Below, piece after piece: positions 1-55,573 of a stretch of 55,573 nt of DNA (the first letter of the stretch is position 1; every line of letters begins with the position of its first letter). Source of the stretch: Deltaproteobacteria bacterium. GTDB lineage: Bacteria > Desulfobacterota > B13-G15 > RBG-16-54-18. A program made the position numbers and the translations under genes. The stretch lies in the NCBI GenBank assembly GCA_019308925.1, contig JAFDHG010000004.1, forward strand, positions 1 to 55,573. Reading direction: 5' to 3'. The notes beneath the pieces were generated by a model. It was given only the letters and a program-made list of their open reading frames with translations. It made no database searches and was not told where the DNA came from.

Positions 1-168
1 TCTACAGACTCTAACCGTAGAAAAACAATCTGCACTTGGCAATGGATTGCGAATTATTGTTTTTCCTTCGGCCAATGTAGCAATAAAGACAGCTCGTGTT
101 GTGTTAGATTTAGATCCAGGGATGGTAATAGTTCCTTTTAAATTTGATGGTGAAACAATGAATTTCAT
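1..168 (-). CDS. aroA: EPSP synthase-like protein, N-terminal fragment
   Basis: Partial gene running off the left edge; 56 codons are visible from an ATG at 168. The start is preceded by a strong AGGAGGAGGG ribosome site. The peptide begins MKFIVSPSNLKGTITIPGSK and continues with SNTTRAVFIATLAEG and NPLPSADC, which matches the N-terminus of 5-enolpyruvylshikimate-3-phosphate synthase (PGSKS phosphate-binding motif, LAEG, then the S-x-D segment). The family condenses shikimate-3-phosphate with PEP. It lies 16 bases after the IclR gene and is probably cotranscribed with it, which is not the usual aro context; it could be a paralogue with a specialised role. Only the N-terminus is available. Confidence 0.8.
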   Translation of the reverse strand, partial: MKFIVSPSNLKGTITIPGSKSNTTRAVFIATLAEGKTIIRNPLPSADCFSTVRVCR

Positions 169-184
169 ATCCCTCCTCCTTTAA

Positions 185-1030
185 TCATCGTGATGCACCT
201 TGTTTGTTTAAGGCGCCTATATCGGTGCGATCTTTGCTGTACCCCCTGGCCATGGAAATATCTTCTGCTGTCTTGACAAGCAACGGAACGTATTTTTCAA
301 CCAGCTCTTTTCGAGTAATCATATTGCTAAAAACCGGCATATTGATTGCTGCCTCAGCCATCCCCTTTTTATTTAAGACCGGAGCAGCGGCTGCCCTCAG
401 ACCTCTAAAATACTCCTGGTCATTTATCGCGTATCCTTTGTGCCGAACATCTTCGATGATCTCCATCAAGCGCTCACCATTTTGCCCAATGTACTTTACG
501 GCCTGGCCGTTCTTCAATATGTCATTTAATAGCACATTAAATTCTTCATGATCCATAAAGGCTAAAATTGCCCTGCCCATGGAGCTTAGATATATGTTTA
601 ATCGACTACCGATATGAAAATCTGAGCTAACTACCCGCCGTTTTTTAACACGTTCGATATAGACCACTTCGGTATTATCAAGGATGCCAAGGTTTACAGT
701 TTGTTTAGTTATCCTTGACAATTCCTCAAGATAAGGACGGGCGATGTCCCTCAAGTCCAGACTCGATAAGACTGCAAACCCCAAGGACATAACTCTTGCG
801 CCAGGAGAGTATGTTTTTGATTCCGGATCGAACCGAATATAATTAAGAGTAACCAGAGTACGGAGAAACCGAAAAACAGTGGCCTTTGGCAACCCAGTTT
901 TTTGTGCGATCTCTTGAAATCTCAGCCTTGGGGACTCTGCGGTAAATATTTCGAGAATGGCCATGCCTCGTTGAAGGGAATTAACAAGCTTACGTCCCGC
1001 TTTGTTCCGCTTTGTGGAACTAAGTTCCAT
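185..1030 (-). CDS. IclR-family transcriptional regulator
   Basis: Residues about 17-75 form the winged helix-turn-helix of IclR proteins (VNSLQRGMAILEIF, then FQEIAQKTGLPKATVFRFL), and the rest is the ligand-binding GAF-like domain (ESKTYSPG, RPYLEELS, GSRLNIYLSSMGRAILAF). Length of 281 residues is typical. I place the start at ATG 1030: the longer frame would begin at GTG 1048, inside the -10 box of the promoter described at 1040-1067. The transcript would then be almost leaderless. IclR proteins commonly control aromatic degradation genes, so the aromatic cluster on the same strand just upstream is a plausible target, besides itself and the aroA-like gene. Confidence 0.9.
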   Translation of the reverse strand: MELSSTKRNKAGRKLVNSLQRGMAILEIFTAESPRLRFQEIAQKTGLPKATVFRFLRTLVTLNYIRFDPESKTYSPGARVMSLGFAVLSSLDLRDIARPYLEELSRITKQTVNLGILDNTEVVYIERVKKRRVVSSDFHIGSRLNIYLSSMGRAILAFMDHEEFNVLLNDILKNGQAVKYIGQNGERLMEIIEDVRHKGYAINDQEYFRGLRAAAAPVLNKKGMAEAAINMPVFSNMITRKELVEKYVPLLVKTAEDISMARGYSKDRTDIGALNKQGASR

Positions 1031-1067
1031 AATATAGATATTATACACGCCTCAGGAACATTGTCAA
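1029..1067 (-). promoter_or_regulatory. Promoter and palindromic operator of the IclR gene
   Basis: Reading the minus strand, TTGACA (1067-1062) and TATAAT (1045-1040) are both perfect sigma-70 boxes with a 16-base spacer, giving a start near 1033. A perfect palindrome ATAATAT-AG-ATATTAT (1029-1044) covers the -10 box, the transcription start and the ATG at 1030-1028. This is well placed for autorepression by the IclR protein. Operator function is inferred. Confidence 0.75.
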
Positions 1068-1434
1068 GTCAAAAAATTTTTCCAGGACTTTCCCCAAAAA
1101 TTATTCTTAAGATTCCCAAAAATCTTTAATAACAACTAGATAACTGATTTAGGAACTGGAAAAGTGGGGTTCCCCCTTCTTCGGGGTAGCTAGGATTAAA
1201 TTCTGGGGGAGCTTTATGCAATAAAATAGGCCTCCCTGTAACTATTAAGGTTGTTTGGAGGAATCAGCTAACTTAAGGAAAAAAGGCAGATCTAAAGATG
1301 AGGTTACATTAAGTTGCCCAGAGATTGCGAGTACTTTTTCACAGATTTTCGGAGAAACTTTTGGTGGGTGAGATCAAGCGAATCTACACAAAAAGTAGAA
1401 TACTATCTTTCTTCTATGATTTATCCTTTCATTC
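1068..1434. other. Intergenic region without a recognised gene
   Basis: About 370 bases between the IclR promoter and the end of the small gene at 1435. It is AT-rich and shows no credible reading frame on either strand. Around 1168-1187 there is a short CCCC/GGGG stem that could act as a weak terminator for the minus-strand operon arriving from the right. Nothing else was identified. Confidence 0.5.
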
Positions 1435-1611
1435 TTAGACCAATTCTTTCACATCACTGATGTTGAGCTCCAGCATCTTTATATTGGCCAAGATGCGATC
1501 CAGGTTCCTCTCCACCGCCTGAATTCCCCCGGCCTTTCCTTTCAACTCCTCAGCTATTTTGTGCAATTGCTGAATCTTTTCATCCATCTCCTCAATCTTC
1601 CAGTCCTCCAT
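1435..1611 (-). CDS. Small 58-residue helical protein after the CoA ligase
   Basis: A 58-codon frame starts at ATG 1611, one base after the stop of the ligase gene, with an AGGGAGGTTGAT ribosome site inside the ligase end. The peptide (MEDWKIEEMDEKIQQLHKIA at the start, ILANIKMLELNISDVKELV at the end) is charged and heptad-like, so a coiled coil is likely, with no cysteines or membrane segment. No family was recognised. The tight spacing and good ribosome site argue that it is real and translated with the ligase, perhaps as an accessory or oligomerisation subunit. Confidence 0.65.
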   Translation of the reverse strand: MEDWKIEEMDEKIQQLHKIAEELKGKAGGIQAVERNLDRILANIKMLELNISDVKELV

Positions 1612-1612
1612 A

Positions 1613-2956
1613 TCAACCTCCCTTTTTTCTCAGGTCTTTGAACCTCTTGGCCTTCACCTCGTACCTGGGCAAGGAGCCGTAGGGATGGATCTCTATCCGG
1701 TAGCCCAGGTTGGTCTTCACCCGTAGTTGATCCTTCAGACGGGAGAGGACGGACTCCTGTTCTCCCTCTTTGCCAGGGAGGATCTCCACCTTTAAGAGGA
1801 TGTCATCCACATCCCCCCTCTTGCTCACGATCACCTCGTACTCATCCCCCAGTTCGGGGACACTCCTGACCACCTCCTCAATGGCCGTGGGGGCTAGAAG
1901 GACCCCCTTCACCTTGGTGATGTCATCGGCGCGCCCTACCACCCCTCCATCAATGATTCGAAAGGTCCTGCCACAGTCGCACTGATGATCAGTCCAGCGG
2001 ATCACGTCCTTGGAATCAAACCTGATGCAGGGTTTGGCGATTCGGTCCAGGGCGGTGATGACCATCTTACCCTCCTTGCCGGGCTCGGTGACGGGCTCCC
2101 CTGTCTCCACATCTTCTATCTCCACCAGGAAGAAGGCCTCATTTACGTGCAACCCCCCTGGTTGCTCTGTGCACTCATAGCTCCAGGCACCTATCTCAGT
2201 GGCACCGATGTGATCATATACCTTTGCCCCCCAGGCCTCTTCCATCCTTCTCTTGGTGGTGGGGATGCTACCCCCAGGCTCGCCAGCACAGGTGATCTTT
2301 TGGATATAGAGGTCCTTGGCCGGATCGATCCCTAACTTGTTCTTGGCCGCATCCGCCATCCCCAGGACATAGGTAGGGGTGGCCATGAATGCATTGCACC
2401 GCAGCTCCTGCATCTTGAGGATCCTGGCCTGGGTGTCCAGTACCCCCCCAGGAACAACCTCACAGCCGAGTTTCTCCGCTGCATAGTGCCCGGCCCAGAA
2501 GGCTACAAAGATGTTGTAGCCGAAGGGAATGAAGACCCTATCAGTATCTCGATAACCCTGGGCATGGAGGATATAACACCAAGACTCTGACCACCACTCC
2601 CAGTCCTGCCAGGTGTCGGCTTGATAGACTGGGGTGCCAGTAGTCCCGCTGGTCTGTCTGAAGGCAGTCACCTGCTCAATGGGGACAGTCAGCATATCCC
2701 CATAGGGGAAGGGCTCACGTTGCTGGACCTCTCTCATCATCCCCTTCTCGATCTTGGGCACCTTGCGGATATCCTCAAAACTCTTCACATCTCCTGGCTT
2801 AAGCCCCGCCTCCTGATAGAGTTTGCGGTAAAAAGGGGAATTGTTGTAGGCCCAGTCCACAATGCGCCTGAATTTCTTCAGCTGCAAAGCTTGAAGTTTC
2901 TCCTGGGGCAGAGTCTCAAGGATAGGGTTCCAATAGATACGGTGGTCTTTGGCCAT
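1613..2956 (-). CDS. Phenylacetate-CoA ligase-like (PaaK-type) aryl-CoA ligase
   Basis: A 447-residue adenylate-forming enzyme of the PaaK type, the usual size. It carries the ATP-loop TSGTTGTPVY near residue 103, the YDHIGATEIGAWSYEC region, the hinge DRIAKPCIRFDSKDVIRW, and a CDCGRTFRIIDGGVVGRADD segment whose cysteines are usual in this subfamily. The reaction expected is aromatic acid + ATP + CoA to aryl-CoA + AMP + PPi. It starts two bases after the ubiX stop, so it is translationally linked to the carboxylation genes and probably activates their product (a hydroxybenzoate-like acid). Substrate cannot be read from sequence. Confidence 0.85.
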   Translation of the reverse strand: MAKDHRIYWNPILETLPQEKLQALQLKKFRRIVDWAYNNSPFYRKLYQEAGLKPGDVKSFEDIRKVPKIEKGMMREVQQREPFPYGDMLTVPIEQVTAFRQTSGTTGTPVYQADTWQDWEWWSESWCYILHAQGYRDTDRVFIPFGYNIFVAFWAGHYAAEKLGCEVVPGGVLDTQARILKMQELRCNAFMATPTYVLGMADAAKNKLGIDPAKDLYIQKITCAGEPGGSIPTTKRRMEEAWGAKVYDHIGATEIGAWSYECTEQPGGLHVNEAFFLVEIEDVETGEPVTEPGKEGKMVITALDRIAKPCIRFDSKDVIRWTDHQCDCGRTFRIIDGGVVGRADDITKVKGVLLAPTAIEEVVRSVPELGDEYEVIVSKRGDVDDILLKVEILPGKEGEQESVLSRLKDQLRVKTNLGYRIEIHPYGSLPRYEVKAKRFKDLRKKGG

Positions 2957-2957
2957 C

Positions 2958-3542
2958 TCAGAAATCCTCCTTTTTCCTCTTGGCCACCCCCTCCCACCTC
3001 TTATAGAGGGAGTGATCTATTTCCATGAAGTCCAATATCTTACCTATCGTATGATCGATCAAGTCTTCGATCATGCGGGGAGAATAGTAAAAGGCAGGGA
3101 TAGGGGGCAAGATAATCCCTCCCAGGTCAGCAACCTTATACATCAATTCAAGATGACCCTTATGCAGGGGGGTCTCCCTCACCATCAAGATCAATTTGCG
3201 CCTTTCTTTAAGGGTTACATCGGCGGCCCTGATCAGGAGGTTTTCTGTATATGAATGGGCCACCCCGGAAAGGGTCTTTATGGTACAAGGGGCGATCACC
3301 ATCCCATCGGTCTTAAAGGAACCGCTGGACAGGGGGGCTGCCAACTCCTTTATATCATGGACATTATAAGCCAATTTCTCTACCTTTTCTACGGAAAAAG
3401 TGGTCTCTATGCCGATGTTCTCTTTGGCCGCCTCGGTGAGGACCAAATGGGTCTCCATCTTTAGGTCCCTCAACACCTCAAGTAACCGTATCCCATATAT
3501 GACACCGGAGGCACCGGTAATCCCCACGATGATCCGCTTCAT
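2958..3542 (-). CDS. ubiX: Flavin prenyltransferase UbiX
   Basis: UbiX joins dimethylallyl phosphate to FMN to make prenylated FMN, the cofactor of UbiD decarboxylases. The protein opens with MKRIIVGITGASGVIYGIRL, the flavodoxin-like FMN loop, and keeps APCTIKTLSGVAHSYTENL, the RRKLILMVRETPLHKGHL segment and PPIPAFYYSPRMIEDLIDH. Length of 194 residues fits. A longer frame to 3587 exists, but the ATG at 3542 overlaps the stop of the upstream gene as ATGA and begins exactly at the family N-terminus. Supplies cofactor for the UbiD protein at 7249-8652. Confidence 0.93.
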   Translation of the reverse strand: MKRIIVGITGASGVIYGIRLLEVLRDLKMETHLVLTEAAKENIGIETTFSVEKVEKLAYNVHDIKELAAPLSSGSFKTDGMVIAPCTIKTLSGVAHSYTENLLIRAADVTLKERRKLILMVRETPLHKGHLELMYKVADLGGIILPPIPAFYYSPRMIEDLIDHTIGKILDFMEIDHSLYKRWEGVAKRKKEDF

Positions 3543-3919
3543 CTCTTCTTCATCTCCTCCAGTATCCTCTCCTTGAGTCTTTGGCAAATCTCTATAACCT
3601 CCCCTATCTCCTTACCTTTCAGCTCTTCCCAATGCATTCCGGCGACAACCACCACCTTTTTGTTCAACCTGCTTGCCAGCTCTTCGGACATCGCCTTGAC
3701 CAGCACATCCTCTTTATGTCCCAAAAATGTGAAGACCGAACTGGTAGCACTTATCGTCTTGGGATCTTTTAGGCTAGGTCTGGGCTGGGCCACCCCGATG
3801 GCCCCGATATGCGGCCTCGTCCCCCCCCAGAGGATCACCAACAGGTCATCGCCAAGCACCTCCACTTGGGCAAAGACCTCAAGCTCACCTTTCTTCTCCG
3901 ATACCTTCCAAGAGCGCAC
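3539..3919 (-). CDS. LpdD-like protein (proposed prenyl-FMN chaperone of UbiD)
   Basis: A 126-residue protein starting at GTG 3919, overlapping the NUDIX stop by one base and ubiX by four. The segment GDDLLVILWGGTRPHIGAIG is the hallmark I associate with the small third subunit of gallate decarboxylase-type systems (LpdD/prenylated-flavin-chaperone-like domain); the later HKEDVLVKAMSEELASRL and KKVVVVAGMHWEELK also fit an alpha/beta fold. The position directly before ubiX supports a role in loading or maintaining the UbiD cofactor. The assignment rests on motif memory and context, so it is moderate. Confidence 0.65.
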   Translation of the reverse strand: MRSWKVSEKKGELEVFAQVEVLGDDLLVILWGGTRPHIGAIGVAQPRPSLKDPKTISATSSVFTFLGHKEDVLVKAMSEELASRLNKKVVVVAGMHWEELKGKEIGEVIEICQRLKERILEEMKKR

Positions 3920-4473
3920 TAAAAGAATCCCCTTTCTTTTGCATGAAAAAAGAAGAGCTGGAAGGCCGCCAACACCAATGCATGCCCTATCTCCCCCCTC
4001 CTGATCATCCCCTTGATCTCCTGCAGGGGCACCAAGACTACCTCCAGGTCCTCCCCCTCATCCTGGCATGGTGGGGCCACCTTTTCTACATCCCTCCCCA
4101 GATAGACAAAAAAGCGGTTGTTGAAGAGGGCGGGTTGGGGAGAGAGTTCTCCCAACAATTCTACTTCCCGGGCCTTATATCCCGTTTCTTCCATAAGCTC
4201 ACGCCGAGCAGATTCCAAGGGATCATCACCCTGATCCACCAACCCCCCGGGGGTCTCCAAGGTAACCCCCTTTATCCCATGCCTGAACTGCCTCACCATC
4301 ACCACTTCTAAGGAAGGAGTCAAGGGTATAACGGTTACCCAATCGAGGGTCTCGATCACATAAAAGTCATGAGTCTTGCCAGTGCGAGGCGAAAGGACGG
4401 TGTCAATACGAACGCTGAACAGGGAATAATCGGACTCTTTAACACTTTTGATGAGCGGCCAATCTTTGACCAT
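3919..4473 (-). CDS. NUDIX hydrolase (ADP-ribose pyrophosphatase-like)
   Basis: 184 residues with a Nudix box at about 95-118 (GLVDQGDDPLES, then ARRELMEETGY); the first glutamate of the consensus is an aspartate while the catalytic REL-EE-G core is intact. FVIETLDWVTVIPLT-like strands before it and PQPALFNNRFFVYLG after it resemble the ADP-ribose/GDP-mannose pyrophosphatase group. ATG 4473 is preferred over the adjoining TTG because GGAG lies six bases ahead. It is embedded in the aromatic cluster and overlaps the LpdD-like gene, so it may clean up a nucleotide or CoA by-product, but this is inference. Confidence 0.88.
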   Translation of the reverse strand: MVKDWPLIKSVKESDYSLFSVRIDTVLSPRTGKTHDFYVIETLDWVTVIPLTPSLEVVMVRQFRHGIKGVTLETPGGLVDQGDDPLESARRELMEETGYKAREVELLGELSPQPALFNNRFFVYLGRDVEKVAPPCQDEGEDLEVVLVPLQEIKGMIRRGEIGHALVLAAFQLFFFHAKERGFF

Positions 4474-4621
4474 CAACTTCTCCTTTAAACGGGAGGAAAT
4501 CCATTATCTCCCTCAAAGACACCAAGGTTATTTTTCTTCTCCGATACTCTCCATGATCCATGAGCGCACCTAATAATACCCTTTCGTTCCTCGTGAGGCG
4601 ACCAGGGGCGTCTGACGTAAA

Positions 4622-5839
4622 TCAAGCCTTTTGTGATCGTATCATGTTATCTAAAACCTCCACTGCCCGTTTGGCAAAGGCAGGTTCGCTTATATGGACA
4701 TTCATCTCTTCGATGGGGATAGTATGCTTGATTATCTTTTTGAGCTCGTCTACAAAGATATGATCTGTCTGAGGATCAAAAAGCTCCATTCCTGGTTTAT
4801 CAGCTTCAGACCATCCTTGTTTCGGAATAAGCATATAAGTTGGCCCTTTAGATTCGTTTAGTTTTTCTCCGATGATCCGGGCAAACGCCTTCATCTCTTC
4901 AGACTCCATACGAACACAAAACCGTATATCATGAGAATATATCTTTCTTCCTTTTAGTTGATCAGGCATGGGGTAAGAAGGGCTGAAGACCGCGTTATCA
5001 AGCCCACCAGGTGCCAGAAGGAGGGGGACTCCAGTCCTGCCTGCTGTCTCAAGCCGCATCGGACCTATGCCTTTGCAATAACCACCAAACATCTCATCAG
5101 CTATCTCATGAAGGGTAAAATCAAGCACGCCAGCCACAAGACCCTGTTCAATGAATTCCTCCATAGCCATCCCCCCGCACCCATTGGCGTGAAAGGCGAC
5201 CATTTCGTATCCTTTTGCTTCCAAGAGGGGTTCAGCCTGAATGGCACAAGAAGAGTTAAGTCCATAAGCGGTCACGGCTATCATCGGTTTTCCCTTAAGA
5301 ACTTCACTCCCTTTTTCTATCATTCCGCATACTGCATGCGCTGCCTGCCCAAGAATCAGTCGAATAAATTCGTTGAACCCCAAAATATCCGCCACAGAAT
5401 GGAACATCACGATGTCTTTAGTACCTACATACTCCCGTACATCCCTGGAGGCCACTGTGGAAACCACCACCTTAGGGAGGCCAAAAGGAAGGGAACACAT
5501 GATTGCGGTGACAATGGCAGTACCCGTGCCTCCCCCCATTCCAAATACTCCATGGAGTTTGCCTTCTTCAAGCAAACGGTTTGCCAGGATAGTGCCACCC
5601 TCCTGAACAGCTTTAACAGCACCAGAGCGGTCTTGGTCGTTGATGAATTGATTGAGATTGTACCCTGCAGCGGCTGCGACTTCTTCTCGCGTGATATCAG
5701 GTGTGGTTAACGGCCCCCCTAGGGTTCCGATGTCCATGAGAATTGGATTGATATCAAACTCTTGCACACAATCTTTAACGTATGCCGCTTCCCTTCCTTT
5801 AGTATCAAGGGTGGCTATAATAAGCACCTGTTTCTTCAC
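4622..5839 (-). CDS. Tm-1-like ATP-binding protein (UPF0261), copy 2
   Basis: A 405-residue member of the UPF0261/Tm-1-like family, named after the tomato Tm-1 protein, which has an ATP-binding N-terminal domain. Visible features are the N-terminal LIIATLDTKGREAAYVKDCV, the GVFGMGGGTGTAIVTAIM glycine loop, the FHANGCGGMAMEEFIEQG segment, and APGGLDNAVFSP. It begins at GTG 5839, 13 bases after the paralogue at 5853-7124. The two copies are only distantly similar and may form a heteromer. The biochemical role of bacterial members is not established; here the family sits between UbiD and UbiX, suggesting a link to aromatic metabolism. Confidence 0.88.
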   Translation of the reverse strand: MKKQVLIIATLDTKGREAAYVKDCVQEFDINPILMDIGTLGGPLTTPDITREEVAAAAGYNLNQFINDQDRSGAVKAVQEGGTILANRLLEEGKLHGVFGMGGGTGTAIVTAIMCSLPFGLPKVVVSTVASRDVREYVGTKDIVMFHSVADILGFNEFIRLILGQAAHAVCGMIEKGSEVLKGKPMIAVTAYGLNSSCAIQAEPLLEAKGYEMVAFHANGCGGMAMEEFIEQGLVAGVLDFTLHEIADEMFGGYCKGIGPMRLETAGRTGVPLLLAPGGLDNAVFSPSYPMPDQLKGRKIYSHDIRFCVRMESEEMKAFARIIGEKLNESKGPTYMLIPKQGWSEADKPGMELFDPQTDHIFVDELKKIIKHTIPIEEMNVHISEPAFAKRAVEVLDNMIRSQKA

Positions 5840-5852
5840 TTTTTTATCTTTA

Positions 5853-7124
5853 CTATGGAGTATCCTTCTTCAAGGTCTGCTCGAGGGCTTCTACAACTGT
5901 CCGGGCAAACTTTGGGGTATTAATGTGGGCGTCAACCTCTATGATTTCTATCTCCGGGTCCAGGTTCTTCTTCAGTTCATCCATGAAGGTTTGGTCTAAA
6001 TTCGGGTCATAAAGTGCACCACCCTCGACGCTTAGCGAGGAGAAACCCTTGGTGGGGATCAAGAATTTTACTAACTTCTTGTCCTTGTGCTTATTCAGTT
6101 TTTCCGCCACTGCCCGGGTGATAATCTGCATCTCTTCAGCGCTTGTTCTCGCTTGAACTCTCATAGCATCTTGAACCAGGAGCTTCCTCTCAGCCAGCCT
6201 TCGGGAGACCCAGAGGGGATCAGCCTTATCTCTCCTCTCAATGGGGCCACAACTTATCATGTCAAACCCGCAAGGGGCAAGGATGTAGGGTATGCCTTGG
6301 TTACAGGCTGCCTCCAGCCTGTCCGGCCCAGCGGCGCGATTGCCCCCTAATAGATACTCGCTAAAGCCGGCCGGCACCAGATCGATAAAGGCCCCGAACA
6401 ATCCCTGGTTGACCAGGTCTTCCGCAGCTCGGTCGCCCAATCCGGTAGCATGAAAGGAGACTATATTATAATTCTTCTCCAGAAGTTCCCTTACATAGTG
6501 GGCACCTTTATCGCAAAAACCAAGCTCCGTGAGTGCAATGGTGGGCCTTCCCTCCTTCTCAGGGGGCTCAAATCCTTCAACCATTCCGCATATAGCATTA
6601 GCGCCATTGACCATCAGACTTCTCACTAAGGGATTTAGGCCCACGGTGTCAACCACACTGTGCATCACCGTTATGTCCCTGACCCCAAAATATTCCGCAA
6701 GCCTCTTGGCATATGCCGGCATGGCTGCTACGCTTGATATCAAAACCTTGGGCACCCCAAAGGGCAAAGCCCTCATTGCGGTGAGGGACAGGGAGGTGCC
6801 CGTCATTCCACCAACCGCTATAACCCCCTGAAGTTCCCCAGATTCATATAGTTCAAGCACCTTTTTCTTCAATCCCTCGGCCATCATAGAGGTAGCCTTC
6901 TCCCTTTCTTTTGTCAACACCTCCTTGATCTTTTCTACGGTCGTTCCACCGGCATGGGCTATTTCTTCGCATGAAATCTCTGCCCTTAACGAGGGTATAA
7001 TCCCTCCAGTACCTATGCTAACATCAATAAGTATGGTTTTATGCCCTCGCCGTTCTATATACTCTCTTAACAACCGAAGGCCCTCTTCCCTTTCATCCAG
7101 CATACCAATGACGACAATTGCCAT
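5853..7124 (-). CDS. Tm-1-like ATP-binding protein (UPF0261), copy 1
   Basis: 423 residues of the same family as its downstream neighbour: VVIGMLDEREEGLRLLREYI at the start, GVIAVGGMTGTSLSLTAMRA as glycine loop, FHATGLGDRAAEDLVNQGLF, and PCGFDMISCGPIERRD. Starts at ATG 7124 behind GGGGGTGAGCG. The gap to the UbiD gene is 124 bases and holds a small CCCTCACCC/GGGGAGG stem. Being duplicated within one operon is the point of interest; see findings. No catalytic function is claimed. Confidence 0.88.
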   Translation of the reverse strand: MAIVVIGMLDEREEGLRLLREYIERRGHKTILIDVSIGTGGIIPSLRAEISCEEIAHAGGTTVEKIKEVLTKEREKATSMMAEGLKKKVLELYESGELQGVIAVGGMTGTSLSLTAMRALPFGVPKVLISSVAAMPAYAKRLAEYFGVRDITVMHSVVDTVGLNPLVRSLMVNGANAICGMVEGFEPPEKEGRPTIALTELGFCDKGAHYVRELLEKNYNIVSFHATGLGDRAAEDLVNQGLFGAFIDLVPAGFSEYLLGGNRAAGPDRLEAACNQGIPYILAPCGFDMISCGPIERRDKADPLWVSRRLAERKLLVQDAMRVQARTSAEEMQIITRAVAEKLNKHKDKKLVKFLIPTKGFSSLSVEGGALYDPNLDQTFMDELKKNLDPEIEIIEVDAHINTPKFARTVVEALEQTLKKDTP

Positions 7125-7248
7125 CGCTCACCCCCAAGGTGTTAGGATAATTCCCAAACAATACAGCACTACACTCTCTTTGCCCAACCCTCACCCTTTA
7201 AAAGGGGAGGATTGGGTAACGATACGAAGAGGATACCCTAGAAGCCAA

Positions 7249-8652
7249 CTATTCTAAACCTAACTCCGACCACCTACTCTCGACCTTCTTGACTACTTCT
7301 GAGTCGAGCTCTATCGGTATGGGTTTCTCCTTCCACTCATATGGAATGGTTGCATCCAGTAACAACCTGCCGGTTATCTCCCTTGCGTTTATGGGAAGGG
7401 AAGGGTCTAACGGCGTGGATCTACCCCGTTTAATGACCTGGGACCTGTTGGGCTGGAATCTGAAGCTCAACGCGTACATGACCCGGGAGATATCCCAGGG
7501 GTCAATATCTTCATCCACTACAATGACGGTTTTGAGGCCATAGGCCCCCATCTCCGTTGAGATGGCGGCAGTGAGTACCTGGTCGGCGTGCCCGGGATAC
7601 ATCTGCTTCACGGAGATTATGGCCAGAAATCTTCCCGACCCCTCGGGCGGGCAGTAGATAGCCTTTATACCGGGTATCTTCATGGCCACAAGCTGCTGCC
7701 ACAGGGTAGAGCCATAGGTGAGGGCCATGGTCATGTGTGTGTCCGTAACGGCCCGGCCCACAGTTGTGGCCATAAAAACGGGGTTATTCCGGTGGGTGAC
7801 GCAATTGACCTTTATATAGTTCCGGGGATTGGAGCCTACGCCTGAATAGTAGCCTGTGTATTCGCCAAAAGGACCTTCTTCCATAAACTTATCAGCATCC
7901 ACTTCTCCTTCCACCACGATTTCTGATGTGGCCGGGACAATCAGGTCATTCGTCTCGCACCTAACAACTTCAATGGGCTCCCCACGGATAGAGCCTGCAA
8001 GATCATACTCGGATTCAAAGGCGGACAACCGGGCTGCGCCCATGAGGAACAGGAGAGGATCACACCCCACCACAACTGCTACGGGCATGGGTTTGCCCAT
8101 GGCCTGGTATTTCTTGAGCATGATATCGGAGTGCTTCCCTTTTATAAACTGGGTTCCCAGTATGTTCTTATCGAGGAGTTGCAGTCTGTAAGTTCCCACA
8201 TTGACCCAATCCGATTCCGGGTCCTTAGTGACCACAAAGTGGGCTGTTCCGAAAAACCGTCCACCATCCATGGGGAAGAACTTGGGCACGGGGAACTTGA
8301 AAAGATCGACCTCGTCGGCCATCATTTTGTTTTCCTTGCAAGGGCCAGTATCAACTAATTTAGGGGGAACCTTGATCTCTCCCTTTTCTACCCAATGCCT
8401 CATAAGGTCTACTAAGGTTGAATCCTTTGGCATACCCATGATCAGCGACAGTCTTTCCGTGGTGGTGCAGACACTGGTGAGCACTGGAGAATCATAATCC
8501 TTTACATTCTCAAAAAGAAGGGCCGGACCCTGTTTCTCCTCATTGAGCTTGGCAATGTGGGATAATTCGAGATCCCAATCCACCTCTGCCGTGATCTTCT
8601 TTAATTCCCCCATCTCTTCACACTCTTTGATGAAGTCTCTCAGGTCTTTCAT
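7249..8652 (-). CDS. UbiD-family prenyl-FMN decarboxylase/carboxylase
   Basis: 467 residues from ATG 8652, which has AGGGGG eight bases ahead; the open frame extends 40 codons further without family similarity. Domain order is standard: MKDLRDFIKECEEMGELKKI, LLFENVKDYDSPVLTSV, RLQLLDKNILGTQFIKGKHS, then the active-site region with EIVVEGEVD and EEGPFGEYTGYY (catalytic glutamates) and the C-terminal DEDIDPWDISRVMYALSFRF. UbiD enzymes (de)carboxylate aromatic or unsaturated acids with prenylated FMN. Next to phenylphosphate-synthase-like subunits the likely direction is carboxylation of an activated phenolic, as in phenylphosphate carboxylase, though only one UbiD gene is present rather than the two of that complex. 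Confidence 0.92.
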   Translation of the reverse strand: MKDLRDFIKECEEMGELKKITAEVDWDLELSHIAKLNEEKQGPALLFENVKDYDSPVLTSVCTTTERLSLIMGMPKDSTLVDLMRHWVEKGEIKVPPKLVDTGPCKENKMMADEVDLFKFPVPKFFPMDGGRFFGTAHFVVTKDPESDWVNVGTYRLQLLDKNILGTQFIKGKHSDIMLKKYQAMGKPMPVAVVVGCDPLLFLMGAARLSAFESEYDLAGSIRGEPIEVVRCETNDLIVPATSEIVVEGEVDADKFMEEGPFGEYTGYYSGVGSNPRNYIKVNCVTHRNNPVFMATTVGRAVTDTHMTMALTYGSTLWQQLVAMKIPGIKAIYCPPEGSGRFLAIISVKQMYPGHADQVLTAAISTEMGAYGLKTVIVVDEDIDPWDISRVMYALSFRFQPNRSQVIKRGRSTPLDPSLPINAREITGRLLLDATIPYEWKEKPIPIELDSEVVKKVESRWSELGLE

Positions 8653-8772
8653 GATATACCCCCTATGAATGAATAAAATTCCCAAAAGGTTACTATCCCT
8701 TTTGAGACGTTGACAAATTTGATTCTGAACCCTGTTGCCACCCCCCCCTTTCGTCCCAGCCCTGTCTGCCAT

Positions 8773-9849
8773 TCATAGTTTAACCTTCGTCGGCGTTAAT
8801 GCCTTTTCCATTAGCAGCTCGTAACCGCTCTTCTTGCCGAGGAGGGGCTCTTTCTTGCGCTGGCTCCACACTTGCTCTGGCCGGCATTGCAGCATAAATA
8901 CATTCTCCGGGAAGGGGAGGTCATTATCTATAGCCCATTCCGTATCTTGGGCTATCCCATAGTGGTCCTCTATTTTCTTGCCTATCTTGGCTAGCTCCAA
9001 TATCTCTTCTCTGCTTAGACAAGGCGCGTTTTGTCGATCAGGTGGGATATCAACAAACATGGTCCTGCCTGTCTTTGTGTCCAATACATATTCCTTGAGC
9101 TTTGGTGAAACTATGACCTTGGTAATTTCAAGTATAACCTTATCCACCATCCACTCATCGGGGGTAACCGAGCCGCTGACCACGCTCTCACCTAGGCCCC
9201 AGTTCCCGTCTATCACAATCTTAGATGGGTCACCAGTAACCGGGTTTAAGGTAAACATGACACCAGCTGCCCTGGCATTTACCATCTTAAGCACAGCCAC
9301 ACCAACAGGGTCATACTCCAGGGGGAGTCCCAGGCGAGCACGGGCAATAATGGACCGTTGGTTAAATGTGCTCGACCATACCTTGATTATGTTTTCCATT
9401 ACCTCCGAACCGCCCCTGACATAGAGGTAGGTTTCGTATTGCCCAGGGTGGCTGGCTGGTCCCGCTGAGCGTGTGGCCACGGGAATATCACTAATGCCTG
9501 TCATTTGGCAAAGCCCATCGTAATACTGCCTGATAACATCCTCCATATCCTGAGGCATCTCTTTAGATTCCACAATACCTCGTATTACCTCGGACGCCTC
9601 CTCATATTTTGACATATCAGCGGGGTTATTGGGGTCGGCACTAAATGTAGTCAGGTACTGTCGAACCTCCTCAATAGCACCAGTCTCTTTCATAAACCTA
9701 TCATAAGCTTCCAGTGCCAGGGCAAACCCAGGGGGGACTTGAAACCCAGCTCTGGTCATCTCCCCTAGACTGGCACACTTCTTCCCCACTATATCGTTGT
9801 GCTCCTTGCCTAACTCATCAAACCGATATATCCACTTGGTAGGGATCAT
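8773..9849 (-). CDS. Phenylphosphate synthase beta subunit-like (PEP synthase N-terminal domain)
   Basis: About 358 residues from ATG 9849 (MIPTKWIYRFDELGKEHNDI). It is only the nucleotide-binding half of PEP synthase/pyruvate phosphate dikinase: GKKCASLGEMTRAGFQVPPG, VATRSAGPASHPGQYETYLY, FTLNPVTGDPSKIVIDGNWG and AQDTEWAIDNDLPFPENVFM. The swivelling histidine domain is missing and is supplied by the adjacent 9908 gene. A 40 kDa plus 70 kDa split is characteristic of phenylphosphate synthase of Thauera/Azoarcus, which phosphorylates phenol with ATP. Generic PEP-synthase-like carbon phosphorylation remains the alternative. Confidence 0.82.
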   Translation of the reverse strand: MIPTKWIYRFDELGKEHNDIVGKKCASLGEMTRAGFQVPPGFALALEAYDRFMKETGAIEEVRQYLTTFSADPNNPADMSKYEEASEVIRGIVESKEMPQDMEDVIRQYYDGLCQMTGISDIPVATRSAGPASHPGQYETYLYVRGGSEVMENIIKVWSSTFNQRSIIARARLGLPLEYDPVGVAVLKMVNARAAGVMFTLNPVTGDPSKIVIDGNWGLGESVVSGSVTPDEWMVDKVILEITKVIVSPKLKEYVLDTKTGRTMFVDIPPDRQNAPCLSREEILELAKIGKKIEDHYGIAQDTEWAIDNDLPFPENVFMLQCRPEQVWSQRKKEPLLGKKSGYELLMEKALTPTKVKL

Positions 9850-9907
9850 CTTCCTCCTTCCAACGGGCTGGGGGTATGTGCCACAGCACATACCCCCTAG
9901 TCAGTTA

Positions 9908-11767
9908 TTACGCCCTCTCTAGTATAGTTACAATTCCGCTATCGCCATCCACTCTTATCTTGTCCCCGGTTTTAATCACTGAGGTAGCGATACCAGTGCC
10001 GGTGACTGCTGGTACACCATACTCCCTACATACTATAGCAGCATGGCTTGTCAGCCCACCAATGTCAGTCACCGAAGCCTTAATCTTGGTAAATACGGGA
10101 GCCCAGGCAGGATTACTGCTTGGGCAGACCATAATCTCGCCCTCTTGAAGGTTTACGACGTCTTCAAGGGACTTAAGCACCCGGGCTGTCCCCTCAACGA
10201 CCCCGAATGAAGAGGCAAAGCCTTTAATCTCGGTCACCTCCTCTGGGACTACAGCCATTCCTTTTAGCCACTCTGCTACTTTATCGGTGGTAACGCCCCA
10301 GAGCATTATTGTGAATGGCTCAGCCACCTCCTCAGGCGGAACCCCCAGCGCTGGGGTGGGCGACCATTTAGTAGCCGCTTGGAGTATCTCCCGGCGCCTC
10401 TGTGCCCTTTCCCCCCACTTCAACATAGGTACTCCTTCACCCAAGGCCCAGGTAGTAACAGCGTCCTCTATCACGGTGGGAACCTCCAACCTGTTAAACA
10501 TAAATATGTCATCCTCTTCTTTCAGCGCTCCGCACTTGACCAGAACCCTTCCGATTTCTCTCATCTTGTCCCACCATATGGTATGGAACCAGTGCTCTAC
10601 CCAGAAGAGGTGGTCCTCGGCATACCTATATATGACCCGGCAGTCTTTGTAAGCACTATCAAACGAGCTTCTGTCCTCGTCCGTTTTGATGAGCTTACGA
10701 TACTCGCTAATCAACTTATCCCTGGCTTCAGCAATTTTAGAAAGCGACCTCTCGATTTTCTCCCCTTTAGCCAGACGCTCGAGATAGCCTTTCAAATAGC
10801 CAAACGGCACATCCAGCTTATTAACCCAGCTCCCCTCGTAATAGTACCATCCGCTACCACAGGAGATATAAAGCCAGGGTTCCCTAATCCCTTCAAGCTC
10901 GTCGAGCCAGGCCTGGCCTGCATCGAACTTCCTCAGCTCCTCTATCTTCCGCGCTGCTGGAGCCTCTTTCCTCAAAACCTCAGCCACCTTGGGCACTGCA
11001 TGAGCTTCCCTGGCTAACCGGCAAAGCTCCTCCTCAGGGCGGAACATCGATACCTCAGCCCCAGCCACCATCTTGCCAATCGTGCTCTCACTTATCCCTG
11101 GGAAAAGCTTTCTGGCTACATCACCAAACGTCAGGTAATACAGGTAAGAGAGATTCAAGTAGTTGAAGTGGTATTGCCAGCCCTTGTACATACAATCGTT
11201 AGCTCTATCAAAGGCCTCTATCAGCTCATAACCAGGGCTATAGCCACGGTAAGGATTGGGGGCAACCTCTTCAGCCGGCATGTACTTGGGTAACTCCTGA
11301 GGTACCTTTATCCCCTCCATCTCCCTGCCTAGTGCCTGCATTCTGCCAAGCCACTCATCCCAAAGCTCATCATAGTGCTCAATAGGATAATGCGCCCGCA
11401 CACCAAACAGCTCAGCCTTCTCCTTTATCACCTCCTCAGGAGGTGGTTCAATAGCACAGATATATTGATAGCAGCCAATCATACGATGTGCTATCCCCTG
11501 GGCTGGGGGAATGCAAAACACCCTGGTGGTATGCTGGGACAGTGATATTTGCCATGCCTGCTGGAATATCTGGTCAAGGGGAGGCATGGGTTCCGGGGCA
11601 TGTATCTTATCCAGATACCAGAACTGCTTCTTTTCCCATTCCTCCCTTTCCTTGCCGAACAAAAAGTGTGGTGGGTACATCTCCTCCCAGCCCTCAAGTT
11701 CCGGCGGTACCTCCTTTTCCACGTATTCATGGGGGTCAGGAAACCTGGCTACTTTTTTCTCTGCCAT
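9908..11767 (-). CDS. Phenylphosphate synthase alpha subunit-like (PEP-utilising swivel domain)
   Basis: 619 residues (about 70 kDa) from ATG 11767, which follows GGAAGGAGGGAGAAAG; a start six codons earlier is possible. The last 90 residues are the PEP-utiliser mobile domain with the phosphohistidine motif GGLTSHAAIVCREYGVPAV, histidine near residue 575, then GDKIRVDGDSGIVTI. The long N-terminal part (rich in Tyr/Trp, e.g. SCGSGWYYYEGSWVNKLDV) matches the layout of the phenylphosphate synthase large subunit, where a phosphohistidine carries phosphate to phenol. The third regulatory CBS-domain subunit known from Thauera is not found here. Confidence 0.83.
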   Translation of the reverse strand: MAEKKVARFPDPHEYVEKEVPPELEGWEEMYPPHFLFGKEREEWEKKQFWYLDKIHAPEPMPPLDQIFQQAWQISLSQHTTRVFCIPPAQGIAHRMIGCYQYICAIEPPPEEVIKEKAELFGVRAHYPIEHYDELWDEWLGRMQALGREMEGIKVPQELPKYMPAEEVAPNPYRGYSPGYELIEAFDRANDCMYKGWQYHFNYLNLSYLYYLTFGDVARKLFPGISESTIGKMVAGAEVSMFRPEEELCRLAREAHAVPKVAEVLRKEAPAARKIEELRKFDAGQAWLDELEGIREPWLYISCGSGWYYYEGSWVNKLDVPFGYLKGYLERLAKGEKIERSLSKIAEARDKLISEYRKLIKTDEDRSSFDSAYKDCRVIYRYAEDHLFWVEHWFHTIWWDKMREIGRVLVKCGALKEEDDIFMFNRLEVPTVIEDAVTTWALGEGVPMLKWGERAQRRREILQAATKWSPTPALGVPPEEVAEPFTIMLWGVTTDKVAEWLKGMAVVPEEVTEIKGFASSFGVVEGTARVLKSLEDVVNLQEGEIMVCPSSNPAWAPVFTKIKASVTDIGGLTSHAAIVCREYGVPAVTGTGIATSVIKTGDKIRVDGDSGIVTILERA

Positions 11768-11896
11768 CTTTCTCCCTCCTTCCAAAGAAGATTTTAGACT
11801 TTAAGAACAATTACCCCCTAAATCCCTCTATAGATTTTTATTTTTTTACTTTCACCTCCTCCGATCAAAATTTCAGCCCTCTTCTCACTCGCTTCA

Positions 11897-13000
11897 TCAT
11901 CCCCCCGCCTGATCAGGAGGGGGAGTCCCTGGCGGTGTTGGTAATGTCAGTGGCCATCTCAACCAGAAGGCGTTGTGGGCAATCAAGGCTGGCGCGACGA
12001 TGCACAAATTGAGATATATGATGAAGATGTTTACATCAGCAGGAAGTTTGAGCTCCGCCGCTGTCCCGGCGATGGGGCCAAGGATCGCCCTGAGGATGAA
12101 GATCCAAACGGCGATGATAACGCATTGGAGAATGAAACCATAAATCCCCCTCTTGGGTTGGGTGTATTTGGCCACCCCCCAAAACCCGAGATGCCATGAA
12201 TGGACCAGGGGCCAAAAGATGAGGGAAGACCCTATAGCGGCGAAAGAAAAAGTGAGGCTGAGACCAAGGGATAGACTCAACTTCCATGATAGATATCCTA
12301 AGATGTGTGCAAGGATCGTCTGACCAATGGCCGCTCCCGGATGACCCCATTTCCTGAAGGGGGAACCTTGAGTGGTGAAGACAGGGCTAAAGACAAAAAA
12401 CCAACCGATGGACCATACCAAAAAGCCGGTCAGCCAATCGACATTAAGAGGCCCTTTATGATTCATAGGGGTATCGGCTAGGGGAGTCCCATCCAGGTTG
12501 GTAAGAAAATTCCAGATCAAGATTGATAGGCCAAAGACGATGATGAAACTGATAAACATCGTCACCCACGGGTGCAAACGCCCCTTAAAGGGCCACCCAC
12601 CCCAGTTGATCCCATAAAGCAAGGTGAGCCAAAAGCCGACTACACCAAACCAGAGGTAAAGGGGACCTATCGGCCATTTGGGATAGATAAATATCATGAA
12701 GAGCAAGATGGCGAAGGTGAAAATGGCCCAAATAACGGTCATCCCCAGGCCGGCGACAAAACGGGACTTTTCTGGCCTCCAACTTCCAGCAGGAGGTGAT
12801 AATGGCCAATTATCCCCCAATAATACCAGATGGCCAATGGCAATAAGCATGATGAGGGTTGCAGGAAGTATCTTCAGGATGATGAGATCTACAGGTAGAA
12901 AATAGACGAAAATAACGATCCCCACCACTATCCAAGCAATGACCTGGATGAGCCCACCTATCCTCCCTGAAGGACCTATACCTATCTTCTCCTCTTTCAT
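11897..13000 (-). CDS. Polytopic membrane protein, possible aromatic substrate transporter
   Basis: 367 residues, strongly hydrophobic, with roughly ten membrane segments; the first is near residues 15-37 (GGLIQVIAWIVVGIVIFVYF), and others are near 105-130, 150-170, 185-205, 245-265 and 330-350. The C-terminus is short and proline-rich. No transporter family was recognised with confidence. It starts behind GGAGGTCTTT, faces the LysR gene across a 197-base divergent region, and precedes the phenylphosphate synthase-like genes by 130 bases. The place in the cluster suggests uptake or membrane anchoring, but no function is assigned. Confidence 0.8.
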   Translation of the reverse strand: MKEEKIGIGPSGRIGGLIQVIAWIVVGIVIFVYFLPVDLIILKILPATLIMLIAIGHLVLLGDNWPLSPPAGSWRPEKSRFVAGLGMTVIWAIFTFAILLFMIFIYPKWPIGPLYLWFGVVGFWLTLLYGINWGGWPFKGRLHPWVTMFISFIIVFGLSILIWNFLTNLDGTPLADTPMNHKGPLNVDWLTGFLVWSIGWFFVFSPVFTTQGSPFRKWGHPGAAIGQTILAHILGYLSWKLSLSLGLSLTFSFAAIGSSLIFWPLVHSWHLGFWGVAKYTQPKRGIYGFILQCVIIAVWIFILRAILGPIAGTAAELKLPADVNIFIIYLNLCIVAPALIAHNAFWLRWPLTLPTPPGTPPPDQAGG

Positions 13001-13094
13001 AAAGACCTCCTTTCTCTTGTTGACTTAATTGTTCTAAGCCATAGTTATGCAAGTCAAAAATGGACCCTTTATTAAAGTATTTAAAAAGAGATCC

Positions 13095-13130
13095 TTTCCT
13101 TTTGCAAGGAAAATAAATTTATGCTACTAT
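13095..13130 (+). promoter_or_regulatory. LysR promoter with overlapping palindrome
   Basis: TTGCAA (13102-13107) and TACTAT (13125-13130) are separated by 17 bases, a good sigma-70 promoter for the LysR gene. A perfect inverted repeat TTTCCTT-N4-AAGGAAA (13095-13112) covers the -35 box and fits a LysR-type site, able to affect both the LysR gene and the divergent membrane protein gene starting at 13000. Confidence 0.65.
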
Positions 13131-13197
13131 AAAACCATCTTATGAATATTCTTTTAATAATAAAATAAAGTTTTATTTTTTGGATGAGGAACCTCTC

Positions 13198-14085
13198 TTG
13201 AACCCCAAAAAGTTAGAGGTATTCTATCTCACCGCTAAATATGGGAGTTGCTCCCGTGCAGCCGACAAGCTATTGGTCACCCAGCCAGCGGTTAGCATGC
13301 AGATCAGAGAGCTGGAGAAATTTTACCACGTCAGACTCTTCGCAAGGGTGGGGAACCGACTACAACTGACAGATGCAGGAAGGACCCTTTATTCGTATGC
13401 CGAGAAGATATTTGAGCTGGCTGCCGAAGCGGAGGATCATCTCTTAGATCTGGGGAAGGTGAAAAAGGGGGTTTTGAGGGTTGGAACCACAAGGACCTAT
13501 GCGAAATATGTCCTGCCCCCCTTTGTGTCCACTTTCCAAAAGGGAAATCCCCAAGTCAAAATGGTGATTGGGGAGGGGAGCTCCATCCAAATGACCGAGA
13601 GCGTGGTCAAGATGGAAAATGAGTTGGCCCTGGTGGCCGATACGAGATACGGGAAAAGTTTGCCATCGATCCCCTTTCACAAGGAGGAGGTCTTCCTGGT
13701 AGTCTCCAACAAACATAAGTGGTTTGATAAGAGAGACGAGGTAGATATCGAAGAGTTGAAAAAGGAGCGTATCATCCTGAGGGAAGAAGGCTCGGCCACA
13801 AGATACGCCATCTTTAAGCTATTCAAAAAATATCATTTTGACCCAGATATATTTTTGGAAGGAGGTAGTTTCGATTTTATCAAAGAAATAGTAAAGGAAG
13901 GGAAGGGAGTCTCTTTCTTCGTTCTCTTATCTATAAGAGACGAGATCGAAAAAGGGGTCTTTAGACCCTTGCGCCTCTCCTCAGGAAAGATATCTTTGGA
14001 TGTTCGGGTCTTTTTTCTGGAAAAAGAATCGCTTTCTCCCCCGGCCAAAGAATTCCTTCAAATACTTAAAGAGGGAGCAATATAA
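13198..14085 (+). CDS. LysR-family transcriptional regulator
   Basis: 295 residues. The N-terminal helix-turn-helix is typical (LEVFYLTAKYGSCSRAADKL, then VTQPAVSMQIRELEKFYHVR and LTDAGRTLYSYAE), followed by a two-lobed effector domain (LRVGTTRTYAKYVLP, FLVVSNKHKW, IILREEGSATR). I choose TTG 13198 rather than TTG 13180, because GAGGA lies seven bases ahead of it and the product then starts MNPKKLEVF as LysR proteins do. It is divergent from the aromatic operon and is its most likely direct regulator, sensing the substrate or an intermediate. The effector is unknown. Confidence 0.9.
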   Translation: MNPKKLEVFYLTAKYGSCSRAADKLLVTQPAVSMQIRELEKFYHVRLFARVGNRLQLTDAGRTLYSYAEKIFELAAEAEDHLLDLGKVKKGVLRVGTTRTYAKYVLPPFVSTFQKGNPQVKMVIGEGSSIQMTESVVKMENELALVADTRYGKSLPSIPFHKEEVFLVVSNKHKWFDKRDEVDIEELKKERIILREEGSATRYAIFKLFKKYHFDPDIFLEGGSFDFIKEIVKEGKGVSFFVLLSIRDEIEKGVFRPLRLSSGKISLDVRVFFLEKESLSPPAKEFLQILKEGAI

Positions 14086-14114
14086 ATTAAGGGTAAAAAT
14101 GGACCTCTGAGATG

Positions 14115-14145
14115 AAGGGACCCTGCCACAAGGGCAGGGCCCCTT
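14115..14145. terminator. Bidirectional terminator hairpin
   Basis: AAGGGACCCTGCC and GGCAGGGCCCCTT face each other around a five-base loop, with a single mismatch. The hairpin lies between the convergent ends of the LysR gene (14085) and the acyl-CoA synthetase gene (14177) and can stop transcription from both sides. Confidence 0.75.
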
Positions 14146-14176
14146 CAAATTCCTTATTCTCTTTCTGTCCCTCTAT

Positions 14177-15760
14177 CTACTGCTCATCACTCCACTTCCC
14201 ATACTGCTCGCGCAGAATCCGGTGTAGGATCTTGCCGGTACCGGTGCGGGGCATCTCCTCATCTTTGATAAAGTCCACAGTCTTAGGTCGCTTATAGCCG
14301 GCGATCTTCCCCCTGCAGAAATCCATAATCTCCTTTGCCAACTCATCACTCGGCTCATACTTGTCGTGAAGGACCACCACTGCCTTGATCGCTTCACCCC
14401 ATTTTGCGTCAGGCACACCAATGACCGCTACATCCTTGACAGCTTGATGGGCGCCCACTACGTTCTCCACCTCAGAGGGAAACACGTTCTCCCCACCAGT
14501 GATGATCATGTTCGCCTTTCTATCTACTAAATAGTAATATCCCTCCTCGTCTCTTTTGCACATATCACCAGCAGTAAACCACTCTCCCTGGAAGACCTCC
14601 TTGGTCTTCTCAGGATCTTTCCAGTATTCCTTGAAGACCTGTGGCGTCCTGGAATAGAGCTCACCAACCTCTCCCTCCGGTACTGGATTGCCCTCTTCGT
14701 CCAGAATCTTTATCCGATCTGTGCCAAAGACCTCTTTTCCTATGGAACCCAGTTTCTTAAATTGATCCTCTGGACGCAACAGCGTTACCAATCCTGCCTC
14801 TGTCGATCCATAGGCCTCCCAGAGCTCTGCGTTCTTGAAGTGGTCCATGATGGCCAATTTGAGGTCTTTCCTGGCCGGTGCCGAGGAGATCAACAACTGC
14901 CTGATGCAGCTTACATCATACTTGTTCTTCACCTCATCAGGCAAGGCCAACATCATGATGTAGTGGGTGGGCACCAGGGAGGTAAAGGTGATCTGATACT
15001 CGGACATGGTCCTCAACATATCCTCTGGATCAAAACTGACCATATTATAGACCATCACCGGTGCACTCACAAGGGTATAGGGGAAGGAATAGAAGATGGA
15101 ATTGACGTGGCACATAGGCATTACCAGCATCACCTTATCCGTTGGCCTGACCCCTGTGTTGATGTTGTTAAGCATATATTGGGCGACGTAGCTCTCATGG
15201 GTCCTGACCACCCCTTTGGGTCTGCCCGTGGTCCCGGAGGTATACATAAAGGTCCAGGTATCCTCCCCATCCACCACTATATCGGGCTCCTCTGGAGAAC
15301 CACCTGCCAAAAAATCCTCGTAGTTGACGTAGCCATCCGGGGTCTTCCCTTCACCCATATAGATGTAGTTCTCTTTGGGAATGGGGAGCTTATCACGGAT
15401 GCTGTTGACCGCCTCAACAAAAGGTTCCTCCACGATGAATGCCTTGCTCTCGGAGTGATTAATGATGTACTCGAAATCAGGAGGTGCGAGACGGAACATA
15501 ATGGGGACCATTATCTGCCCACCTTTGGCGCAGGATGCATAGATGTCCAACCACTCTACGCGGTTATAGGCCAGGATTGCAAAGCGATCCTGATACCCAA
15601 CTCCGATCTTTGTCAGGGCATCAGACAACCTACAGGCCCTCTCGTTCCATTCCTTGAAGGTGAAGCTCTTATTTTTATCCTGACATCCGAGTTTGTCGGG
15701 ATAATTGATAGCATTCATCTTCAAAATAGTCCCAGCGTGCATCCATTTACTTACCGTCAT
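14177..15760 (-). CDS. AMP-dependent acyl/aryl-CoA synthetase
   Basis: 527 residues, class I adenylate-forming family. Motifs: TFMYTSGTTGRPKGVVRTHE (P-loop) near residue 170, EAYGSTEAGLVTLL, the hinge GEWFTAGDMCKRDEEGYYYL then VDRKANMIITGGENVFPSEV, and the catalytic lysine in MPRTGTGKILHRILREQ. The start ATG 15760 follows AGGAGGTATATC. It resembles medium/long-chain or aromatic acid-CoA ligases; the substrate cannot be fixed. It is cotranscribed with the flavoprotein gene upstream at 15825 and lies beside the aromatic cluster, so an aromatic or alicyclic acid is possible. Confidence 0.88.
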   Translation of the reverse strand: MTVSKWMHAGTILKMNAINYPDKLGCQDKNKSFTFKEWNERACRLSDALTKIGVGYQDRFAILAYNRVEWLDIYASCAKGGQIMVPIMFRLAPPDFEYIINHSESKAFIVEEPFVEAVNSIRDKLPIPKENYIYMGEGKTPDGYVNYEDFLAGGSPEEPDIVVDGEDTWTFMYTSGTTGRPKGVVRTHESYVAQYMLNNINTGVRPTDKVMLVMPMCHVNSIFYSFPYTLVSAPVMVYNMVSFDPEDMLRTMSEYQITFTSLVPTHYIMMLALPDEVKNKYDVSCIRQLLISSAPARKDLKLAIMDHFKNAELWEAYGSTEAGLVTLLRPEDQFKKLGSIGKEVFGTDRIKILDEEGNPVPEGEVGELYSRTPQVFKEYWKDPEKTKEVFQGEWFTAGDMCKRDEEGYYYLVDRKANMIITGGENVFPSEVENVVGAHQAVKDVAVIGVPDAKWGEAIKAVVVLHDKYEPSDELAKEIMDFCRGKIAGYKRPKTVDFIKDEEMPRTGTGKILHRILREQYGKWSDEQ

Positions 15761-15824
15761 GATATACCTCCTTTTTCATATTTAGAATACTATCAGGCCC
15801 TTTGCACAAACGAGGCCGAAATAC

Positions 15825-17216
15825 TTAGGCCTCAGCTTCCTCCCAAATCTTGCCCGGGTTGAGGATATTGTTGGGATCTACAAGCTTCTTGATGCCCTTC
15901 ATCAGATCAATGGCCACCGGGTCCATAGCCTCCTTTAAAAAACGCTGCTTCTCCAAGCCAATGCCATGCTCTCCAGAAAGCACCCCACCTAACTCCATGG
16001 CCGCTCTAAATATCTCAGCCATGGTATCTTGAGCTCTGGCAAACTCCTCTTTATTCCTCATATCAGTGAATATAGATGGATGGAGATTCCCATCCCCGGC
16101 ATGACCCAGGAATTGGATGAAGAAACCGGATTTCTCAGAAATCTCACCCAATCTTCGTATGAACTCAGCAAGCTTATCTCGGGGCACAGCTACATCCTCA
16201 GCCAGAACCGTGTGAGCAGCACCAAAAACAGCGGCAAAGCCGGCACTCCTCATCTTCCAGTACATAGCCGCTTCATTGGCATCCTTGGCTACTTTGACCT
16301 CTTTAGCTCCACTCTTTTTCAAGATGTCAACAATCTGCTCAGAGTCTGCCTCTACGGCAGCCGAGGAGCCATCAGCCTGCAACAGAAGCAGGGCATTCGC
16401 CTCTACAGGCAGACCCATAGGCGTCATTTCCTCAATCCGCCTGATAACAAAGTTATCAACAAACTCAATTTTCGCTGGTATCACCCCACTAGCCAGAATA
16501 TCGGATACTGCCTGACCACCCACCGCCATATCATCAAAAACAGCCATCATAGTTTTATTTGCCGGCGGCAGAGGCAACAATCTCAGGGTCATTTTGGTTA
16601 TTACCCCCAAGGTTCCCTCAGAGCCGGTGAACAGCATTATCAGCTCATAGCCTGTGCGATTCTTAACCGTCACCCCACCAAGCTTCATAATATAGCCATT
16701 GGCCAGAACCACCTCTAGCCCGAGAAGATACTGTTTAGTCACGCCATACTTCACACAGTAGGGACCACCAGCATTCTCAGCTACAGTACCACCCATAGTG
16801 CAGCCAAGAAAGCTTTGCGGGTCAGGAGGGTAGAACAGACCCTGTTTAGCCAAGGCCATGTTTAGGTCCTGGAGGACTACACCAGGCTCGACAGTAACTG
16901 TCAGGTTAGTCTTATTTATGTCCAGGATTTTATTCATCTTGGTGGTACACAGGACAATCCCTCCCTTTATCGGTATTGAGCCACCGCTTACATTGGTGCC
17001 TGCCCCGCGTGGGGTAACAGGGACCCGCTCCTTGTTGGCCAGCTTCAATACCTCCGATATCTCCTGAGCCGAGCTGGGAAAAACCACCACATCAGGCTCA
17101 TGAGCCCAAGTGGCCGTCCCATCGAAAGCATAGGAGGCGAGGTCTTCCTTCTCTGTGAGGACATCGTCCTTTCCCACTATCTTTATTAACGCATCGACAA
17201 CCCTTTTTTCAATCAT
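15825..17216 (-). CDS. GlcD-type FAD-linked 2-hydroxyacid oxidoreductase
   Basis: 463 residues of the FAD-binding-4/GlcD (glycolate oxidase or D-lactate dehydrogenase) family. The FAD domain shows VVVFPSSAQEISEVLKLANK and VTPRGAGTNVSGGSIPIKGG near residues 40-80, then GTVAENAGGPYCVKYG. The C-terminal cap has FIQFLGHAGDGNLHPSIFTD and LSGEHGIGLEKQRFL with the expected histidines. It oxidises 2-hydroxy acids, passing electrons to a partner; no GlcE/GlcF iron-sulfur gene is adjacent, so an electron-transfer flavoprotein or quinone partner must be elsewhere. Start ATG 17216 follows GGGAGGGAGAAGGG. Confidence 0.87.
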   Translation of the reverse strand: MIEKRVVDALIKIVGKDDVLTEKEDLASYAFDGTATWAHEPDVVVFPSSAQEISEVLKLANKERVPVTPRGAGTNVSGGSIPIKGGIVLCTTKMNKILDINKTNLTVTVEPGVVLQDLNMALAKQGLFYPPDPQSFLGCTMGGTVAENAGGPYCVKYGVTKQYLLGLEVVLANGYIMKLGGVTVKNRTGYELIMLFTGSEGTLGVITKMTLRLLPLPPANKTMMAVFDDMAVGGQAVSDILASGVIPAKIEFVDNFVIRRIEEMTPMGLPVEANALLLLQADGSSAAVEADSEQIVDILKKSGAKEVKVAKDANEAAMYWKMRSAGFAAVFGAAHTVLAEDVAVPRDKLAEFIRRLGEISEKSGFFIQFLGHAGDGNLHPSIFTDMRNKEEFARAQDTMAEIFRAAMELGGVLSGEHGIGLEKQRFLKEAMDPVAIDLMKGIKKLVDPNNILNPGKIWEEAEA

Positions 17217-17380
17217 TCCCTTCTCCCTCCCTTTTTGGAAACTTTACTAATAATAATCTTATACCATAAATCTCCTTTACCTGTCAAGATCAAACTGGGA
17301 GGCGAAACGGAGGAATAATAATTCCCCTTGAAGAGAAGGTGCAAAATGATTACATTCTCTTGAAGATATATATAATAACT

Positions 17381-17409
17381 TTGACAAGCCTTTGTTAAAA
17401 TTCCATAAT
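17381..17409 (+). promoter_or_regulatory. Sigma-70 promoter for trxB and the sigma-54 activator
   Basis: TTGACA (17381-17386), 17-base spacer, CATAAT (17404-17409), start near 17416. The trxB ribosome site GGGAGG (17430-17435) and ATG 17447 follow. The activator gene begins 13 bases after trxB, so it probably shares this promoter. Confidence 0.75.
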
Positions 17410-17446
17410 AGAGGGGTCTCAGAGGATTCGGGAGGTCTAAGTTGCC

Positions 17447-18373
17447 ATGGAAGATTATGAAGTGATCATTATTGGTGGTGGCCCAGCAGGGTTGACCGCG
17501 GGTCTGTATACCTCCAGGGCACATCTACGGACCATCCTTCTGGAGGCCATGGTTCCCAGTGGTCAAGCCTTTAACTCAGAGAACATAGAAAATTACCCTG
17601 GTTTCCCCGACGGCATCTCCGGACAGAAACTTATTGACAGTTTCACCAAACAGGCAACAAAATTTGGCCTCGAGATCGTTCAGTTCACCAAGGTGAATAA
17701 GATAGTGTTGCAGGGAGAGGAAAGGATTGTCATTGCAGGGGACAAAAGGTTCTCAGCTTCAGCCATTATCATTGCCAGCGGGGCCCAATGGAATAAATTG
17801 GGGGTGGCCGGCGAGGATGAGTTTGCCGGCAAAGGGATCTCCTATTGTGCCACCTGTGACGGCGCATTCTTTAAGGATCAAGAGGTGGCTGTGGTGGGTG
17901 GGGGTGACACGGCGGTGGAAGATGCCATCTACCTTACCAGAATCGCCCACAAGGTATTCATAATTCACCGTCGAGATACATTAAGGGCTCAAAAGGTCCT
18001 GCAGAGCAGGGCCCTAGAAAATCCTAAGATCGAATTTGTCTGGAACACGGTGGTCCGAGAGATTAAGGGAGGGGGGACCTTAAAGACGTTGGTCCTAGAA
18101 GATGTCCACACATCTAGTCGCAAGGAACTGGCTGTCGATGGGCTCTTTATCGCTATAGGCCAGAGGCCCAATACAGGATTTGTTCGTGGTGTGGTCGAAC
18201 TGGACGAAAAAGGCTGCATCATCACCGATGACAAATGCACCACCTCTGTGGCCGGAATATTCGCTGCCGGAGATGTAAGAAGCAAGGACTTGAGACAGAT
18301 CGCCACCGCTGTAGGGGACGGCGCCATCGCCGCCTTCGCGGCAGAGCGATATATAGAGAACATCAGGAGGTGA
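17447..18373 (+). CDS. trxB: Thioredoxin-disulfide reductase
   Basis: 308 residues, standard for bacterial TrxB. FAD motif VIIIGGGPAGLTAGLYTSRA at the start, redox pair CATC at residues 134-137 (followed by DGAFF), NAD(P) motif VVGGGDTAVEDAIYL, and C-terminal FAD motif GIFAAGDVRSKDLRQIATAV. It passes electrons from NAD(P)H to thioredoxin-like disulfides. The gene heads the region leading into the cofactor-assembly genes and is followed at 13 bases by the sigma-54 activator, so redox maintenance of cysteine-rich assembly proteins is a reasonable idea. No thioredoxin gene is next to it. Confidence 0.93.
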   Translation: MEDYEVIIIGGGPAGLTAGLYTSRAHLRTILLEAMVPSGQAFNSENIENYPGFPDGISGQKLIDSFTKQATKFGLEIVQFTKVNKIVLQGEERIVIAGDKRFSASAIIIASGAQWNKLGVAGEDEFAGKGISYCATCDGAFFKDQEVAVVGGGDTAVEDAIYLTRIAHKVFIIHRRDTLRAQKVLQSRALENPKIEFVWNTVVREIKGGGTLKTLVLEDVHTSSRKELAVDGLFIAIGQRPNTGFVRGVVELDEKGCIITDDKCTTSVAGIFAAGDVRSKDLRQIATAVGDGAIAAFAAERYIENIRR

Positions 18374-18386
18374 AGTAAGGCACCCT

Positions 18387-19700
18387 ATGGAGGAAAAAGA
18401 AAACTATATCAATATCATCCTCGACAGCATCCCTGATGGTGTCTTGACCGTGGACAACGAGTGGCGAATAACCTCCTTTAACAAATCGGCGGAGAGGATA
18501 ACCGGTTTCTCAAAGCAAGAGGCCATCGGCCAATATTGCTATGAAATATTTCGAACTAATGTCTGCATGGACAGTTGCGCCCTGCGGGAGACGATGCAGA
18601 CAGGGCAGAACATCGTCAATAAAGAAATCAACATCCTCGACAAATCAAACCAAGAGATACCGGTCAGCATCAGTACGGCCGTCCTCCAGAACGAAAAGGG
18701 TGAGATCATCGGAGGAGTGGAGACCTTCCGCGACCTGTCTTTGATCAAGGAAATGGACAAAGAGATCCACGAAAAGTACTCCTTTCACGACATCATCAGC
18801 AAACATCCCTCCATCGTGAACATATTTCGCATCCTCCCCGATATTGCACGCAGCGAGGCCACCGTCCTCATCCAGGGGGAAAGCGGTACGGGCAAGGAGC
18901 TCTTCGCCCAGGCCATCCACAACCTCAGCCTCAGGAGCGAGGGCCCACTGGTGAAGGTGAACTGTGGTGCCCTCCCTGAGACCCTTTTAGAATCAGAGCT
19001 CTTTGGCTATCTAAAGGGGGCCTTTACAGATGCCAAGCGCGACAAACCGGGCAGGTTTAAGCTGGCCGAGGAAGGGACCATCTTTCTGGATGAGATCGGT
19101 GATATCCCTCCTGGGATCCAGGCGAAACTCCTGCGGGTACTGGAAAGCAAAGAATACGAACCCCTGGGAGGGACCTCAACCATAAAGGCAGACGTCCGGG
19201 TAGTGGCCGCCACCAATAAGGACCTCCAAAGACTGGTCAGGCTGGGGCAGTTTAGAGAGGATCTTTACTATAGGCTCAATGTGGTTAAAATAGAGCTGCC
19301 CAGCCTGAAGGAGCGCAGAACGGATATCCCCCTCCTCACCGAACATTTCATCAAAAAGTTTAACAAGAAGACCGGAAAGGAGATCCACGGCGTCTCTGAT
19401 GAGGTCATGAACGTCCTCATGAATTATTCCTATCCAGGCAACATCAGGGAGTTGGAGAATATCATTGAACATGCCTTTATCCTCTGTAAGGGGTCTCAGA
19501 TCCAATGGGAACACCTACCCAGCTATCTGCGGGACCAAAAGGTCCCAGTGGCGAAAAAGAGGTCCATTAAGGAAATGGAAGAGGAGCACATCCTCCATGC
19601 CCTACAAAAATGCGGTGGCAACATGACCAAGACCGCCAGGGAATTGGGGATACATCGGACCACTTTGTGGCGCAAGCTGAGGAATATGAGCGCTGATTAG
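18387..19700 (+). CDS. PAS-domain sigma-54-dependent activator
   Basis: 437 residues in three parts: a PAS sensor (about 7-120), an AAA+ sigma-54 interaction domain (about 135-370) and a Fis-type helix-turn-helix (about 390-435, NMTKTARELGIHRTTLWRKL). The AAA+ part has GESGTGKELFAQ (Walker A), the sigma-54 loop GAFTDA, GTIFLDEIGD (Walker B) and FREDLYYRLNVV. The PAS domain carries C51, C60 and C64 in a CX8CX3C pattern, suggesting redox or metal sensing. It lies directly before repeated TTGCA boxes and a -24/-12 promoter, so it is the probable activator of the cofactor-assembly operon. It lacks a receiver domain, hence no two-component input. Confidence 0.94.
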   Translation: MEEKENYINIILDSIPDGVLTVDNEWRITSFNKSAERITGFSKQEAIGQYCYEIFRTNVCMDSCALRETMQTGQNIVNKEINILDKSNQEIPVSISTAVLQNEKGEIIGGVETFRDLSLIKEMDKEIHEKYSFHDIISKHPSIVNIFRILPDIARSEATVLIQGESGTGKELFAQAIHNLSLRSEGPLVKVNCGALPETLLESELFGYLKGAFTDAKRDKPGRFKLAEEGTIFLDEIGDIPPGIQAKLLRVLESKEYEPLGGTSTIKADVRVVAATNKDLQRLVRLGQFREDLYYRLNVVKIELPSLKERRTDIPLLTEHFIKKFNKKTGKEIHGVSDEVMNVLMNYSYPGNIRELENIIEHAFILCKGSQIQWEHLPSYLRDQKVPVAKKRSIKEMEEEHILHALQKCGGNMTKTARELGIHRTTLWRKLRNMSAD

Positions 19701-19787
19701 TTGCATATTGCAATACTGTTGCAATTTGTATTTTGAGAAAGAGTGCTTATATTATGATAAGGTTAGAAAAGATTCTGTTGCATTATG
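19701..19787 (+). promoter_or_regulatory. Repeated TTGCA boxes, candidate activator-binding sites
   Basis: Three related boxes lie 75-160 bases upstream of the sigma-54 promoter: the palindrome TTGCA-TAT-TGCAA (19701-19713), TGTTGCAATTTG (19717-19728) and TGTTGCATTATG (19776-19787). The spacing and dyad character fit upstream activating sequences for the Fis-type helix-turn-helix of the neighbouring activator. Confidence 0.6.
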
Positions 19788-19860
19788 AAACAAAATTAGA
19801 GGGCCACCTTTTTGTCATTAAAATATTTAATAAATTCACATAGTTAAAAAGGCATAAATT

Positions 19861-19876
19861 TGGCACAAAAAATGCT
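19861..19876 (+). promoter_or_regulatory. Sigma-54 (-24/-12) promoter
   Basis: TGGCAC-N6-TGCT with exactly ten bases between the GG (19862-19863) and GC (19874-19875) elements. The only mismatch to the YTGGCAC-N5-TTGCW consensus is the first T of the -12 box. The predicted start is near 19887, three bases before the ATG of the first NifX-like gene. Confidence 0.85.
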
Positions 19877-19889
19877 GTAATTTTAAGAG

Positions 19890-20255
19890 ATGAAGGTCGC
19901 CATCCCCATAAACGGAGATCGCATCGCCCCTAGGTTGTCTCTGGCAAAAGAGATCATGGTAGCAGAGCTGCAGGGCAGAAGGAAGATAGGGATAGAAAAG
20001 GTGGATATCACACATCTGCACCCGATGGAGGTTCCAGACTTCCTCGCCTCGAAGGGGGTTACCAAGGTCATCGCCGGAGGGGTGGATTGGTATCAGCAGG
20101 AGATCTTCAGGTTGCACCACATAGATGTCACCTGGGGGATTATGGGGAATGTGGACGAAGTCCTGGCCTTCTACCTAAGTAAGGGGCTCCAACTGGGGAT
20201 GGGTCCATGCCCTCCCAGGAGGAGACGGAGGCGTTTTCGAGGGTTTCACTTCTAA
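19890..20255 (+). CDS. NifX-like (FeMo-cofactor biosynthesis domain) protein 1
   Basis: 121 residues with the RNase-H-like fold of the NifX/NafY/orange-protein domain (MKVAIPINGDRIAPRLSLAK, FLASKGVTKVIAGGVDWYQQ). It lacks the usual F-G-R-C motif of its relatives, having APRLSLAKEI instead, and ends in a basic CPPRRRRRRFRGFHF tail. Such proteins bind and carry metal-sulfur cofactors or their precursors. First gene behind the sigma-54 promoter; the ATG must be 19890 since the domain begins there, leaving a leader of only a few bases. The lost cysteine motif suggests a structural or regulatory version. Confidence 0.82.
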   Translation: MKVAIPINGDRIAPRLSLAKEIMVAELQGRRKIGIEKVDITHLHPMEVPDFLASKGVTKVIAGGVDWYQQEIFRLHHIDVTWGIMGNVDEVLAFYLSKGLQLGMGPCPPRRRRRRFRGFHF

Positions 20256-20273
20256 ACGAAAGGAGGTGTTAAT

Positions 20274-20540
20274 ATGCCTTGGGGAGATGGAACAGGTCCA
20301 GCCGGTTTTGGTCCAATGACCGGCCGAGCCGCAGGTTACTGTGCCGGATACCCAGTTCCTGGCTATGCCAATCCCTATGTCCCCAGATGGGGAGGTAGAG
20401 GAAGGGGCTGGTGGGGCCGCGGATTCCGGGGTCGAGGCCGGGGATTCTGGGGTTGGGGGCGTGGATTCCGTTGGGGGTATTCCCCTTATGGATATGCCCC
20501 CTACTATGGCTATACACCCTATGGCTATCCACCCTATTAA
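20274..20540 (+). CDS. Gly/Arg/Trp/Tyr-rich DUF5320-like protein A
   Basis: 88 residues. The N-terminus has the DUF5320 signature [20 protein letters not shown], followed by PVPGYANPY, a run of RG/WG-rich repeats and a YGY/PPY tail. It ends before the acidic coiled-coil tail found in the homologue at 23340, and the next gene (20639) supplies just such a tail, so the two may be a split version. Good ribosome site AAGGAGGTGTTAAT. It is nearly identical to the 23340 gene over the first 36 residues including upstream DNA. Function of the family is unknown; it recurs beside NifX/Mrp genes. Confidence 0.8.
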   Translation: MPWGDGTGPAGFGPMTGRAAGYCAGYPVPGYANPYVPRWGGRGRGWWGRGFRGRGRGFWGWGRGFRWGYSPYGYAPYYGYTPYGYPPY

Positions 20541-20638
20541 CGATTACGCCGTGGGCTCGGCTGGCGCTGGTTTACACCATACTGGTACCCCTAGTGGTAA
20601 AACCATGAGCTAAATCTTTTTCGAAGGAGGTGAAAGAC

Positions 20639-20830
20639 ATGTGGCCGTGGTATGGATACTGGAATCCTTGGAGAGGGGGGTGGCCTGGATACTGGGGGGC
20701 AACACCTTATGCCTGGCCGTGGGGGCCTATGCCCAAGGAGCAGGAGATAGCCATGCTGGAAGACCAGGCCCGGATGCTTGAAAGTGAACTGGAAAGCATC
20801 AGAAAGAGGCTGGAAGAGCTTAAGAAATAA
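20639..20830 (+). CDS. Small Trp-rich protein with DUF5320-like coiled-coil tail
   Basis: 63 residues from ATG 20639, eight bases after GGAGG. The first half is Trp/Pro/Gly-rich (MWPWYGYWNPWRGGWPGYW) and the second half is a short coiled coil, PKEQEIAMLEDQARMLESEL, which matches the tail of the DUF5320-like proteins at 21302 and 23340. The 98-base stretch before it, after the 20540 stop, shows no other gene. Likely the second half of a split DUF5320 gene or an independent small partner. Confidence 0.7.
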   Translation: MWPWYGYWNPWRGGWPGYWGATPYAWPWGPMPKEQEIAMLEDQARMLESELESIRKRLEELKK

Positions 20831-20840
20831 GAGGTGAAAT

Positions 20841-21233
20841 ATGTCTAATGGATTTGGTGGAGGCAGAGGTATGGGACGCGGTTTTAGGGGAGGTATGGGG
20901 TTTGGCTTCCGTGGCAACTCTCCTCCCTGGCCTTACGTGGGTATAGGTAGAGGAGGATTGCCAAGATGCGGCTACTTCCTCAGTGGTGCTGCTGGTGCAC
21001 CAGCAGCATGGCCGTACCAACAAGCTCCCTATCCAGCTAGCCAGGGATTTGGTGTCGGGCAGGGCTCATATCCTCCCTATGCAGCAGCGTCACCCACTTT
21101 TGGTAACACTCCCTTCGCCCCGCAGGTAACCCCGGAGCAGGAGCTTGATTTTCTAAAGAACCAAGCGGAGGCAATAAAGGGACAGCTGGAGCAGATTGAG
21201 GCCAGGATGCGCGAGCTGGAGGGTGAAGAGTAA
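20841..21233 (+). CDS. Gly-rich DUF5320-like protein B
   Basis: 130 residues: a GGGRGMGRGFRGGMGFGFRG start, a Pro/Tyr/Ala-rich centre with SQGFGVGQGSYPPYAAAS, and a C-terminal coiled coil PEQELDFLKNQAEAIKGQLE ending in RELEGEE. The tail is shared almost word for word with the 21302 protein and in type with 21633 and 23340. Low-complexity head plus coiled coil suggests a scaffold that multimerises through the tail. Ten bases after the preceding gene, with AAGAGGTGAAAT as ribosome site. Confidence 0.75.
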   Translation: MSNGFGGGRGMGRGFRGGMGFGFRGNSPPWPYVGIGRGGLPRCGYFLSGAAGAPAAWPYQQAPYPASQGFGVGQGSYPPYAAASPTFGNTPFAPQVTPEQELDFLKNQAEAIKGQLEQIEARMRELEGEE

Positions 21234-21301
21234 GATATCATCATGTATAGCCGATGATGGATAACCAGCACTCCTCATTGGCACAGTAAAGGAGGTACGT
21301 T

Positions 21302-21592
21302 ATGCCAGGATTCGATGGTACCGGCCCTCGTGGGCTGGGTCCAATGACTGGTTGGGGTAGAGGATTTTGTGTTGTCCCATTATCACCCACTTCGCCGACA
21401 TATATAGGAAGAAGCTATCCCCCATACGGCGTACCCTTTGGAGCGAGATCGAGTACTGCAGGTGCAGTTCCGTTTGCTCCTCAGATGACCCGTGAGCAGG
21501 AGCTTGATTTTCTGAACAACCAGGCCCAGGCCTTAAGAGGGCAACTGGAGCAGATAGAGACCAGGATTCAGCAACTGGAAAGTGAGTCTTAA
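21302..21592 (+). CDS. DUF5320-like protein C
   Basis: 96 residues. It opens with GFDGTGPRGLGPMTGWGRGF, the DUF5320 N-terminal signature, then a short Pro/Tyr linker and the coiled-coil tail REQELDFLNNQAQALRGQLE. Ribosome site AAGGAGG eight bases before ATG 21302. The shortest complete head-linker-tail copy of this family in the window and a useful reference for the split (20274/20639) and fused (21633) versions. Function unknown. Confidence 0.78.
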   Translation: MPGFDGTGPRGLGPMTGWGRGFCVVPLSPTSPTYIGRSYPPYGVPFGARSSTAGAVPFAPQMTREQELDFLNNQAQALRGQLEQIETRIQQLESES

Positions 21593-21632
21593 GCATTGAT
21601 TTTGGCGATTAACAACTATTAAGGAGTGAATT

Positions 21633-22253
21633 ATGAGGATTGCTATTTCCGCTACAGGCCCGACCCTGGATGCTGAGGTAGATCCACGTTTTGGCCGATG
21701 TCAGTACTTCATTGTCGTTGACCCGGATACAATGGAGTTTGAAGCCCTGGAGAACTCTAACGCCATGGCTGCTGGTGGGGCAGGAATTTCCACCGGCCAG
21801 ATGATTGCCGGTAAAGGGGTAGAGGCAGTGCTCACCGGCAACTGCGGCCCTAATGCCTACCAGGTGCTGTCGGCCGCTGGAATTCAGGTGATAACCGGAG
21901 TTTCGGGAAAGGTGCATGATGCTGTCCAAGCCTACAAACCTGGACAATTTCAAGCTACTTCACAACCTACTGTAGATGCTCACTACGGTATGAGCTATGG
22001 TGGAGGTGGTGGCATGGGTGGAGGCATGGGCAAAGGCATGGGCATGGGCAGAGGCATGGGCAGAGGCATGGGCAGAGGCATGGGCATGGGTGGAGGCACA
22101 GGGGCTGGAATGGTGCCACCGGTTAGTCCAGCACCACAGCCGGCGAGTCCGGAGCAGGAACTTGAAGCGCTTAAAAACCAATCACAGATGCTAGCGCAAC
22201 AACTAGCTGAGATTCAACGTCACATCGAGGAGTTAGAAAAGAAAAAGAAGTAA
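21633..22253 (+). CDS. NifX-domain protein fused to a GMG-repeat and DUF5320-type coiled coil
   Basis: 206 residues in three blocks. Residues 1-115 are a NifX/orange-protein domain with the canonical DPRFGRCQYFIVVDPDTMEF, and NCGPNAYQVLSAAGIQVITG. Residues about 125-160 are repeats of GMGRGMGRGMG. Residues about 170-206 are the coiled coil PEQELEALKNQSQMLAQQLA followed by a lysine tail. It therefore joins the cofactor-binding domain and the DUF5320-type tail in one chain, direct evidence that the two families act together. Methionine-rich repeats could bind soft metals such as Cu(I), which is inference. The 25123 protein is a shorter relative without the coiled coil. Confidence 0.87.
   Translation: MRIAISATGPTLDAEVDPRFGRCQYFIVVDPDTMEFEALENSNAMAAGGAGISTGQMIAGKGVEAVLTGNCGPNAYQVLSAAGIQVITGVSGKVHDAVQAYKPGQFQATSQPTVDAHYGMSYGGGGGMGGGMGKGMGMGRGMGRGMGRGMGMGGGTGAGMVPPVSPAPQPASPEQELEALKNQSQMLAQQLAEIQRHIEELEKKKK
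22010..22100 (+). repeat. 12-base tandem repeat encoding GMGR
   Basis: Consecutive copies of GGCATGGGCAGA and variants (GGCATGGGCAAA, GGCATGGGCATG, GGCATGGGTGGA) inside the NifX-fusion gene. Such a repeat can change length by slippage, in units of four residues. Confidence 0.8.
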
Positions 22254-22334
22254 GAAAGCTCACCGCTTTACCTATTGCAGCGATAGCGGGATATTGCTGG
22301 TTATATCAAGGCAGCCTAAGGCAGGAGGAATGCA

Positions 22335-22784
22335 ATGACTTCATCATGGGAGCAGTTTGAAGAACTCATCAAAGCCCAGATGAGAAAAATATATTCTGAG
22401 ACAGCTATTGAGCATTCCATGAACCCAAGAAACTTAGGCGATATGGAGGATGCCGATGGCTTTGCCAGGGTGACTGGCACCTGTGGTGATACCATGGAGA
22501 TATGGATCAGGGCAAAGAACGGCAGTGTTGTCGATGCCACCTTTATGACTGACGGCTGTGGAACCAGCATTGCCTCAGGCAGCATGGTCACCGAGATGGT
22601 AAAGGGAAAAAGTATCAGCGAGGCTCGAAAGATTAGTCAGCAGGATGTTTTGAGTGCCTTAGGCGGACTGCCAGAGGAGAGCCAACACTGTGCCCTTCTG
22701 GCAGCAGATACGCTGAAAGAGGCGATAAGAGATTACCTGGCAATGAAAAAAGACCCCTGGAAAAGGGGTTACCGCAAACATTAG
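22335..22784 (+). CDS. IscU/NifU-like iron-sulfur scaffold 1
   Basis: 149 residues. The three conserved cysteines of the scaffold are recognisable: GTCGDTMEIWIRAK, FMTDGCGTSIASGS and ESQHCALLAADTL, with the IscU helix ALGGLPEESQHC where the usual K-x-H-C is replaced by S-Q-H-C. It assembles [Fe-S] clusters for transfer. Start ATG 22335 follows GCAGGAGGAATGCA. A second scaffold lies at 27735. No cysteine desulfurase is seen in the window, so sulfur must come from another donor. Confidence 0.88.
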   Translation: MTSSWEQFEELIKAQMRKIYSETAIEHSMNPRNLGDMEDADGFARVTGTCGDTMEIWIRAKNGSVVDATFMTDGCGTSIASGSMVTEMVKGKSISEARKISQQDVLSALGGLPEESQHCALLAADTLKEAIRDYLAMKKDPWKRGYRKH

Positions 22785-22866
22785 GGAAAGGAATTGAGGA
22801 TGGCTCCCGAAGTTTCGGTTACAGATAGGGTAGAATCCTCCAGATTCTTTTGAAGAAGGGATAAGC

Positions 22867-23289
22867 ATGACCTTGAAAGATTACTATCAGATACTTGGTG
22901 TAAGTAAAGATTCCACTAGCGATGATATCAGGAAGGCCTTCCGACAGCTGGCCTTGCGCTATCACCCTGATCACAACCCCGAAAATTCGAAAGATGCTGA
23001 GGAAAAATTTAAAGAAATAAATGAGGCCTATGAAGTGCTCGGTGATGATCAAAAAAAGCGGGAGTACGACCACTTGATAAGCTGGCCAAGCTACAGGCAG
23101 AAAACAGTTGTGGTTGAAGACATCTTCGAGGATACCTTCACAGATAGCATAGACCTAAACTTGATAAGAGAAATACTGCAGACGTTCGCTGAGCTAGATC
23201 CCAGTTGCAGGGTCTTTAGCCGCCGGCGGTCATGGACTTGCCAACGTCAGCGGGGATGGCGGTGTCGCGGACGATGGTGGCAAGACTAA
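22867..23289 (+). CDS. J-domain (DnaJ-like) protein
   Basis: 140 residues. Residues 4-67 form a complete J domain: [20 protein letters not shown], the HPD triad in [11 protein letters not shown], and [20 protein letters not shown]. No Gly/Phe or zinc-finger domains follow; residues 68-110 are helical and acidic and the last 30 are Arg/Trp/Cys-rich ([19 protein letters not shown]). J-domain proteins deliver clients to Hsp70, and HscB does this for the IscU scaffold, so the adjacent NifU-like protein at 22335 is the likely client. The odd tail might be native or the result of a frameshift. Confidence 0.85.
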
Positions 23290-23339
23290 GGCGTGGAAGA
23301 TCCAGAGGATTTCACTTTTAACTGAAAGGAGGTGTTATT

Positions 23340-23711
23340 ATGCCTTGGGGAGATGGAACAGGTCCAGCTGGTTTTGGTCCAATGACCGGTAGGGCGGCAG
23401 GCTATTGCGCTGGCTACCCAGTTCCTGGCTATGCCAACCCTTATGGCTTTGGTTGGGGCAGAGGCTGGGGCAGAGGCAGAGGCTGGGGCAGAGGCTGGGG
23501 CTGGGGGTATGCACCGTATGGGTATACACCTTATGCCGCTGGCTATTCACCCTATGGGGCTGGGTATTCACCCTATGCTGCCCCATGGGGGCAGCCCCCT
23601 ACCAAGGAACAGGAGGCTGAGTTCCTGAAGGATCAGCAGGAGGCCCTACAGGGGCAGATGGAGGAGATCAACAAGCGGCTCCAAGAGCTCTCAACTGAGG
23701 AGAAAAAGTAG
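23340..23711 (+). CDS. DUF5320-like protein D (duplicate of protein A, full length)
   Basis: 123 residues: the [20 protein letters not shown] head, an [16 protein letters not shown] repeat, [20 protein letters not shown] and the coiled-coil tail [20 protein letters not shown]. The first 36 residues and about 25 bases of upstream DNA almost equal those at 20274, so this is a local duplication about 3.07 kb apart; this copy keeps the tail that the other lacks. Ribosome site AAAGGAGGTGTTATT. Function unknown, possibly a scaffold for the cofactor proteins around it. Confidence 0.82.
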
Positions 23712-23714
23712 GCT

Positions 23715-23733
23715 GGGGAGGGGACCCCTCCCC
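23715..23733 (+). terminator. GC hairpin between DUF5320 D and mrp
   Basis: GGGGAGGGG-A-CCCCTCCCC, a perfect stem starting three bases after the stop. The following TTCT is not a convincing U-tract, so it may be an attenuator or an mRNA-stabilising structure separating the head genes from mrp rather than a full terminator. Confidence 0.5.
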
Positions 23734-23800
23734 TTCTAGCCCCTCTTGCAAGAGGAAACGAATTTCAGGCAAAAATCATAAGAATGGAGAAAAAGCTAAT

Positions 23801-24688
23801 ATGAGCACACAACAACACGTAGATGCGCGCAGCGAAGAACAAAGGAAGGCCGAAGAAGAGGAACGAGACAAACGACTAAGCCAGACGCTCATGAAAATTC
23901 GCTACACAATCATGGTAATGAGCGGTAAGGGCGGGGTGGGCAAAAGTACCGTGGCTGTCAACCTGGCAGCTGTCCTGGCCAAAGAGGGTCATTATGTAGG
24001 CATGCTCGATGCAGATATCCACGGTCCCGACGTCCCCAAGATGTGGGGGGTCGACTGGAGGCCCTTGGGGGGTGGGGATGATGGGATCCGACCTGTGGAG
24101 GTTCTAACAAATGTAAAGCTGATCTCCATGGCCTTCTTGCTCCCCAATCCCGATTCCCCGGTGGTGTGGCGAGGACCCCTTAAACACGTTGCCATCAAGC
24201 AGTTTTTGGCAGATGTAAAATGGGGTGAACTCGATTACTTAATCGTTGACTTGCCCCCTGGGACAGGTGATGAACCCTTGAGTGTGGCCCACCTGATTGA
24301 GGGGGTGGATGGATCTGTTATCGTCACCACCCCACAAGATGTGGCCCTCTTGGACTCCAGGAAGGCGGTAAACTTCAGCAGGATGTTGAAGGTCCCGGTC
24401 ATCGGTATCGTGGAGAACATGAGCGGTCTTCGCTGCCCCAAGTGCGGTCATCTTATTCCCCTGTTCAAGATAGGAGGGGGGGAGAAGGCGGCCAAGGACC
24501 TGAAGGTCCCCTTCCTCGGTCGAATCCCCATCGACCCAGAGGTGGTACAGGGGTCGGACAGCGGCACACCTCATGTTGTTTCATATCCAGATTCTGAGGT
24601 GACAAAGGCCTTTGAAGAGATCGCTGAAAAGTGTAAGGTTTCCGTAGAATCTCACAAGGAGGGGAAAAAAGGAGATAAAGGAGGATAG
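23801..24688 (+). CDS. mrp: Mrp/NBP35-family iron-sulfur carrier ATPase
   Basis: 295 residues. Deviant Walker [21 protein letters not shown] near residue 40, Mrp signature [30 protein letters not shown], and the cysteine pair in [20 protein letters not shown] that bridges an Fe-S cluster between monomers. An N-terminal 38-residue charged extension precedes the ATPase. Mrp proteins hold and transfer [4Fe-4S] clusters. In Desulfovibrio a mrp gene lies beside the orange-protein gene, as here with NifX-like genes on both sides. Confidence 0.93.
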
Positions 24689-24740
24689 TGAGGCGGCCAG
24701 GATAGCCACAAAGAGAAATTATAAAAAGGAGGAGATGGCA

Positions 24741-25100
24741 ATGAGGATTGCCTTTGCCAGCGAGGACAACCAAGGATTAAAAGGTTCTTTGAGCGCCCAC
24801 TTCGGCAGATGTCCCTATTATACCTTGGTGGACGTAGACGGGGACAAGGTGTTGGATATCAATGTGGTCACCAACCCATATTTCAACAGCCATGTCCCAG
24901 GTGCAGTGCCTGAGTTCATCAAGTCTCAGGGTGCCCAGGTGATTATCACCGGGGGGATGGGACCGCGGGCCATCGGGCTCTTTGAACAGATCGGCATTGA
25001 GGCGGTCACCACCGGGGCGCAGGGGACCCTTGAAGACATCCTCTTGGCCTACCTGCGGGGTGAGATCAAAGGGGCCTTTGGCTGCGAACATCACCATTAA
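24741..25100 (+). CDS. NifX-like protein 2
   Basis: 119 residues from ATG 24741, six bases after AGGAGGAG; an in-frame ATG at 24735 abuts that site and is less likely. NifX/orange-protein domain: MRIAFASEDNQGLKGSLSAH, then HFGRCPYYTLVDVDGDKVLD, VIITGGMGPRAIGLFEQIGI and a His-ending GCEHHH tail typical of this subgroup. It should bind a metal-sulfur cluster through the C in FGRC and the C-terminal Cys/His. It follows mrp by 52 bases. Confidence 0.9.
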   Translation: MRIAFASEDNQGLKGSLSAHFGRCPYYTLVDVDGDKVLDINVVTNPYFNSHVPGAVPEFIKSQGAQVIITGGMGPRAIGLFEQIGIEAVTTGAQGTLEDILLAYLRGEIKGAFGCEHHH

Positions 25101-25122
25101 TAAATCAGGAGAGGAGAAAGAT

Positions 25123-25533
25123 ATGAAAATAGCGATCAGTTCTACTGGAAATACCCTGGATTCGCCCATAGATCCCAGGTTTGGCCGCTGTCAGTTCTTC
25201 ATCTTTGTAGACCCTGAGACCATGGAGTTCGAGGCCGTGGAGAATCAGGCCATGATGGCAGCCGGTGGTGCAGGCCCGCAGGCGACCCAGTTCATCGCCA
25301 ACAAAGGGGTGGAAGTAATCATTACCGGCAATGTAGGGCCCAATGCCGCCTCCTCGCTCATGGCCGCTGGGCTCAAGATCTATGTAGGGGCCTCGGGCAC
25401 GGTCAGGGAGACCCTTAACCTGTTCAAAAACAATCAACTGCAAGATGTAAGCGATGCAACAGTAGGATCCCACTTCGGCATGGGTAGAGGCATGGGCGGC
25501 GGAATGGGAAGAGGAGGAAGGAGAAGACAATAG
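25123..25533 (+). CDS. NifX-like protein 3 with GMGRGMGGGMGRG tail
   Basis: 136 residues from ATG 25123 (MKIAISSTGNTLDSPIDPRF). NifX domain with DPRFGRCQFFIFVDPETMEF and GNVGPNAASSLMAAGLKIYV, then a short GMGRGMGGGMGRGGRRRQ tail. It is a close relative of the N-terminal half of the 21633 fusion but ends where that protein begins its coiled coil. Orange protein, which carries a Mo-Cu-S cluster, belongs to this domain family; a similar cargo is possible but cannot be shown from sequence. Confidence 0.9.
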   Translation: MKIAISSTGNTLDSPIDPRFGRCQFFIFVDPETMEFEAVENQAMMAAGGAGPQATQFIANKGVEVIITGNVGPNAASSLMAAGLKIYVGASGTVRETLNLFKNNQLQDVSDATVGSHFGMGRGMGGGMGRGGRRRQ

Positions 25534-25589
25534 ATATTTCAAAAAATAAGCGATAATTCGGCCTACTATATTAAACAAATAAGGAGATA

Positions 25590-25703
25590 TTGAAAATCCT
25601 CAGAGGACGGTAGTGGGGAGTTTTCCCCTATGCCTCCTTCACCTGTTGGGGAGCTTGGGGTAGAGGAAAGGGAAGATGGTTCTGGGGGCCATGGTGGTTT
25701 TAA
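25590..25703 (+). pseudogene. Short WG-rich reading frame interrupted by an amber codon
   Basis: A ribosome site AAGGAG precedes TTG 25590. The frame reads MKILRGR, then TAG (25611-25613), then in the same frame WGVFPYASFTCWGAWGRGKG and RWFWGPWWF before TAA. The second part looks like the Trp/Gly-rich small proteins of this cluster, so a 37-residue gene probably lost by a CAG/TGG-to-TAG change, or one read through at the amber codon. No pyrrolysine genes are visible here. Confidence 0.45.
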
Positions 25704-25727
25704 ACTAAAGCAGGAAAGGAGTTGAGG

Positions 25728-25961
25728 ATGCCAATCTATGAATATCGTTGTCTGGCCTGTGGAGAGGTCTTAGAAATCTTTCATGGTGTGGGTGAGAAGG
25801 ACGACCTGCTCGAGTGCAAGTGTTGTGGCAGCAAAGACCTCGAGAGGGTTCTCTCCCCTACCTCCTTTTCCTTCAAGGGCGAAGTCAGTGAGGGAACAGG
25901 CCCAAGGTGTTGCGAGAGGGGGGTATCCTGCGACAATCCTAAGCGTTGTTGCGAAAAATAA
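25728..25961 (+). CDS. FmdB-family zinc-ribbon protein
   Basis: 77 residues from ATG 25728 (MPIYEYRCLACGEVLEIFH). Two CxxC knuckles (CLAC and CKCCGSKDLERVLSP) form the FmdB regulatory-protein zinc ribbon, and four further cysteines follow in RCCERGVSCDNPKRCCEK. FmdB proteins are small, widespread in anaerobes and often coded near C1 or metal-cofactor genes; their role is unclear. GGAAAGGAGTTGAGG is the ribosome site. The extra cysteines suggest additional metal binding. Confidence 0.88.
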   Translation: MPIYEYRCLACGEVLEIFHGVGEKDDLLECKCCGSKDLERVLSPTSFSFKGEVSEGTGPRCCERGVSCDNPKRCCEK

Positions 25962-25985
25962 TCCATTAGGAAGGAGGGACATCTT

Positions 25986-26213
25986 ATGCCTAGAGGTGAC
26001 GGCACAGGCCCCCCTGGGGGTTCTGGCAGAGGGACGGGGCAAGGCAGAGGGGGTGGAATGGGCAGGGGTAGAATGGGTGGCACTAGGCCAGGGGCTGGAC
26101 CAGCAGGAGAGTGTGTTTGCCCCCAATGTGGTGCCACGGCCCCTCACCAAGTTGGGGTCCCCTGCTACCAGGTAAATTGCCCTCAGTGTGGCACCCCCAT
26201 GGTCAGAAAATAA
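25986..26213 (+). CDS. Gly-rich small protein with zinc-ribbon C-terminus
   Basis: 75 residues. The N-terminus PRGDGTGPPGGSGRGTGQGR echoes the DUF5320 signature, followed by GGGMGRGRMGG and a C-terminal double-CxxC ribbon (CVCPQCGATAPHQVGVPC, then NCPQCGTPMVRK). It joins the Gly/Met-rich head of the local family to a metal-binding ribbon. Ribosome site AGGAAGGAGGGACATCTT. Function unknown; likely part of the same assembly set. Confidence 0.8.
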   Translation: MPRGDGTGPPGGSGRGTGQGRGGGMGRGRMGGTRPGAGPAGECVCPQCGATAPHQVGVPCYQVNCPQCGTPMVRK

Positions 26214-26272
26214 AAGGCTAAAAAATGATCTGCGCCTGAGGTTCTCCCCAGTGCGAGGGCAGGAGGAGTGTA

Positions 26273-26887
26273 ATGGATTTAGTAGAGGAATTTCAACGGC
26301 GGTTTGGGGGTAGATGGATTGGGGTTAAATTCTATTATGATGAACTCCCCACTTCAAACGAAAATCCTATAAGGGATGTCCGTTTCTGCGAGGCCATCAC
26401 AAAGTCCATGATGCGTCCTGTGCTCTTAACCCCCAAAGACCTCAACTGCCGCGGGGCCCGTTATGTGTTTGGCTGGGATAATGGGGTCAAAGAGGAGATG
26501 GTGGAGAGGTTTCACCAGCAGGAGGGCTTCAGCGAGATAGGGGCGGAAGAATTGGTGCAAGAAGTCCCGAGGATCAATGGTTCCCTCAAGGGGATCGGCC
26601 TAAATGTCAAGAATGGCCCCGATATATTGTTATCCTATCTCCAGCCCGGGCAGGTAATGAAGTTGCTTAGGACCTATCAGGTCCACTTTGGAGAGGAGCT
26701 AACCGTTGACCTCTCGAGTATTGTCTCGATATGTGGACATGTGGCCGTGGAGGCCTTTGTCGAGAAACGAATCGCCCTCTCCTTTGGCTGCAGTGATGCC
26801 AGGAAATATGGGGGGATAACCAGGGATAGGGTGGCCATCGGCGTACCTACTAGGGTGGCAATGGAGCTATTGGAGGAGAAAAGATGA
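26273..26887 (+). CDS. DUF169 family protein
   Basis: 204 residues with the DUF169 pattern: WIGVKFYYDELPTSN, VRFCEAITKSM, NCRGARYVFGWD, the VSICGHVAVEAFVEKRIALS segment and FGCSDARKYGGI. Four conserved cysteines suggest metal or cofactor binding. The family is common in anaerobes and methanogens, with no established activity. It overlaps the MinD-ferredoxin gene as ATGA and starts the tightly coupled block that runs to 31206. Confidence 0.85.
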   Translation: MDLVEEFQRRFGGRWIGVKFYYDELPTSNENPIRDVRFCEAITKSMMRPVLLTPKDLNCRGARYVFGWDNGVKEEMVERFHQQEGFSEIGAEELVQEVPRINGSLKGIGLNVKNGPDILLSYLQPGQVMKLLRTYQVHFGEELTVDLSSIVSICGHVAVEAFVEKRIALSFGCSDARKYGGITRDRVAIGVPTRVAMELLEEKR

Positions 26888-27732
26888 TCATATCCGTGGC
26901 CAGCGGCAAGGGAGGGACTGGAAAGACCACCATCGCCACCAATATGGCCCTTGCATTGGAGAGGGTCCAACTCATCGATTGCGATGTAGAAGAACCCAAT
27001 GCCCACCTCTTCCTCAAGCCCCAGATAGAAAAGAAGATAACTGTCGCCATATCCATCCCCTGCATTGACGAAGAAAAGTGCACCTACTGCGGACGATGCG
27101 CCGAGGCCTGTGAGTTCAACGCCCTTGTCGTCTTCCCCCAGAGCGTCCTGGTCTTCGATGAACTCTGCCATGGCTGTGGCGTCTGCTCTTATGTCTGCCC
27201 TGAGGAGGCCATAACGGAAGAAGAAAAGGAGATAGGGTTGATAGAAATGGGGAGCAGGGATGGGATTGAATTCATACATGGCCGGCTCAATGTGGGAGAA
27301 CCCATGGCCACGCCTATCATCAGGATGGAAAAGTCCCTCATAAAAAAAGAGGGGACAATCATCCTGGATGCACCTCCTGGGACATCCTGTCCTGTCATCG
27401 AGACGGTAAAGGGGAGCGATTTCTGCCTCCTGGTGACTGAACCCACCCCCTTTGGCCTGAACGACCTGAGGCTGACGGTGGAGATGTTGAAGAAGTTGGA
27501 TATACCCATGGGTATCCTCATCAATCGGGCCGATGTAGGGAACACAGGGGTAGCAGAATACTGCCAGCAGGAGGGGATCCCCATCTTCCTCGAGATCCCC
27601 ATGGATCGCAGAATCGCCAAGCTCTATTCTGAAGGAACCCCCCTGATAGGGGAACTTCCGGAGTACCGGGATAAATTCATCGACCTCTTTGCGCGGATAA
27701 AGGAGATGGTAAACGGAGAAGGGGGGAAATAA
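26884..27732 (+). CDS. MinD-superfamily ATPase with inserted 2[4Fe-4S] ferredoxin domain, copy 1
   Basis: 282 residues. Deviant Walker A IISVASGKGGTGKTTIATNM, then an inserted ferredoxin at about residues 62-105 with two full clusters (CTYCGRCAEACEFNA and CHGCGVCSYVCPEEA), then DAPPGTSCPVIETVKGSDFC and TEPTPFGLNDLRLTVEML. Such ATPases occur in pairs in anaerobes; the DVU2103/DVU2104 pair of Desulfovibrio vulgaris belongs to the orange-protein complex. Likely couples ATP hydrolysis to cluster or electron transfer onto NifX-type acceptors. Overlaps DUF169 by four bases. Confidence 0.93.
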   Translation: MIISVASGKGGTGKTTIATNMALALERVQLIDCDVEEPNAHLFLKPQIEKKITVAISIPCIDEEKCTYCGRCAEACEFNALVVFPQSVLVFDELCHGCGVCSYVCPEEAITEEEKEIGLIEMGSRDGIEFIHGRLNVGEPMATPIIRMEKSLIKKEGTIILDAPPGTSCPVIETVKGSDFCLLVTEPTPFGLNDLRLTVEMLKKLDIPMGILINRADVGNTGVAEYCQQEGIPIFLEIPMDRRIAKLYSEGTPLIGELPEYRDKFIDLFARIKEMVNGEGGK

Positions 27733-27734
27733 GG

Positions 27735-28175
27735 ATGGATCGGAAAGACCTTTACCGTCAGGACCTGGGGCCAGAGGAACCGATTGGTTATATCGTCTAC
27801 AACAAGGTCATCCTCGACCACTTCAAAAATCCCCGCCACGCAGGCGAGATAGAGGACCCCGACGGTGTGGCCCTGGTGGGTGATCCCGATTGTGGCGACC
27901 ATATACAGCTCTATATAAAGATAGAAGATGACAAAATCGCCGATATCAAGTATAAGGTCTTCGGCTGTGCCGCAGCCATCGCCACCACCAGCATCCTGAG
28001 TGAATTGGCCATGGGAAAAGATCTGGATGATGCATTACAGATTACCGATGACGACGTCATTGAAGCAGCAGGAGGGGTACCAGCGAAAAAGACCCACTGC
28101 TCCCTGCTGGGAGTGGTGGGGCTCCACGCGGCCATTGCAGACTACCTGATGAGAGCGGAAAAGGGGGGGCGATGA
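27735..28175 (+). CDS. IscU/NifU-like iron-sulfur scaffold 2
   Basis: 146 residues. Scaffold cysteines in GDPDCGDHIQLYIKI, YKVFGCAAAIATTSILSELA and VPAKKTHCSLLGVVGLHAAI, with the typical KKTHC instead of the SQHC of the 22335 copy. N-terminal HFKNPRHAGEIEDPDG is the NifU/IscU start motif. It lies between the two MinD-ferredoxin genes, two bases after one and overlapping the other as ATGA, so cluster delivery to or from these ATPases is likely. Confidence 0.93.
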   Translation: MDRKDLYRQDLGPEEPIGYIVYNKVILDHFKNPRHAGEIEDPDGVALVGDPDCGDHIQLYIKIEDDKIADIKYKVFGCAAAIATTSILSELAMGKDLDDALQITDDDVIEAAGGVPAKKTHCSLLGVVGLHAAIADYLMRAEKGGR

Positions 28176-29071
28176 AACAACTGGCCATTTTAAGCGGAAA
28201 GGGGGGGACAGGGAAGACCACCTTGGTGGGTGCCTTTTCATCCTTGGTCGAGAATAAGGTATTGGCAGACTGCGACGTAGATGCCGCTGACCTATTTCTC
28301 ATCCTCGAGCCCGAGACCATTGAGAAGAATGACTTCTATTCAGGACGTAAGCCGAGGGTGGACAAGGAAAAATGCACGGAATGCGGCATATGCACCGAGT
28401 TGTGCCGCTATGATGCCATTGAAGATGGCAAAGTAGATCTCCTCGAGTGTGAGCGATGTGGTCTCTGTGCACTGGGATGCCCGGAGGAGGCCATCACTAT
28501 GGAGGATGCCTTCTCTGGAGAGTGGTTCATCTCTGAGACGCGGTATGGGCCCATGATCCATGCCCGGCTGGGTATCGGGGAGGAAAATTCGGGCAAGTTG
28601 GTGGCAGAGGTGAGAAAAGTAGCCCAATCGATAGCGAAGGAGAGGAAGATAGAACTCATCATCATAGACGGGCCACCGGGGATCGGGTGCCCTGTAATCT
28701 CTTCCCTCGCAGGGGCAAATCTTGCCCTGGTCGTAACGGAGCCTACTGTTGCCGGCATCCATGACCTAGAGAGGCTGGTCAAGCTGGCCCAACACTTTGA
28801 CATCCCCCCCATGATCTGTATCAACAAGTACGACATAAACCCAGCCCAGACCCTTCAGATCGAGGACTATTGTCGGCGCGAGGACCTCACATTGGTCGGA
28901 AAAGTACCCTTTGACATAGCCGTAGTTAAGGCCATGGTGGAGAAAAAGACGGTGATGGAATATCCTTGTCCGGCAATCCAGGATGCCATCAGGGATACCT
29001 GGCGAAGGGTGGAAGAGGTCCTTAACGAGAAGAGGACTCCCCATGACCCAAAGGGAGGAGGATCTGATTAA
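28172..29071 (+). CDS. MinD-superfamily ATPase with inserted 2[4Fe-4S] ferredoxin domain, copy 2
   Basis: 299 residues, paralogous to the 26884 protein. Walker A LAILSGKGGTGKTTLVGAFS, ferredoxin insert at about 65-110 (CTECGICTELCRYDA and CERCGLCALGCPEEA), DGPPGIGCPVISSLAGANLA and TEPTVAGIHDLERLVKLAQH. Pairing of two different copies suggests a heterodimer. Its start overlaps the scaffold gene as ATGA and its end overlaps the 86-residue gene by 29 bases, so all are translationally coupled. Confidence 0.93.
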   Translation: MKQLAILSGKGGTGKTTLVGAFSSLVENKVLADCDVDAADLFLILEPETIEKNDFYSGRKPRVDKEKCTECGICTELCRYDAIEDGKVDLLECERCGLCALGCPEEAITMEDAFSGEWFISETRYGPMIHARLGIGEENSGKLVAEVRKVAQSIAKERKIELIIIDGPPGIGCPVISSLAGANLALVVTEPTVAGIHDLERLVKLAQHFDIPPMICINKYDINPAQTLQIEDYCRREDLTLVGKVPFDIAVVKAMVEKKTVMEYPCPAIQDAIRDTWRRVEEVLNEKRTPHDPKGGGSD

Positions 29072-29303
29072 GGAGGGATGGCAGAGGCGATTCATCGCCT
29101 CTGAGCCCAGGTTGAGCGAGATGGTGGAGATGTATGAGGAAACAGGTTTTGAGGTGCATCTGGAGCCCATCTCCGCCGTGGAAAAACCAGATGAGGAGAG
29201 CGAGGAATGCCAAAAGTGCCAGATCTGTTTCGAGGGAGTCGAGGATCAGTATAGGGTGATCTTTACCAGGCCCAAACACGGGGACGAGTGGCAGGTGGAA
29301 TGA
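29043..29303 (+). CDS. Small 86-residue protein with CxxCxxC motif
   Basis: From ATG 29043, inside the end of the MinD copy 2 gene. The sequence is charged, with PRLSEMVEMYEETGFEVHLE and then SEECQKCQICFEGVEDQYRV; the CQKCQIC cluster may hold a metal. No family recognised. Its stop overlaps the DUF364 start as ATGA, so it is embedded in the coupled block and likely works with the ATPases on either side. Confidence 0.75.
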   Translation: MTQREEDLIKEGWQRRFIASEPRLSEMVEMYEETGFEVHLEPISAVEKPDEESEECQKCQICFEGVEDQYRVIFTRPKHGDEWQVE

Positions 29304-30025
29304 AGATCCTCGAAGACCTCCTTGATCATTTCTCCCCTCAAGATATACTGGTGAGAGATGTGAGAATTGGGGCACATTGGACGGCTGTCTTGACTTGCGG
29401 TTGTGGTCTTGCATCCACTATGGCAGAACCCCCTCCGCACGCAGGCCCGAGTGTGCGGGAGGCAGGGAAATTAATTGAAAAAGACGCCGCCGAACTCATG
29501 AAACTGGCCTGCTCAGAGCACCTCATGGAGGCATCAATAGGTATGGCGACCATGAATTCGCTCATAGAGATCGAGGAAGATAAGTGGTCAGAAGCCAATG
29601 CCTCGGAGATCCTCGCTGCCCATGGGTCTGGGAAAGATGTGGCCATTGTCGGCCACTTTCCGTTTGTGCCCAAACTGAAGGAGACCGCCCGAAACCTCTG
29701 GATCATTGAGAAGAGGCCACAACCAGGGGATCTCGAAGCAGATAGGGCTTTGGATATCCTTCCCCGCTGTCAGGTAGTAGGGATAACGAGCACCGCCTTT
29801 ATTAACCATACCCTGGAATCTCTGCTTCAACTGTGCCAGGGTGCCTTTGTCATGCTCCTTGGCCCCACAACGCCTCTCACCCCTCTCTTGTTCGATTATG
29901 GGATAGATGCCATCTCCGGGTCCAAGGTGGTGGATGAAGAGCAGGTATTGCGTTATGTAAGTCAGGGGGCCACCTTTCAGCAACTTCACCACGCCGGGAT
30001 AAAACTCCTCACCATGACGAGATGA
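29300..30025 (+). CDS. DUF364 family protein (putative heavy-metal chelation)
   Basis: 241 residues from ATG 29300. DUF364-type features are the N-terminal VRDVRIGAHWTAVLT, GCGLASTM, and the Rossmann-like C-terminal half with DVAIVGHFPFVPKLKE, VVGITSTAFINHTLESLL, LLGPTTPLTPLLFDYGIDAI. The family has been suggested to bind heavy metals on the basis of structure and context, without a proven reaction. It overlaps the neighbour genes by four bases on both sides, tying it to the metal-cofactor block. Confidence 0.85.
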   Translation: MKILEDLLDHFSPQDILVRDVRIGAHWTAVLTCGCGLASTMAEPPPHAGPSVREAGKLIEKDAAELMKLACSEHLMEASIGMATMNSLIEIEEDKWSEANASEILAAHGSGKDVAIVGHFPFVPKLKETARNLWIIEKRPQPGDLEADRALDILPRCQVVGITSTAFINHTLESLLQLCQGAFVMLLGPTTPLTPLLFDYGIDAISGSKVVDEEQVLRYVSQGATFQQLHHAGIKLLTMTR

Positions 30026-31206
30026 GTCTCGAACAGAGTGAAAAGGTAGCGTTCCTCTCCATCATCTTCAACGCCCTTCTTACCGTAATGAAGTATGTGC
30101 TGGCCCTTCTGTCAGGAAGCGTCGCCCTGATGGCAGATGCCATTCATTCCCTCACCGATGTGGTCTCCTCAGCCTCGGTTTTGATGGGGATCAAACTTTC
30201 CAAAAGGCGTTCCAAAACGTTCCCCTACGGTCTCTATAAAGTAGAAAATTTGGTCTCGTTGGTCATGTCCCTGCTCATCTTCGTTGCTGGTTATGAAATC
30301 TTCCGAGAGGCCTTTGCCCCTCATGAGCCCTTGCATGTGGAACTCATCCCCTGGGCCATCGCAGGTGTTACCGTGGCTATCTTGGCCACGTATTTGTTTT
30401 CTCGGTACCAATTGCGAATAGGCCGGCAAATTAATTCACCGAGCGTCATCGCCGACGCCCAGCACATCAAGACCGATATGTTCTCATCCATTATCATTAT
30501 GGTAGGTCTGGTAGGGGGGCTCTTCCGGATTCCTTATCTCGACAAAGGGGCCGCTCTGGTGATCGTTTTCTTCATCGCCAGAACAGGGTACCGGATCTTG
30601 GTGGATGCCATACGGGTCCTCCTGGACGCCTCCCTGGACTTTGAGACCTTGGATAGGGTCAAGACCCTCATCCTCTCCGAGCCACAGGTGAAGGGAATAA
30701 AGGGACTCTGGGGGAGGAATTCAGGACGATATAGGTTTATCGAGGCCGACCTTACCCTCAAGGTGAGGGACCTGGAGAAGGCCCATTTTGTCAGCGATAA
30801 GATCGCAGAGCGGATCAAAACAGAGATACCCTATGTGGACCATGTCCTCATCCACTATGAACCTGTCCCCAAAGAGACAATCACTTTTGTCGTCCCCCTG
30901 GATAGGGATAAAGAGACCATCTCGGAACACTTCGGTGAAGCCCCCTACTTCTATCTGATCACCCTTCAGAACAAAGACGGAGGTGTGTTGGAGGAGGGAT
31001 TCCTCAACAACCCTCACTTGCAGGAGGAGGAAGGGAAGGGTATAAAGGTAAGTGAATGGTTGGTTCAGAAGGGGGTGGACACGGTCTTCACCAAGAAGAG
31101 CTTCGAGGGGAAAGGCCCCTTTTACGTCTTCTCCAATGCAGAGGTGGAGATGATCCTCACCCCAGAGAAGAGGCTTCGTGATCTGGAGTTCAGCATCAAA
31201 AACTAA
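30022..31206 (+). CDS. Cation diffusion facilitator fused to a NifX-type domain
   Basis: 394 residues. Residues 1-290 are a CDF/ZT metal exporter with six predicted membrane segments and its motifs: VALMADAIHSLTDVVSSASV (membrane metal site), ADAQHIKTDMFSSIIIMVGL, and the cytoplasmic C-terminal domain ending in YVDHVLIHYEP. Residues about 295-394 are an extra NifX/FeMo-cofactor domain (FVVPLDRDKETISEHFGEAP, YFYLITLQNKDG, VSEWLVQKGVDTVFTKKSFE). The fusion links membrane metal transport to the cofactor-carrier family of this cluster. The NifX part has no F-G-R-C cysteine. Metal specificity unknown (Fe, Mn, Zn possible). Confidence 0.92.
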   Translation: MSLEQSEKVAFLSIIFNALLTVMKYVLALLSGSVALMADAIHSLTDVVSSASVLMGIKLSKRRSKTFPYGLYKVENLVSLVMSLLIFVAGYEIFREAFAPHEPLHVELIPWAIAGVTVAILATYLFSRYQLRIGRQINSPSVIADAQHIKTDMFSSIIIMVGLVGGLFRIPYLDKGAALVIVFFIARTGYRILVDAIRVLLDASLDFETLDRVKTLILSEPQVKGIKGLWGRNSGRYRFIEADLTLKVRDLEKAHFVSDKIAERIKTEIPYVDHVLIHYEPVPKETITFVVPLDRDKETISEHFGEAPYFYLITLQNKDGGVLEEGFLNNPHLQEEEGKGIKVSEWLVQKGVDTVFTKKSFEGKGPFYVFSNAEVEMILTPEKRLRDLEFSIKN

Positions 31207-32071
31207 GACCAACCCCCCTCCAGGTTATCACCTTCTGCGGGAGGGCAGGAGGGAGATCATGGTGCGGGATGGATATGAAGATCGCCTCCGCCACCAGGGT
31301 CTCTTGGACCCCGTAGGACTCTGGGCGAAAACCTCTCCCCCTGCCCAGATGATGGGAAGGGGTGAAATACTCCTTATTAAGGAGCAAGATGAGGTGGCCG
31401 TCAGGAGGTATCGGCATGGGGGGCTTTTGCGCCGCCTCACCGGGGACCTCTTTTTCTTCGGTTCCCGCCCCTTTAATGAGGTAGAAGTCACCGAGGAGAT
31501 AAAATCTGCCGGCATCCCAAGCTTAAAGATCCTCGCAGCCATTGTAGAGAGGGAATGGGGAAGGTGGTACAGGGGGTATCTCATCACCAGATACCTACCT
31601 GAGGCAATGGATTTGATCCGCTACCTCGCCCAAGAACCGCAGGGCAAAAGGAGACGAGAGGCCATCGAGAAGGCCGGGGATGCGGTGAGGAAGATGCACC
31701 AACAGGGAATATATCACGCTGACCTTCACCTCAAGAACTTTTTGGTAGAGGAAGAGAAAAAGTTAAAGGTATATCTGATAGATTTTGACAAATCCAAGAT
31801 CTACGCCCACCTGCACCCCTCCCAGAGGATGAAAAACCTGAAGAGGTTGGACAGGTCAGCGGAAAAGCTCAGGGGAGAGGGGCTCCCCCTCACAAAAAAG
31901 GATAAGGGGATATTCTGTCGTGCCTATGCCCTGGGGGATAAAGAGATCCGTCCCTTCATAAGGGCCTACCTGGAGAGGTACAGGTGGTATAGGTTCCTCT
32001 ATCGATGGGGATGGTGGATCGCCAAGGTCTTTTATCCCCGTCAGAGACCCTGGAGGAAATCTATCACTTGA
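31178..32071 (+). CDS. Kdo kinase/WaaP-like LPS core kinase
   Basis: 297 residues from GTG 31178, or 270 from ATG 31259 behind AGGAGGGAGATC; the longer form agrees better with the length of H. influenzae KdkA ahead of the shared core. Kinase motifs: AVRRYRHGGLLRRLTGDLFF, the catalytic loop IYHADLHLKNFLVEEE (HxDLxxxN) and the DFD magnesium motif YLIDFDKSKIYAH. It phosphorylates Kdo or core heptose of lipopolysaccharide on the cytoplasmic side. Downstream of, and slightly overlapping, the CDF-NifX gene; functionally it belongs with the heptose genes nearby. Confidence 0.85.
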   Translation: MIWSSASKTKTNPPPGYHLLREGRREIMVRDGYEDRLRHQGLLDPVGLWAKTSPPAQMMGRGEILLIKEQDEVAVRRYRHGGLLRRLTGDLFFFGSRPFNEVEVTEEIKSAGIPSLKILAAIVEREWGRWYRGYLITRYLPEAMDLIRYLAQEPQGKRRREAIEKAGDAVRKMHQQGIYHADLHLKNFLVEEEKKLKVYLIDFDKSKIYAHLHPSQRMKNLKRLDRSAEKLRGEGLPLTKKDKGIFCRAYALGDKEIRPFIRAYLERYRWYRFLYRWGWWIAKVFYPRQRPWRKSIT

Positions 32072-32120
32072 GCCGCTAATGGATGTTCGAGCCCCCACCA
32101 GAAGTGATCCGCTCCCTCCT

Positions 32121-32303
32121 TCAACCCTTTTTCTCCTCGTAGGGGAGGGCCTCTTCGATGAGCATCACCGGGATGTCCTCCTTGATGGGGTAGATGAGCT
32201 TGCAGGCCTTGCAGATGAGCCCATCTCCCTTTTCCGTCAGCACGATTGCACCCTTGCATTTGGGACAGGCCAAGATCTCCAACAATTCCTTGCTGATTGC
32301 CAT
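32121..32303 (-). CDS. Trm112-family zinc protein (possible internal start)
   Basis: 60 residues from ATG 32303, which has AGGAGG eight bases ahead, inside the longer gmhB frame. MAISKELLEILACPKCKGAI, GLICKACKLIYPIKEDIPVM: two CxxC pairs as in YcaR/Trm112 proteins, which bind zinc and act as partners of methyltransferases. The good ribosome site at exactly the family N-terminus suggests separate translation. Confidence 0.75.
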   Translation of the reverse strand: MAISKELLEILACPKCKGAIVLTEKGDGLICKACKLIYPIKEDIPVMLIEEALPYEEKKG

Positions 32304-32864
32304 ATTCTGCCTCCTTTTTACACCTTCCTGTAAGATTATCCAATAGACCGCCTCTAAGAGGTCCTGGGCGACAAAATCCGGAGGTCTCCCCGGCCAATTC
32401 TCCTGCTGCCCCCCATATCCCGTCAAGACCAAGATCCCTTTCCCCCCCACCCGATGAATCGCCTCTATATCCTCAGCCCTGTCCCCTGCCATATAGGAGG
32501 AAGGGAGGTCTATCCCCAACTCCTCGGCAGCCCTCTTCAACAGGCCAGGTTCGGGCTTGCGACAAGGGCAACCATCCTCCGGATGGTGAGGACAATAATA
32601 TATCCCATCCAAACAGGCCCCCTCTTGGGCCAAAAGGAGTTTCAACCTCCTGTTGGCCTCCTCCACTGTGGACAGAGGGAAATAACCCCTCGCCACCCCC
32701 GACTGATTGCTCACCACCACTGCCCGCAGGCCGAGGCAGTTGATCAAACGGATGGCCCGAGCAGCCCCGGGGAGAAGCTCCATGGCCTCGGGGGCGCTCA
32801 GATAGCCCACCTCCTGGTTGATGGTACCATCCCGATCTAGAAAGACCCCTTCCCTCAGATCCAT
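32121..32864 (-). CDS. gmhB: GmhB heptose-bisphosphate phosphatase fused in frame to a Trm112-type zinc protein
   Basis: 247 residues from ATG 32864. Residues 1-185 are a histidinol-phosphatase-like HAD enzyme (GVFLDRDGTINQEVGYLSAP, VVSNQSGVARG, the zinc loop CPHHPEDGCPCRKPEPG and YMAGDRAEDIEAIHRVG), i.e. D,D-heptose 1,7-bisphosphate 7-phosphatase for ADP-heptose. The frame continues without stop into a 60-residue Trm112/YcaR-like zinc ribbon. A longer frame to 32957 overlaps the ADP-ribosylglycohydrolase more and adds no family sequence. Whether one fused chain or two products are made is open. Confidence 0.85.
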   Translation of the reverse strand: MDLREGVFLDRDGTINQEVGYLSAPEAMELLPGAARAIRLINCLGLRAVVVSNQSGVARGYFPLSTVEEANRRLKLLLAQEGACLDGIYYCPHHPEDGCPCRKPEPGLLKRAAEELGIDLPSSYMAGDRAEDIEAIHRVGGKGILVLTGYGGQQENWPGRPPDFVAQDLLEAVYWIILQEGVKRRQNMAISKELLEILACPKCKGAIVLTEKGDGLICKACKLIYPIKEDIPVMLIEEALPYEEKKG

Positions 32865-33817
32865 CCCTCCCCTCTCGCCTTGATTCGAGCCAGCTCCTCG
32901 GCAAGTGTTGCCACGTAGTCCCTCCCCTTCTCTCCATTCTCCAGAGGCGAGAGCCACTCTGAGGGAATAGAGGAAAATCCGTAATATGCCCCTGCTATAG
33001 CCCCGGCCATGGCCCCGATGGTATCGGTATCTCCGCCGCAGTTAACCGCCGTTACCACCGTGTCTCGAAAATCCTCGTTGAGGAGAAAGGAGGCGAGGGC
33101 CGCTGGCACGGCCCCGAGGGCGCTCACATCCCGGGAGAAGGTGAAGGCAACCTGCCCGATCTTGTCCTTCAGATCGCCACCCATCTCTATCTCCTTGATC
33201 CGTTCGATCTCTGCTGCCATGTGGGGGTCCACCTCTTGCACACCCTGGGCGATCTCCTCGAGAAAGGCCGTGTGATCTATAGCTTCCCCGCTCAGCCCCT
33301 TCTCAGTGGCCATCCCCACTGCCTGGGCCTGGGTCTGGGCCCCGGCCAGCCCCTGGGAATGTCTATGGGTGATCTGGGTGCAGAGGAGCGCAACTTCTTT
33401 CAATTTCTCCCTATCGTCATAAAAGAAGAATCCGATGGGGGCAATGCGCATGGCACCTCCATTACCCCAGCTATCAGTTCCCACCTGATCCCAGGGGGTC
33501 CCTTGGCGCAACCGGGCCATGACCCCATAGATGCGGGAGCCGTAACCCCGAAAGGGGTGGAAGTTCTCCAGAAACCTCCTGGCGGTAAGGGCCGGATCAA
33601 AGCGGAGGTTCTCCTGGAGGGATTCCATAATCCCGATCATCATCTCGGTATCATCGGTGTAGATCCCCTCCCCTACCCCCTGCAGGATCCCATATCGGGC
33701 CCTGATCATCTCCCAGGACCACCCCTCCACCTCCCTTCCCATGGCGTCCCCTACAAATGCCCCTAGGGCCGAGCCCTTAAACCTATCGATGAGGCTGGTC
33801 AAGAGATCCTCTGACAT
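32855..33817 (-). CDS. ADP-ribosylglycohydrolase family protein
   Basis: 320 residues. Binuclear metal site motifs: GSALGAFVGDAMGREVEGWS, YTDDTEMMIGIMES and NCGGDTDTIGAMAGAIAGAY, as in DraG/ARH3-type hydrolases. It removes ADP-ribose from proteins or small molecules. In nitrogen fixers DraG reactivates dinitrogenase reductase, but no nif genes are present here, so a different target is likely. The 3' end overlaps gmhB by ten bases. Confidence 0.9.
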   Translation of the reverse strand: MSEDLLTSLIDRFKGSALGAFVGDAMGREVEGWSWEMIRARYGILQGVGEGIYTDDTEMMIGIMESLQENLRFDPALTARRFLENFHPFRGYGSRIYGVMARLRQGTPWDQVGTDSWGNGGAMRIAPIGFFFYDDREKLKEVALLCTQITHRHSQGLAGAQTQAQAVGMATEKGLSGEAIDHTAFLEEIAQGVQEVDPHMAAEIERIKEIEMGGDLKDKIGQVAFTFSRDVSALGAVPAALASFLLNEDFRDTVVTAVNCGGDTDTIGAMAGAIAGAYYGFSSIPSEWLSPLENGEKGRDYVATLAEELARIKARGEGWI

Positions 33818-33854
33818 TTACTCTTCCCTCAGCCCCCCACGTCAACTCTAGCAT

Positions 33855-34120
33855 TACCCAAAATTCAAGTCTCCCTTTTTCAAAGGGGATCTAATCCCCC
33901 CTACCCCCCTTTTTTTTGAAAAAGGAGGGGGTAAAGATATTCAGAACAAGGTAATTACCCATGATGGCTTCGTCACTCACGAACGATGAAAATCCGCTCT
34001 ACTCCCCTCTCCCGCTGGCGGGAAAGGGCATGCGGCGAGCTCAGCCGAGCGGCTGGGGTGAGGGTGGGTATGATTTTCCCCTCACCTTAATCCTCTCCCC
34101 TTGGGGAGAGGAGATAACAA
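33855..34120. repeat. Intergenic palindromic repeats
   Basis: No gene in 33818-34157. Two structured parts are visible: CCCTTTTT-CAAAGGGG around 33870 with CCCCCCTTTTTTTT-GAAAAAGGAGGGGG near 33905-33932, and a module near 34007-34112 that starts CTCCCCTCTCCCGCTGGCGG, continues through GGGGTGAGGGTGGG to CCCTCACC, and ends CTCTCCCC-TTGGGGAGAG. The second has the look of the CCTCTCCC-type mobile palindromes common in proteobacterial genomes. Confidence 0.6.
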
Positions 34121-34157
34121 AAAGAAGATAAGAGAGCAACATTTATTTTCTAAGATT

Positions 34158-34763
34158 CTACTCGTAGGCGAATTTCCAACGTTCCTCAGGATCATCGAAG
34201 AAAATCTCCTCAGGGTCGAAATGTTCAGGATCAAATTCACCCCCCAGCCACTCCATCATCTCATCATACTCATCGTTGTCGGGGTCGCTTATTATCTCGA
34301 GGAGCCTTTCATATCCATAGTCACCGCCACAATCTTCAGGTGGACAGGCCCTCCTCCCGGCGATACATCTCGGATAGTTAACCCCCTCCTCTTTGGGCAA
34401 TATCTTCTCCAGCTCTACCTTGTGCACCCAGTTGTCTCCAAAGTCATAGACGTAGTCGGCAGATCTGTTTTCCAGAGAGAACCAATCGGCGATCCTCTCC
34501 TCCCGGCCAAAGAGAGGCTCGGTAATGGAGTCAAAATCCTCATCGGGTATTTCTATCGTGGTCTCCAAACCTGTTTGAGGATCGGCCATCCTGAACATGT
34601 GGAGATGGGTATCAGTCCAACCCATTGCATCCTGAATGGCCACGTGCAGGTCCCAGAAGGTATAGATCTCCGGAACCTGAATGCGTCGCCAGATAGGCGG
34701 CCTTATACCCCTCAGCGTGATCTTAAATTGATATACCTGTTTGAACTCTGTTTTTCTTCTCAC
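34158..34763 (-). CDS. Plasmid pRiA4b ORF-3-like protein
   Basis: 201 residues of the PRiA4-ORF3 family: YQFKITLRGIRPPIWRRIQV, FWDLHVAIQDAMGWTDTHLH, YVYDFGDNWVHKVELEKILP and PRCIAGRRACPPEDCGGDYG, with an acidic C-terminus. The family occurs on plasmids, IS1096-type elements and chromosomes; function is not known. It is a single-gene unit bordered by repeat-rich spacers (33818-34157 and 34764-35038), suggesting acquisition. The 275-base spacer to its right contains no recognised gene. Confidence 0.88.
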   Translation of the reverse strand: MRRKTEFKQVYQFKITLRGIRPPIWRRIQVPEIYTFWDLHVAIQDAMGWTDTHLHMFRMADPQTGLETTIEIPDEDFDSITEPLFGREERIADWFSLENRSADYVYDFGDNWVHKVELEKILPKEEGVNYPRCIAGRRACPPEDCGGDYGYERLLEIISDPDNDEYDEMMEWLGGEFDPEHFDPEEIFFDDPEERWKFAYE

Positions 34764-35038
34764 CTCTCTCCTCCTTTAATTTCGTTCATCTCGACAACCC
34801 CTTTTTCCACCTCCGGATAGAGGGCATCAATTTTCTCCGGTTAAGCGCCCCTTGGGCACGGGTGCGGGCGGCAAAGAGGCCATAGGCGATGGTATGGGCA
34901 TATAGGTCAACAGAATCCTTTATGGTTAAGCATCCTAAATTTTAATCGCCCGACAAAATCTATTTTATTTTACAAAATTTCCCCTAAATGTCAATTTTTT
35001 CTCCCATAGTTCCTTGGAAAGGAGATCATGAGTATCTT

Positions 35039-36085
35039 TCAATCACCGCTATTTTCGGGGAAATACCCTCTTACTTCCTGGGCAGCATCTTCCGGGACAA
35101 TAAAGGTAAACGATTCCCCATGAAGCCTGTCAAAATAGTTGCTATCGGATACCTCAAGGGGAGGAAGACTGATCCTGGGCACTATTGAGATCATGTTCCT
35201 CAGGCCTCTTGACCCTGGTTTATAAAAGGAGTACCAGCACATATTAAAGGCCTGAATCCCCTTTTGCTCAAAAAACCTCAAAATGGCGTTGATCCCCAAT
35301 GCCAAATCTGAATTGTCCCTTTCTTCCATCTCCAATATATCCGAATCACGGCTGAATATCGCCCAGAACTCGTATATACCACGAGGGGCAAAGGCCGCTA
35401 ACCAATGCCAGTAACCAATTTGAGACATATACCTTTGCTGATCCTCCTGCTCTTTTGCCACTAGATCATCAAAGATGGAACCACCTCCCTCGTCCTCGTA
35501 TCGCTGCTGGCTCTCTATGACCAACCGATGGTAAAAGGTAGGTTCAATCATGGCCAATAGTTGAATATGGGGGTGGACAAGCCCTGACCCGGCCAGCGGC
35601 ATATAGTTCCAGTTGATCAAGGCCTGTCTTACCGTGGGTGAAACACCTTTAACCCTCTGAAAGTATATCTGGCATGCCTGCAGTGCCTGTCCAAGGAGAA
35701 GGGGACTGAACTGGCCTGGTGTCAGAAAATGCTCCTTCGTAATAACAGCCACAGCGCTATATTCCTCATAAGGGAAGGCGTTAGGAAAGATAACCGTATC
35801 CTTAAAGCTGATCCTCTCTCTGCCCGGACCCAAAACCTTTGAAAATCGGGCTGTCTTGGATTCAATAAACTCCGGACAGAAGGGACATCCCATCTTTTTT
35901 GACCTTTCAATCAATAAATTCAGATCGTATTTAACAAATTCTTTGATACGAAACGGTAACAGGCGTGTAACATGACCGCTGAGTGGACAGATCCTCGTTT
36001 CTCCCGAGATCTTCACCGTATTAAAATTATCAAAGGGGCTCTCAAACTCAGAGGTAATAACCCTTCTTTTAAAATCTAATGCCAT
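35039..36085 (-). CDS. GalT-like HIT-superfamily nucleotidyltransferase
   Basis: 348 residues from ATG 36085, behind GGAGGGGGAG. Resembles galactose-1-phosphate uridylyltransferase: zinc-type cysteines in RICPLSGHVTRLLPF and GCPFCPEFIESKT, then VITKEHFLTPGQFS, and the active site GSGLVHPHIQLLAM (H-P-H-x-Q, with histidine nucleophile; GalT has HPHGQ). C-terminal FNMCWYSFYKPGSRGLRNMI. Likely transfers a nucleotide between sugar phosphate and UDP/ADP-type donor; substrate unclear. No neighbouring Leloir genes. Confidence 0.8.
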   Translation of the reverse strand: MALDFKRRVITSEFESPFDNFNTVKISGETRICPLSGHVTRLLPFRIKEFVKYDLNLLIERSKKMGCPFCPEFIESKTARFSKVLGPGRERISFKDTVIFPNAFPYEEYSAVAVITKEHFLTPGQFSPLLLGQALQACQIYFQRVKGVSPTVRQALINWNYMPLAGSGLVHPHIQLLAMIEPTFYHRLVIESQQRYEDEGGGSIFDDLVAKEQEDQQRYMSQIGYWHWLAAFAPRGIYEFWAIFSRDSDILEMEERDNSDLALGINAILRFFEQKGIQAFNMCWYSFYKPGSRGLRNMISIVPRISLPPLEVSDSNYFDRLHGESFTFIVPEDAAQEVRGYFPENSGD

Positions 36086-36165
36086 CTCCCCCTCCTTATT
36101 CTTTTTGAGCATAACACAACCGTAGGTTTACACTGGCCTAAAGGGACAAAGCAAGCTATAATTAT

Positions 36166-36356
36166 ACCGTGAAAATATCAGGGTGTGATGAAAGGTTCAA
36201 GGGTCTTACACCCCGCACGGGTTTTTCGGCCTTACTTCAGGGGGCTACGCCCCCTGAAACCCCCATAAGGTTTTTTGTTCCTCTTTAGGGGGAGTTTGAG
36301 GGGGGGGGTACCCCCTCAATGGGGGGCCGATTATGAGGATCGTGGTATTTTCATGA
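36166..36356. repeat. MITE-like element A, copy 1
   Basis: About 190 bases, starting ACCGTGAAAATATCA and ending CGTGGTATTTTCA, which are near-inverted repeats. Inside are two strong hairpins: TTCAGGGGG-CTACG-CCCCCTGAA, and a second stem formed by TTGAGGGG and CCCCTCAA. The same plan recurs at 46894-47073 and, shorter, at 44491-44590. No coding capacity. Confidence 0.75.
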
Positions 36357-36754
36357 GCGGGGATGAGTTAAACCCGCAAAAGGGTTCAGTTAAAAGTAGT
36401 ACCATGAATGTGAGACAGAAAAGATCCTTCTTCCACCCCCACGAGATCCGGGTCGAGACCTTTAAGGCCCCTGGTCCTGGCGGGCAGCATAGAAATAAAA
36501 GGGAGACGGCCGTGCGGGTCCGTCACCTCCCGTCGGGGATCACCGCTATATCAACAGAGCACAGGTCCCAGGCCAGAAACAAAGAATTGGCCTTGAGGCG
36601 CCTGGAGCTGAAGTTGCGTGCCATGAGGGAAAAGAGGAAACCTCGTATCCCCACCTCCATTCCCCGTACATATAAGGAAAATATACTGGCGGCTAAGCGC
36701 CATCGGGCCCAGATAAAGAGGTGGAGGAAAAATGTAAGCCCCTATGAGATATAA
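36353..36754 (+). CDS. Release-factor-like protein with GGQ motif
   Basis: 133 residues from ATG 36353 (the reading frame is open further upstream into a repeat). It holds only the peptidyl-tRNA hydrolysis domain: HPHEIRVETFKAPGPGGQHR, NKRETAVRVRHLPSGITAIS, EHRSQARNKELALRRLELKL. No codon-recognition domain is present, and the C-terminus is basic (HRAQIKRWRKNVSPYEI), as in ArfB/YaeJ-type ribosome rescue factors. It probably releases nascent chains on stalled ribosomes. The start lies at the end of repeat A; ATG 36404 is an alternative. Confidence 0.82.
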   Translation: MSGDELNPQKGSVKSSTMNVRQKRSFFHPHEIRVETFKAPGPGGQHRNKRETAVRVRHLPSGITAISTEHRSQARNKELALRRLELKLRAMREKRKPRIPTSIPRTYKENILAAKRHRAQIKRWRKNVSPYEI

Positions 36755-36758
36755 GGTC

Positions 36759-37412
36759 TTAATTCCCCCTCTTCCCCCCTTCCAAAGGGTCGAACTCCTC
36801 ATAGAGTAAGGGATCGTCTCTGTCCAAGTCGGCAAATAAGGTCTCCAGGGCAGGGTTTATTTGATTGGAGGAGGTGCCGTACACATCCTCTTTCTGTATG
36901 CGCAGTAGGGCGAACCCTACCACCACCAGGAAGTAGAGGGGTAGGTCCTGAAAAAGACCGGAAAAAAACCCCGAGGGGAGCCCGGTGATCAGCAGCCCGG
37001 CAACACCCTCTCTCAAGGTATTAAGGACCAAGAGGATGCTCCCAAGAAGTAGGCCTCTTTTCATCTCGCGGTAGTTCACCTCGAAGAGGTCTATTTTTTG
37101 CGCATGATATTCCTCAAAGTTGTGCCAGCTCCGTGAGATGGACCTAAGGATCTCATCGCAGGTACCCTGATCAGTTTTGGCCCCGCGCAGGAGACTATGT
37201 TTTTTCCCCCGAAAGACCATATACCTCCTCAAGAGGTCTTCAGTTTCCATTCGCAACAGCTCATACCTCCTGTGTCCCCTGATGAGAAAAAAGGCGAGAA
37301 GGCCTAAAATGCAGGCGGAGATCAGGGGATTAAAAGGCAGGGTACCCCTTAAATAGGGGGTAAAGGGGGCCAAAAACACCAGCATCTTCTCCCAAAAAGG
37401 ACCAAATTCCAT
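36759..37412 (-). CDS. Membrane protein of unknown function
   Basis: 217 residues. Hydrophobic segments lie near residues 5-40 (LISACILGLLAFFLIRGHRR) and 125-190 (RGLLLGSILLVLNTLREGVA, LPLYFLVVVGFALLRI), with a charged central cytoplasmic portion (HNFEEYHAQKIDLFEVNYRE) and an acidic tail DLDRDDPLLYEEFDPLEGG. No family recognised. It ends five bases from the convergent release-factor-like gene and starts 22 bases after larB, so probably cotranscribed with larB. Confidence 0.7.
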   Translation of the reverse strand: MEFGPFWEKMLVFLAPFTPYLRGTLPFNPLISACILGLLAFFLIRGHRRYELLRMETEDLLRRYMVFRGKKHSLLRGAKTDQGTCDEILRSISRSWHNFEEYHAQKIDLFEVNYREMKRGLLLGSILLVLNTLREGVAGLLITGLPSGFFSGLFQDLPLYFLVVVGFALLRIQKEDVYGTSSNQINPALETLFADLDRDDPLLYEEFDPLEGGKRGN

Positions 37413-37434
37413 GACGCCTCCTACTTCTTCCAAT

Positions 37435-38181
37435 CTACCGGTTTATCAAACTGGCGATATATCCCGCCCCAAACCCATTATCTATGTTCACCACGGCCAC
37501 ATTGGAGGCACAGGAGTTGAGCATGGCCAGAAGGGGAGCCAAGCCGGCAAATGAGGTTCCGTAACCCACACTGGTGGGGACGGCGATAACAGGCCTGGCC
37601 ACCAACCCCCCCACTACGCTGGGCAAGGCCCCTTCCATCCCGGCCACCACGATCAAGACATTGGCCTCCATCAACTTCTCCCTATAGTTGAGGAGCCTGT
37701 GCACCCCTGACACCCCTACATCATAAAGGGTCTCCACCCTATTGCCCATCATGTTGGCGGTCACCACCGCCTCCTCGGCTACCGGGATGTCCGAGGTCCC
37801 CGCTGAGATCACCAGGATAGTCCCCCTGCCCACCTCCTCTGCCTCGCTGACCTGCAAAGTGATGGCCCGCACCCGGGGGTGATAACTGGCTTTGGGGAAC
37901 CTTTGTAAAACAGTCCTCGCCTTCGCCTCCTCTATCCTCGTCACCAAGATGTTCTCCTCCGCCTCCACCATCCCCTCCATGATCTTGACCACCTGTTCCG
38001 GGTCCTTTCCTTCACCGAAGATCACCTCAGGAAAGCCCTTTCGCAGGGTACGATGATGGTCTATCATGGCCTCCCCTATATCTTCGAAGGGAAGGTCTTT
38101 TAATATCCTTATCCCTTCCGGTACAGAGACTTTCCCCCTCTGAATAGAACGCAACAGCTCTTCCAGCTTCCTCAGATCCAT
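37435..38181 (-). CDS. larB: Nickel-pincer cofactor biosynthesis protein LarB
   Basis: 248 residues from ATG 38181 (MDLRKLEELLRSIQRGKVSV). PurE-like AIR carboxylase domain: VISAGTSDIPVAEEAVVTAN, MGNRVETLYDVGVSGVHRLL, VVAGMEGALPSVVGGLVARP, PTSVGYGTSFAGLAPLLAML. LarB carboxylates and hydrolyses nicotinic acid adenine dinucleotide as the first step to the nickel-pincer nucleotide of lactate racemase and related enzymes. larC and larE are not present in the window, so the pathway is either dispersed or this copy is specialised. Confidence 0.93.
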   Translation of the reverse strand: MDLRKLEELLRSIQRGKVSVPEGIRILKDLPFEDIGEAMIDHHRTLRKGFPEVIFGEGKDPEQVVKIMEGMVEAEENILVTRIEEAKARTVLQRFPKASYHPRVRAITLQVSEAEEVGRGTILVISAGTSDIPVAEEAVVTANMMGNRVETLYDVGVSGVHRLLNYREKLMEANVLIVVAGMEGALPSVVGGLVARPVIAVPTSVGYGTSFAGLAPLLAMLNSCASNVAVVNIDNGFGAGYIASLINR

Positions 38182-38250
38182 ATCTCCCCCTTGGCAATCA
38201 CATTCTATGCACCTTCTCTTGGGGAAGTCAAGGAAGAAGGAATAAATTGA

Positions 38251-38279
38251 TTGCATTACGTACGATAAAATGCTATAAA
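38251..38279 (+). promoter_or_regulatory. Candidate promoter of the 1009-residue gene
   Basis: TTGCAT (38251-38256), 17-base spacer, TATAAA (38274-38279), predicted start near 38286. The -35 box is weak. An AGGAGGG ribosome site at 38295-38301 and TTG 38311 follow. Confidence 0.5.
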
Positions 38280-38310
38280 GGCGTGGAAAAACCTAGGAGG
38301 GAATGAGGGC

Positions 38311-41300
38311 TTGCAGGAAAGAGAATCGAAGTCCATAACCTCTAGGTTAGAACTTCTCGCCGGGATCTCGCATTACTGCCAACAAAAGAGGATTGATCCC
38401 CCAAAATACCTGCGTTTAAAGATAGAGAGATTACCTTTTAACATCGGGGAGGGAAAGAGGAAAGTCCCCTATCTCTTTGATGGAGAGGTAGCAGAAACCA
38501 TCTCCTCCTCTTTGCAGAAATTGGTGGGTTTGATCAAGAAGAGACACGAAAGGGAGTCAAGGTCGCCCTTTCACACCTATCTATCCTTATCCACCCCTAA
38601 GACAGAGAAGGATGTCCTGGAAAGACACGTGTGCATACGAGATCTGGACGCAAGACCCTTGGAGAAACGGATCGCAGAAGATGTGATCTACCACAATCCC
38701 TACCTCGACGCCGGGATAGTAGGGGGGTGGTTTTTGCAACCCAAGGAGGTGGGAAGGTTCATCGGAACCGTAAAAAACCTATATCTGAAGGCGATAGCAG
38801 AAGAGATAAAAAGGGGGGGAGGGACAGATATCACTTACCTCACTCACCTTTGCCTGGTGGCCTACCTAAAAAAGGCCAAAGAAACGCTTAAGAAGGTGAA
38901 CATCAAGGGATTCTCCTATGAAAAGTTGGAACAGACTGTCTCGCAGATCCTCTACTCCACAATAAAGCAGATCCAAGCCAAGGTCTTCGACGAGATTCGC
39001 TACAAGGATCTCAGCTTCGATGTCACGAGGCTGGAATACCTCATCAAAGGGAGCACCAACCCCCTCATATTTGTCGCCATAAGACCTACCCTATTCAAAA
39101 ATGACCTCAACCCTTACCACCTCGACCAGGAGGGGTTTGAATTTCTCCAGACCCTTTTCCAAAAGGTGGATATGGACCTCCAGGATATAGAGGGAAGTCT
39201 CCGAAATCTGGTAGAGGGCGCCAAGAAGGACAAGAGGGTGAGGGAGAAACTCATCGAACTTTGGTCGATAAATAGATTCCGTGAGGCGGTTTTCCACTAC
39301 CTTAAGGATTATGAAGAATACAGTAGGGATACGGACCTCCAGCTCTTTCACTTGTTTCAGAGCAACAAATTGATCAAAAGCACCCTCACCGAGGAGGAAG
39401 CTGGAAAGAGGTTAGAAGAAGATCTGGCCAAGCTCATATCTGAGGATACTAGCTCCTTGGATAAAGAGAGGATACAAAGGGTTATGGCCATCGAGAACTC
39501 CTTTAAATCCCACAAGAAGGGGAGGATATTAAAGAAGCTCTTCTTCGGCTCGAGGGAGGAAGAGCAGCTAAAAGAAGTAATCGAGGGCTTCCTCCTCTAT
39601 CAACTCGATGATAGGTGGACCAGATGGATTGAAGAGTCCCTTCAGCGCCTGGAGGACCGCGAAGGCCTGAAGCGCAGGGATGAGCTAGAGGAGGAGTATG
39701 AGAGGGGGCGCATCTACCGCTTCGCCGTAGATGCACGTCCCATCCTACAGGATCTAACGGTAAGGAAAGAAGGTCACCTCTTTATGGACCTGCGTGGCTT
39801 CACACAAAGGATGTCCAGGTCTAAAGAGATCACCATGGCCGATTTTATGTTGAAGGGGTTCTTCCTCCCTGTTCTGCTGGTTGCCAAGAAATATTATACC
39901 AACGAGGGGGTGAGATTGAACAACCTCTTAGGAGACGCCTTGTCCTTCTCCGGAAAGATAGAATCCCTCGTCTCCCTCGCCCAGAACTTAAGGGAGATAT
40001 TCGACAAATATACCAAAAAGATGAAGGAAAGAGGGGGGTTACTCGGCGAAGAAGATGAGGTCAGGGCCATTGAAGAGAGGTATCGGAGGGAGAAGATGGC
40101 CATCATCCAAGAAAGAAAGGCCATCGAGGAGAGCATCCGTGGGATCGAGAGGGAACTGAAGGTAAAAGAATTCCTCAACCCTGTTTACCTCCTCAAGGTC
40201 CAGGAGGAAGAATTTGATTCCAAGCTCTTCCACTATCAGCGGGAGATCATCAGCTTAACGAAAAAGATGGAGATAGAGGAGGATCCTCACCGAAGGAGGA
40301 TACTCATGGACCTAAAAAAGGGCTTGTTGGCCCTTAGGGAGGGGATAAGCGAGCATAAAAAGGAGTTGACAGAAAACATCAGCTTGATCGGGGGGGGGGA
40401 GCTAAAGGAGGTATTCCGTTTGGTCTGCTCTGAGGAGAGGGAAGAGTTGGAAAGGTTAAGGAAACTGCTCAAGGAATCTTACGACAAAGAACTGAAGTTG
40501 ATTAGGGCCTATGAAAAGGAGATCGCCTCTTTGAAGGACGAGGAGGTAGAATACGGCCTCTTTATATCCTATGGTAATGCCGCTGAGACCATCGCCTTCG
40601 AAGATGAGTTTTGGGGGAAGGTGAACGTGGCCATCGCCGATAAGCTCAACGAAGCGGCCAGGGGGGCGGAGAGAAACCCCGCCACCAGGAGGAAACTGGA
40701 TTTGCTCCTCAGAAATGCCCGTTGGGCCAGGGGAAACCCCTCCCTGGAATATCCCTTCTATGTATTCATTGACAAAAGTTATGGGTTGTCCCTCCGATCG
40801 GACTTATCCACTAAAGTGGAAATAGCCCTGCGGGGTGAGGATGTGGAGACGGCGAGGGAGGTGGTGGAGGCCACCTCTTCCTCATTAATGCACGATATTG
40901 AGAGGGGGATGAGGGGATATGGTGAGGATGACTGGGAGGTCCTAACCCCTCTCAACGATATATATAACCTAGGGGAGGCAATGAGCGAGGAGGCCCTTCA
41001 AGCCTATCTTAGGGAGACAAGCCCGTATAGATACCATTTTGAAAAAGAGGTGAATACCAGCGAGATCCATCCAGAGATTCAGAAACGCTGCTTCTTCCCC
41101 TCTGCGGAGCTGAAACTCCTTATCAGCGTGGAGAGGAACGGTGATAGATTAAGATTTGACCTCTTTAGATATGTGGGGGAGTTGGTATTTAAGGGGTTTG
41201 AAACCCATAAGGCAACTGCGGTCTACGAGATAGTAAGAAAGGATTCCTCTTTGTATCACCTCTTGGAAAGATATCACTTGATGGCCTGGTATAAGGAAGC

Positions 41301-41340
41301 CCGAGAGAAGATGAGGGGGATGCGGACCGCCGAAGGATAA
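38311..41340 (+). CDS. Large protein with a class III cyclase-like domain split by a coiled coil
   Basis: 1009 residues from TTG 38311. Residues 1-485 are helical and charged with no family recognised. Residues 488-565 read like the first half of a class III nucleotide cyclase: HLFMDLRGFTQRMSR (D493), then NEGVRLNNLLGDALSFSG (D542), the two metal-binding aspartates. A coiled coil of about 180 residues (567-745) interrupts, and EYGLFISYGNAAETI plus FWGKVNVAIADKLNEAARGA (N772) resemble the second half. The transition-state arginine expected four residues after N772 is alanine, so activity is doubtful. Residues 800-1009 are unassigned. It stands alone, divergent from larB. Confidence 0.75.
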   Translation: MQERESKSITSRLELLAGISHYCQQKRIDPPKYLRLKIERLPFNIGEGKRKVPYLFDGEVAETISSSLQKLVGLIKKRHERESRSPFHTYLSLSTPKTEKDVLERHVCIRDLDARPLEKRIAEDVIYHNPYLDAGIVGGWFLQPKEVGRFIGTVKNLYLKAIAEEIKRGGGTDITYLTHLCLVAYLKKAKETLKKVNIKGFSYEKLEQTVSQILYSTIKQIQAKVFDEIRYKDLSFDVTRLEYLIKGSTNPLIFVAIRPTLFKNDLNPYHLDQEGFEFLQTLFQKVDMDLQDIEGSLRNLVEGAKKDKRVREKLIELWSINRFREAVFHYLKDYEEYSRDTDLQLFHLFQSNKLIKSTLTEEEAGKRLEEDLAKLISEDTSSLDKERIQRVMAIENSFKSHKKGRILKKLFFGSREEEQLKEVIEGFLLYQLDDRWTRWIEESLQRLEDREGLKRRDELEEEYERGRIYRFAVDARPILQDLTVRKEGHLFMDLRGFTQRMSRSKEITMADFMLKGFFLPVLLVAKKYYTNEGVRLNNLLGDALSFSGKIESLVSLAQNLREIFDKYTKKMKERGGLLGEEDEVRAIEERYRREKMAIIQERKAIEESIRGIERELKVKEFLNPVYLLKVQEEEFDSKLFHYQREIISLTKKMEIEEDPHRRRILMDLKKGLLALREGISEHKKELTENISLIGGGELKEVFRLVCSEEREELERLRKLLKESYDKELKLIRAYEKEIASLKDEEVEYGLFISYGNAAETIAFEDEFWGKVNVAIADKLNEAARGAERNPATRRKLDLLLRNARWARGNPSLEYPFYVFIDKSYGLSLRSDLSTKVEIALRGEDVETAREVVEATSSSLMHDIERGMRGYGEDDWEVLTPLNDIYNLGEAMSEEALQAYLRETSPYRYHFEKEVNTSEIHPEIQKRCFFPSAELKLLISVERNGDRLRFDLFRYVGELVFKGFETHKATAVYEIVRKDSSLYHLLERYHLMAWYKEAREKMRGMRTAEG

Positions 41341-41344
41341 ATCT

Positions 41345-41548
41345 CTAAACTCCCTCTTGATCCCCGGGGAGGGGATGGTCCTGCTCCCGGACAAAAAAGA
41401 GAAAGGCCATCGATGGCCTCTTAGAGGATTCTTTAACCACAAAGTGGATCCCGTCGAAGTTCCACCCCTTTCCCACCCACTCGTTGAGGATCTTCTCCAA
41501 GACATCATCGGTCACGATGCTCGTTTCTACCACCTTACAGGTCAGCAT
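41345..41548 (-). CDS. DUF4177-like small protein
   Basis: 67 residues from ATG 41548 with GGAGGATAG as ribosome site. TCKVVETSIVTDDVLEKILN, WVGKGWNFDGIHFVVKESSK, MAFLFFVREQ: the beta-alpha-beta pattern of DUF4177, where an N-terminal strand is followed by 'n..g..GW....i'. Function unknown. Convergent with the large gene, ending four bases from its stop. Confidence 0.75.
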   Translation of the reverse strand: MLTCKVVETSIVTDDVLEKILNEWVGKGWNFDGIHFVVKESSKRPSMAFLFFVREQDHPLPGDQEGV

Positions 41549-41575
41549 CTCTATCCTCCAGCAAGAATATCAAAA

Positions 41576-41692
41576 TCGGGGTTCAAGGATTCAAGGGGTC
41601 GAGGGGTTTGTCTTTCACTAGGACCCTGGAACCCTATGATGTGGACTCTCGAATCCTTTATAGGCGGGAGGGCAGACCCTCATTAGGGTTTA
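41576..41692. repeat. Palindromic element B, copy 1
   Basis: GGGGTTCAAGGATTCAAGGG (41578-41597) and a downstream inverted partner TCTCGAATCC (41647-41656), followed by the hairpin module GGGCAGACCCTCATTAGGGT (41670-41689). The right end overlaps the stop of the rfaE2-like gene. Same arrangement at 44605-44722. Confidence 0.6.
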
Positions 41693-42165
41693 GAATATCT
41701 TTGTATAATGGTCTCAATAATCCCGGAGGTCGAGGCCCCCTCTACATAGGGCAAGACAATGGTCTGTTCCACCAATTCCCTGCCCACCACCTCCTGCTCG
41801 TCCCAATCCCCCCCTTTGACTAAGATATGGGGGCGCAGATAAGAGACGAGCTCGAAGGGATCGGGTTCATCGAAGGAAACCACGTAGTCAACAACCTCTA
41901 GGGCGGCGAGGACCGCCATCCTCACTTCTTGGGGAACAATGGGCCTCTTTTCCCCCTTGACCTGTCTCACCGAGGAGTCTGAGTTCACCCCCACAATCAA
42001 GCAATCTCCCCTCCGACGGGCCTCTTCTAGATAGATCACGTGACCCCGGTGCAAGATATCAAAGCAACCATTGGTGAAGACGGTGCGCCTCCCCTCCTCT
42101 TTCAATCCCTTGATGATCTCCTTTAACTCCTCCCTCTCCTTTATCTTGTCTCGGAAGGACCTCAA
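41683..42165 (-). CDS. rfaE2: D-glycero-beta-D-manno-heptose 1-phosphate adenylyltransferase
   Basis: 160 residues of the HldE C-terminal (RfaE2) type. Cytidylyltransferase fold with VFTNGCFDILHRGHVIYLEE, RGDCLIVGVNSDSSVRQVKG, RPIVPQEVRMAVLAALEVVD, LVKGGDWDEQEVVGRELVEQ and the STSGIIETI end. It makes ADP-heptose from heptose-1-phosphate for LPS core. The start is TTG 42165, touching the stop of the M18 gene. The kinase part (RfaE1) is not in the window. Its stop lies within repeat element B. Confidence 0.93.
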   Translation of the reverse strand: MRSFRDKIKEREELKEIIKGLKEEGRRTVFTNGCFDILHRGHVIYLEEARRRGDCLIVGVNSDSSVRQVKGEKRPIVPQEVRMAVLAALEVVDYVVSFDEPDPFELVSYLRPHILVKGGDWDEQEVVGRELVEQTIVLPYVEGASTSGIIETIIQRYSKP

Positions 42166-43584
42166 CTATTCTCCCTCTAGGAAGATCCGATAGGCCCGAA
42201 AGGTCTCATAGATGTCACCTTTGCTGGCCACCTCAAAGGGGGAGTGCATCCCCAACAACGGGGTGCCGCAGTCGATGATGTCCATGCCATATATGGCGAG
42301 GTACTTGGCCACAGTCCCTCCACCCCCTTCATCGACCTTGCCGAGTTCACCCATCTGCCAGGTGATCCCCTTGCGGTTGAACAGTTCCCTGATCTCACTC
42401 ACATATTCGGCACTGGCGTCGCTGGAATAATATTTTCCCCCGGTGCCGGTAAACTTGCTCAGACATACCCCATAGCCTATCTTGGCATTGTTCTGGGGTT
42501 CATGGACGTCTTTGTAATTGGGATCCATACCCGCTGTCACATCAGCGGAGAGGGCCTTGGAGTTGAAGAGGATCTCCCTGATGAGGGCATCGCCATGGTC
42601 CTTTCCGGTAATTCTCAGGATGTCCATCAGGAAAAGTTCTAGGAAGTGCGACTTCGCGCCGGTGTTCCCTTCACTTCCGATCTCCTCCTTGTCCAGAAAG
42701 AGGGCCACCGTGGTGTAGGTGGGGGAGATGACCTCCTCCATCGCCTTGAGAGAGGCATAGGCGCAGACCCTGTCATCCTGTCCATAGGAGGCCACAAAGG
42801 CCCGGTCAAAGCCGACATCCCTCGCCCTGCTGGCAGGGATCAGCTCGAGCTCAGCGCTCAAGAAGTCCTCCTCTACGATGCCATATTGCTGGTGGAGGAG
42901 TTCCAGGATCCTGAGCTTCACCCTCTCCTTGACCTCTTGGTCGGGATAAGGGAGGTGGCCGGCCAAAATGGTCAGCTTTTCTCCCTCGATGGCCTCCTTC
43001 AGTTTCTTCTCTTCCTGGACCTTTCTGGACAGGTGAGGCAACAAATCACAGATGGTAAATACCGGCTCATTCTCTTCCTCACCTATTCTGACCCTCACCT
43101 TCTCCCCGTTTGCCTTGACGATGACCCCATGCAGGGCAAGGGGATGGGCCACCCATTGATATTTCTTTATCCCCCCATAATAGTGGGTTCTGAATAGGAC
43201 CATGTCGAGGTCTTCATAAAGGGGGTTATGTTTCAGGTCGAGCCTGGGCGAGTCGATGTGGGAGACGATGATCCTAAGCCCCTCTTCAATGGACCTTTCC
43301 CCTAAGGTAGCCAGGCCGATGCTTTTGTCCTTATTTAGGCGGTATATCTTCTTATTATTCCTTTCCCCCTCTGAGACGGGGCAGAAGCCCACCCCTTGGG
43401 CCGACTTTAAGATCTCCTCCACCGCCTCCCTCTCGGTCTTCGCCTCGTTCAGAAACCCTCTATACCCCTCCGCAAAAGAAAAGGCCTCCTTTATCTGGTC
43501 CTCCTCATATCTGTCCCAGACCAATTTTCCCTTGAGCTTGATCTTTTCCTCTAACTCCCTCGTCGCCTCCTTTATCTCCCCCAT
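42166..43584 (-). CDS. M18-family aminopeptidase
   Basis: 472 residues. Metal ligands and motifs of aspartyl/M18 aminopeptidases: IIVSHIDSPRLDLKHNPLYE, YGGIKKYQWVAHPLALHGVI, ASYGQDDRVCAYASLKAMEE, VALFLDKEEIGSEGNTGAKS, SADVTAGMDPNYKDVHEPQN, and the C-terminal CGTPLLGMHSPFEVASKGDI. A cytosolic, dodecameric zinc peptidase trimming N-terminal residues. Ribosome site GAGGAGGAGAG. Gene pair with rfaE2-like. Confidence 0.92.
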   Translation of the reverse strand: MGEIKEATRELEEKIKLKGKLVWDRYEEDQIKEAFSFAEGYRGFLNEAKTEREAVEEILKSAQGVGFCPVSEGERNNKKIYRLNKDKSIGLATLGERSIEEGLRIIVSHIDSPRLDLKHNPLYEDLDMVLFRTHYYGGIKKYQWVAHPLALHGVIVKANGEKVRVRIGEEENEPVFTICDLLPHLSRKVQEEKKLKEAIEGEKLTILAGHLPYPDQEVKERVKLRILELLHQQYGIVEEDFLSAELELIPASRARDVGFDRAFVASYGQDDRVCAYASLKAMEEVISPTYTTVALFLDKEEIGSEGNTGAKSHFLELFLMDILRITGKDHGDALIREILFNSKALSADVTAGMDPNYKDVHEPQNNAKIGYGVCLSKFTGTGGKYYSSDASAEYVSEIRELFNRKGITWQMGELGKVDEGGGGTVAKYLAIYGMDIIDCGTPLLGMHSPFEVASKGDIYETFRAYRIFLEGE

Positions 43585-43745
43585 CTACTCTCCTCCTCTG
43601 CTAAGCCTTAAAATAGGCTAACAAATTTTATGGTGGGAGTCAAGAAAGGGGGGTCCCAACCTGAGCCATATCGTCGGGAATGCCCCTTTATGTACCCCTA
43701 TCCTAAAAATTTCTACCCGACAACTTAGAGTAACAGGACCAAGTC

Positions 43746-43774
43746 TTGACCCATTAGAGACTTTCAGCTACTAT
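43746..43774 (+). promoter_or_regulatory. Sigma-70 promoter of the DUF72 gene
   Basis: TTGACC, 17-base spacer, TACTAT. The predicted start near 43781 is three bases before the ATG, and no ribosome site precedes the gene, so translation is probably leaderless. Confidence 0.7.
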
Positions 43775-43783
43775 TTTTTTGAT

Positions 43784-44509
43784 ATGTCAACGGTGAAGAT
43801 AGGTTGTTGTGGCTTCCCTATAGGGAGAAAGAACTATTATCGCCACTTCCCCTGTGTGGAGGTCCAACAGACCTTTTACCACCCCCCAGGCCTGGAGACC
43901 CTTGCTCGTTGGCGTCAGGAAGCCCCCGAGGGGTTTGAGTTCACCATCAAGGCCTGGCAGTTGATCACCCACTCCCCCAAAAGCCCCACCTATCGCAGGT
44001 TGCGGATGGAAATACCCGATGGCAAGTCAGATCGATATGGAAATTTCCGCCCTACGGAAGACGTCTTTTTGGCCTGGCAGACCACACGCAGGGCAGCTGA
44101 GGCATTGGGGGCGCGGATCGTCATCTTCCAGACTCCCCGTAGCTTTCGCTGTAGTGCAGAGAATAAGGCAGATATGGAGGGGTTTTTCCAAAAGATAGAT
44201 AGAGACGAATTTATCCTCGGTTGGGAACCGAGAGGTTGGGAGGAGGGAGAGATAGAGGAGTTGTGTCGGAAACTTGATCTCCTCCACATAGTCAACCCCT
44301 TTCAGGGCAAAACCCTTTGGGGGGAGGTAACCTATTGGCGTCTACACGGCATAGGAGGATACCGTTATCGGCACTCTGATGAAGACCTAGACCAACTGAG
44401 ACAATGGCTGCCAAAAGAAAGGATCGCTTATGTGATGTTTAACAATACCTCCATGTTCCAGGACGGCCTCAGATTCAAGGAAATTTTCCATGAAAATTCC
44501 TCTGTATAA
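43784..44509 (+). CDS. DUF72 family protein
   Basis: 241 residues, TIM-barrel-like DUF72 family: VKIGCCGFPIGRKNYYRHFP, VEVQQTFYHPPGLETLARWR, FEFTIKAWQLITHSPKSPTY, LGARIVIFQTPRSFRCSAEN, FILGWEPRGWE, TYWRLHGIGGYRYRHSDEDL, YVMFNNTSMFQDGLRF. Role unresolved; histidine and acidic residues line a putative pocket. The last codons and stop (GAAAATTCCTCTGTATAA) coincide with the beginning of repeat A copy 2, so the C-terminus may be derived from the element. Confidence 0.9.
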   Translation: MSTVKIGCCGFPIGRKNYYRHFPCVEVQQTFYHPPGLETLARWRQEAPEGFEFTIKAWQLITHSPKSPTYRRLRMEIPDGKSDRYGNFRPTEDVFLAWQTTRRAAEALGARIVIFQTPRSFRCSAENKADMEGFFQKIDRDEFILGWEPRGWEEGEIEELCRKLDLLHIVNPFQGKTLWGEVTYWRLHGIGGYRYRHSDEDLDQLRQWLPKERIAYVMFNNTSMFQDGLRFKEIFHENSSV

Positions 44510-44590
44510 TGATAGGCTCAAGGGTATTCTGGCCTTCAATGGTATTTCGGCCTTACTTCATGGGACATTGCCCCCTGAAACCCCCCGAAA
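44491..44590. repeat. Element A, copy 2 (partial), overlapping the DUF72 3' end
   Basis: Begins TGAAAATTCC at 44491, then TATAATGATAGGCTCAAGGG, and GGCCTTACTTCA-TGGG and CCCCCTGAAACCCCC. It matches copies at 36166 and 46894 in order but lacks the second half. It runs directly into element B at about 44597. Confidence 0.65.
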
Positions 44591-44596
44591 AGAAAG

Positions 44597-44722
44597 GGTT
44601 CTAGGGGTCAAGGATTCAAGTGGTTTTCCCTTTGTTAAAATCCTAGATTCCTCGAATCCTTGAATCCTGTATTTTACATTAGCGAGGGTGAGGGGCAAAC
44701 CCTTATGAGGGTTTGGGGGAGA
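44597..44722. repeat. Element B, copy 2
   Basis: GGGTCAAGGATTCAAGTGG (44605-44623) with the inverted partner CCTCGAATCCTTGAATCCTG (44651-44670), then the hairpin module GGGCAAACCCTTATGAGGGT (44693-44712). Compare 41576-41692 and the module at 47086-47110. Confidence 0.65.
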
Positions 44723-44729
44723 GAGGAGA

Positions 44730-45620
44730 ATGCGGGTTTCTGAGTTCCATGTCCCTGAAGATTGGCTTCGGGTCTTTCGAGAGCTAACTGCCTCCCCTGG
44801 CATCGTCCTCGTTCTTGGTGCCCCTGATACAGGCAAGAGCACCTTGGCCCATTTCTTAGTCTATAAATCCATGCAGGAGGGTTTGAAGACCTCTTATATA
44901 GATGGAGACCTCGGCCAAACGATTTTAGGTCCCCCCACCACTTTGGGGATGACCTTTCCCTCTGAGCAGCCGGCCGATATGGAGGGACTGGAGTGGGACT
45001 GGCTCTATTTCATAGGCGCTACCTCTCCGGCTGGTCACCTCCTGGCCGCCGCTGCTGGGGTAAAGAGATTGGCACAGAAGGCCAAGAAGAAGGGGGCTGA
45101 GATGGTAGTGGTAGATACCACAGGCCTGGTAGCGGGAGAGATGGGGTTTCAACTGAAGTTTTACAAGATAGAGCTTTTGAACCCCCGACACATCATCGCC
45201 ATCCAGAAGGAAGGGGAGGTAGAACACATCCTGAGGGGATTTAGGGGAAGGAAGGGGATGAAGCTCCACCGTCTTTCCCCCAGCCAAAGGGTGCGCTCAA
45301 GGTCTCCAGAGTTCAGGCGGGCATATAGGCAGAGGAGGTTTCAGGATTATTTCCAGCGCTGCGCCCGCAGGACCATCTCCTTGGGCGCCGTGGAGTTCAT
45401 CCACCCAGAGTTTCCCCTCCTTACAGAGGAGGGGATAGACGAGAGGTTTAAGGGGAGGTTGCTGGGTCTCAATGACGAGGAGTATTTTACCATAGGATTG
45501 GGGATATGGGAGGGGTTTGATCGGGATAGCAACGAGGTCTCCATCTTGACCCCTTTGGAAGACTTAAAAGGTGTTAGGTATTTACACCTGGGGCATATAT
45601 CCCTAAAAATCTCCATCTGA
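44730..45620 (+). CDS. Clp1/Grc3-like polynucleotide 5'-kinase
   Basis: 296 residues. P-loop GAPDTGKSTLAHFLVYKS near residue 32, then the Clp1 signature YIDGDLGQTILGPPTTLGMT, FIGATSPAGHLLAAAAGVKR, VVDTTGLVAGEMGFQLKFYK. These proteins phosphorylate 5'-OH ends of RNA or DNA in eukaryotes and archaea; bacterial members exist with little study. The C-terminal half (GLNDEEYFTIGLGIWEGF) is variable. Ribosome site GAGGAGA. RNA-repair role is inferred. Confidence 0.87.
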   Translation: MRVSEFHVPEDWLRVFRELTASPGIVLVLGAPDTGKSTLAHFLVYKSMQEGLKTSYIDGDLGQTILGPPTTLGMTFPSEQPADMEGLEWDWLYFIGATSPAGHLLAAAAGVKRLAQKAKKKGAEMVVVDTTGLVAGEMGFQLKFYKIELLNPRHIIAIQKEGEVEHILRGFRGRKGMKLHRLSPSQRVRSRSPEFRRAYRQRRFQDYFQRCARRTISLGAVEFIHPEFPLLTEEGIDERFKGRLLGLNDEEYFTIGLGIWEGFDRDSNEVSILTPLEDLKGVRYLHLGHISLKISI

Positions 45621-45813
45621 ATTTTGGCTTTTATCTAATTCAGAGAGGGAGTTTGTGAATAATATAATTTGATGAATTTAAAGGGCTTTTTCATGCCTAC
45701 ACCTTAGGCAAAGTGCTGTTGGCCAAGTAAAAAGGCCTATCAGAAGGGGGTAGGAAAGGGATTCCCCACAGGTTTTCCACAAATTTTGTGGAGATCTGAG
45801 AGGAGGGATTGAT

Positions 45814-46794
45814 ATGCCGGCTAATCTGCCGCCCCAATATTTCGAGGCCGAAAAGAGGTTTCGGGAGGCAAAGACGCAACCAGAAAAGATAGCTGCTCTG
45901 GAGGCCATGCTTGCAATCATGCCCCACCACAAGGGGACTGACAAGCTGCGGGCCTCCTTGCGCAGGAGGCTCTCCAAGCTGAGGGATGAGCAGGAGAGGA
46001 GGAAGGGGGGGGGCAGGGCTGACCTTTATAGCGTGAAGCGGGAGGGGGCAGGACAGGTGGCCCTGGTGGGCACCCCTAATGCTGGCAAATCTCAACTATT
46101 GGCCGCCCTCACCAATGCTGAGCCTGTGGTAGCCGATTACCCCTTCACCACTCAGAGGCCTCAGGCCGGGATGGTGGCCTTTGAGAATGTCCAGATCCAA
46201 TTGGTAGATCTCCCACCCCTTATTGAGGAGCACACTGAGCCGTGGGTCTTCAACATCATGCGCAGTGCTGACGCCCTCCTGCTGGTCCTCGACCTGATCC
46301 AAGACCCCCTAGCGGAGCTGGAGATCACCTTGAAGGTATTGCAGGGGCAGAGGATCATCCTCATGGGCGGGGAAGAGGGGGATGTCGAGCCCGGTGCCTT
46401 CACCAAGAGGTCATTGGTGGTAGGGAATAAAGGTGACCTAGCAGGAGCAGGGGAGAACTTTGCGATCTTAAAGGAGTTCTATGGGGAGAAGGTTACCATG
46501 ACCATAATCTCCGCCAAAGAGGGACTAAATCTGGAGCAGTTGCGGGGCCAGCTATACACGCTCCTCGATGTCCTGCGGATTTACCCCAAGCGCCCTGGCC
46601 ACGAGCCCGATCTAAGCGCCCCGGTGATCCTCAAGCAGGGGAGCACGGTCCTCAACCTCGCCAGGGAGATACACAAGGATTTCATCACCAATCTCCGCTA
46701 CGCCAGGATCTGGGGATCGGGAAAGTTTGACGGACAGAGGGTGCAGCGGGACTACATCTTACAAGACGGCGACATCATCGAACTGCATATCTGA
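45814..46794 (+). CDS. DRG/Obg-like GTPase with TGS domain
   Basis: 326 residues. N-terminal helical 75 residues (YFEAEKRFREAKTQPEKIAA), GTPase with G1 ALVGTPNAGKSQLLAALTNA, the switch region PVVADYPFTTQRPQAGMVAF, G3 QLVDLPPLIEEH, and VVGNKGDLAG as G4. C-terminal TGS domain VLNLAREIHKDFITNLRYAR, GQRVQRDYILQDGDIIELHI. A ribosome-associated translational GTPase in the DRG group, more usual in archaea and eukaryotes. Start ATG 45814 follows GAGAGGAGGGATTGAT. The 193-base spacer before it has no gene. Confidence 0.9.
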   Translation: MPANLPPQYFEAEKRFREAKTQPEKIAALEAMLAIMPHHKGTDKLRASLRRRLSKLRDEQERRKGGGRADLYSVKREGAGQVALVGTPNAGKSQLLAALTNAEPVVADYPFTTQRPQAGMVAFENVQIQLVDLPPLIEEHTEPWVFNIMRSADALLLVLDLIQDPLAELEITLKVLQGQRIILMGGEEGDVEPGAFTKRSLVVGNKGDLAGAGENFAILKEFYGEKVTMTIISAKEGLNLEQLRGQLYTLLDVLRIYPKRPGHEPDLSAPVILKQGSTVLNLAREIHKDFITNLRYARIWGSGKFDGQRVQRDYILQDGDIIELHI

Positions 46795-46893
46795 GTCTGC
46801 CAAGAGATATTGGACCTTTTCACCTGATTTACCTGTTCCATTGACATATATCAATAGATTATTTATAACTTTATTGAAGAAGTTAGACATTTT

Positions 46894-47073
46894 ACCGTGA
46901 AAATATCACGGTATGATAAGATGCTCAAGGGTGTTTGGCCTTGGATAATATCTGCGGCGTTACTTCAGGGGGTTCTGTCCCCTGAACCCCGAATAAGGAA
47001 TTTCCTCTTTGGGGAGCTTGAGGGGTGTAACCCCTCAATAGAAGGCTGGGAAGAGGAACGTGATATTTCCATT
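46894..47073. repeat. MITE-like element A, copy 3
   Basis: Starts ACCGTGAAAATATCACGG and ends ACGTGATATTTCCA, near-perfect terminal inverted repeats. Contains TTCAGGGGG-TTCTG-TCCCCTGAA and TTGAGGGG-TGTAA-CCCCTCAA hairpins. Followed at 47086-47110 by the CCCTCATGAG module shared with elements B. The remaining spacer 46797-46893 shows nothing coding. Confidence 0.75.
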
Positions 47074-47123
47074 GGCGGTAGGGGCAGGTAAACCCTCATG
47101 AGTGTTTTGAGAGAGGGATCTCC

Positions 47124-48191
47124 ATGTCCTTAGAGGAGTTGCGCGGAGGCAGAATCCTCATCGTCCACCAAGGGGCGCTGGGCGATTTCATCCTCGCCTT
47201 GCCTGCTGTAAAGACCCTGCGTGAGTTTCTACAACCTGCTTGGCTGGAGATCATGGGACATCCCTGGACCCTGCAACTGGTCGAAGGTCGCTACTATGCC
47301 GATGGCATCAACGACGTGAACAGGGCTGAGATGGCCCCTTTTTTTCAGGAGGGTGCGCAGCTGCCCAAAGGGGCGTGCAGATATCTCAGTAGGTTCGATG
47401 CAGCCTTTGTCTTCGGAAAGGGAGCTACTTTTGCACAGAACCTCCGGCGGACTGGGATAAAATGGGTGTTCCTCCTTCCCCCCTTCCCCAAAGAGAGGAG
47501 GCACCTGGTAGACCACCACCTCTCATCCTTGATGGCCCTGGGGATTCCCTCTGCCCCTGTCTCACCAAAGATATTCCTGCGGGAGGAAGATGAGGGGTGG
47601 GCAGTGGAATTTTTTAGACAAAGGAGATGGGGCCTAGGGGGGATAATAGCCATGCACCCAGGTGCAGGGAGCCGCAAGAAGGTCTGGCCCCTTCATCGTT
47701 TTGCCGATCTGGGCAGGATATTAGCCCAAGGTGGCAGGGGTCTTCTCATCGTCCAGGGCCCTGCCGATGAGGAGATAGTGGGAGAGACGTTTGGGGGTTT
47801 GAATGGAGTTCCCCATTTGGTATTATGCAACCTCCCATTGATCAAGTTAGGGGCCTTGCTGAGCCATGCCTCCCTCTTTATCGGCAACGACTCCGGCATC
47901 TCCCACCTGGCGGCGGCCTTAGGGGTACCTACGGTTTCCATCTTCGGCCCTACAGACCCCCTTGTCTGGGCCCCCCGCGGCGAGAGGGCCTTTTGGATTC
48001 AGGGAGGGGTCGATTGTTCCCCATGTAGTTGGCAACAACAACAGGAGTGCGAGAGGCAGAGGTGTCTGGAGGGGATCGAGGTGGAGGACCTGGTGAAATT
48101 TCTCACCAGGAGGATGAAGGACCCCCACAAAGGGGTGTTTAAACATGGGAGAGCTATCCCCGAGAAAGGGTTGTCACACCATATCGTGTGA
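47124..48191 (+). CDS. Family 9 glycosyltransferase (ADP-heptose:LPS heptosyltransferase)
   Basis: 355 residues. GT9 motifs: ILIVHQGALGDFILALPAVK at the start, GIIAMHPGAGSRKKVWPLHR, LLSHASLFIGNDSGISHLAA and VPTVSIFGPTDPLVWAPRGE with cysteines in the C-terminal CSPCSWQQQQECERQRC. It adds heptose to the LPS inner core at the cytoplasmic membrane, using ADP-heptose made with the gmhB and rfaE2 products nearby. Ribosome site GAGAGAGGGATCTCC. Confidence 0.92.
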   Translation: MSLEELRGGRILIVHQGALGDFILALPAVKTLREFLQPAWLEIMGHPWTLQLVEGRYYADGINDVNRAEMAPFFQEGAQLPKGACRYLSRFDAAFVFGKGATFAQNLRRTGIKWVFLLPPFPKERRHLVDHHLSSLMALGIPSAPVSPKIFLREEDEGWAVEFFRQRRWGLGGIIAMHPGAGSRKKVWPLHRFADLGRILAQGGRGLLIVQGPADEEIVGETFGGLNGVPHLVLCNLPLIKLGALLSHASLFIGNDSGISHLAAALGVPTVSIFGPTDPLVWAPRGERAFWIQGGVDCSPCSWQQQQECERQRCLEGIEVEDLVKFLTRRMKDPHKGVFKHGRAIPEKGLSHHIV

Positions 48192-48247
48192 CAAGAGGGG
48201 ATACCTTTGCCGCAATATTATCAATAGAAGAAAAGGAGGACAAAGAG

Positions 48248-48505
48248 ATGGAGGAGAAGAGAATCGGCACGGTAATGGATTACTTCGCCAAGATCGGGGT
48301 GGTGGCCATCCACTTGGAGGAGGATGGCCTGAAAGTGGGGGACACCATCCACATCATGGGTCACACCACGGACCTTACCGAGGAGGTAACCTCCATGCAG
48401 ATAGAACACGATCCTGTGCAGGAGGCGAAAGTAGGCGACGATGTGGGGATCAAGGTGAAGGACAGGGCAAGGAAGAAGGATGCGGTCTACAAGGTGATAG
48501 GTTAA
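48248..48505 (+). CDS. Translation elongation factor-like (EF-Tu domain 2-like) small protein
   Basis: 85 residues from ATG 48248, eight bases after GGAGG. The beta-barrel sequence EKRIGTVMDYFAKIGVVAIH, DGLKVGDTIHIMGHTTDLTE, EVTSMQIEHDPVQEAKVGDD and VGIKVKDRARKKDAVYKV matches the stand-alone domain-2 proteins annotated as 'translation elongation factor-like', often found near U32 peptidase genes. Role unknown. Starts the compact run 48248-52644. Confidence 0.82.
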   Translation: MEEKRIGTVMDYFAKIGVVAIHLEEDGLKVGDTIHIMGHTTDLTEEVTSMQIEHDPVQEAKVGDDVGIKVKDRARKKDAVYKVIG

Positions 48506-48508
48506 GGG

Positions 48509-49609
48509 ATGCGCCGTGGAATAGCCCATCTACCTCTCCACTACGGCAAGACTCCTCCCTGGCTGTTCAAGAGGATGACGTTGTTGGCCCGGGAGATCAC
48601 CCGGGTGCTGGTGGCCGAGTTTGGCCCTGAGGAGGTCCTGCGTCGCCTCTCAAACCCCTTCTGGTTTCAGGCCTTCGGGTGTCTGTTGGGCTTTGACTGG
48701 CACAGCAGCGGGTTGACCACTACGGTATGCGGGGCCCTGAAGGAAGGACTGCGGGGCCTAGAGCAGGAGACGGAGATCTTCGTGGCCGGGGGAAAAGGGA
48801 GGACTTCGCGGGACACGCCTCAGGAGATAGAGAGACACTGTGACCGCATCTCCTTGGAGCCCTCCTGCCTCATATACGCCAGTCGGATGTCGGCTAAGGT
48901 GGACAGCAGTGCCCTACAGGATGGCTATCAGCTCTACCATCACACCTTCTTATTCACCCTTCAGGGGGAGTGGTGTGTGATCCAGCAGGGAATGAACCCC
49001 GCCACCCGCTATGCCAGGAGATATCATTGGCTGGAGGAGGGGGTGAAGAACTTTGTCTGCGAGCCCCATCAGGCCATATGTTGCGACGCCCGGGGGGCGG
49101 TATTAAACATGGTGGCCCAGGAGAGCCAGGGTGCCAGGGGTGCGGTGGCGGCCTTGAGCATGGAGGACCCGGATAGGGTCTTCGCTGAAGTGAGGCGGAT
49201 CGAGAGGTTGGACCTCCCTTCCCACCACCCCATCCAGTTTGGAGACCTGAACGCCAAGAGGCTGTATCAGGTCTTCATTAAGACCTATGAGCGGGGGACA
49301 AAGAATTTCGAGGAGGTCCTGGGGACACCGGGAGTGGGCCCCAAGACCATCAGGGCCCTGAGCCTTATCGCCGAACTCATCTATGGTGAACAGCCGAGCT
49401 TCCGGGACCCGGCCAGGTTCAGTTTTGCTCATGGGGGAAAGGATGGACATCCTTATCCCGTGGACCGAGAGACCTACGATCGCTCCATCGATTTCTTGAA
49501 GAGGGGACTGTGGGCCGCCAAAGTCGGCCGCAGCGAAAAGCTCAAGGCGATGAGGAGATTGAATGCCTTCTTCTCCCCCCAAGTTGGAAGAGATGGAACT
49601 GTTCGCTGA
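48509..49609 (+). CDS. DUF763 protein with helix-hairpin-helix motif
   Basis: 366 residues: RRGIAHLPLHYGKTPPWLFK, RRLSNPFWFQAFGCLLGFDW, HSSGLTTTVCGALKEGL, SLEPSCLIYASRMSAKVDSS and FLFTLQGEWCVIQQGMN are typical of DUF763. Around residue 270 a helix-hairpin-helix (FEEVLGTPGVGPKTIRALSL) points to DNA binding. It starts three bases after the previous stop and overlaps rarA, which suggests a part in DNA repair or nucleic acid processing. Catalytic function is not established. Confidence 0.88.
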   Translation: MRRGIAHLPLHYGKTPPWLFKRMTLLAREITRVLVAEFGPEEVLRRLSNPFWFQAFGCLLGFDWHSSGLTTTVCGALKEGLRGLEQETEIFVAGGKGRTSRDTPQEIERHCDRISLEPSCLIYASRMSAKVDSSALQDGYQLYHHTFLFTLQGEWCVIQQGMNPATRYARRYHWLEEGVKNFVCEPHQAICCDARGAVLNMVAQESQGARGAVAALSMEDPDRVFAEVRRIERLDLPSHHPIQFGDLNAKRLYQVFIKTYERGTKNFEEVLGTPGVGPKTIRALSLIAELIYGEQPSFRDPARFSFAHGGKDGHPYPVDRETYDRSIDFLKRGLWAAKVGRSEKLKAMRRLNAFFSPQVGRDGTVR

Positions 49610-50918
49610 AACGTCCAAGGAGTTTGGTGCCAGCACCGCCCCCTTGGCCGATAGGATGAGGTCGAGGGGGCTGGATGAGTTCGTGGGCCAGGAGCACATC
49701 CTGGGAGAAGGGAGGGTCTTGAGAAAGGCCATCGAGAAAGGAGAGTTGTTTTCCTTCATCCTCTGGGGCCCCCCTGGCTCGGGCAAGACCACCTTGGCCC
49801 AGATCACCGCCCGCAGAACAGAGGCCCATTTCGTTTCCTTCAGCGCAGTGCTCTCAGGAGTGAAGGAAATACGAGAAGTGATCAAGGAGGCCGAGGGGCA
49901 GCAGAAGTACCACCAGAGGAAGACCATCCTCTTTGTGGACGAGATCCACAGGTTCAACAAGACCCAACAAGATGCCTTCCTACCCCATGTGGAGAAGGGG
50001 ACCATCATCCTCATCGGCGCCACCACCCAAAACCCATCCTTTGAGGTGATCTCGCCACTGCTTTCCCGCTGCCAGGTCTTCACTCTCAAGCCCCTGGGTG
50101 TGGAGGAACTGATGCTGATCATGCGCCGTGCCCTCTCCGATCCCGACAGAGGTCTGGGAAGATATAAGGTAAAAATAGACCCATCCGTCCTGAGGCTCCT
50201 TGCCACGCTTGCTGACGGAGATGCCAGAGCGGCGTTGAACGGTCTGGAGCTAGTGGTGATGACCACCCCCCCGGAAAAGGATGGGATCAGGAGGATCACC
50301 CGCGAGACGGCCCAAGAGGCGATGCAGAAGAGGATCCTCTACGACAAGGATGGGGAGGAACATTACAACCTCATCTCCGCCCTGCACAAAAGCATGAGGG
50401 GGAGCGACCCCGACGCAACCCTTTACTGGTTGGGGAGGATGTTGGAAGGGGGAGAGGATCCTCTATACATAGCACGTCGCCTGGTAAGATTTGCCTCTGA
50501 GGACGTGGGTAACGCCGACCCACAGGCCCTCTCAGTGGCGGTAGCGGCCATGCATGCCTTTCACTTCATCGGCCAGCCAGAAGGTGAGCTGGCCCTGGCT
50601 CAAGCCGCTGTCTATCTGGCTACCGCCTCCAAGAGCAACGCCCTTTATGCTGCCTATGAAAAGGTCCGCACGGAAATAACGAAGACAGGGGCCCTTCCCG
50701 TCCCCATGCACCTGCGTAATGCCCCTACCCGTCTGATGGAGGAGATGGGCTATGGTAAGGGGTATCGCTACCCCCACCACTTCCCCGAAGGTTTTGTCGA
50801 GGAAGACTATTTCCCAGAATCCCTGAAAGGACGCAGATATTACCGCCCCACGGAAAGGGGGTATGAGCAGGAGATTCGCGAACGGCTGAAAAGATGGTGG
50901 AAGGGGAAGAAGGGATGA
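49593..50918 (+). CDS. rarA: Replication-associated recombination protein RarA/MgsA
   Basis: 441 residues from ATG 49593 with GGAAGAG ahead (ATG 49563 would add ten residues). APLADRMRSRGLDEFVGQEH, Walker A LWGPPGSGKTTLAQITARRT, Walker B ILFVDEIHRFNKTQQDAFLP, sensor GATTQNPSFEVISPLLSRCQ, and the C-terminal tetramerisation domain from LHKSMRGSDPDATLYWLGRM. An AAA+ ATPase acting at stalled replication forks with SSB. The start lies inside the DUF763 gene. Confidence 0.94.
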   Translation: MELFAETSKEFGASTAPLADRMRSRGLDEFVGQEHILGEGRVLRKAIEKGELFSFILWGPPGSGKTTLAQITARRTEAHFVSFSAVLSGVKEIREVIKEAEGQQKYHQRKTILFVDEIHRFNKTQQDAFLPHVEKGTIILIGATTQNPSFEVISPLLSRCQVFTLKPLGVEELMLIMRRALSDPDRGLGRYKVKIDPSVLRLLATLADGDARAALNGLELVVMTTPPEKDGIRRITRETAQEAMQKRILYDKDGEEHYNLISALHKSMRGSDPDATLYWLGRMLEGGEDPLYIARRLVRFASEDVGNADPQALSVAVAAMHAFHFIGQPEGELALAQAAVYLATASKSNALYAAYEKVRTEITKTGALPVPMHLRNAPTRLMEEMGYGKGYRYPHHFPEGFVEEDYFPESLKGRRYYRPTERGYEQEIRERLKRWWKGKKG

Positions 50919-51391
50919 TGAGGGGGCGAAAAAGGCTCATCCTTTTAGTCATCCTAGCGGCCATCTGTGTCTTTGTTCTCTTCAAGTACATTCTGGTCTC
51001 CGACGAAGAAAGGATCAGAAAGGCCCTCTACCAGGGGAAGGCGGCCATCGAAAAAGAGGACCTCCAGGGGGTCATGGCTCAAGTCTCCCGTTACTATCGG
51101 GATGAATATGGTTTCAACTATCTCGGGGTAAGGGCCCTCTTCAACTGGGTATTTGAGGAGTTTGACGATATAGCCATCCATGTGGAGGGGATGGAGGTGG
51201 AGATCTCAGAAAAAGGAGGGGGGAAGGCAACCCTCCGTACTTGGGCCACGGCCCGAGGACGGGATAAGACGGGATATATTGTGGGTGGATCACAGCAGCC
51301 GTGCCGGGTCGTCATTACCCTGAAAAAGGACAGGGGGAGCTGGCGGGTCATAAAGGCCCAGGGGGTGGTGCCAGGGGAGGTATTCCTGTGA
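50915..51391 (+). CDS. Small membrane-anchored protein between rarA and endonuclease Q
   Basis: 158 residues from ATG 50915, overlapping the rarA stop as ATGA. A basic start and single N-terminal membrane segment (KRLILLVILAAICVFVLFKY) are followed by a soluble alpha+beta domain (AAIEKEDLQGVMAQVSRYYR, ALFNWVFEEFDDIAIHVEGM, CRVVITLKKDRGSWRVIKAQ) of NTF2-like appearance. Its stop overlaps the endonuclease Q start as GTGA. Function unknown; cotranslated with repair proteins. Confidence 0.75.
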   Translation: MMRGRKRLILLVILAAICVFVLFKYILVSDEERIRKALYQGKAAIEKEDLQGVMAQVSRYYRDEYGFNYLGVRALFNWVFEEFDDIAIHVEGMEVEISEKGGGKATLRTWATARGRDKTGYIVGGSQQPCRVVITLKKDRGSWRVIKAQGVVPGEVFL

Positions 51392-52644
51392 CGCGGTTTA
51401 TCGCTGACCTGCATATCCACTCCAAGTACAGCAGGGCCACCAGCCGCAACATGGATTTGGAGACGCTGGCCAAGTGGGGGAGGTGGAAGGGGATCCAACT
51501 AATGGCAACAGGTGACTTTACCCACCCCACCTACTTTGCCGAGATCAAGACCAAGCTAGAGCCAGCCGCAGAGGGGATCTATCGCCTCAAGGAGGGGGAG
51601 AAGTGGACAAAGTTCATCCTGATCACGGAGGTGAGCAACATCTTCACCCAGGGGGGTAAGGGCCGCAGAATCCATACGCTGATCTTCGCCCCCAGCATAG
51701 AGGTGGCTGAGAGGATCAACCACACCCTTGCGAGATTGGGGAAGTTAGGGTCCGACGGCCGCCCCATCTTTACCTTTCCGGTAAAGGACCTAGTGAATAT
51801 GATCCTCAACATCTCCGAGGATTGTCTCCTGGTCCCTGCCCATGCCTGGACTCCCTGGTACGGATTCCTTGGGGCTAAATCCGGTTTCGACTCCCTGGAG
51901 GAGTGTTTTGAAGAGGAGACCAAAAACATCTACGCCATCGAGACCGGGTTATCCTCCGACCCCCAGATGAACTGGCGTTTGAGCGCCCTCGATGGGATCA
52001 CCCTCATCTCCAATTCCGACGCCCACTCCCCTAACAAGATCGGCCGAGAGGCCAATGCCTTTGTCTGCCCCCTGGAGTACCATGAGATCACCCGGGTCAT
52101 CAAGGAGAAGGACCCACTGGGTTTGCTCTTCACCATCGAGTTTTTCCCTGAAGAGGGCAAATATCACTACGATGGGCACCGCAACTGCCATGTCCGCCTC
52201 TCCCCCAAGGAAACCAAGAAGCATGAGTATACCTGTCCTGTCTGCGGCCAGAGGCTGACAGTAGGGGTGATGCACCGGGTAGAGGAGCTGGCTGACAGGG
52301 AGGAGGGGTTTATCCCTCCAAAGGCAATCCCTGCCATCCACCTTATCCCTCTCGATGAGATCATCGCCGAGGCCCTGGGGACAGGTACTGGGACCAAAGG
52401 GGTGGAGAGGGAGTACATGAGACTGGTTGAGGCGGGGGGGTCAGAGTTCGCCATCCTCCTCGATCTGCCCTCAGAGGAGATAAAAAAGATCGCCCCTCCC
52501 AAGGTCTATGAAGGGATTATGCACGTACGAAGGGGTGAACTGCAAATCATCCCAGGCTACGACGGGGTCTTTGGCCAGATCAACATCTTCCCCGAGGAGG
52601 CAAAGGAGCCGGAGGAAGGCGAAGAACAGATGAGCTTGTTTTGA
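51388..52644 (+). CDS. Endonuclease Q-like PHP-domain nuclease
   Basis: 418 residues from GTG 51388. PHP metal motifs: FIADLHIHSKYSRATSRNMD, MATGDFTHPTYFAEIKT, LVPAHAWTPWYGFLGAKSGF, LISNSDAHSPNKIGREANAF; a zinc knuckle EYTCPVCGQRLTVGVMHRVE; and the C-terminal YDGVFGQINIFPEE. EndoQ nicks DNA 5' of deaminated bases (uracil, hypoxanthine) and abasic sites. The last residues EEQMSLF form a sliding-clamp-binding motif of the QxSLF type. Known from archaea and some bacteria. Confidence 0.9.
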   Translation: MTRFIADLHIHSKYSRATSRNMDLETLAKWGRWKGIQLMATGDFTHPTYFAEIKTKLEPAAEGIYRLKEGEKWTKFILITEVSNIFTQGGKGRRIHTLIFAPSIEVAERINHTLARLGKLGSDGRPIFTFPVKDLVNMILNISEDCLLVPAHAWTPWYGFLGAKSGFDSLEECFEEETKNIYAIETGLSSDPQMNWRLSALDGITLISNSDAHSPNKIGREANAFVCPLEYHEITRVIKEKDPLGLLFTIEFFPEEGKYHYDGHRNCHVRLSPKETKKHEYTCPVCGQRLTVGVMHRVEELADREEGFIPPKAIPAIHLIPLDEIIAEALGTGTGTKGVEREYMRLVEAGGSEFAILLDLPSEEIKKIAPPKVYEGIMHVRRGELQIIPGYDGVFGQINIFPEEAKEPEEGEEQMSLF

Positions 52645-52803
52645 ACAGGAGGACCTGTTTGCTTTCCATATCATCAAGAGAGATGATCTATAAATGGAAA
52701 AAACGAGGGGATAATTTCCGTCTTTTGGATAATAATGTAAAAATAACTGGAAAATATTACATACTAAAGGTAATATATAGAAAAGTTTCTATCTATTAAC
52801 AAG

Positions 52804-53623
52804 TTAGGTAACTGCTGGAGATTATGAGGGTTTGAGATGAGATATGACACGATAGTCATTGACCCGCGGTTTTGCGGACCCCCGGATTCCGGAAACGGGG
52901 GTTATGTTTGCGGCCGCCTTGCGAAGTTCATTGATGGCCCAGCGGCAGTTCGGCTCCGGGTTCCTACGCCTTTAGGTATCGAGCTCCGAGTCCAGCGAAC
53001 CGAAGCCGGCGTCTCGCTATTACACGGAGGCACAATTATCGCTGAGGGATGGCCCGCAGACGTTCAGGTTGAGGTTCCCGACGCACCTCCCCCTTCGGAA
53101 GCTGAGGCTGCCTCCCGCGAATATCGAGGCTTTACTTCCCACTGGTTTCCCTCATGTTTTGTGTGCGGTCCGAAGCGCGGTGTAGGCGACGGCCTCAGGA
53201 TCTTTCCCGGAAAGATCGCAGGCCGCGAACTCGTTGCGAGTCCCTGGGTACCAGACAAGTCGCTATGCGATGGCCGCGGTAGGGTTTTGCCTGAGTTCAT
53301 GTGGGCGGCTCTCGATTGCCCGGGTTCCTTCGCTTTTCCTAAGACACCGCAGAGCATAATTCTCCTTGGCGAGCTTGCAGTGGCGTTGTCCGGGTTTGTA
53401 TCTGTCGGCGAGCGTTGCCTAGTCATCGGTTGGGAGATCACCCGGGAAGGTAGGAAGCATCATACCGGCACAGCCCTCTTCGCAGAGTCCGGAGCGTGTT
53501 GCGGTGTAGGTCGTGGCATCTTCTTCGAGGTTGAGAGCTCTGCGATAGAGGGCGCCACCTAACAACGCCTTGAACTAGGACTAGCTATTCGCTGCGCTCC
53601 ATAGAGGCAGGTGATCTCCATTG
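52804..53623 (+). mobile_element. Integron gene-cassette-like unit
   Basis: From the GTTAGGT (52803-52809, GTTRRRY form) in front of the gene to the matching GTTAAGC at 53623. The unit contains one gene with a short 5' leader and a 73-base attC-like site at the end, the standard form of an integron cassette. No integron integrase is in the window. Confidence 0.5.
52837..53562 (+). CDS. Hypothetical protein, possibly hot-dog-fold, cassette-borne
   Basis: 241 residues: VIDPRFCGPPDSGNGGYVCG, LAKFIDGPAAVRLRVPTPLG, then GFTSHWFPSCFVCGPKRGVG, LRIFPGKIAGRELVASPWVP and LPEFMWAALDCPGSFAF. The pattern resembles actinobacterial proteins with a duplicated hot-dog fold, but I cannot assign it to a characterised family. 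Codon choice (many CGA, CGT and CGC arginine codons, fewer AGG) differs from neighbours. The stop codon lies within the attC-like site, as in cassettes. Confidence 0.75.
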   Translation: MRYDTIVIDPRFCGPPDSGNGGYVCGRLAKFIDGPAAVRLRVPTPLGIELRVQRTEAGVSLLHGGTIIAEGWPADVQVEVPDAPPPSEAEAASREYRGFTSHWFPSCFVCGPKRGVGDGLRIFPGKIAGRELVASPWVPDKSLCDGRGRVLPEFMWAALDCPGSFAFPKTPQSIILLGELAVALSGFVSVGERCLVIGWEITREGRKHHTGTALFAESGACCGVGRGIFFEVESSAIEGAT

Positions 53624-53629
53624 TTAAGC
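53557..53629 (+). other. attC-like recombination site
   Basis: ACCTAAC (RYYYAAC, 53557-53563) at one end and GTTAAGC (GTTRRRY, 53623-53629) at the other, 73 bases in total; the ends pair as CTAACAA/TTGTTAAG. The middle holds CTATTCGCTGCGCTCCATAG, resembling the central part of many attC sites. It carries the stop of the preceding gene. Confidence 0.55.
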
Positions 53630-53672
53630 AGCAGCCAGTCGTGTGCAGCCAGACCCTTGGGAGGAAAAGGGA

Positions 53673-53795
53673 ATGAGTGGAACCAAAGGCCGTCAGGCAG
53701 TGGCTAGAACTATGGAGGCCGCGATTCTGCTTGCGCTACCAATACTGTTTCACTATCTGTTCCCGGGGGATAAAAGGGGGGAACGTAGGTCCTAA
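53673..53795 (+). pseudogene. Truncated second cassette gene (membrane protein N-terminus)
   Basis: ATG 53673 has GGGAGGAAAAGGGA in front. The frame MSGTKGRQAVARTMEAAILL continues with ALPILFHYLFP, a good first membrane segment, and then loses sense (GDKRGERRS, stop). It resembles the start of cassette-borne isoprenylcysteine methyltransferase-like proteins, which I regard as tentative. It appears to be cut at about 53766 by the insertion of the IS110-family element. Confidence 0.5.
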
Positions 53796-53954
53796 AACAA
53801 CTTATCGGATGTTGTTAGTGGCTCCTCTCAATTGGTTGGTAAAGTCGTCTGAGAACCAACGTTATATATCAGAGTATTAGAGGGGTATAGGAGTAATAAT
53901 AGCACAGAAAAAATTTATTTACTATCTAGCCAAAAAGAAACCTCCTGGTAAGAT

Positions 53955-55241
53955 GTGAGTGGAAGAAGCTATATCAGACTGAGGGAGTTTCGTCAATTAA
54001 AGAAAGAGATTCGAGGATCGAGGGAACATCTGATTGTGGGGATTGATGTGGCTAAGGAGCGGCACAATGCCTTTTTTGGCACGGCCACGGGAAAGACGCT
54101 TTTGAGGCGGTTGGTCTTTGAGAACACCAGGGAGGGGTTTGAGAGAGTGCTTATTCAGGTAGAGGCAATCAAGGTACAGCATGGTCTCAGGAAGGCAGTG
54201 TTTGGGTTAGAGCCCACGGCCAACTACCATAAGCCCTTGGGGGAGCATCTCATCAAGGGTGGTCATCAGGTGGTATTAGTTTCTGGCAATGCGGTGAAGC
54301 GTAATCGGGAGTTGCTGGATGGTCGCTGGGACAAGCATGATGTAAAGGATTCGGCCAATGTGGCGGATTTGGTCTCTCAGGGCAAGTGTCTCTTTTACGA
54401 ATATCCATCTATGGCGTTGCGGGATTTGAGGAATTTGTTATCGTTAAAGAGGCGCTTGAAGAGGCAGGAGCATGGGTATCGGGTACGCATCAGGAATCAT
54501 CTTGTGGCGCAGTATTTTCCGGAGTTAGATGGATGGTATGGTCGCTCATCATCTGAGGGTTTGGCTATTGTGAGGTGGTGTTTAGATCCATCAGTCATTG
54601 CTGGGTTAGGGTTTGATGAGTTTGTTCGTCTTGTTACTGTTTATAACAGGGGGATACGACAGCGACGGCGGTTGTGGGCTATTTGGGAAAGTGCGGCTGC
54701 CTCAGTTGGCTGTGAGGGAGGCGAGGTGGTGGGGTTTGAGGCGAAGATGATGGTGGAGGGGTTACGACACATCCAGGAGACCATCAGGGCCACTGAGGAC
54801 AAAATAAAGGGTATCTGTTATCAGTTTCCTGAATACCCGTATCTGCTCACGATTCCTGGCTTTGGTCCTGATGTCTCTTCTAAGGTATTAGGTGCTCTGG
54901 GCAATCCCTTTCGGTTTGATAGCGCTCAACAGGTTCTTAAAATGGCTGGATTCGACCTCAGTGCCGATCGCAGTGGGAAGCGCTCAGATGCTGCGGTGCC
55001 GGTTATTTCCAAGAAGGGCAAGCCCGATCTCCGCTATGCCTTGTATCAGGCGGCATTGATCGCCTCGGTGAAGAATCGGGATTTTATCATCTATTACACC
55101 AATAAGCTGCGAGGTCGTGAGCGGGAGCGAGGTATCAAGACCAAGATGCGGGTAAAATTAGCTGCCAAGCTCTTGGTTATTGCCTGGACACTGATGAAAA
55201 AGAAGGAGCCGTTTGATCCTGAGCATCTAAACAAAGAATAA
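53955..55241 (+). CDS. IS110-family DEDD transposase
   Basis: 428 residues from GTG 53955. N-terminal RuvC-like DEDD domain: LIVGIDVAKERHNAFFGTAT (D), AVFGLEPTANYHKPLGEHLI (E), RWDKHDVKDSANVADLVSQG (D, D). C-terminal transposase-20 domain: LTIPGFGPDVSSKVLGALGN, LKMAGFDLSADRSGKRSDAA with the serine, KPDLRYALYQAALIASVKNR. IS110 recombinases act with an RNA guide encoded in the element's non-coding end. The frame is intact, so the element may still be active. Confidence 0.93.
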   Translation: MSGRSYIRLREFRQLKKEIRGSREHLIVGIDVAKERHNAFFGTATGKTLLRRLVFENTREGFERVLIQVEAIKVQHGLRKAVFGLEPTANYHKPLGEHLIKGGHQVVLVSGNAVKRNRELLDGRWDKHDVKDSANVADLVSQGKCLFYEYPSMALRDLRNLLSLKRRLKRQEHGYRVRIRNHLVAQYFPELDGWYGRSSSEGLAIVRWCLDPSVIAGLGFDEFVRLVTVYNRGIRQRRRLWAIWESAAASVGCEGGEVVGFEAKMMVEGLRHIQETIRATEDKIKGICYQFPEYPYLLTIPGFGPDVSSKVLGALGNPFRFDSAQQVLKMAGFDLSADRSGKRSDAAVPVISKKGKPDLRYALYQAALIASVKNRDFIIYYTNKLRGRERERGIKTKMRVKLAAKLLVIAWTLMKKKEPFDPEHLNKE

Positions 55242-55249
55242 GGGGTTTT

Positions 55250-55480
55250 TCCTTTCGGCGAGAGAGCCCGAGCAACAACGTTGAGGCCGGTGAGGACCTC
55301 GGGAGGGACAATCCTGGGCCTCTCACTGAATCGTGTAACCTGGATAAGGGATGATGGGTGATCCCGCTTTTGCGGGATATGCCGGATACTGATAACGATG
55401 AGGTGCAGGATTCATCAGGGGTGAGAGACTCGCCGAAGTGAACCTTAAGATTCTGTTAGAACTGAGAGGTGAGGTGCGCT
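55250..55480 (+). ncRNA. Candidate bridge/seek RNA of the IS110-family element
   Basis: The 3' non-coding region is rich in pairable segments: CCCGAG (55267-55272) with CTCGGG (55298-55303), GAGAG near 55259 with CTCTC near 55320, and a perfect hairpin ATCCCGC-TTTT-GCGGGAT (55361-55378). Structured RNA from a flank of IS110/IS1111 elements pairs with target and donor DNA. Position downstream of the transposase is like the IS1111 group. Limits are approximate. Confidence 0.6.
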
Positions 55481-55573
55481 AAAAATTTGATGCCGTTATC
55501 TATCATGTTGATATTAATGAGTTTTATTTATCTCCCACTTTTCTCTTGACAGGAGGCAATATAGGATGTCCCC

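Follow-up and report, generated by a model that had tools for sequence, protein, structure and literature searches.

A NifX-domain protein with a Met/Gly/Arg linker and a DUF5320-type helix, encoded in a probable orange-protein-like operon of a deltaproteobacterium

The DNA analysed in this study, hereafter the window, is a stretch of 55,573 nucleotides (contig JAFDHG010000004.1, assembly GCA_019308925.1) from a member of the Deltaproteobacteria. At positions 21633-22253 of its forward strand lies an open reading frame in which a NifX domain is joined to a DUF5320 region. This gene belongs to a segment, 20630-23289, that we refer to as the cassette; the cassette and its surroundings comprise the following features.

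18387-19700: cognate sigma-54 activator with a PAS domain
19701-19724: palindromic TTGCA(A) element upstream of the sigma-54 site
19861..19876, + strand: sigma-54 promoter-like site, TGGCACAAAAAATGCT
20274..20540, + strand: DUF5320 copy without coiled coil at the 5' flank of the cassette (DNA alignment, Pfam)
20630..20830, + strand: stand-alone DUF5320 protein with the same helix as the fusion (Pfam E 6e-8; heptad core 8/8)
20841..21233, + strand: stand-alone DUF5320-like protein with the same helix (26.9 bits, just below the cut-off of 27)
21302..21592, + strand: stand-alone DUF5320 protein with an MPGFDGTGPRG...GPMTG N-terminus and a helix at residues 64-95 (Pfam E 3e-17; AlphaFold2)
21633-22253, + strand: NifX-DUF5320 fusion, 206 amino acids
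22335..22784, + strand: NifU_N scaffold protein, member of the cassette (Pfam)
22867..23289, + strand: last gene of the cassette, encoding a DnaJ-domain protein (Pfam E 7e-28)
23340..23711, + strand: full-length resident DUF5320 protein at the 3' flank of the cassette (Pfam E 8e-27), single copy and at the same place in genomes L125 and L126
23801..24688, + strand: Mrp/NBP35-type (NUBPL) P-loop iron-sulfur carrier (PF10609 E 3e-97)
25126..25533, + strand: resident paralogue, in which the NifX domain carries a short GMGRG tail but lacks the coiled coil
26884-27732 and 28172-29071, + strand: two Orp3/Orp4-like MinD-type ATPases with ferredoxin domains (CbiA and Fer4)

A NifU-like gene lies between the two MinD-type ATPase genes, within 26884..29071. 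The promoter-like site is found at the same place in relatives, identical in L125 and L127 and with one base different in L126, and together with the upstream palindromic element it is conserved in these three genomes of the same family. The window looks like an operon of the orange protein (ORP) type to which DUF5320 genes have been added. Three further genes of the region are worth recording. A small zinc-ribbon-like protein encoded at 25986-26213 starts with MPxGDGTGPxG as DUF5320 proteins do and is present in 22 of 27 loci; a 'putative heavy-metal chelation' protein of the DUF4213/DUF364 type (29288-30025) belongs to the same cluster and adjoins the fusion gene in several Dehalococcoidia; and an apparent cation-efflux transporter (30022-31206) bears a C-terminal NifX domain (PF02579 at 30910-31176, 50.8 bits).

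The product of the fusion gene is divided as follows.

21633..21986, + strand: NifX/ORP-fold domain, residues 1-118 (Pfam, AlphaFold2, Foldseek, residue conservation)
21699-21701, + strand: Cys23, conserved in 80 of 85 fused proteins (motif count)
21843-21845, + strand: Cys71, conserved in 70 of 85 (motif count)
21981-21983, + strand: His117, conserved in 67 of 85 (motif count)
21987..22136, + strand: disordered cationic Met/Gly/Arg linker, residues 119-168 (repeat finder, AlphaFold2, composition, codon diversity)
22149..22247, + strand: tail module of the DUF5320 type, a coiled-coil helix at the C terminus, residues 173-205 (Pfam, AlphaFold2, heptad pattern)

The Nitro_FeMo-Co profile (PF02579) matched residues 13-102 (21669-21938; E 2.3e-25, 89 bits for a cut-off of 26.3), and the DUF5320 profile (PF17253) matched residues 122-201 over profile positions 16-99 of 99 (E 1.7e-11, 45.5 bits for a cut-off of 27). 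As the Gly-rich part falls within the latter match, DUF5320 consists of the repeat plus the helix and not of the helix alone; the DGTGPxGxGPMTG motif with which many DUF5320 proteins begin is absent from the fusion, in which the match starts at profile position 16. In the AlphaFold2 model, which was built on 65 sequences, the NifX domain has a pLDDT of about 97 up to residue 110, most of residues 120-168 fall below 50 and are predicted to be disordered, and a single helix follows at 173-205. With a pI of 4.7 the domain is acidic, the linker at 11.7 is strongly basic, and the whole protein has a pI of 5.9. The initial annotation had recognised a canonical FGRC NifX domain, a Met/Gly/Arg tandem repeat and a coiled-coil tail, and all three parts are present: Cys23 is Cys in nearly all fused relatives, and Tandem Repeats Finder located the repeat at 22011-22090.

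We wondered how widespread this architecture is. Relatives were drawn from public genomes and from genomes of the host's phylum, and the coiled coil was identified with an HMM, a strict heptad expression having retrieved only 38 fused proteins. Among 88 NifX proteins with a tail of at least 30 residues, 85 carry the coiled coil, the window copy included. The fusion, which had been taken for a single case, is thus a common combination, and a one-off gene fusion or an annotation accident was rejected on the strength of these 85 proteins. Fifty-six of them come from Chloroflexota, mostly Dehalococcoidia, and about a dozen phyla are represented in all (Thermodesulfobacteriota, Zixiibacteriota, Aerophobota, Cloacimonadota, Planctomycetota, Poribacteria, Bathyarchaeota and others), although cases limited to one phylum may include mis-binned contigs because most of the sources are metagenome bins. 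The genomes of the host's phylum, which were queried with the whole protein, yielded the same kind of tail, and some clear relatives have no tail or no repeat. In a few relatives (L021, L115 and G076) a two-[4Fe-4S] ferredoxin is attached to the GMGRG linker; two of these genes are

L115:890-1690: NifX-GMGRG protein with a C-terminal two-[4Fe-4S] ferredoxin, coiled coil present
L021:1468-2322: NifX-GMGRG protein with a C-terminal two-[4Fe-4S] ferredoxin, without coiled coil

Such proteins, probably under-counted as the query was incomplete at its 5' end, would join a carrier and its likely acceptor in one chain.

The DNA of the GMGRG repeat scored up to 111 with Tandem Repeats Finder, and at 22041-22086 it contains 3.8 copies, 100% identical, of the 12-base unit GGCATGGGCAGA. 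Recent slippage of the repeat was nevertheless rejected as sole cause for the family, in spite of this identical stretch in the window copy: every synonymous codon of Gly (four) and of Arg (six) occurs in the linkers, the commonest Gly codon averaging only 43% of a segment, and it is therefore the protein repeat that is conserved. In the 85 fused proteins, a biased set in that one of the six peptides used to search the public genomes, GMGRGMGM, favours Met repeats, Gly makes up 49% of the Gly-rich segment, Met 22%, Arg 9.8% and aromatic residues 1.4%; acidic residues are nearly absent and the mean net charge is +3.1. The part that precedes the helix in stand-alone DUF5320 proteins of the same loci has 5.5% Met and 18% aromatics. 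The middle residue of GxG triplets is most often Met in the fused proteins (505 of 1,075, or 47%); in the stand-alone ones Arg and Phe are the most frequent. Since NifX domains without helix but with short GMGRG tails exist, the resident paralogue at 25126-25533 among them, the Met repeat goes with the NifX domain and not with the helix. A repeat missing from all relatives, which the initial annotation had named among the grounds for refutation, is not what the family shows: Met is a trait of its linkers.

The tail is a module of the neighbouring DUF5320 proteins, as had been supposed. A 3-4-3-4 spacing separates eight positions that, over 79 tails, are predominantly hydrophobic (52-100%), the others being mostly polar; in five tails of the window 7-8 of the eight core positions are hydrophobic, against 1-2 of 17 elsewhere. 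The five genes named in the initial annotation do share this helix pattern; the start given for one of them, 20639, is incorrect and belongs to the open reading frame 20630-20830. The model of the 21302 product shows the same single helix at residues 64-95. Among the open reading frames of the gathered loci the helix occurred on no other type of protein, further matches being all DUF5320-like. The 3-4-3-4 pattern is the classic signature by which a coiled coil is predicted, and by itself does not decide between self- and cross-pairing. When the tails of the NifX fusion and of its DUF5320 neighbour were compared, a partial Mantel test that partly controls for phylogeny gave r 0.22 (permutation p 0.0085), and tails of partners in cis were no more alike than those of partners in trans. 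Co-variation between neighbouring tails is thus suggestive at best, and with so weak a correlation co-evolution was set aside as proof of pairing.

Linkage between the fusion and DUF5320 genes proved strong. Where enough upstream sequence was available, a DUF5320 gene lies upstream of the fusion within 300 bp in 62 of 77 loci and within 2.5 kb in 68 of 77. In the 27 loci with 5 kb on each side, a MinD-ferredoxin ATPase gene is found in 25, an Mrp gene in 19 and a NifU-type gene in 15; the two ATPases of this type in the window have neighbouring counterparts in 25 and 24 of the 27 loci. At the genome level, a NifX domain is encoded in all 108 DUF5320-positive genomes and in 52 of the 90 DUF5320-negative ones (198 phylum genomes; Fisher p 4e-16, a value that overstates the case, given the relatedness of the genomes and the scoring of each fused protein in both families). 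From this linkage and gene context, it is reasonable to propose that the DUF5320-type tail recruits partners. A seventh DUF5320 match elsewhere in the host genome (G000:C86:3075-3269) covers the first 62 profile positions only. In the literature that we searched, the name DUF5320 is scarcely mentioned and its function is not addressed.

Comparison with genomes of the same family bears on the origin of the fusion gene. In L125 and L126, one DUF5320 gene lies between a divergent NifX-like gene and Mrp in uninterrupted order. In the window, 20630-23289 lies between two DUF5320 copies (20274 and 23340) with near-identical 5' ends. The products of 20841, 21302, 21633 and 22335 have their nearest relatives in Dehalococcoidia, with 71-86% identity to L045 (84-86% for 20841..21233; 78.5% for the NifU_N protein 22335..22784, which reaches at most 59% in the sample of the host's phylum), whereas the closest relatives of the cassette flanks lie in the host's family, mostly at 70-91%. 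In the tree, too, the 21633 product groups within Chloroflexota, on branches of moderate support. The cassette, including the fusion gene, appears to have been acquired from Dehalococcoidia and to have entered an ORP-like operon that was already resident and under sigma-54 control, and such a transfer is the simplest account of 20630-23289. A third genome of the family, L127, has a different gene set at the same site (about 2400-6900, reverse complement), with a DUF5320 protein of the 20841 type and thioredoxin-like and Fe-S-like proteins among others; the event may therefore predate the species, or the site may be reused, and the L127 set suggests an insertion site that is reused or remodelled. 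Ahead of the resident DUF5320 gene at 23340, at 23200-23325, the end of a peptide in another frame, with its stop, resembles the RRRRRFRGFHF end of the divergent NifX-like gene 19890-20255 and is likely a duplication remnant.

The suggested link with orange protein was borne out. Among solved structures, 2wfb, the apo orange protein from Desulfovibrio gigas, matches the NifX domain best both in sequence and in fold (sequence E 4e-21; Foldseek E 1.8e-12, 1.0 A over 115 columns, 44% identity); further Foldseek matches are TM1290, MTH1175 and NifX. ORP is also the closest in the tree, the deep branches of which are only moderately supported. Cys23, Cys71 and His117 are conserved and are possible ligands. 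In the tail-less ORP clade most members keep Cys71, and nearly all have Ala at the position of Cys23.

Several readings of this protein can be weighed. The one that we prefer, although we would place it a little short of an even chance, is that the 21633 product is a tail-bearing, ORP-type metal-sulfide carrier whose linker holds or guides the cargo and whose coiled coil docks on co-expressed DUF5320 proteins. It builds on the observed fold, predicted disorder, shared helix module, gene linkage and operon-like layout, from which we infer the cargo identity, the heteromeric pairing and the direction of transfer. The NifX/ORP domain would hold the metal-sulfide cargo, and the flexible cationic linker, in which Arg brings charge and Met a soft thioether and a hydrophobic side chain, would, in the vicinity of the domain, hold or guide this anionic cargo. 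Coiled coils would form between copies of the C-terminal helix and between it and its counterparts in co-transcribed DUF5320 proteins, yielding a multi-protein assembly from which the cargo could move to the neighbouring Mrp, NifU and MinD-ferredoxin ATPases. That a cationic linker could handle an anionic metal-sulfide is proposed because of the precedent of IssA, which combines a NifX domain with a cationic, Gly-rich tail, stores thioferrate and reconstitutes ferredoxin (PMC5524996).

The same precedent offers an alternative, that the protein is an iron-sulfide store: anionic thioferrate would be wrapped by the cationic, Gly-rich tail, the coiled coil would assist in the assembly of a storage particle, and delivery would come second. 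In IssA, too, the NifX domain is joined to a disordered tail that is cationic and rich in Gly, and the protein oligomerises together with Fe and S; a non-thermophilic 'IssX' clade with Gly-rich tails has been noted (PMC5524996), on whose function the literature that we searched holds nothing beyond that paper; the 21633 linker is likewise cationic and predicted to be disordered. However, the IssA tail is rich in aromatics (14 of 70) while the fusion linkers have 1.4% aromatics and 22% Met, the 21633 protein has a pI of 5.9 and only 27% of the fused family exceed pI 8, and MTH1175, which belongs to the IssA clade (PMC5524996), lies outside the group formed by the 21633 product and D. gigas ORP in a tree from which IssA itself is absent. 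We regard storage as the main role as unlikely, though worth keeping in mind.

A more modest reading, which we rate as somewhat less probable still, is that the linker is a mere flexible spacer, with Met and Arg serving solubility, phase behaviour or nucleic-acid contact, and the coiled coil a handle for homo-oligomers that recruits nothing. The predicted disorder, the variable length of the linker (23 to 77 residues in the family) and its RGG-like composition agree with it, and the coiled coil may indeed only homo-oligomerise. Yet a mere spacer would hardly retain, in about a dozen phyla, Met where DUF5320 linkers have aromatics, nor would the strong genome linkage of the fusion to DUF5320 genes be expected.

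The initial annotation suggested that the Met repeat could hold Cu(I); in the corresponding reading the repeat would load the ORP domain with a Mo-Cu-S cluster. The starting points of this reading hold, since the Met enrichment of GxG positions is real across the family and the nearest solved relative is ORP, the kind of protein that holds this cluster (PMC6345978). But D. gigas ORP, a proven Mo-Cu-S carrier, belongs to a tail-less clade without the repeat, which is therefore not needed for the cluster; the Ala of that clade in place of Cys23 means that the cargo site may differ from that of ORP; and the repeat Mets are accompanied by no Cys or His. We consider this version improbable. The IssA iron-sulfide model would explain the cationic linker better than copper does, but not the Mets, the one part that the precedents found leave without explanation: they might bind Cu(I) or other metals as soft ligands, or might instead replace aromatics as flexible hydrophobic contacts. 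A role as FeMo-co carrier or nitrogenase NifX was rejected, as the 99% complete genome has no NifD.

These results reach beyond this locus. The DUF5320 helix is common to an ORP-type carrier and its genes track NifX, which gives DUF5320 a testable role in anaerobic metal-sulfur handling. ORP-like systems of many uncultured anaerobes are suggested to be larger than the five-protein Desulfovibrio complex, and the Met/Arg tail would stand as a second tail chemistry beside the aromatic/Arg tail of IssA. More tentatively, these proteins might form a widespread, undescribed anaerobic metal-sulfide assembly in which ORP-type carriers and DUF5320 proteins meet through the shared coiled coil and the Met/Arg repeat is a new soft cationic sleeve for a metal-sulfide polymer or a heterometal cluster.

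Among known systems, the small DUF5320 (PF17253) proteins share with the 21633 product the Gly/Arg-rich disordered stretch and the C-terminal heptad helix, and their genes adjoin its own; they differ in having no NifX domain, in the N-terminal DGTGPxGxGPMTG that many of them carry, and in having aromatics where the fusion has Met. IssA and 'IssX' (Pyrococcus furiosus PF2025 and relatives) are likewise proteins of anaerobes in which a NifX-type domain precedes a disordered cationic Gly-rich tail, whereas the 21633 product has Met for aromatics, an added coiled coil and no high pI. ORP (D. gigas 2wfb, DVU2108/Orp8) has the same fold, is nested in the same tree group and keeps similar gene company (Orp3/Orp4-like MinD-Fd ATPases, Mrp and a sigma-54 activator), but is a single domain without linker or coiled coil, with Ala in place of Cys23. 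In D. vulgaris the ORP complex is made up of Orp3 and Orp4, with ferredoxin motifs, Orp5, Orp8 (ORP) and Orp9 (MrpORP), under sigma-54 control (PMC6345978, PMC3897727); unlike the window, the complex as described contains no DUF5320 protein. MrpORP (DVU2109), which hands clusters to the ferredoxin-like Orp3/Orp4 (PMC6345978), represents a separate fusion event, in which a NifX-type domain is joined to a different part that handles clusters, a P-loop NTPase, and has CXHFGHCE and CDH motifs that are absent from the 21633 product.
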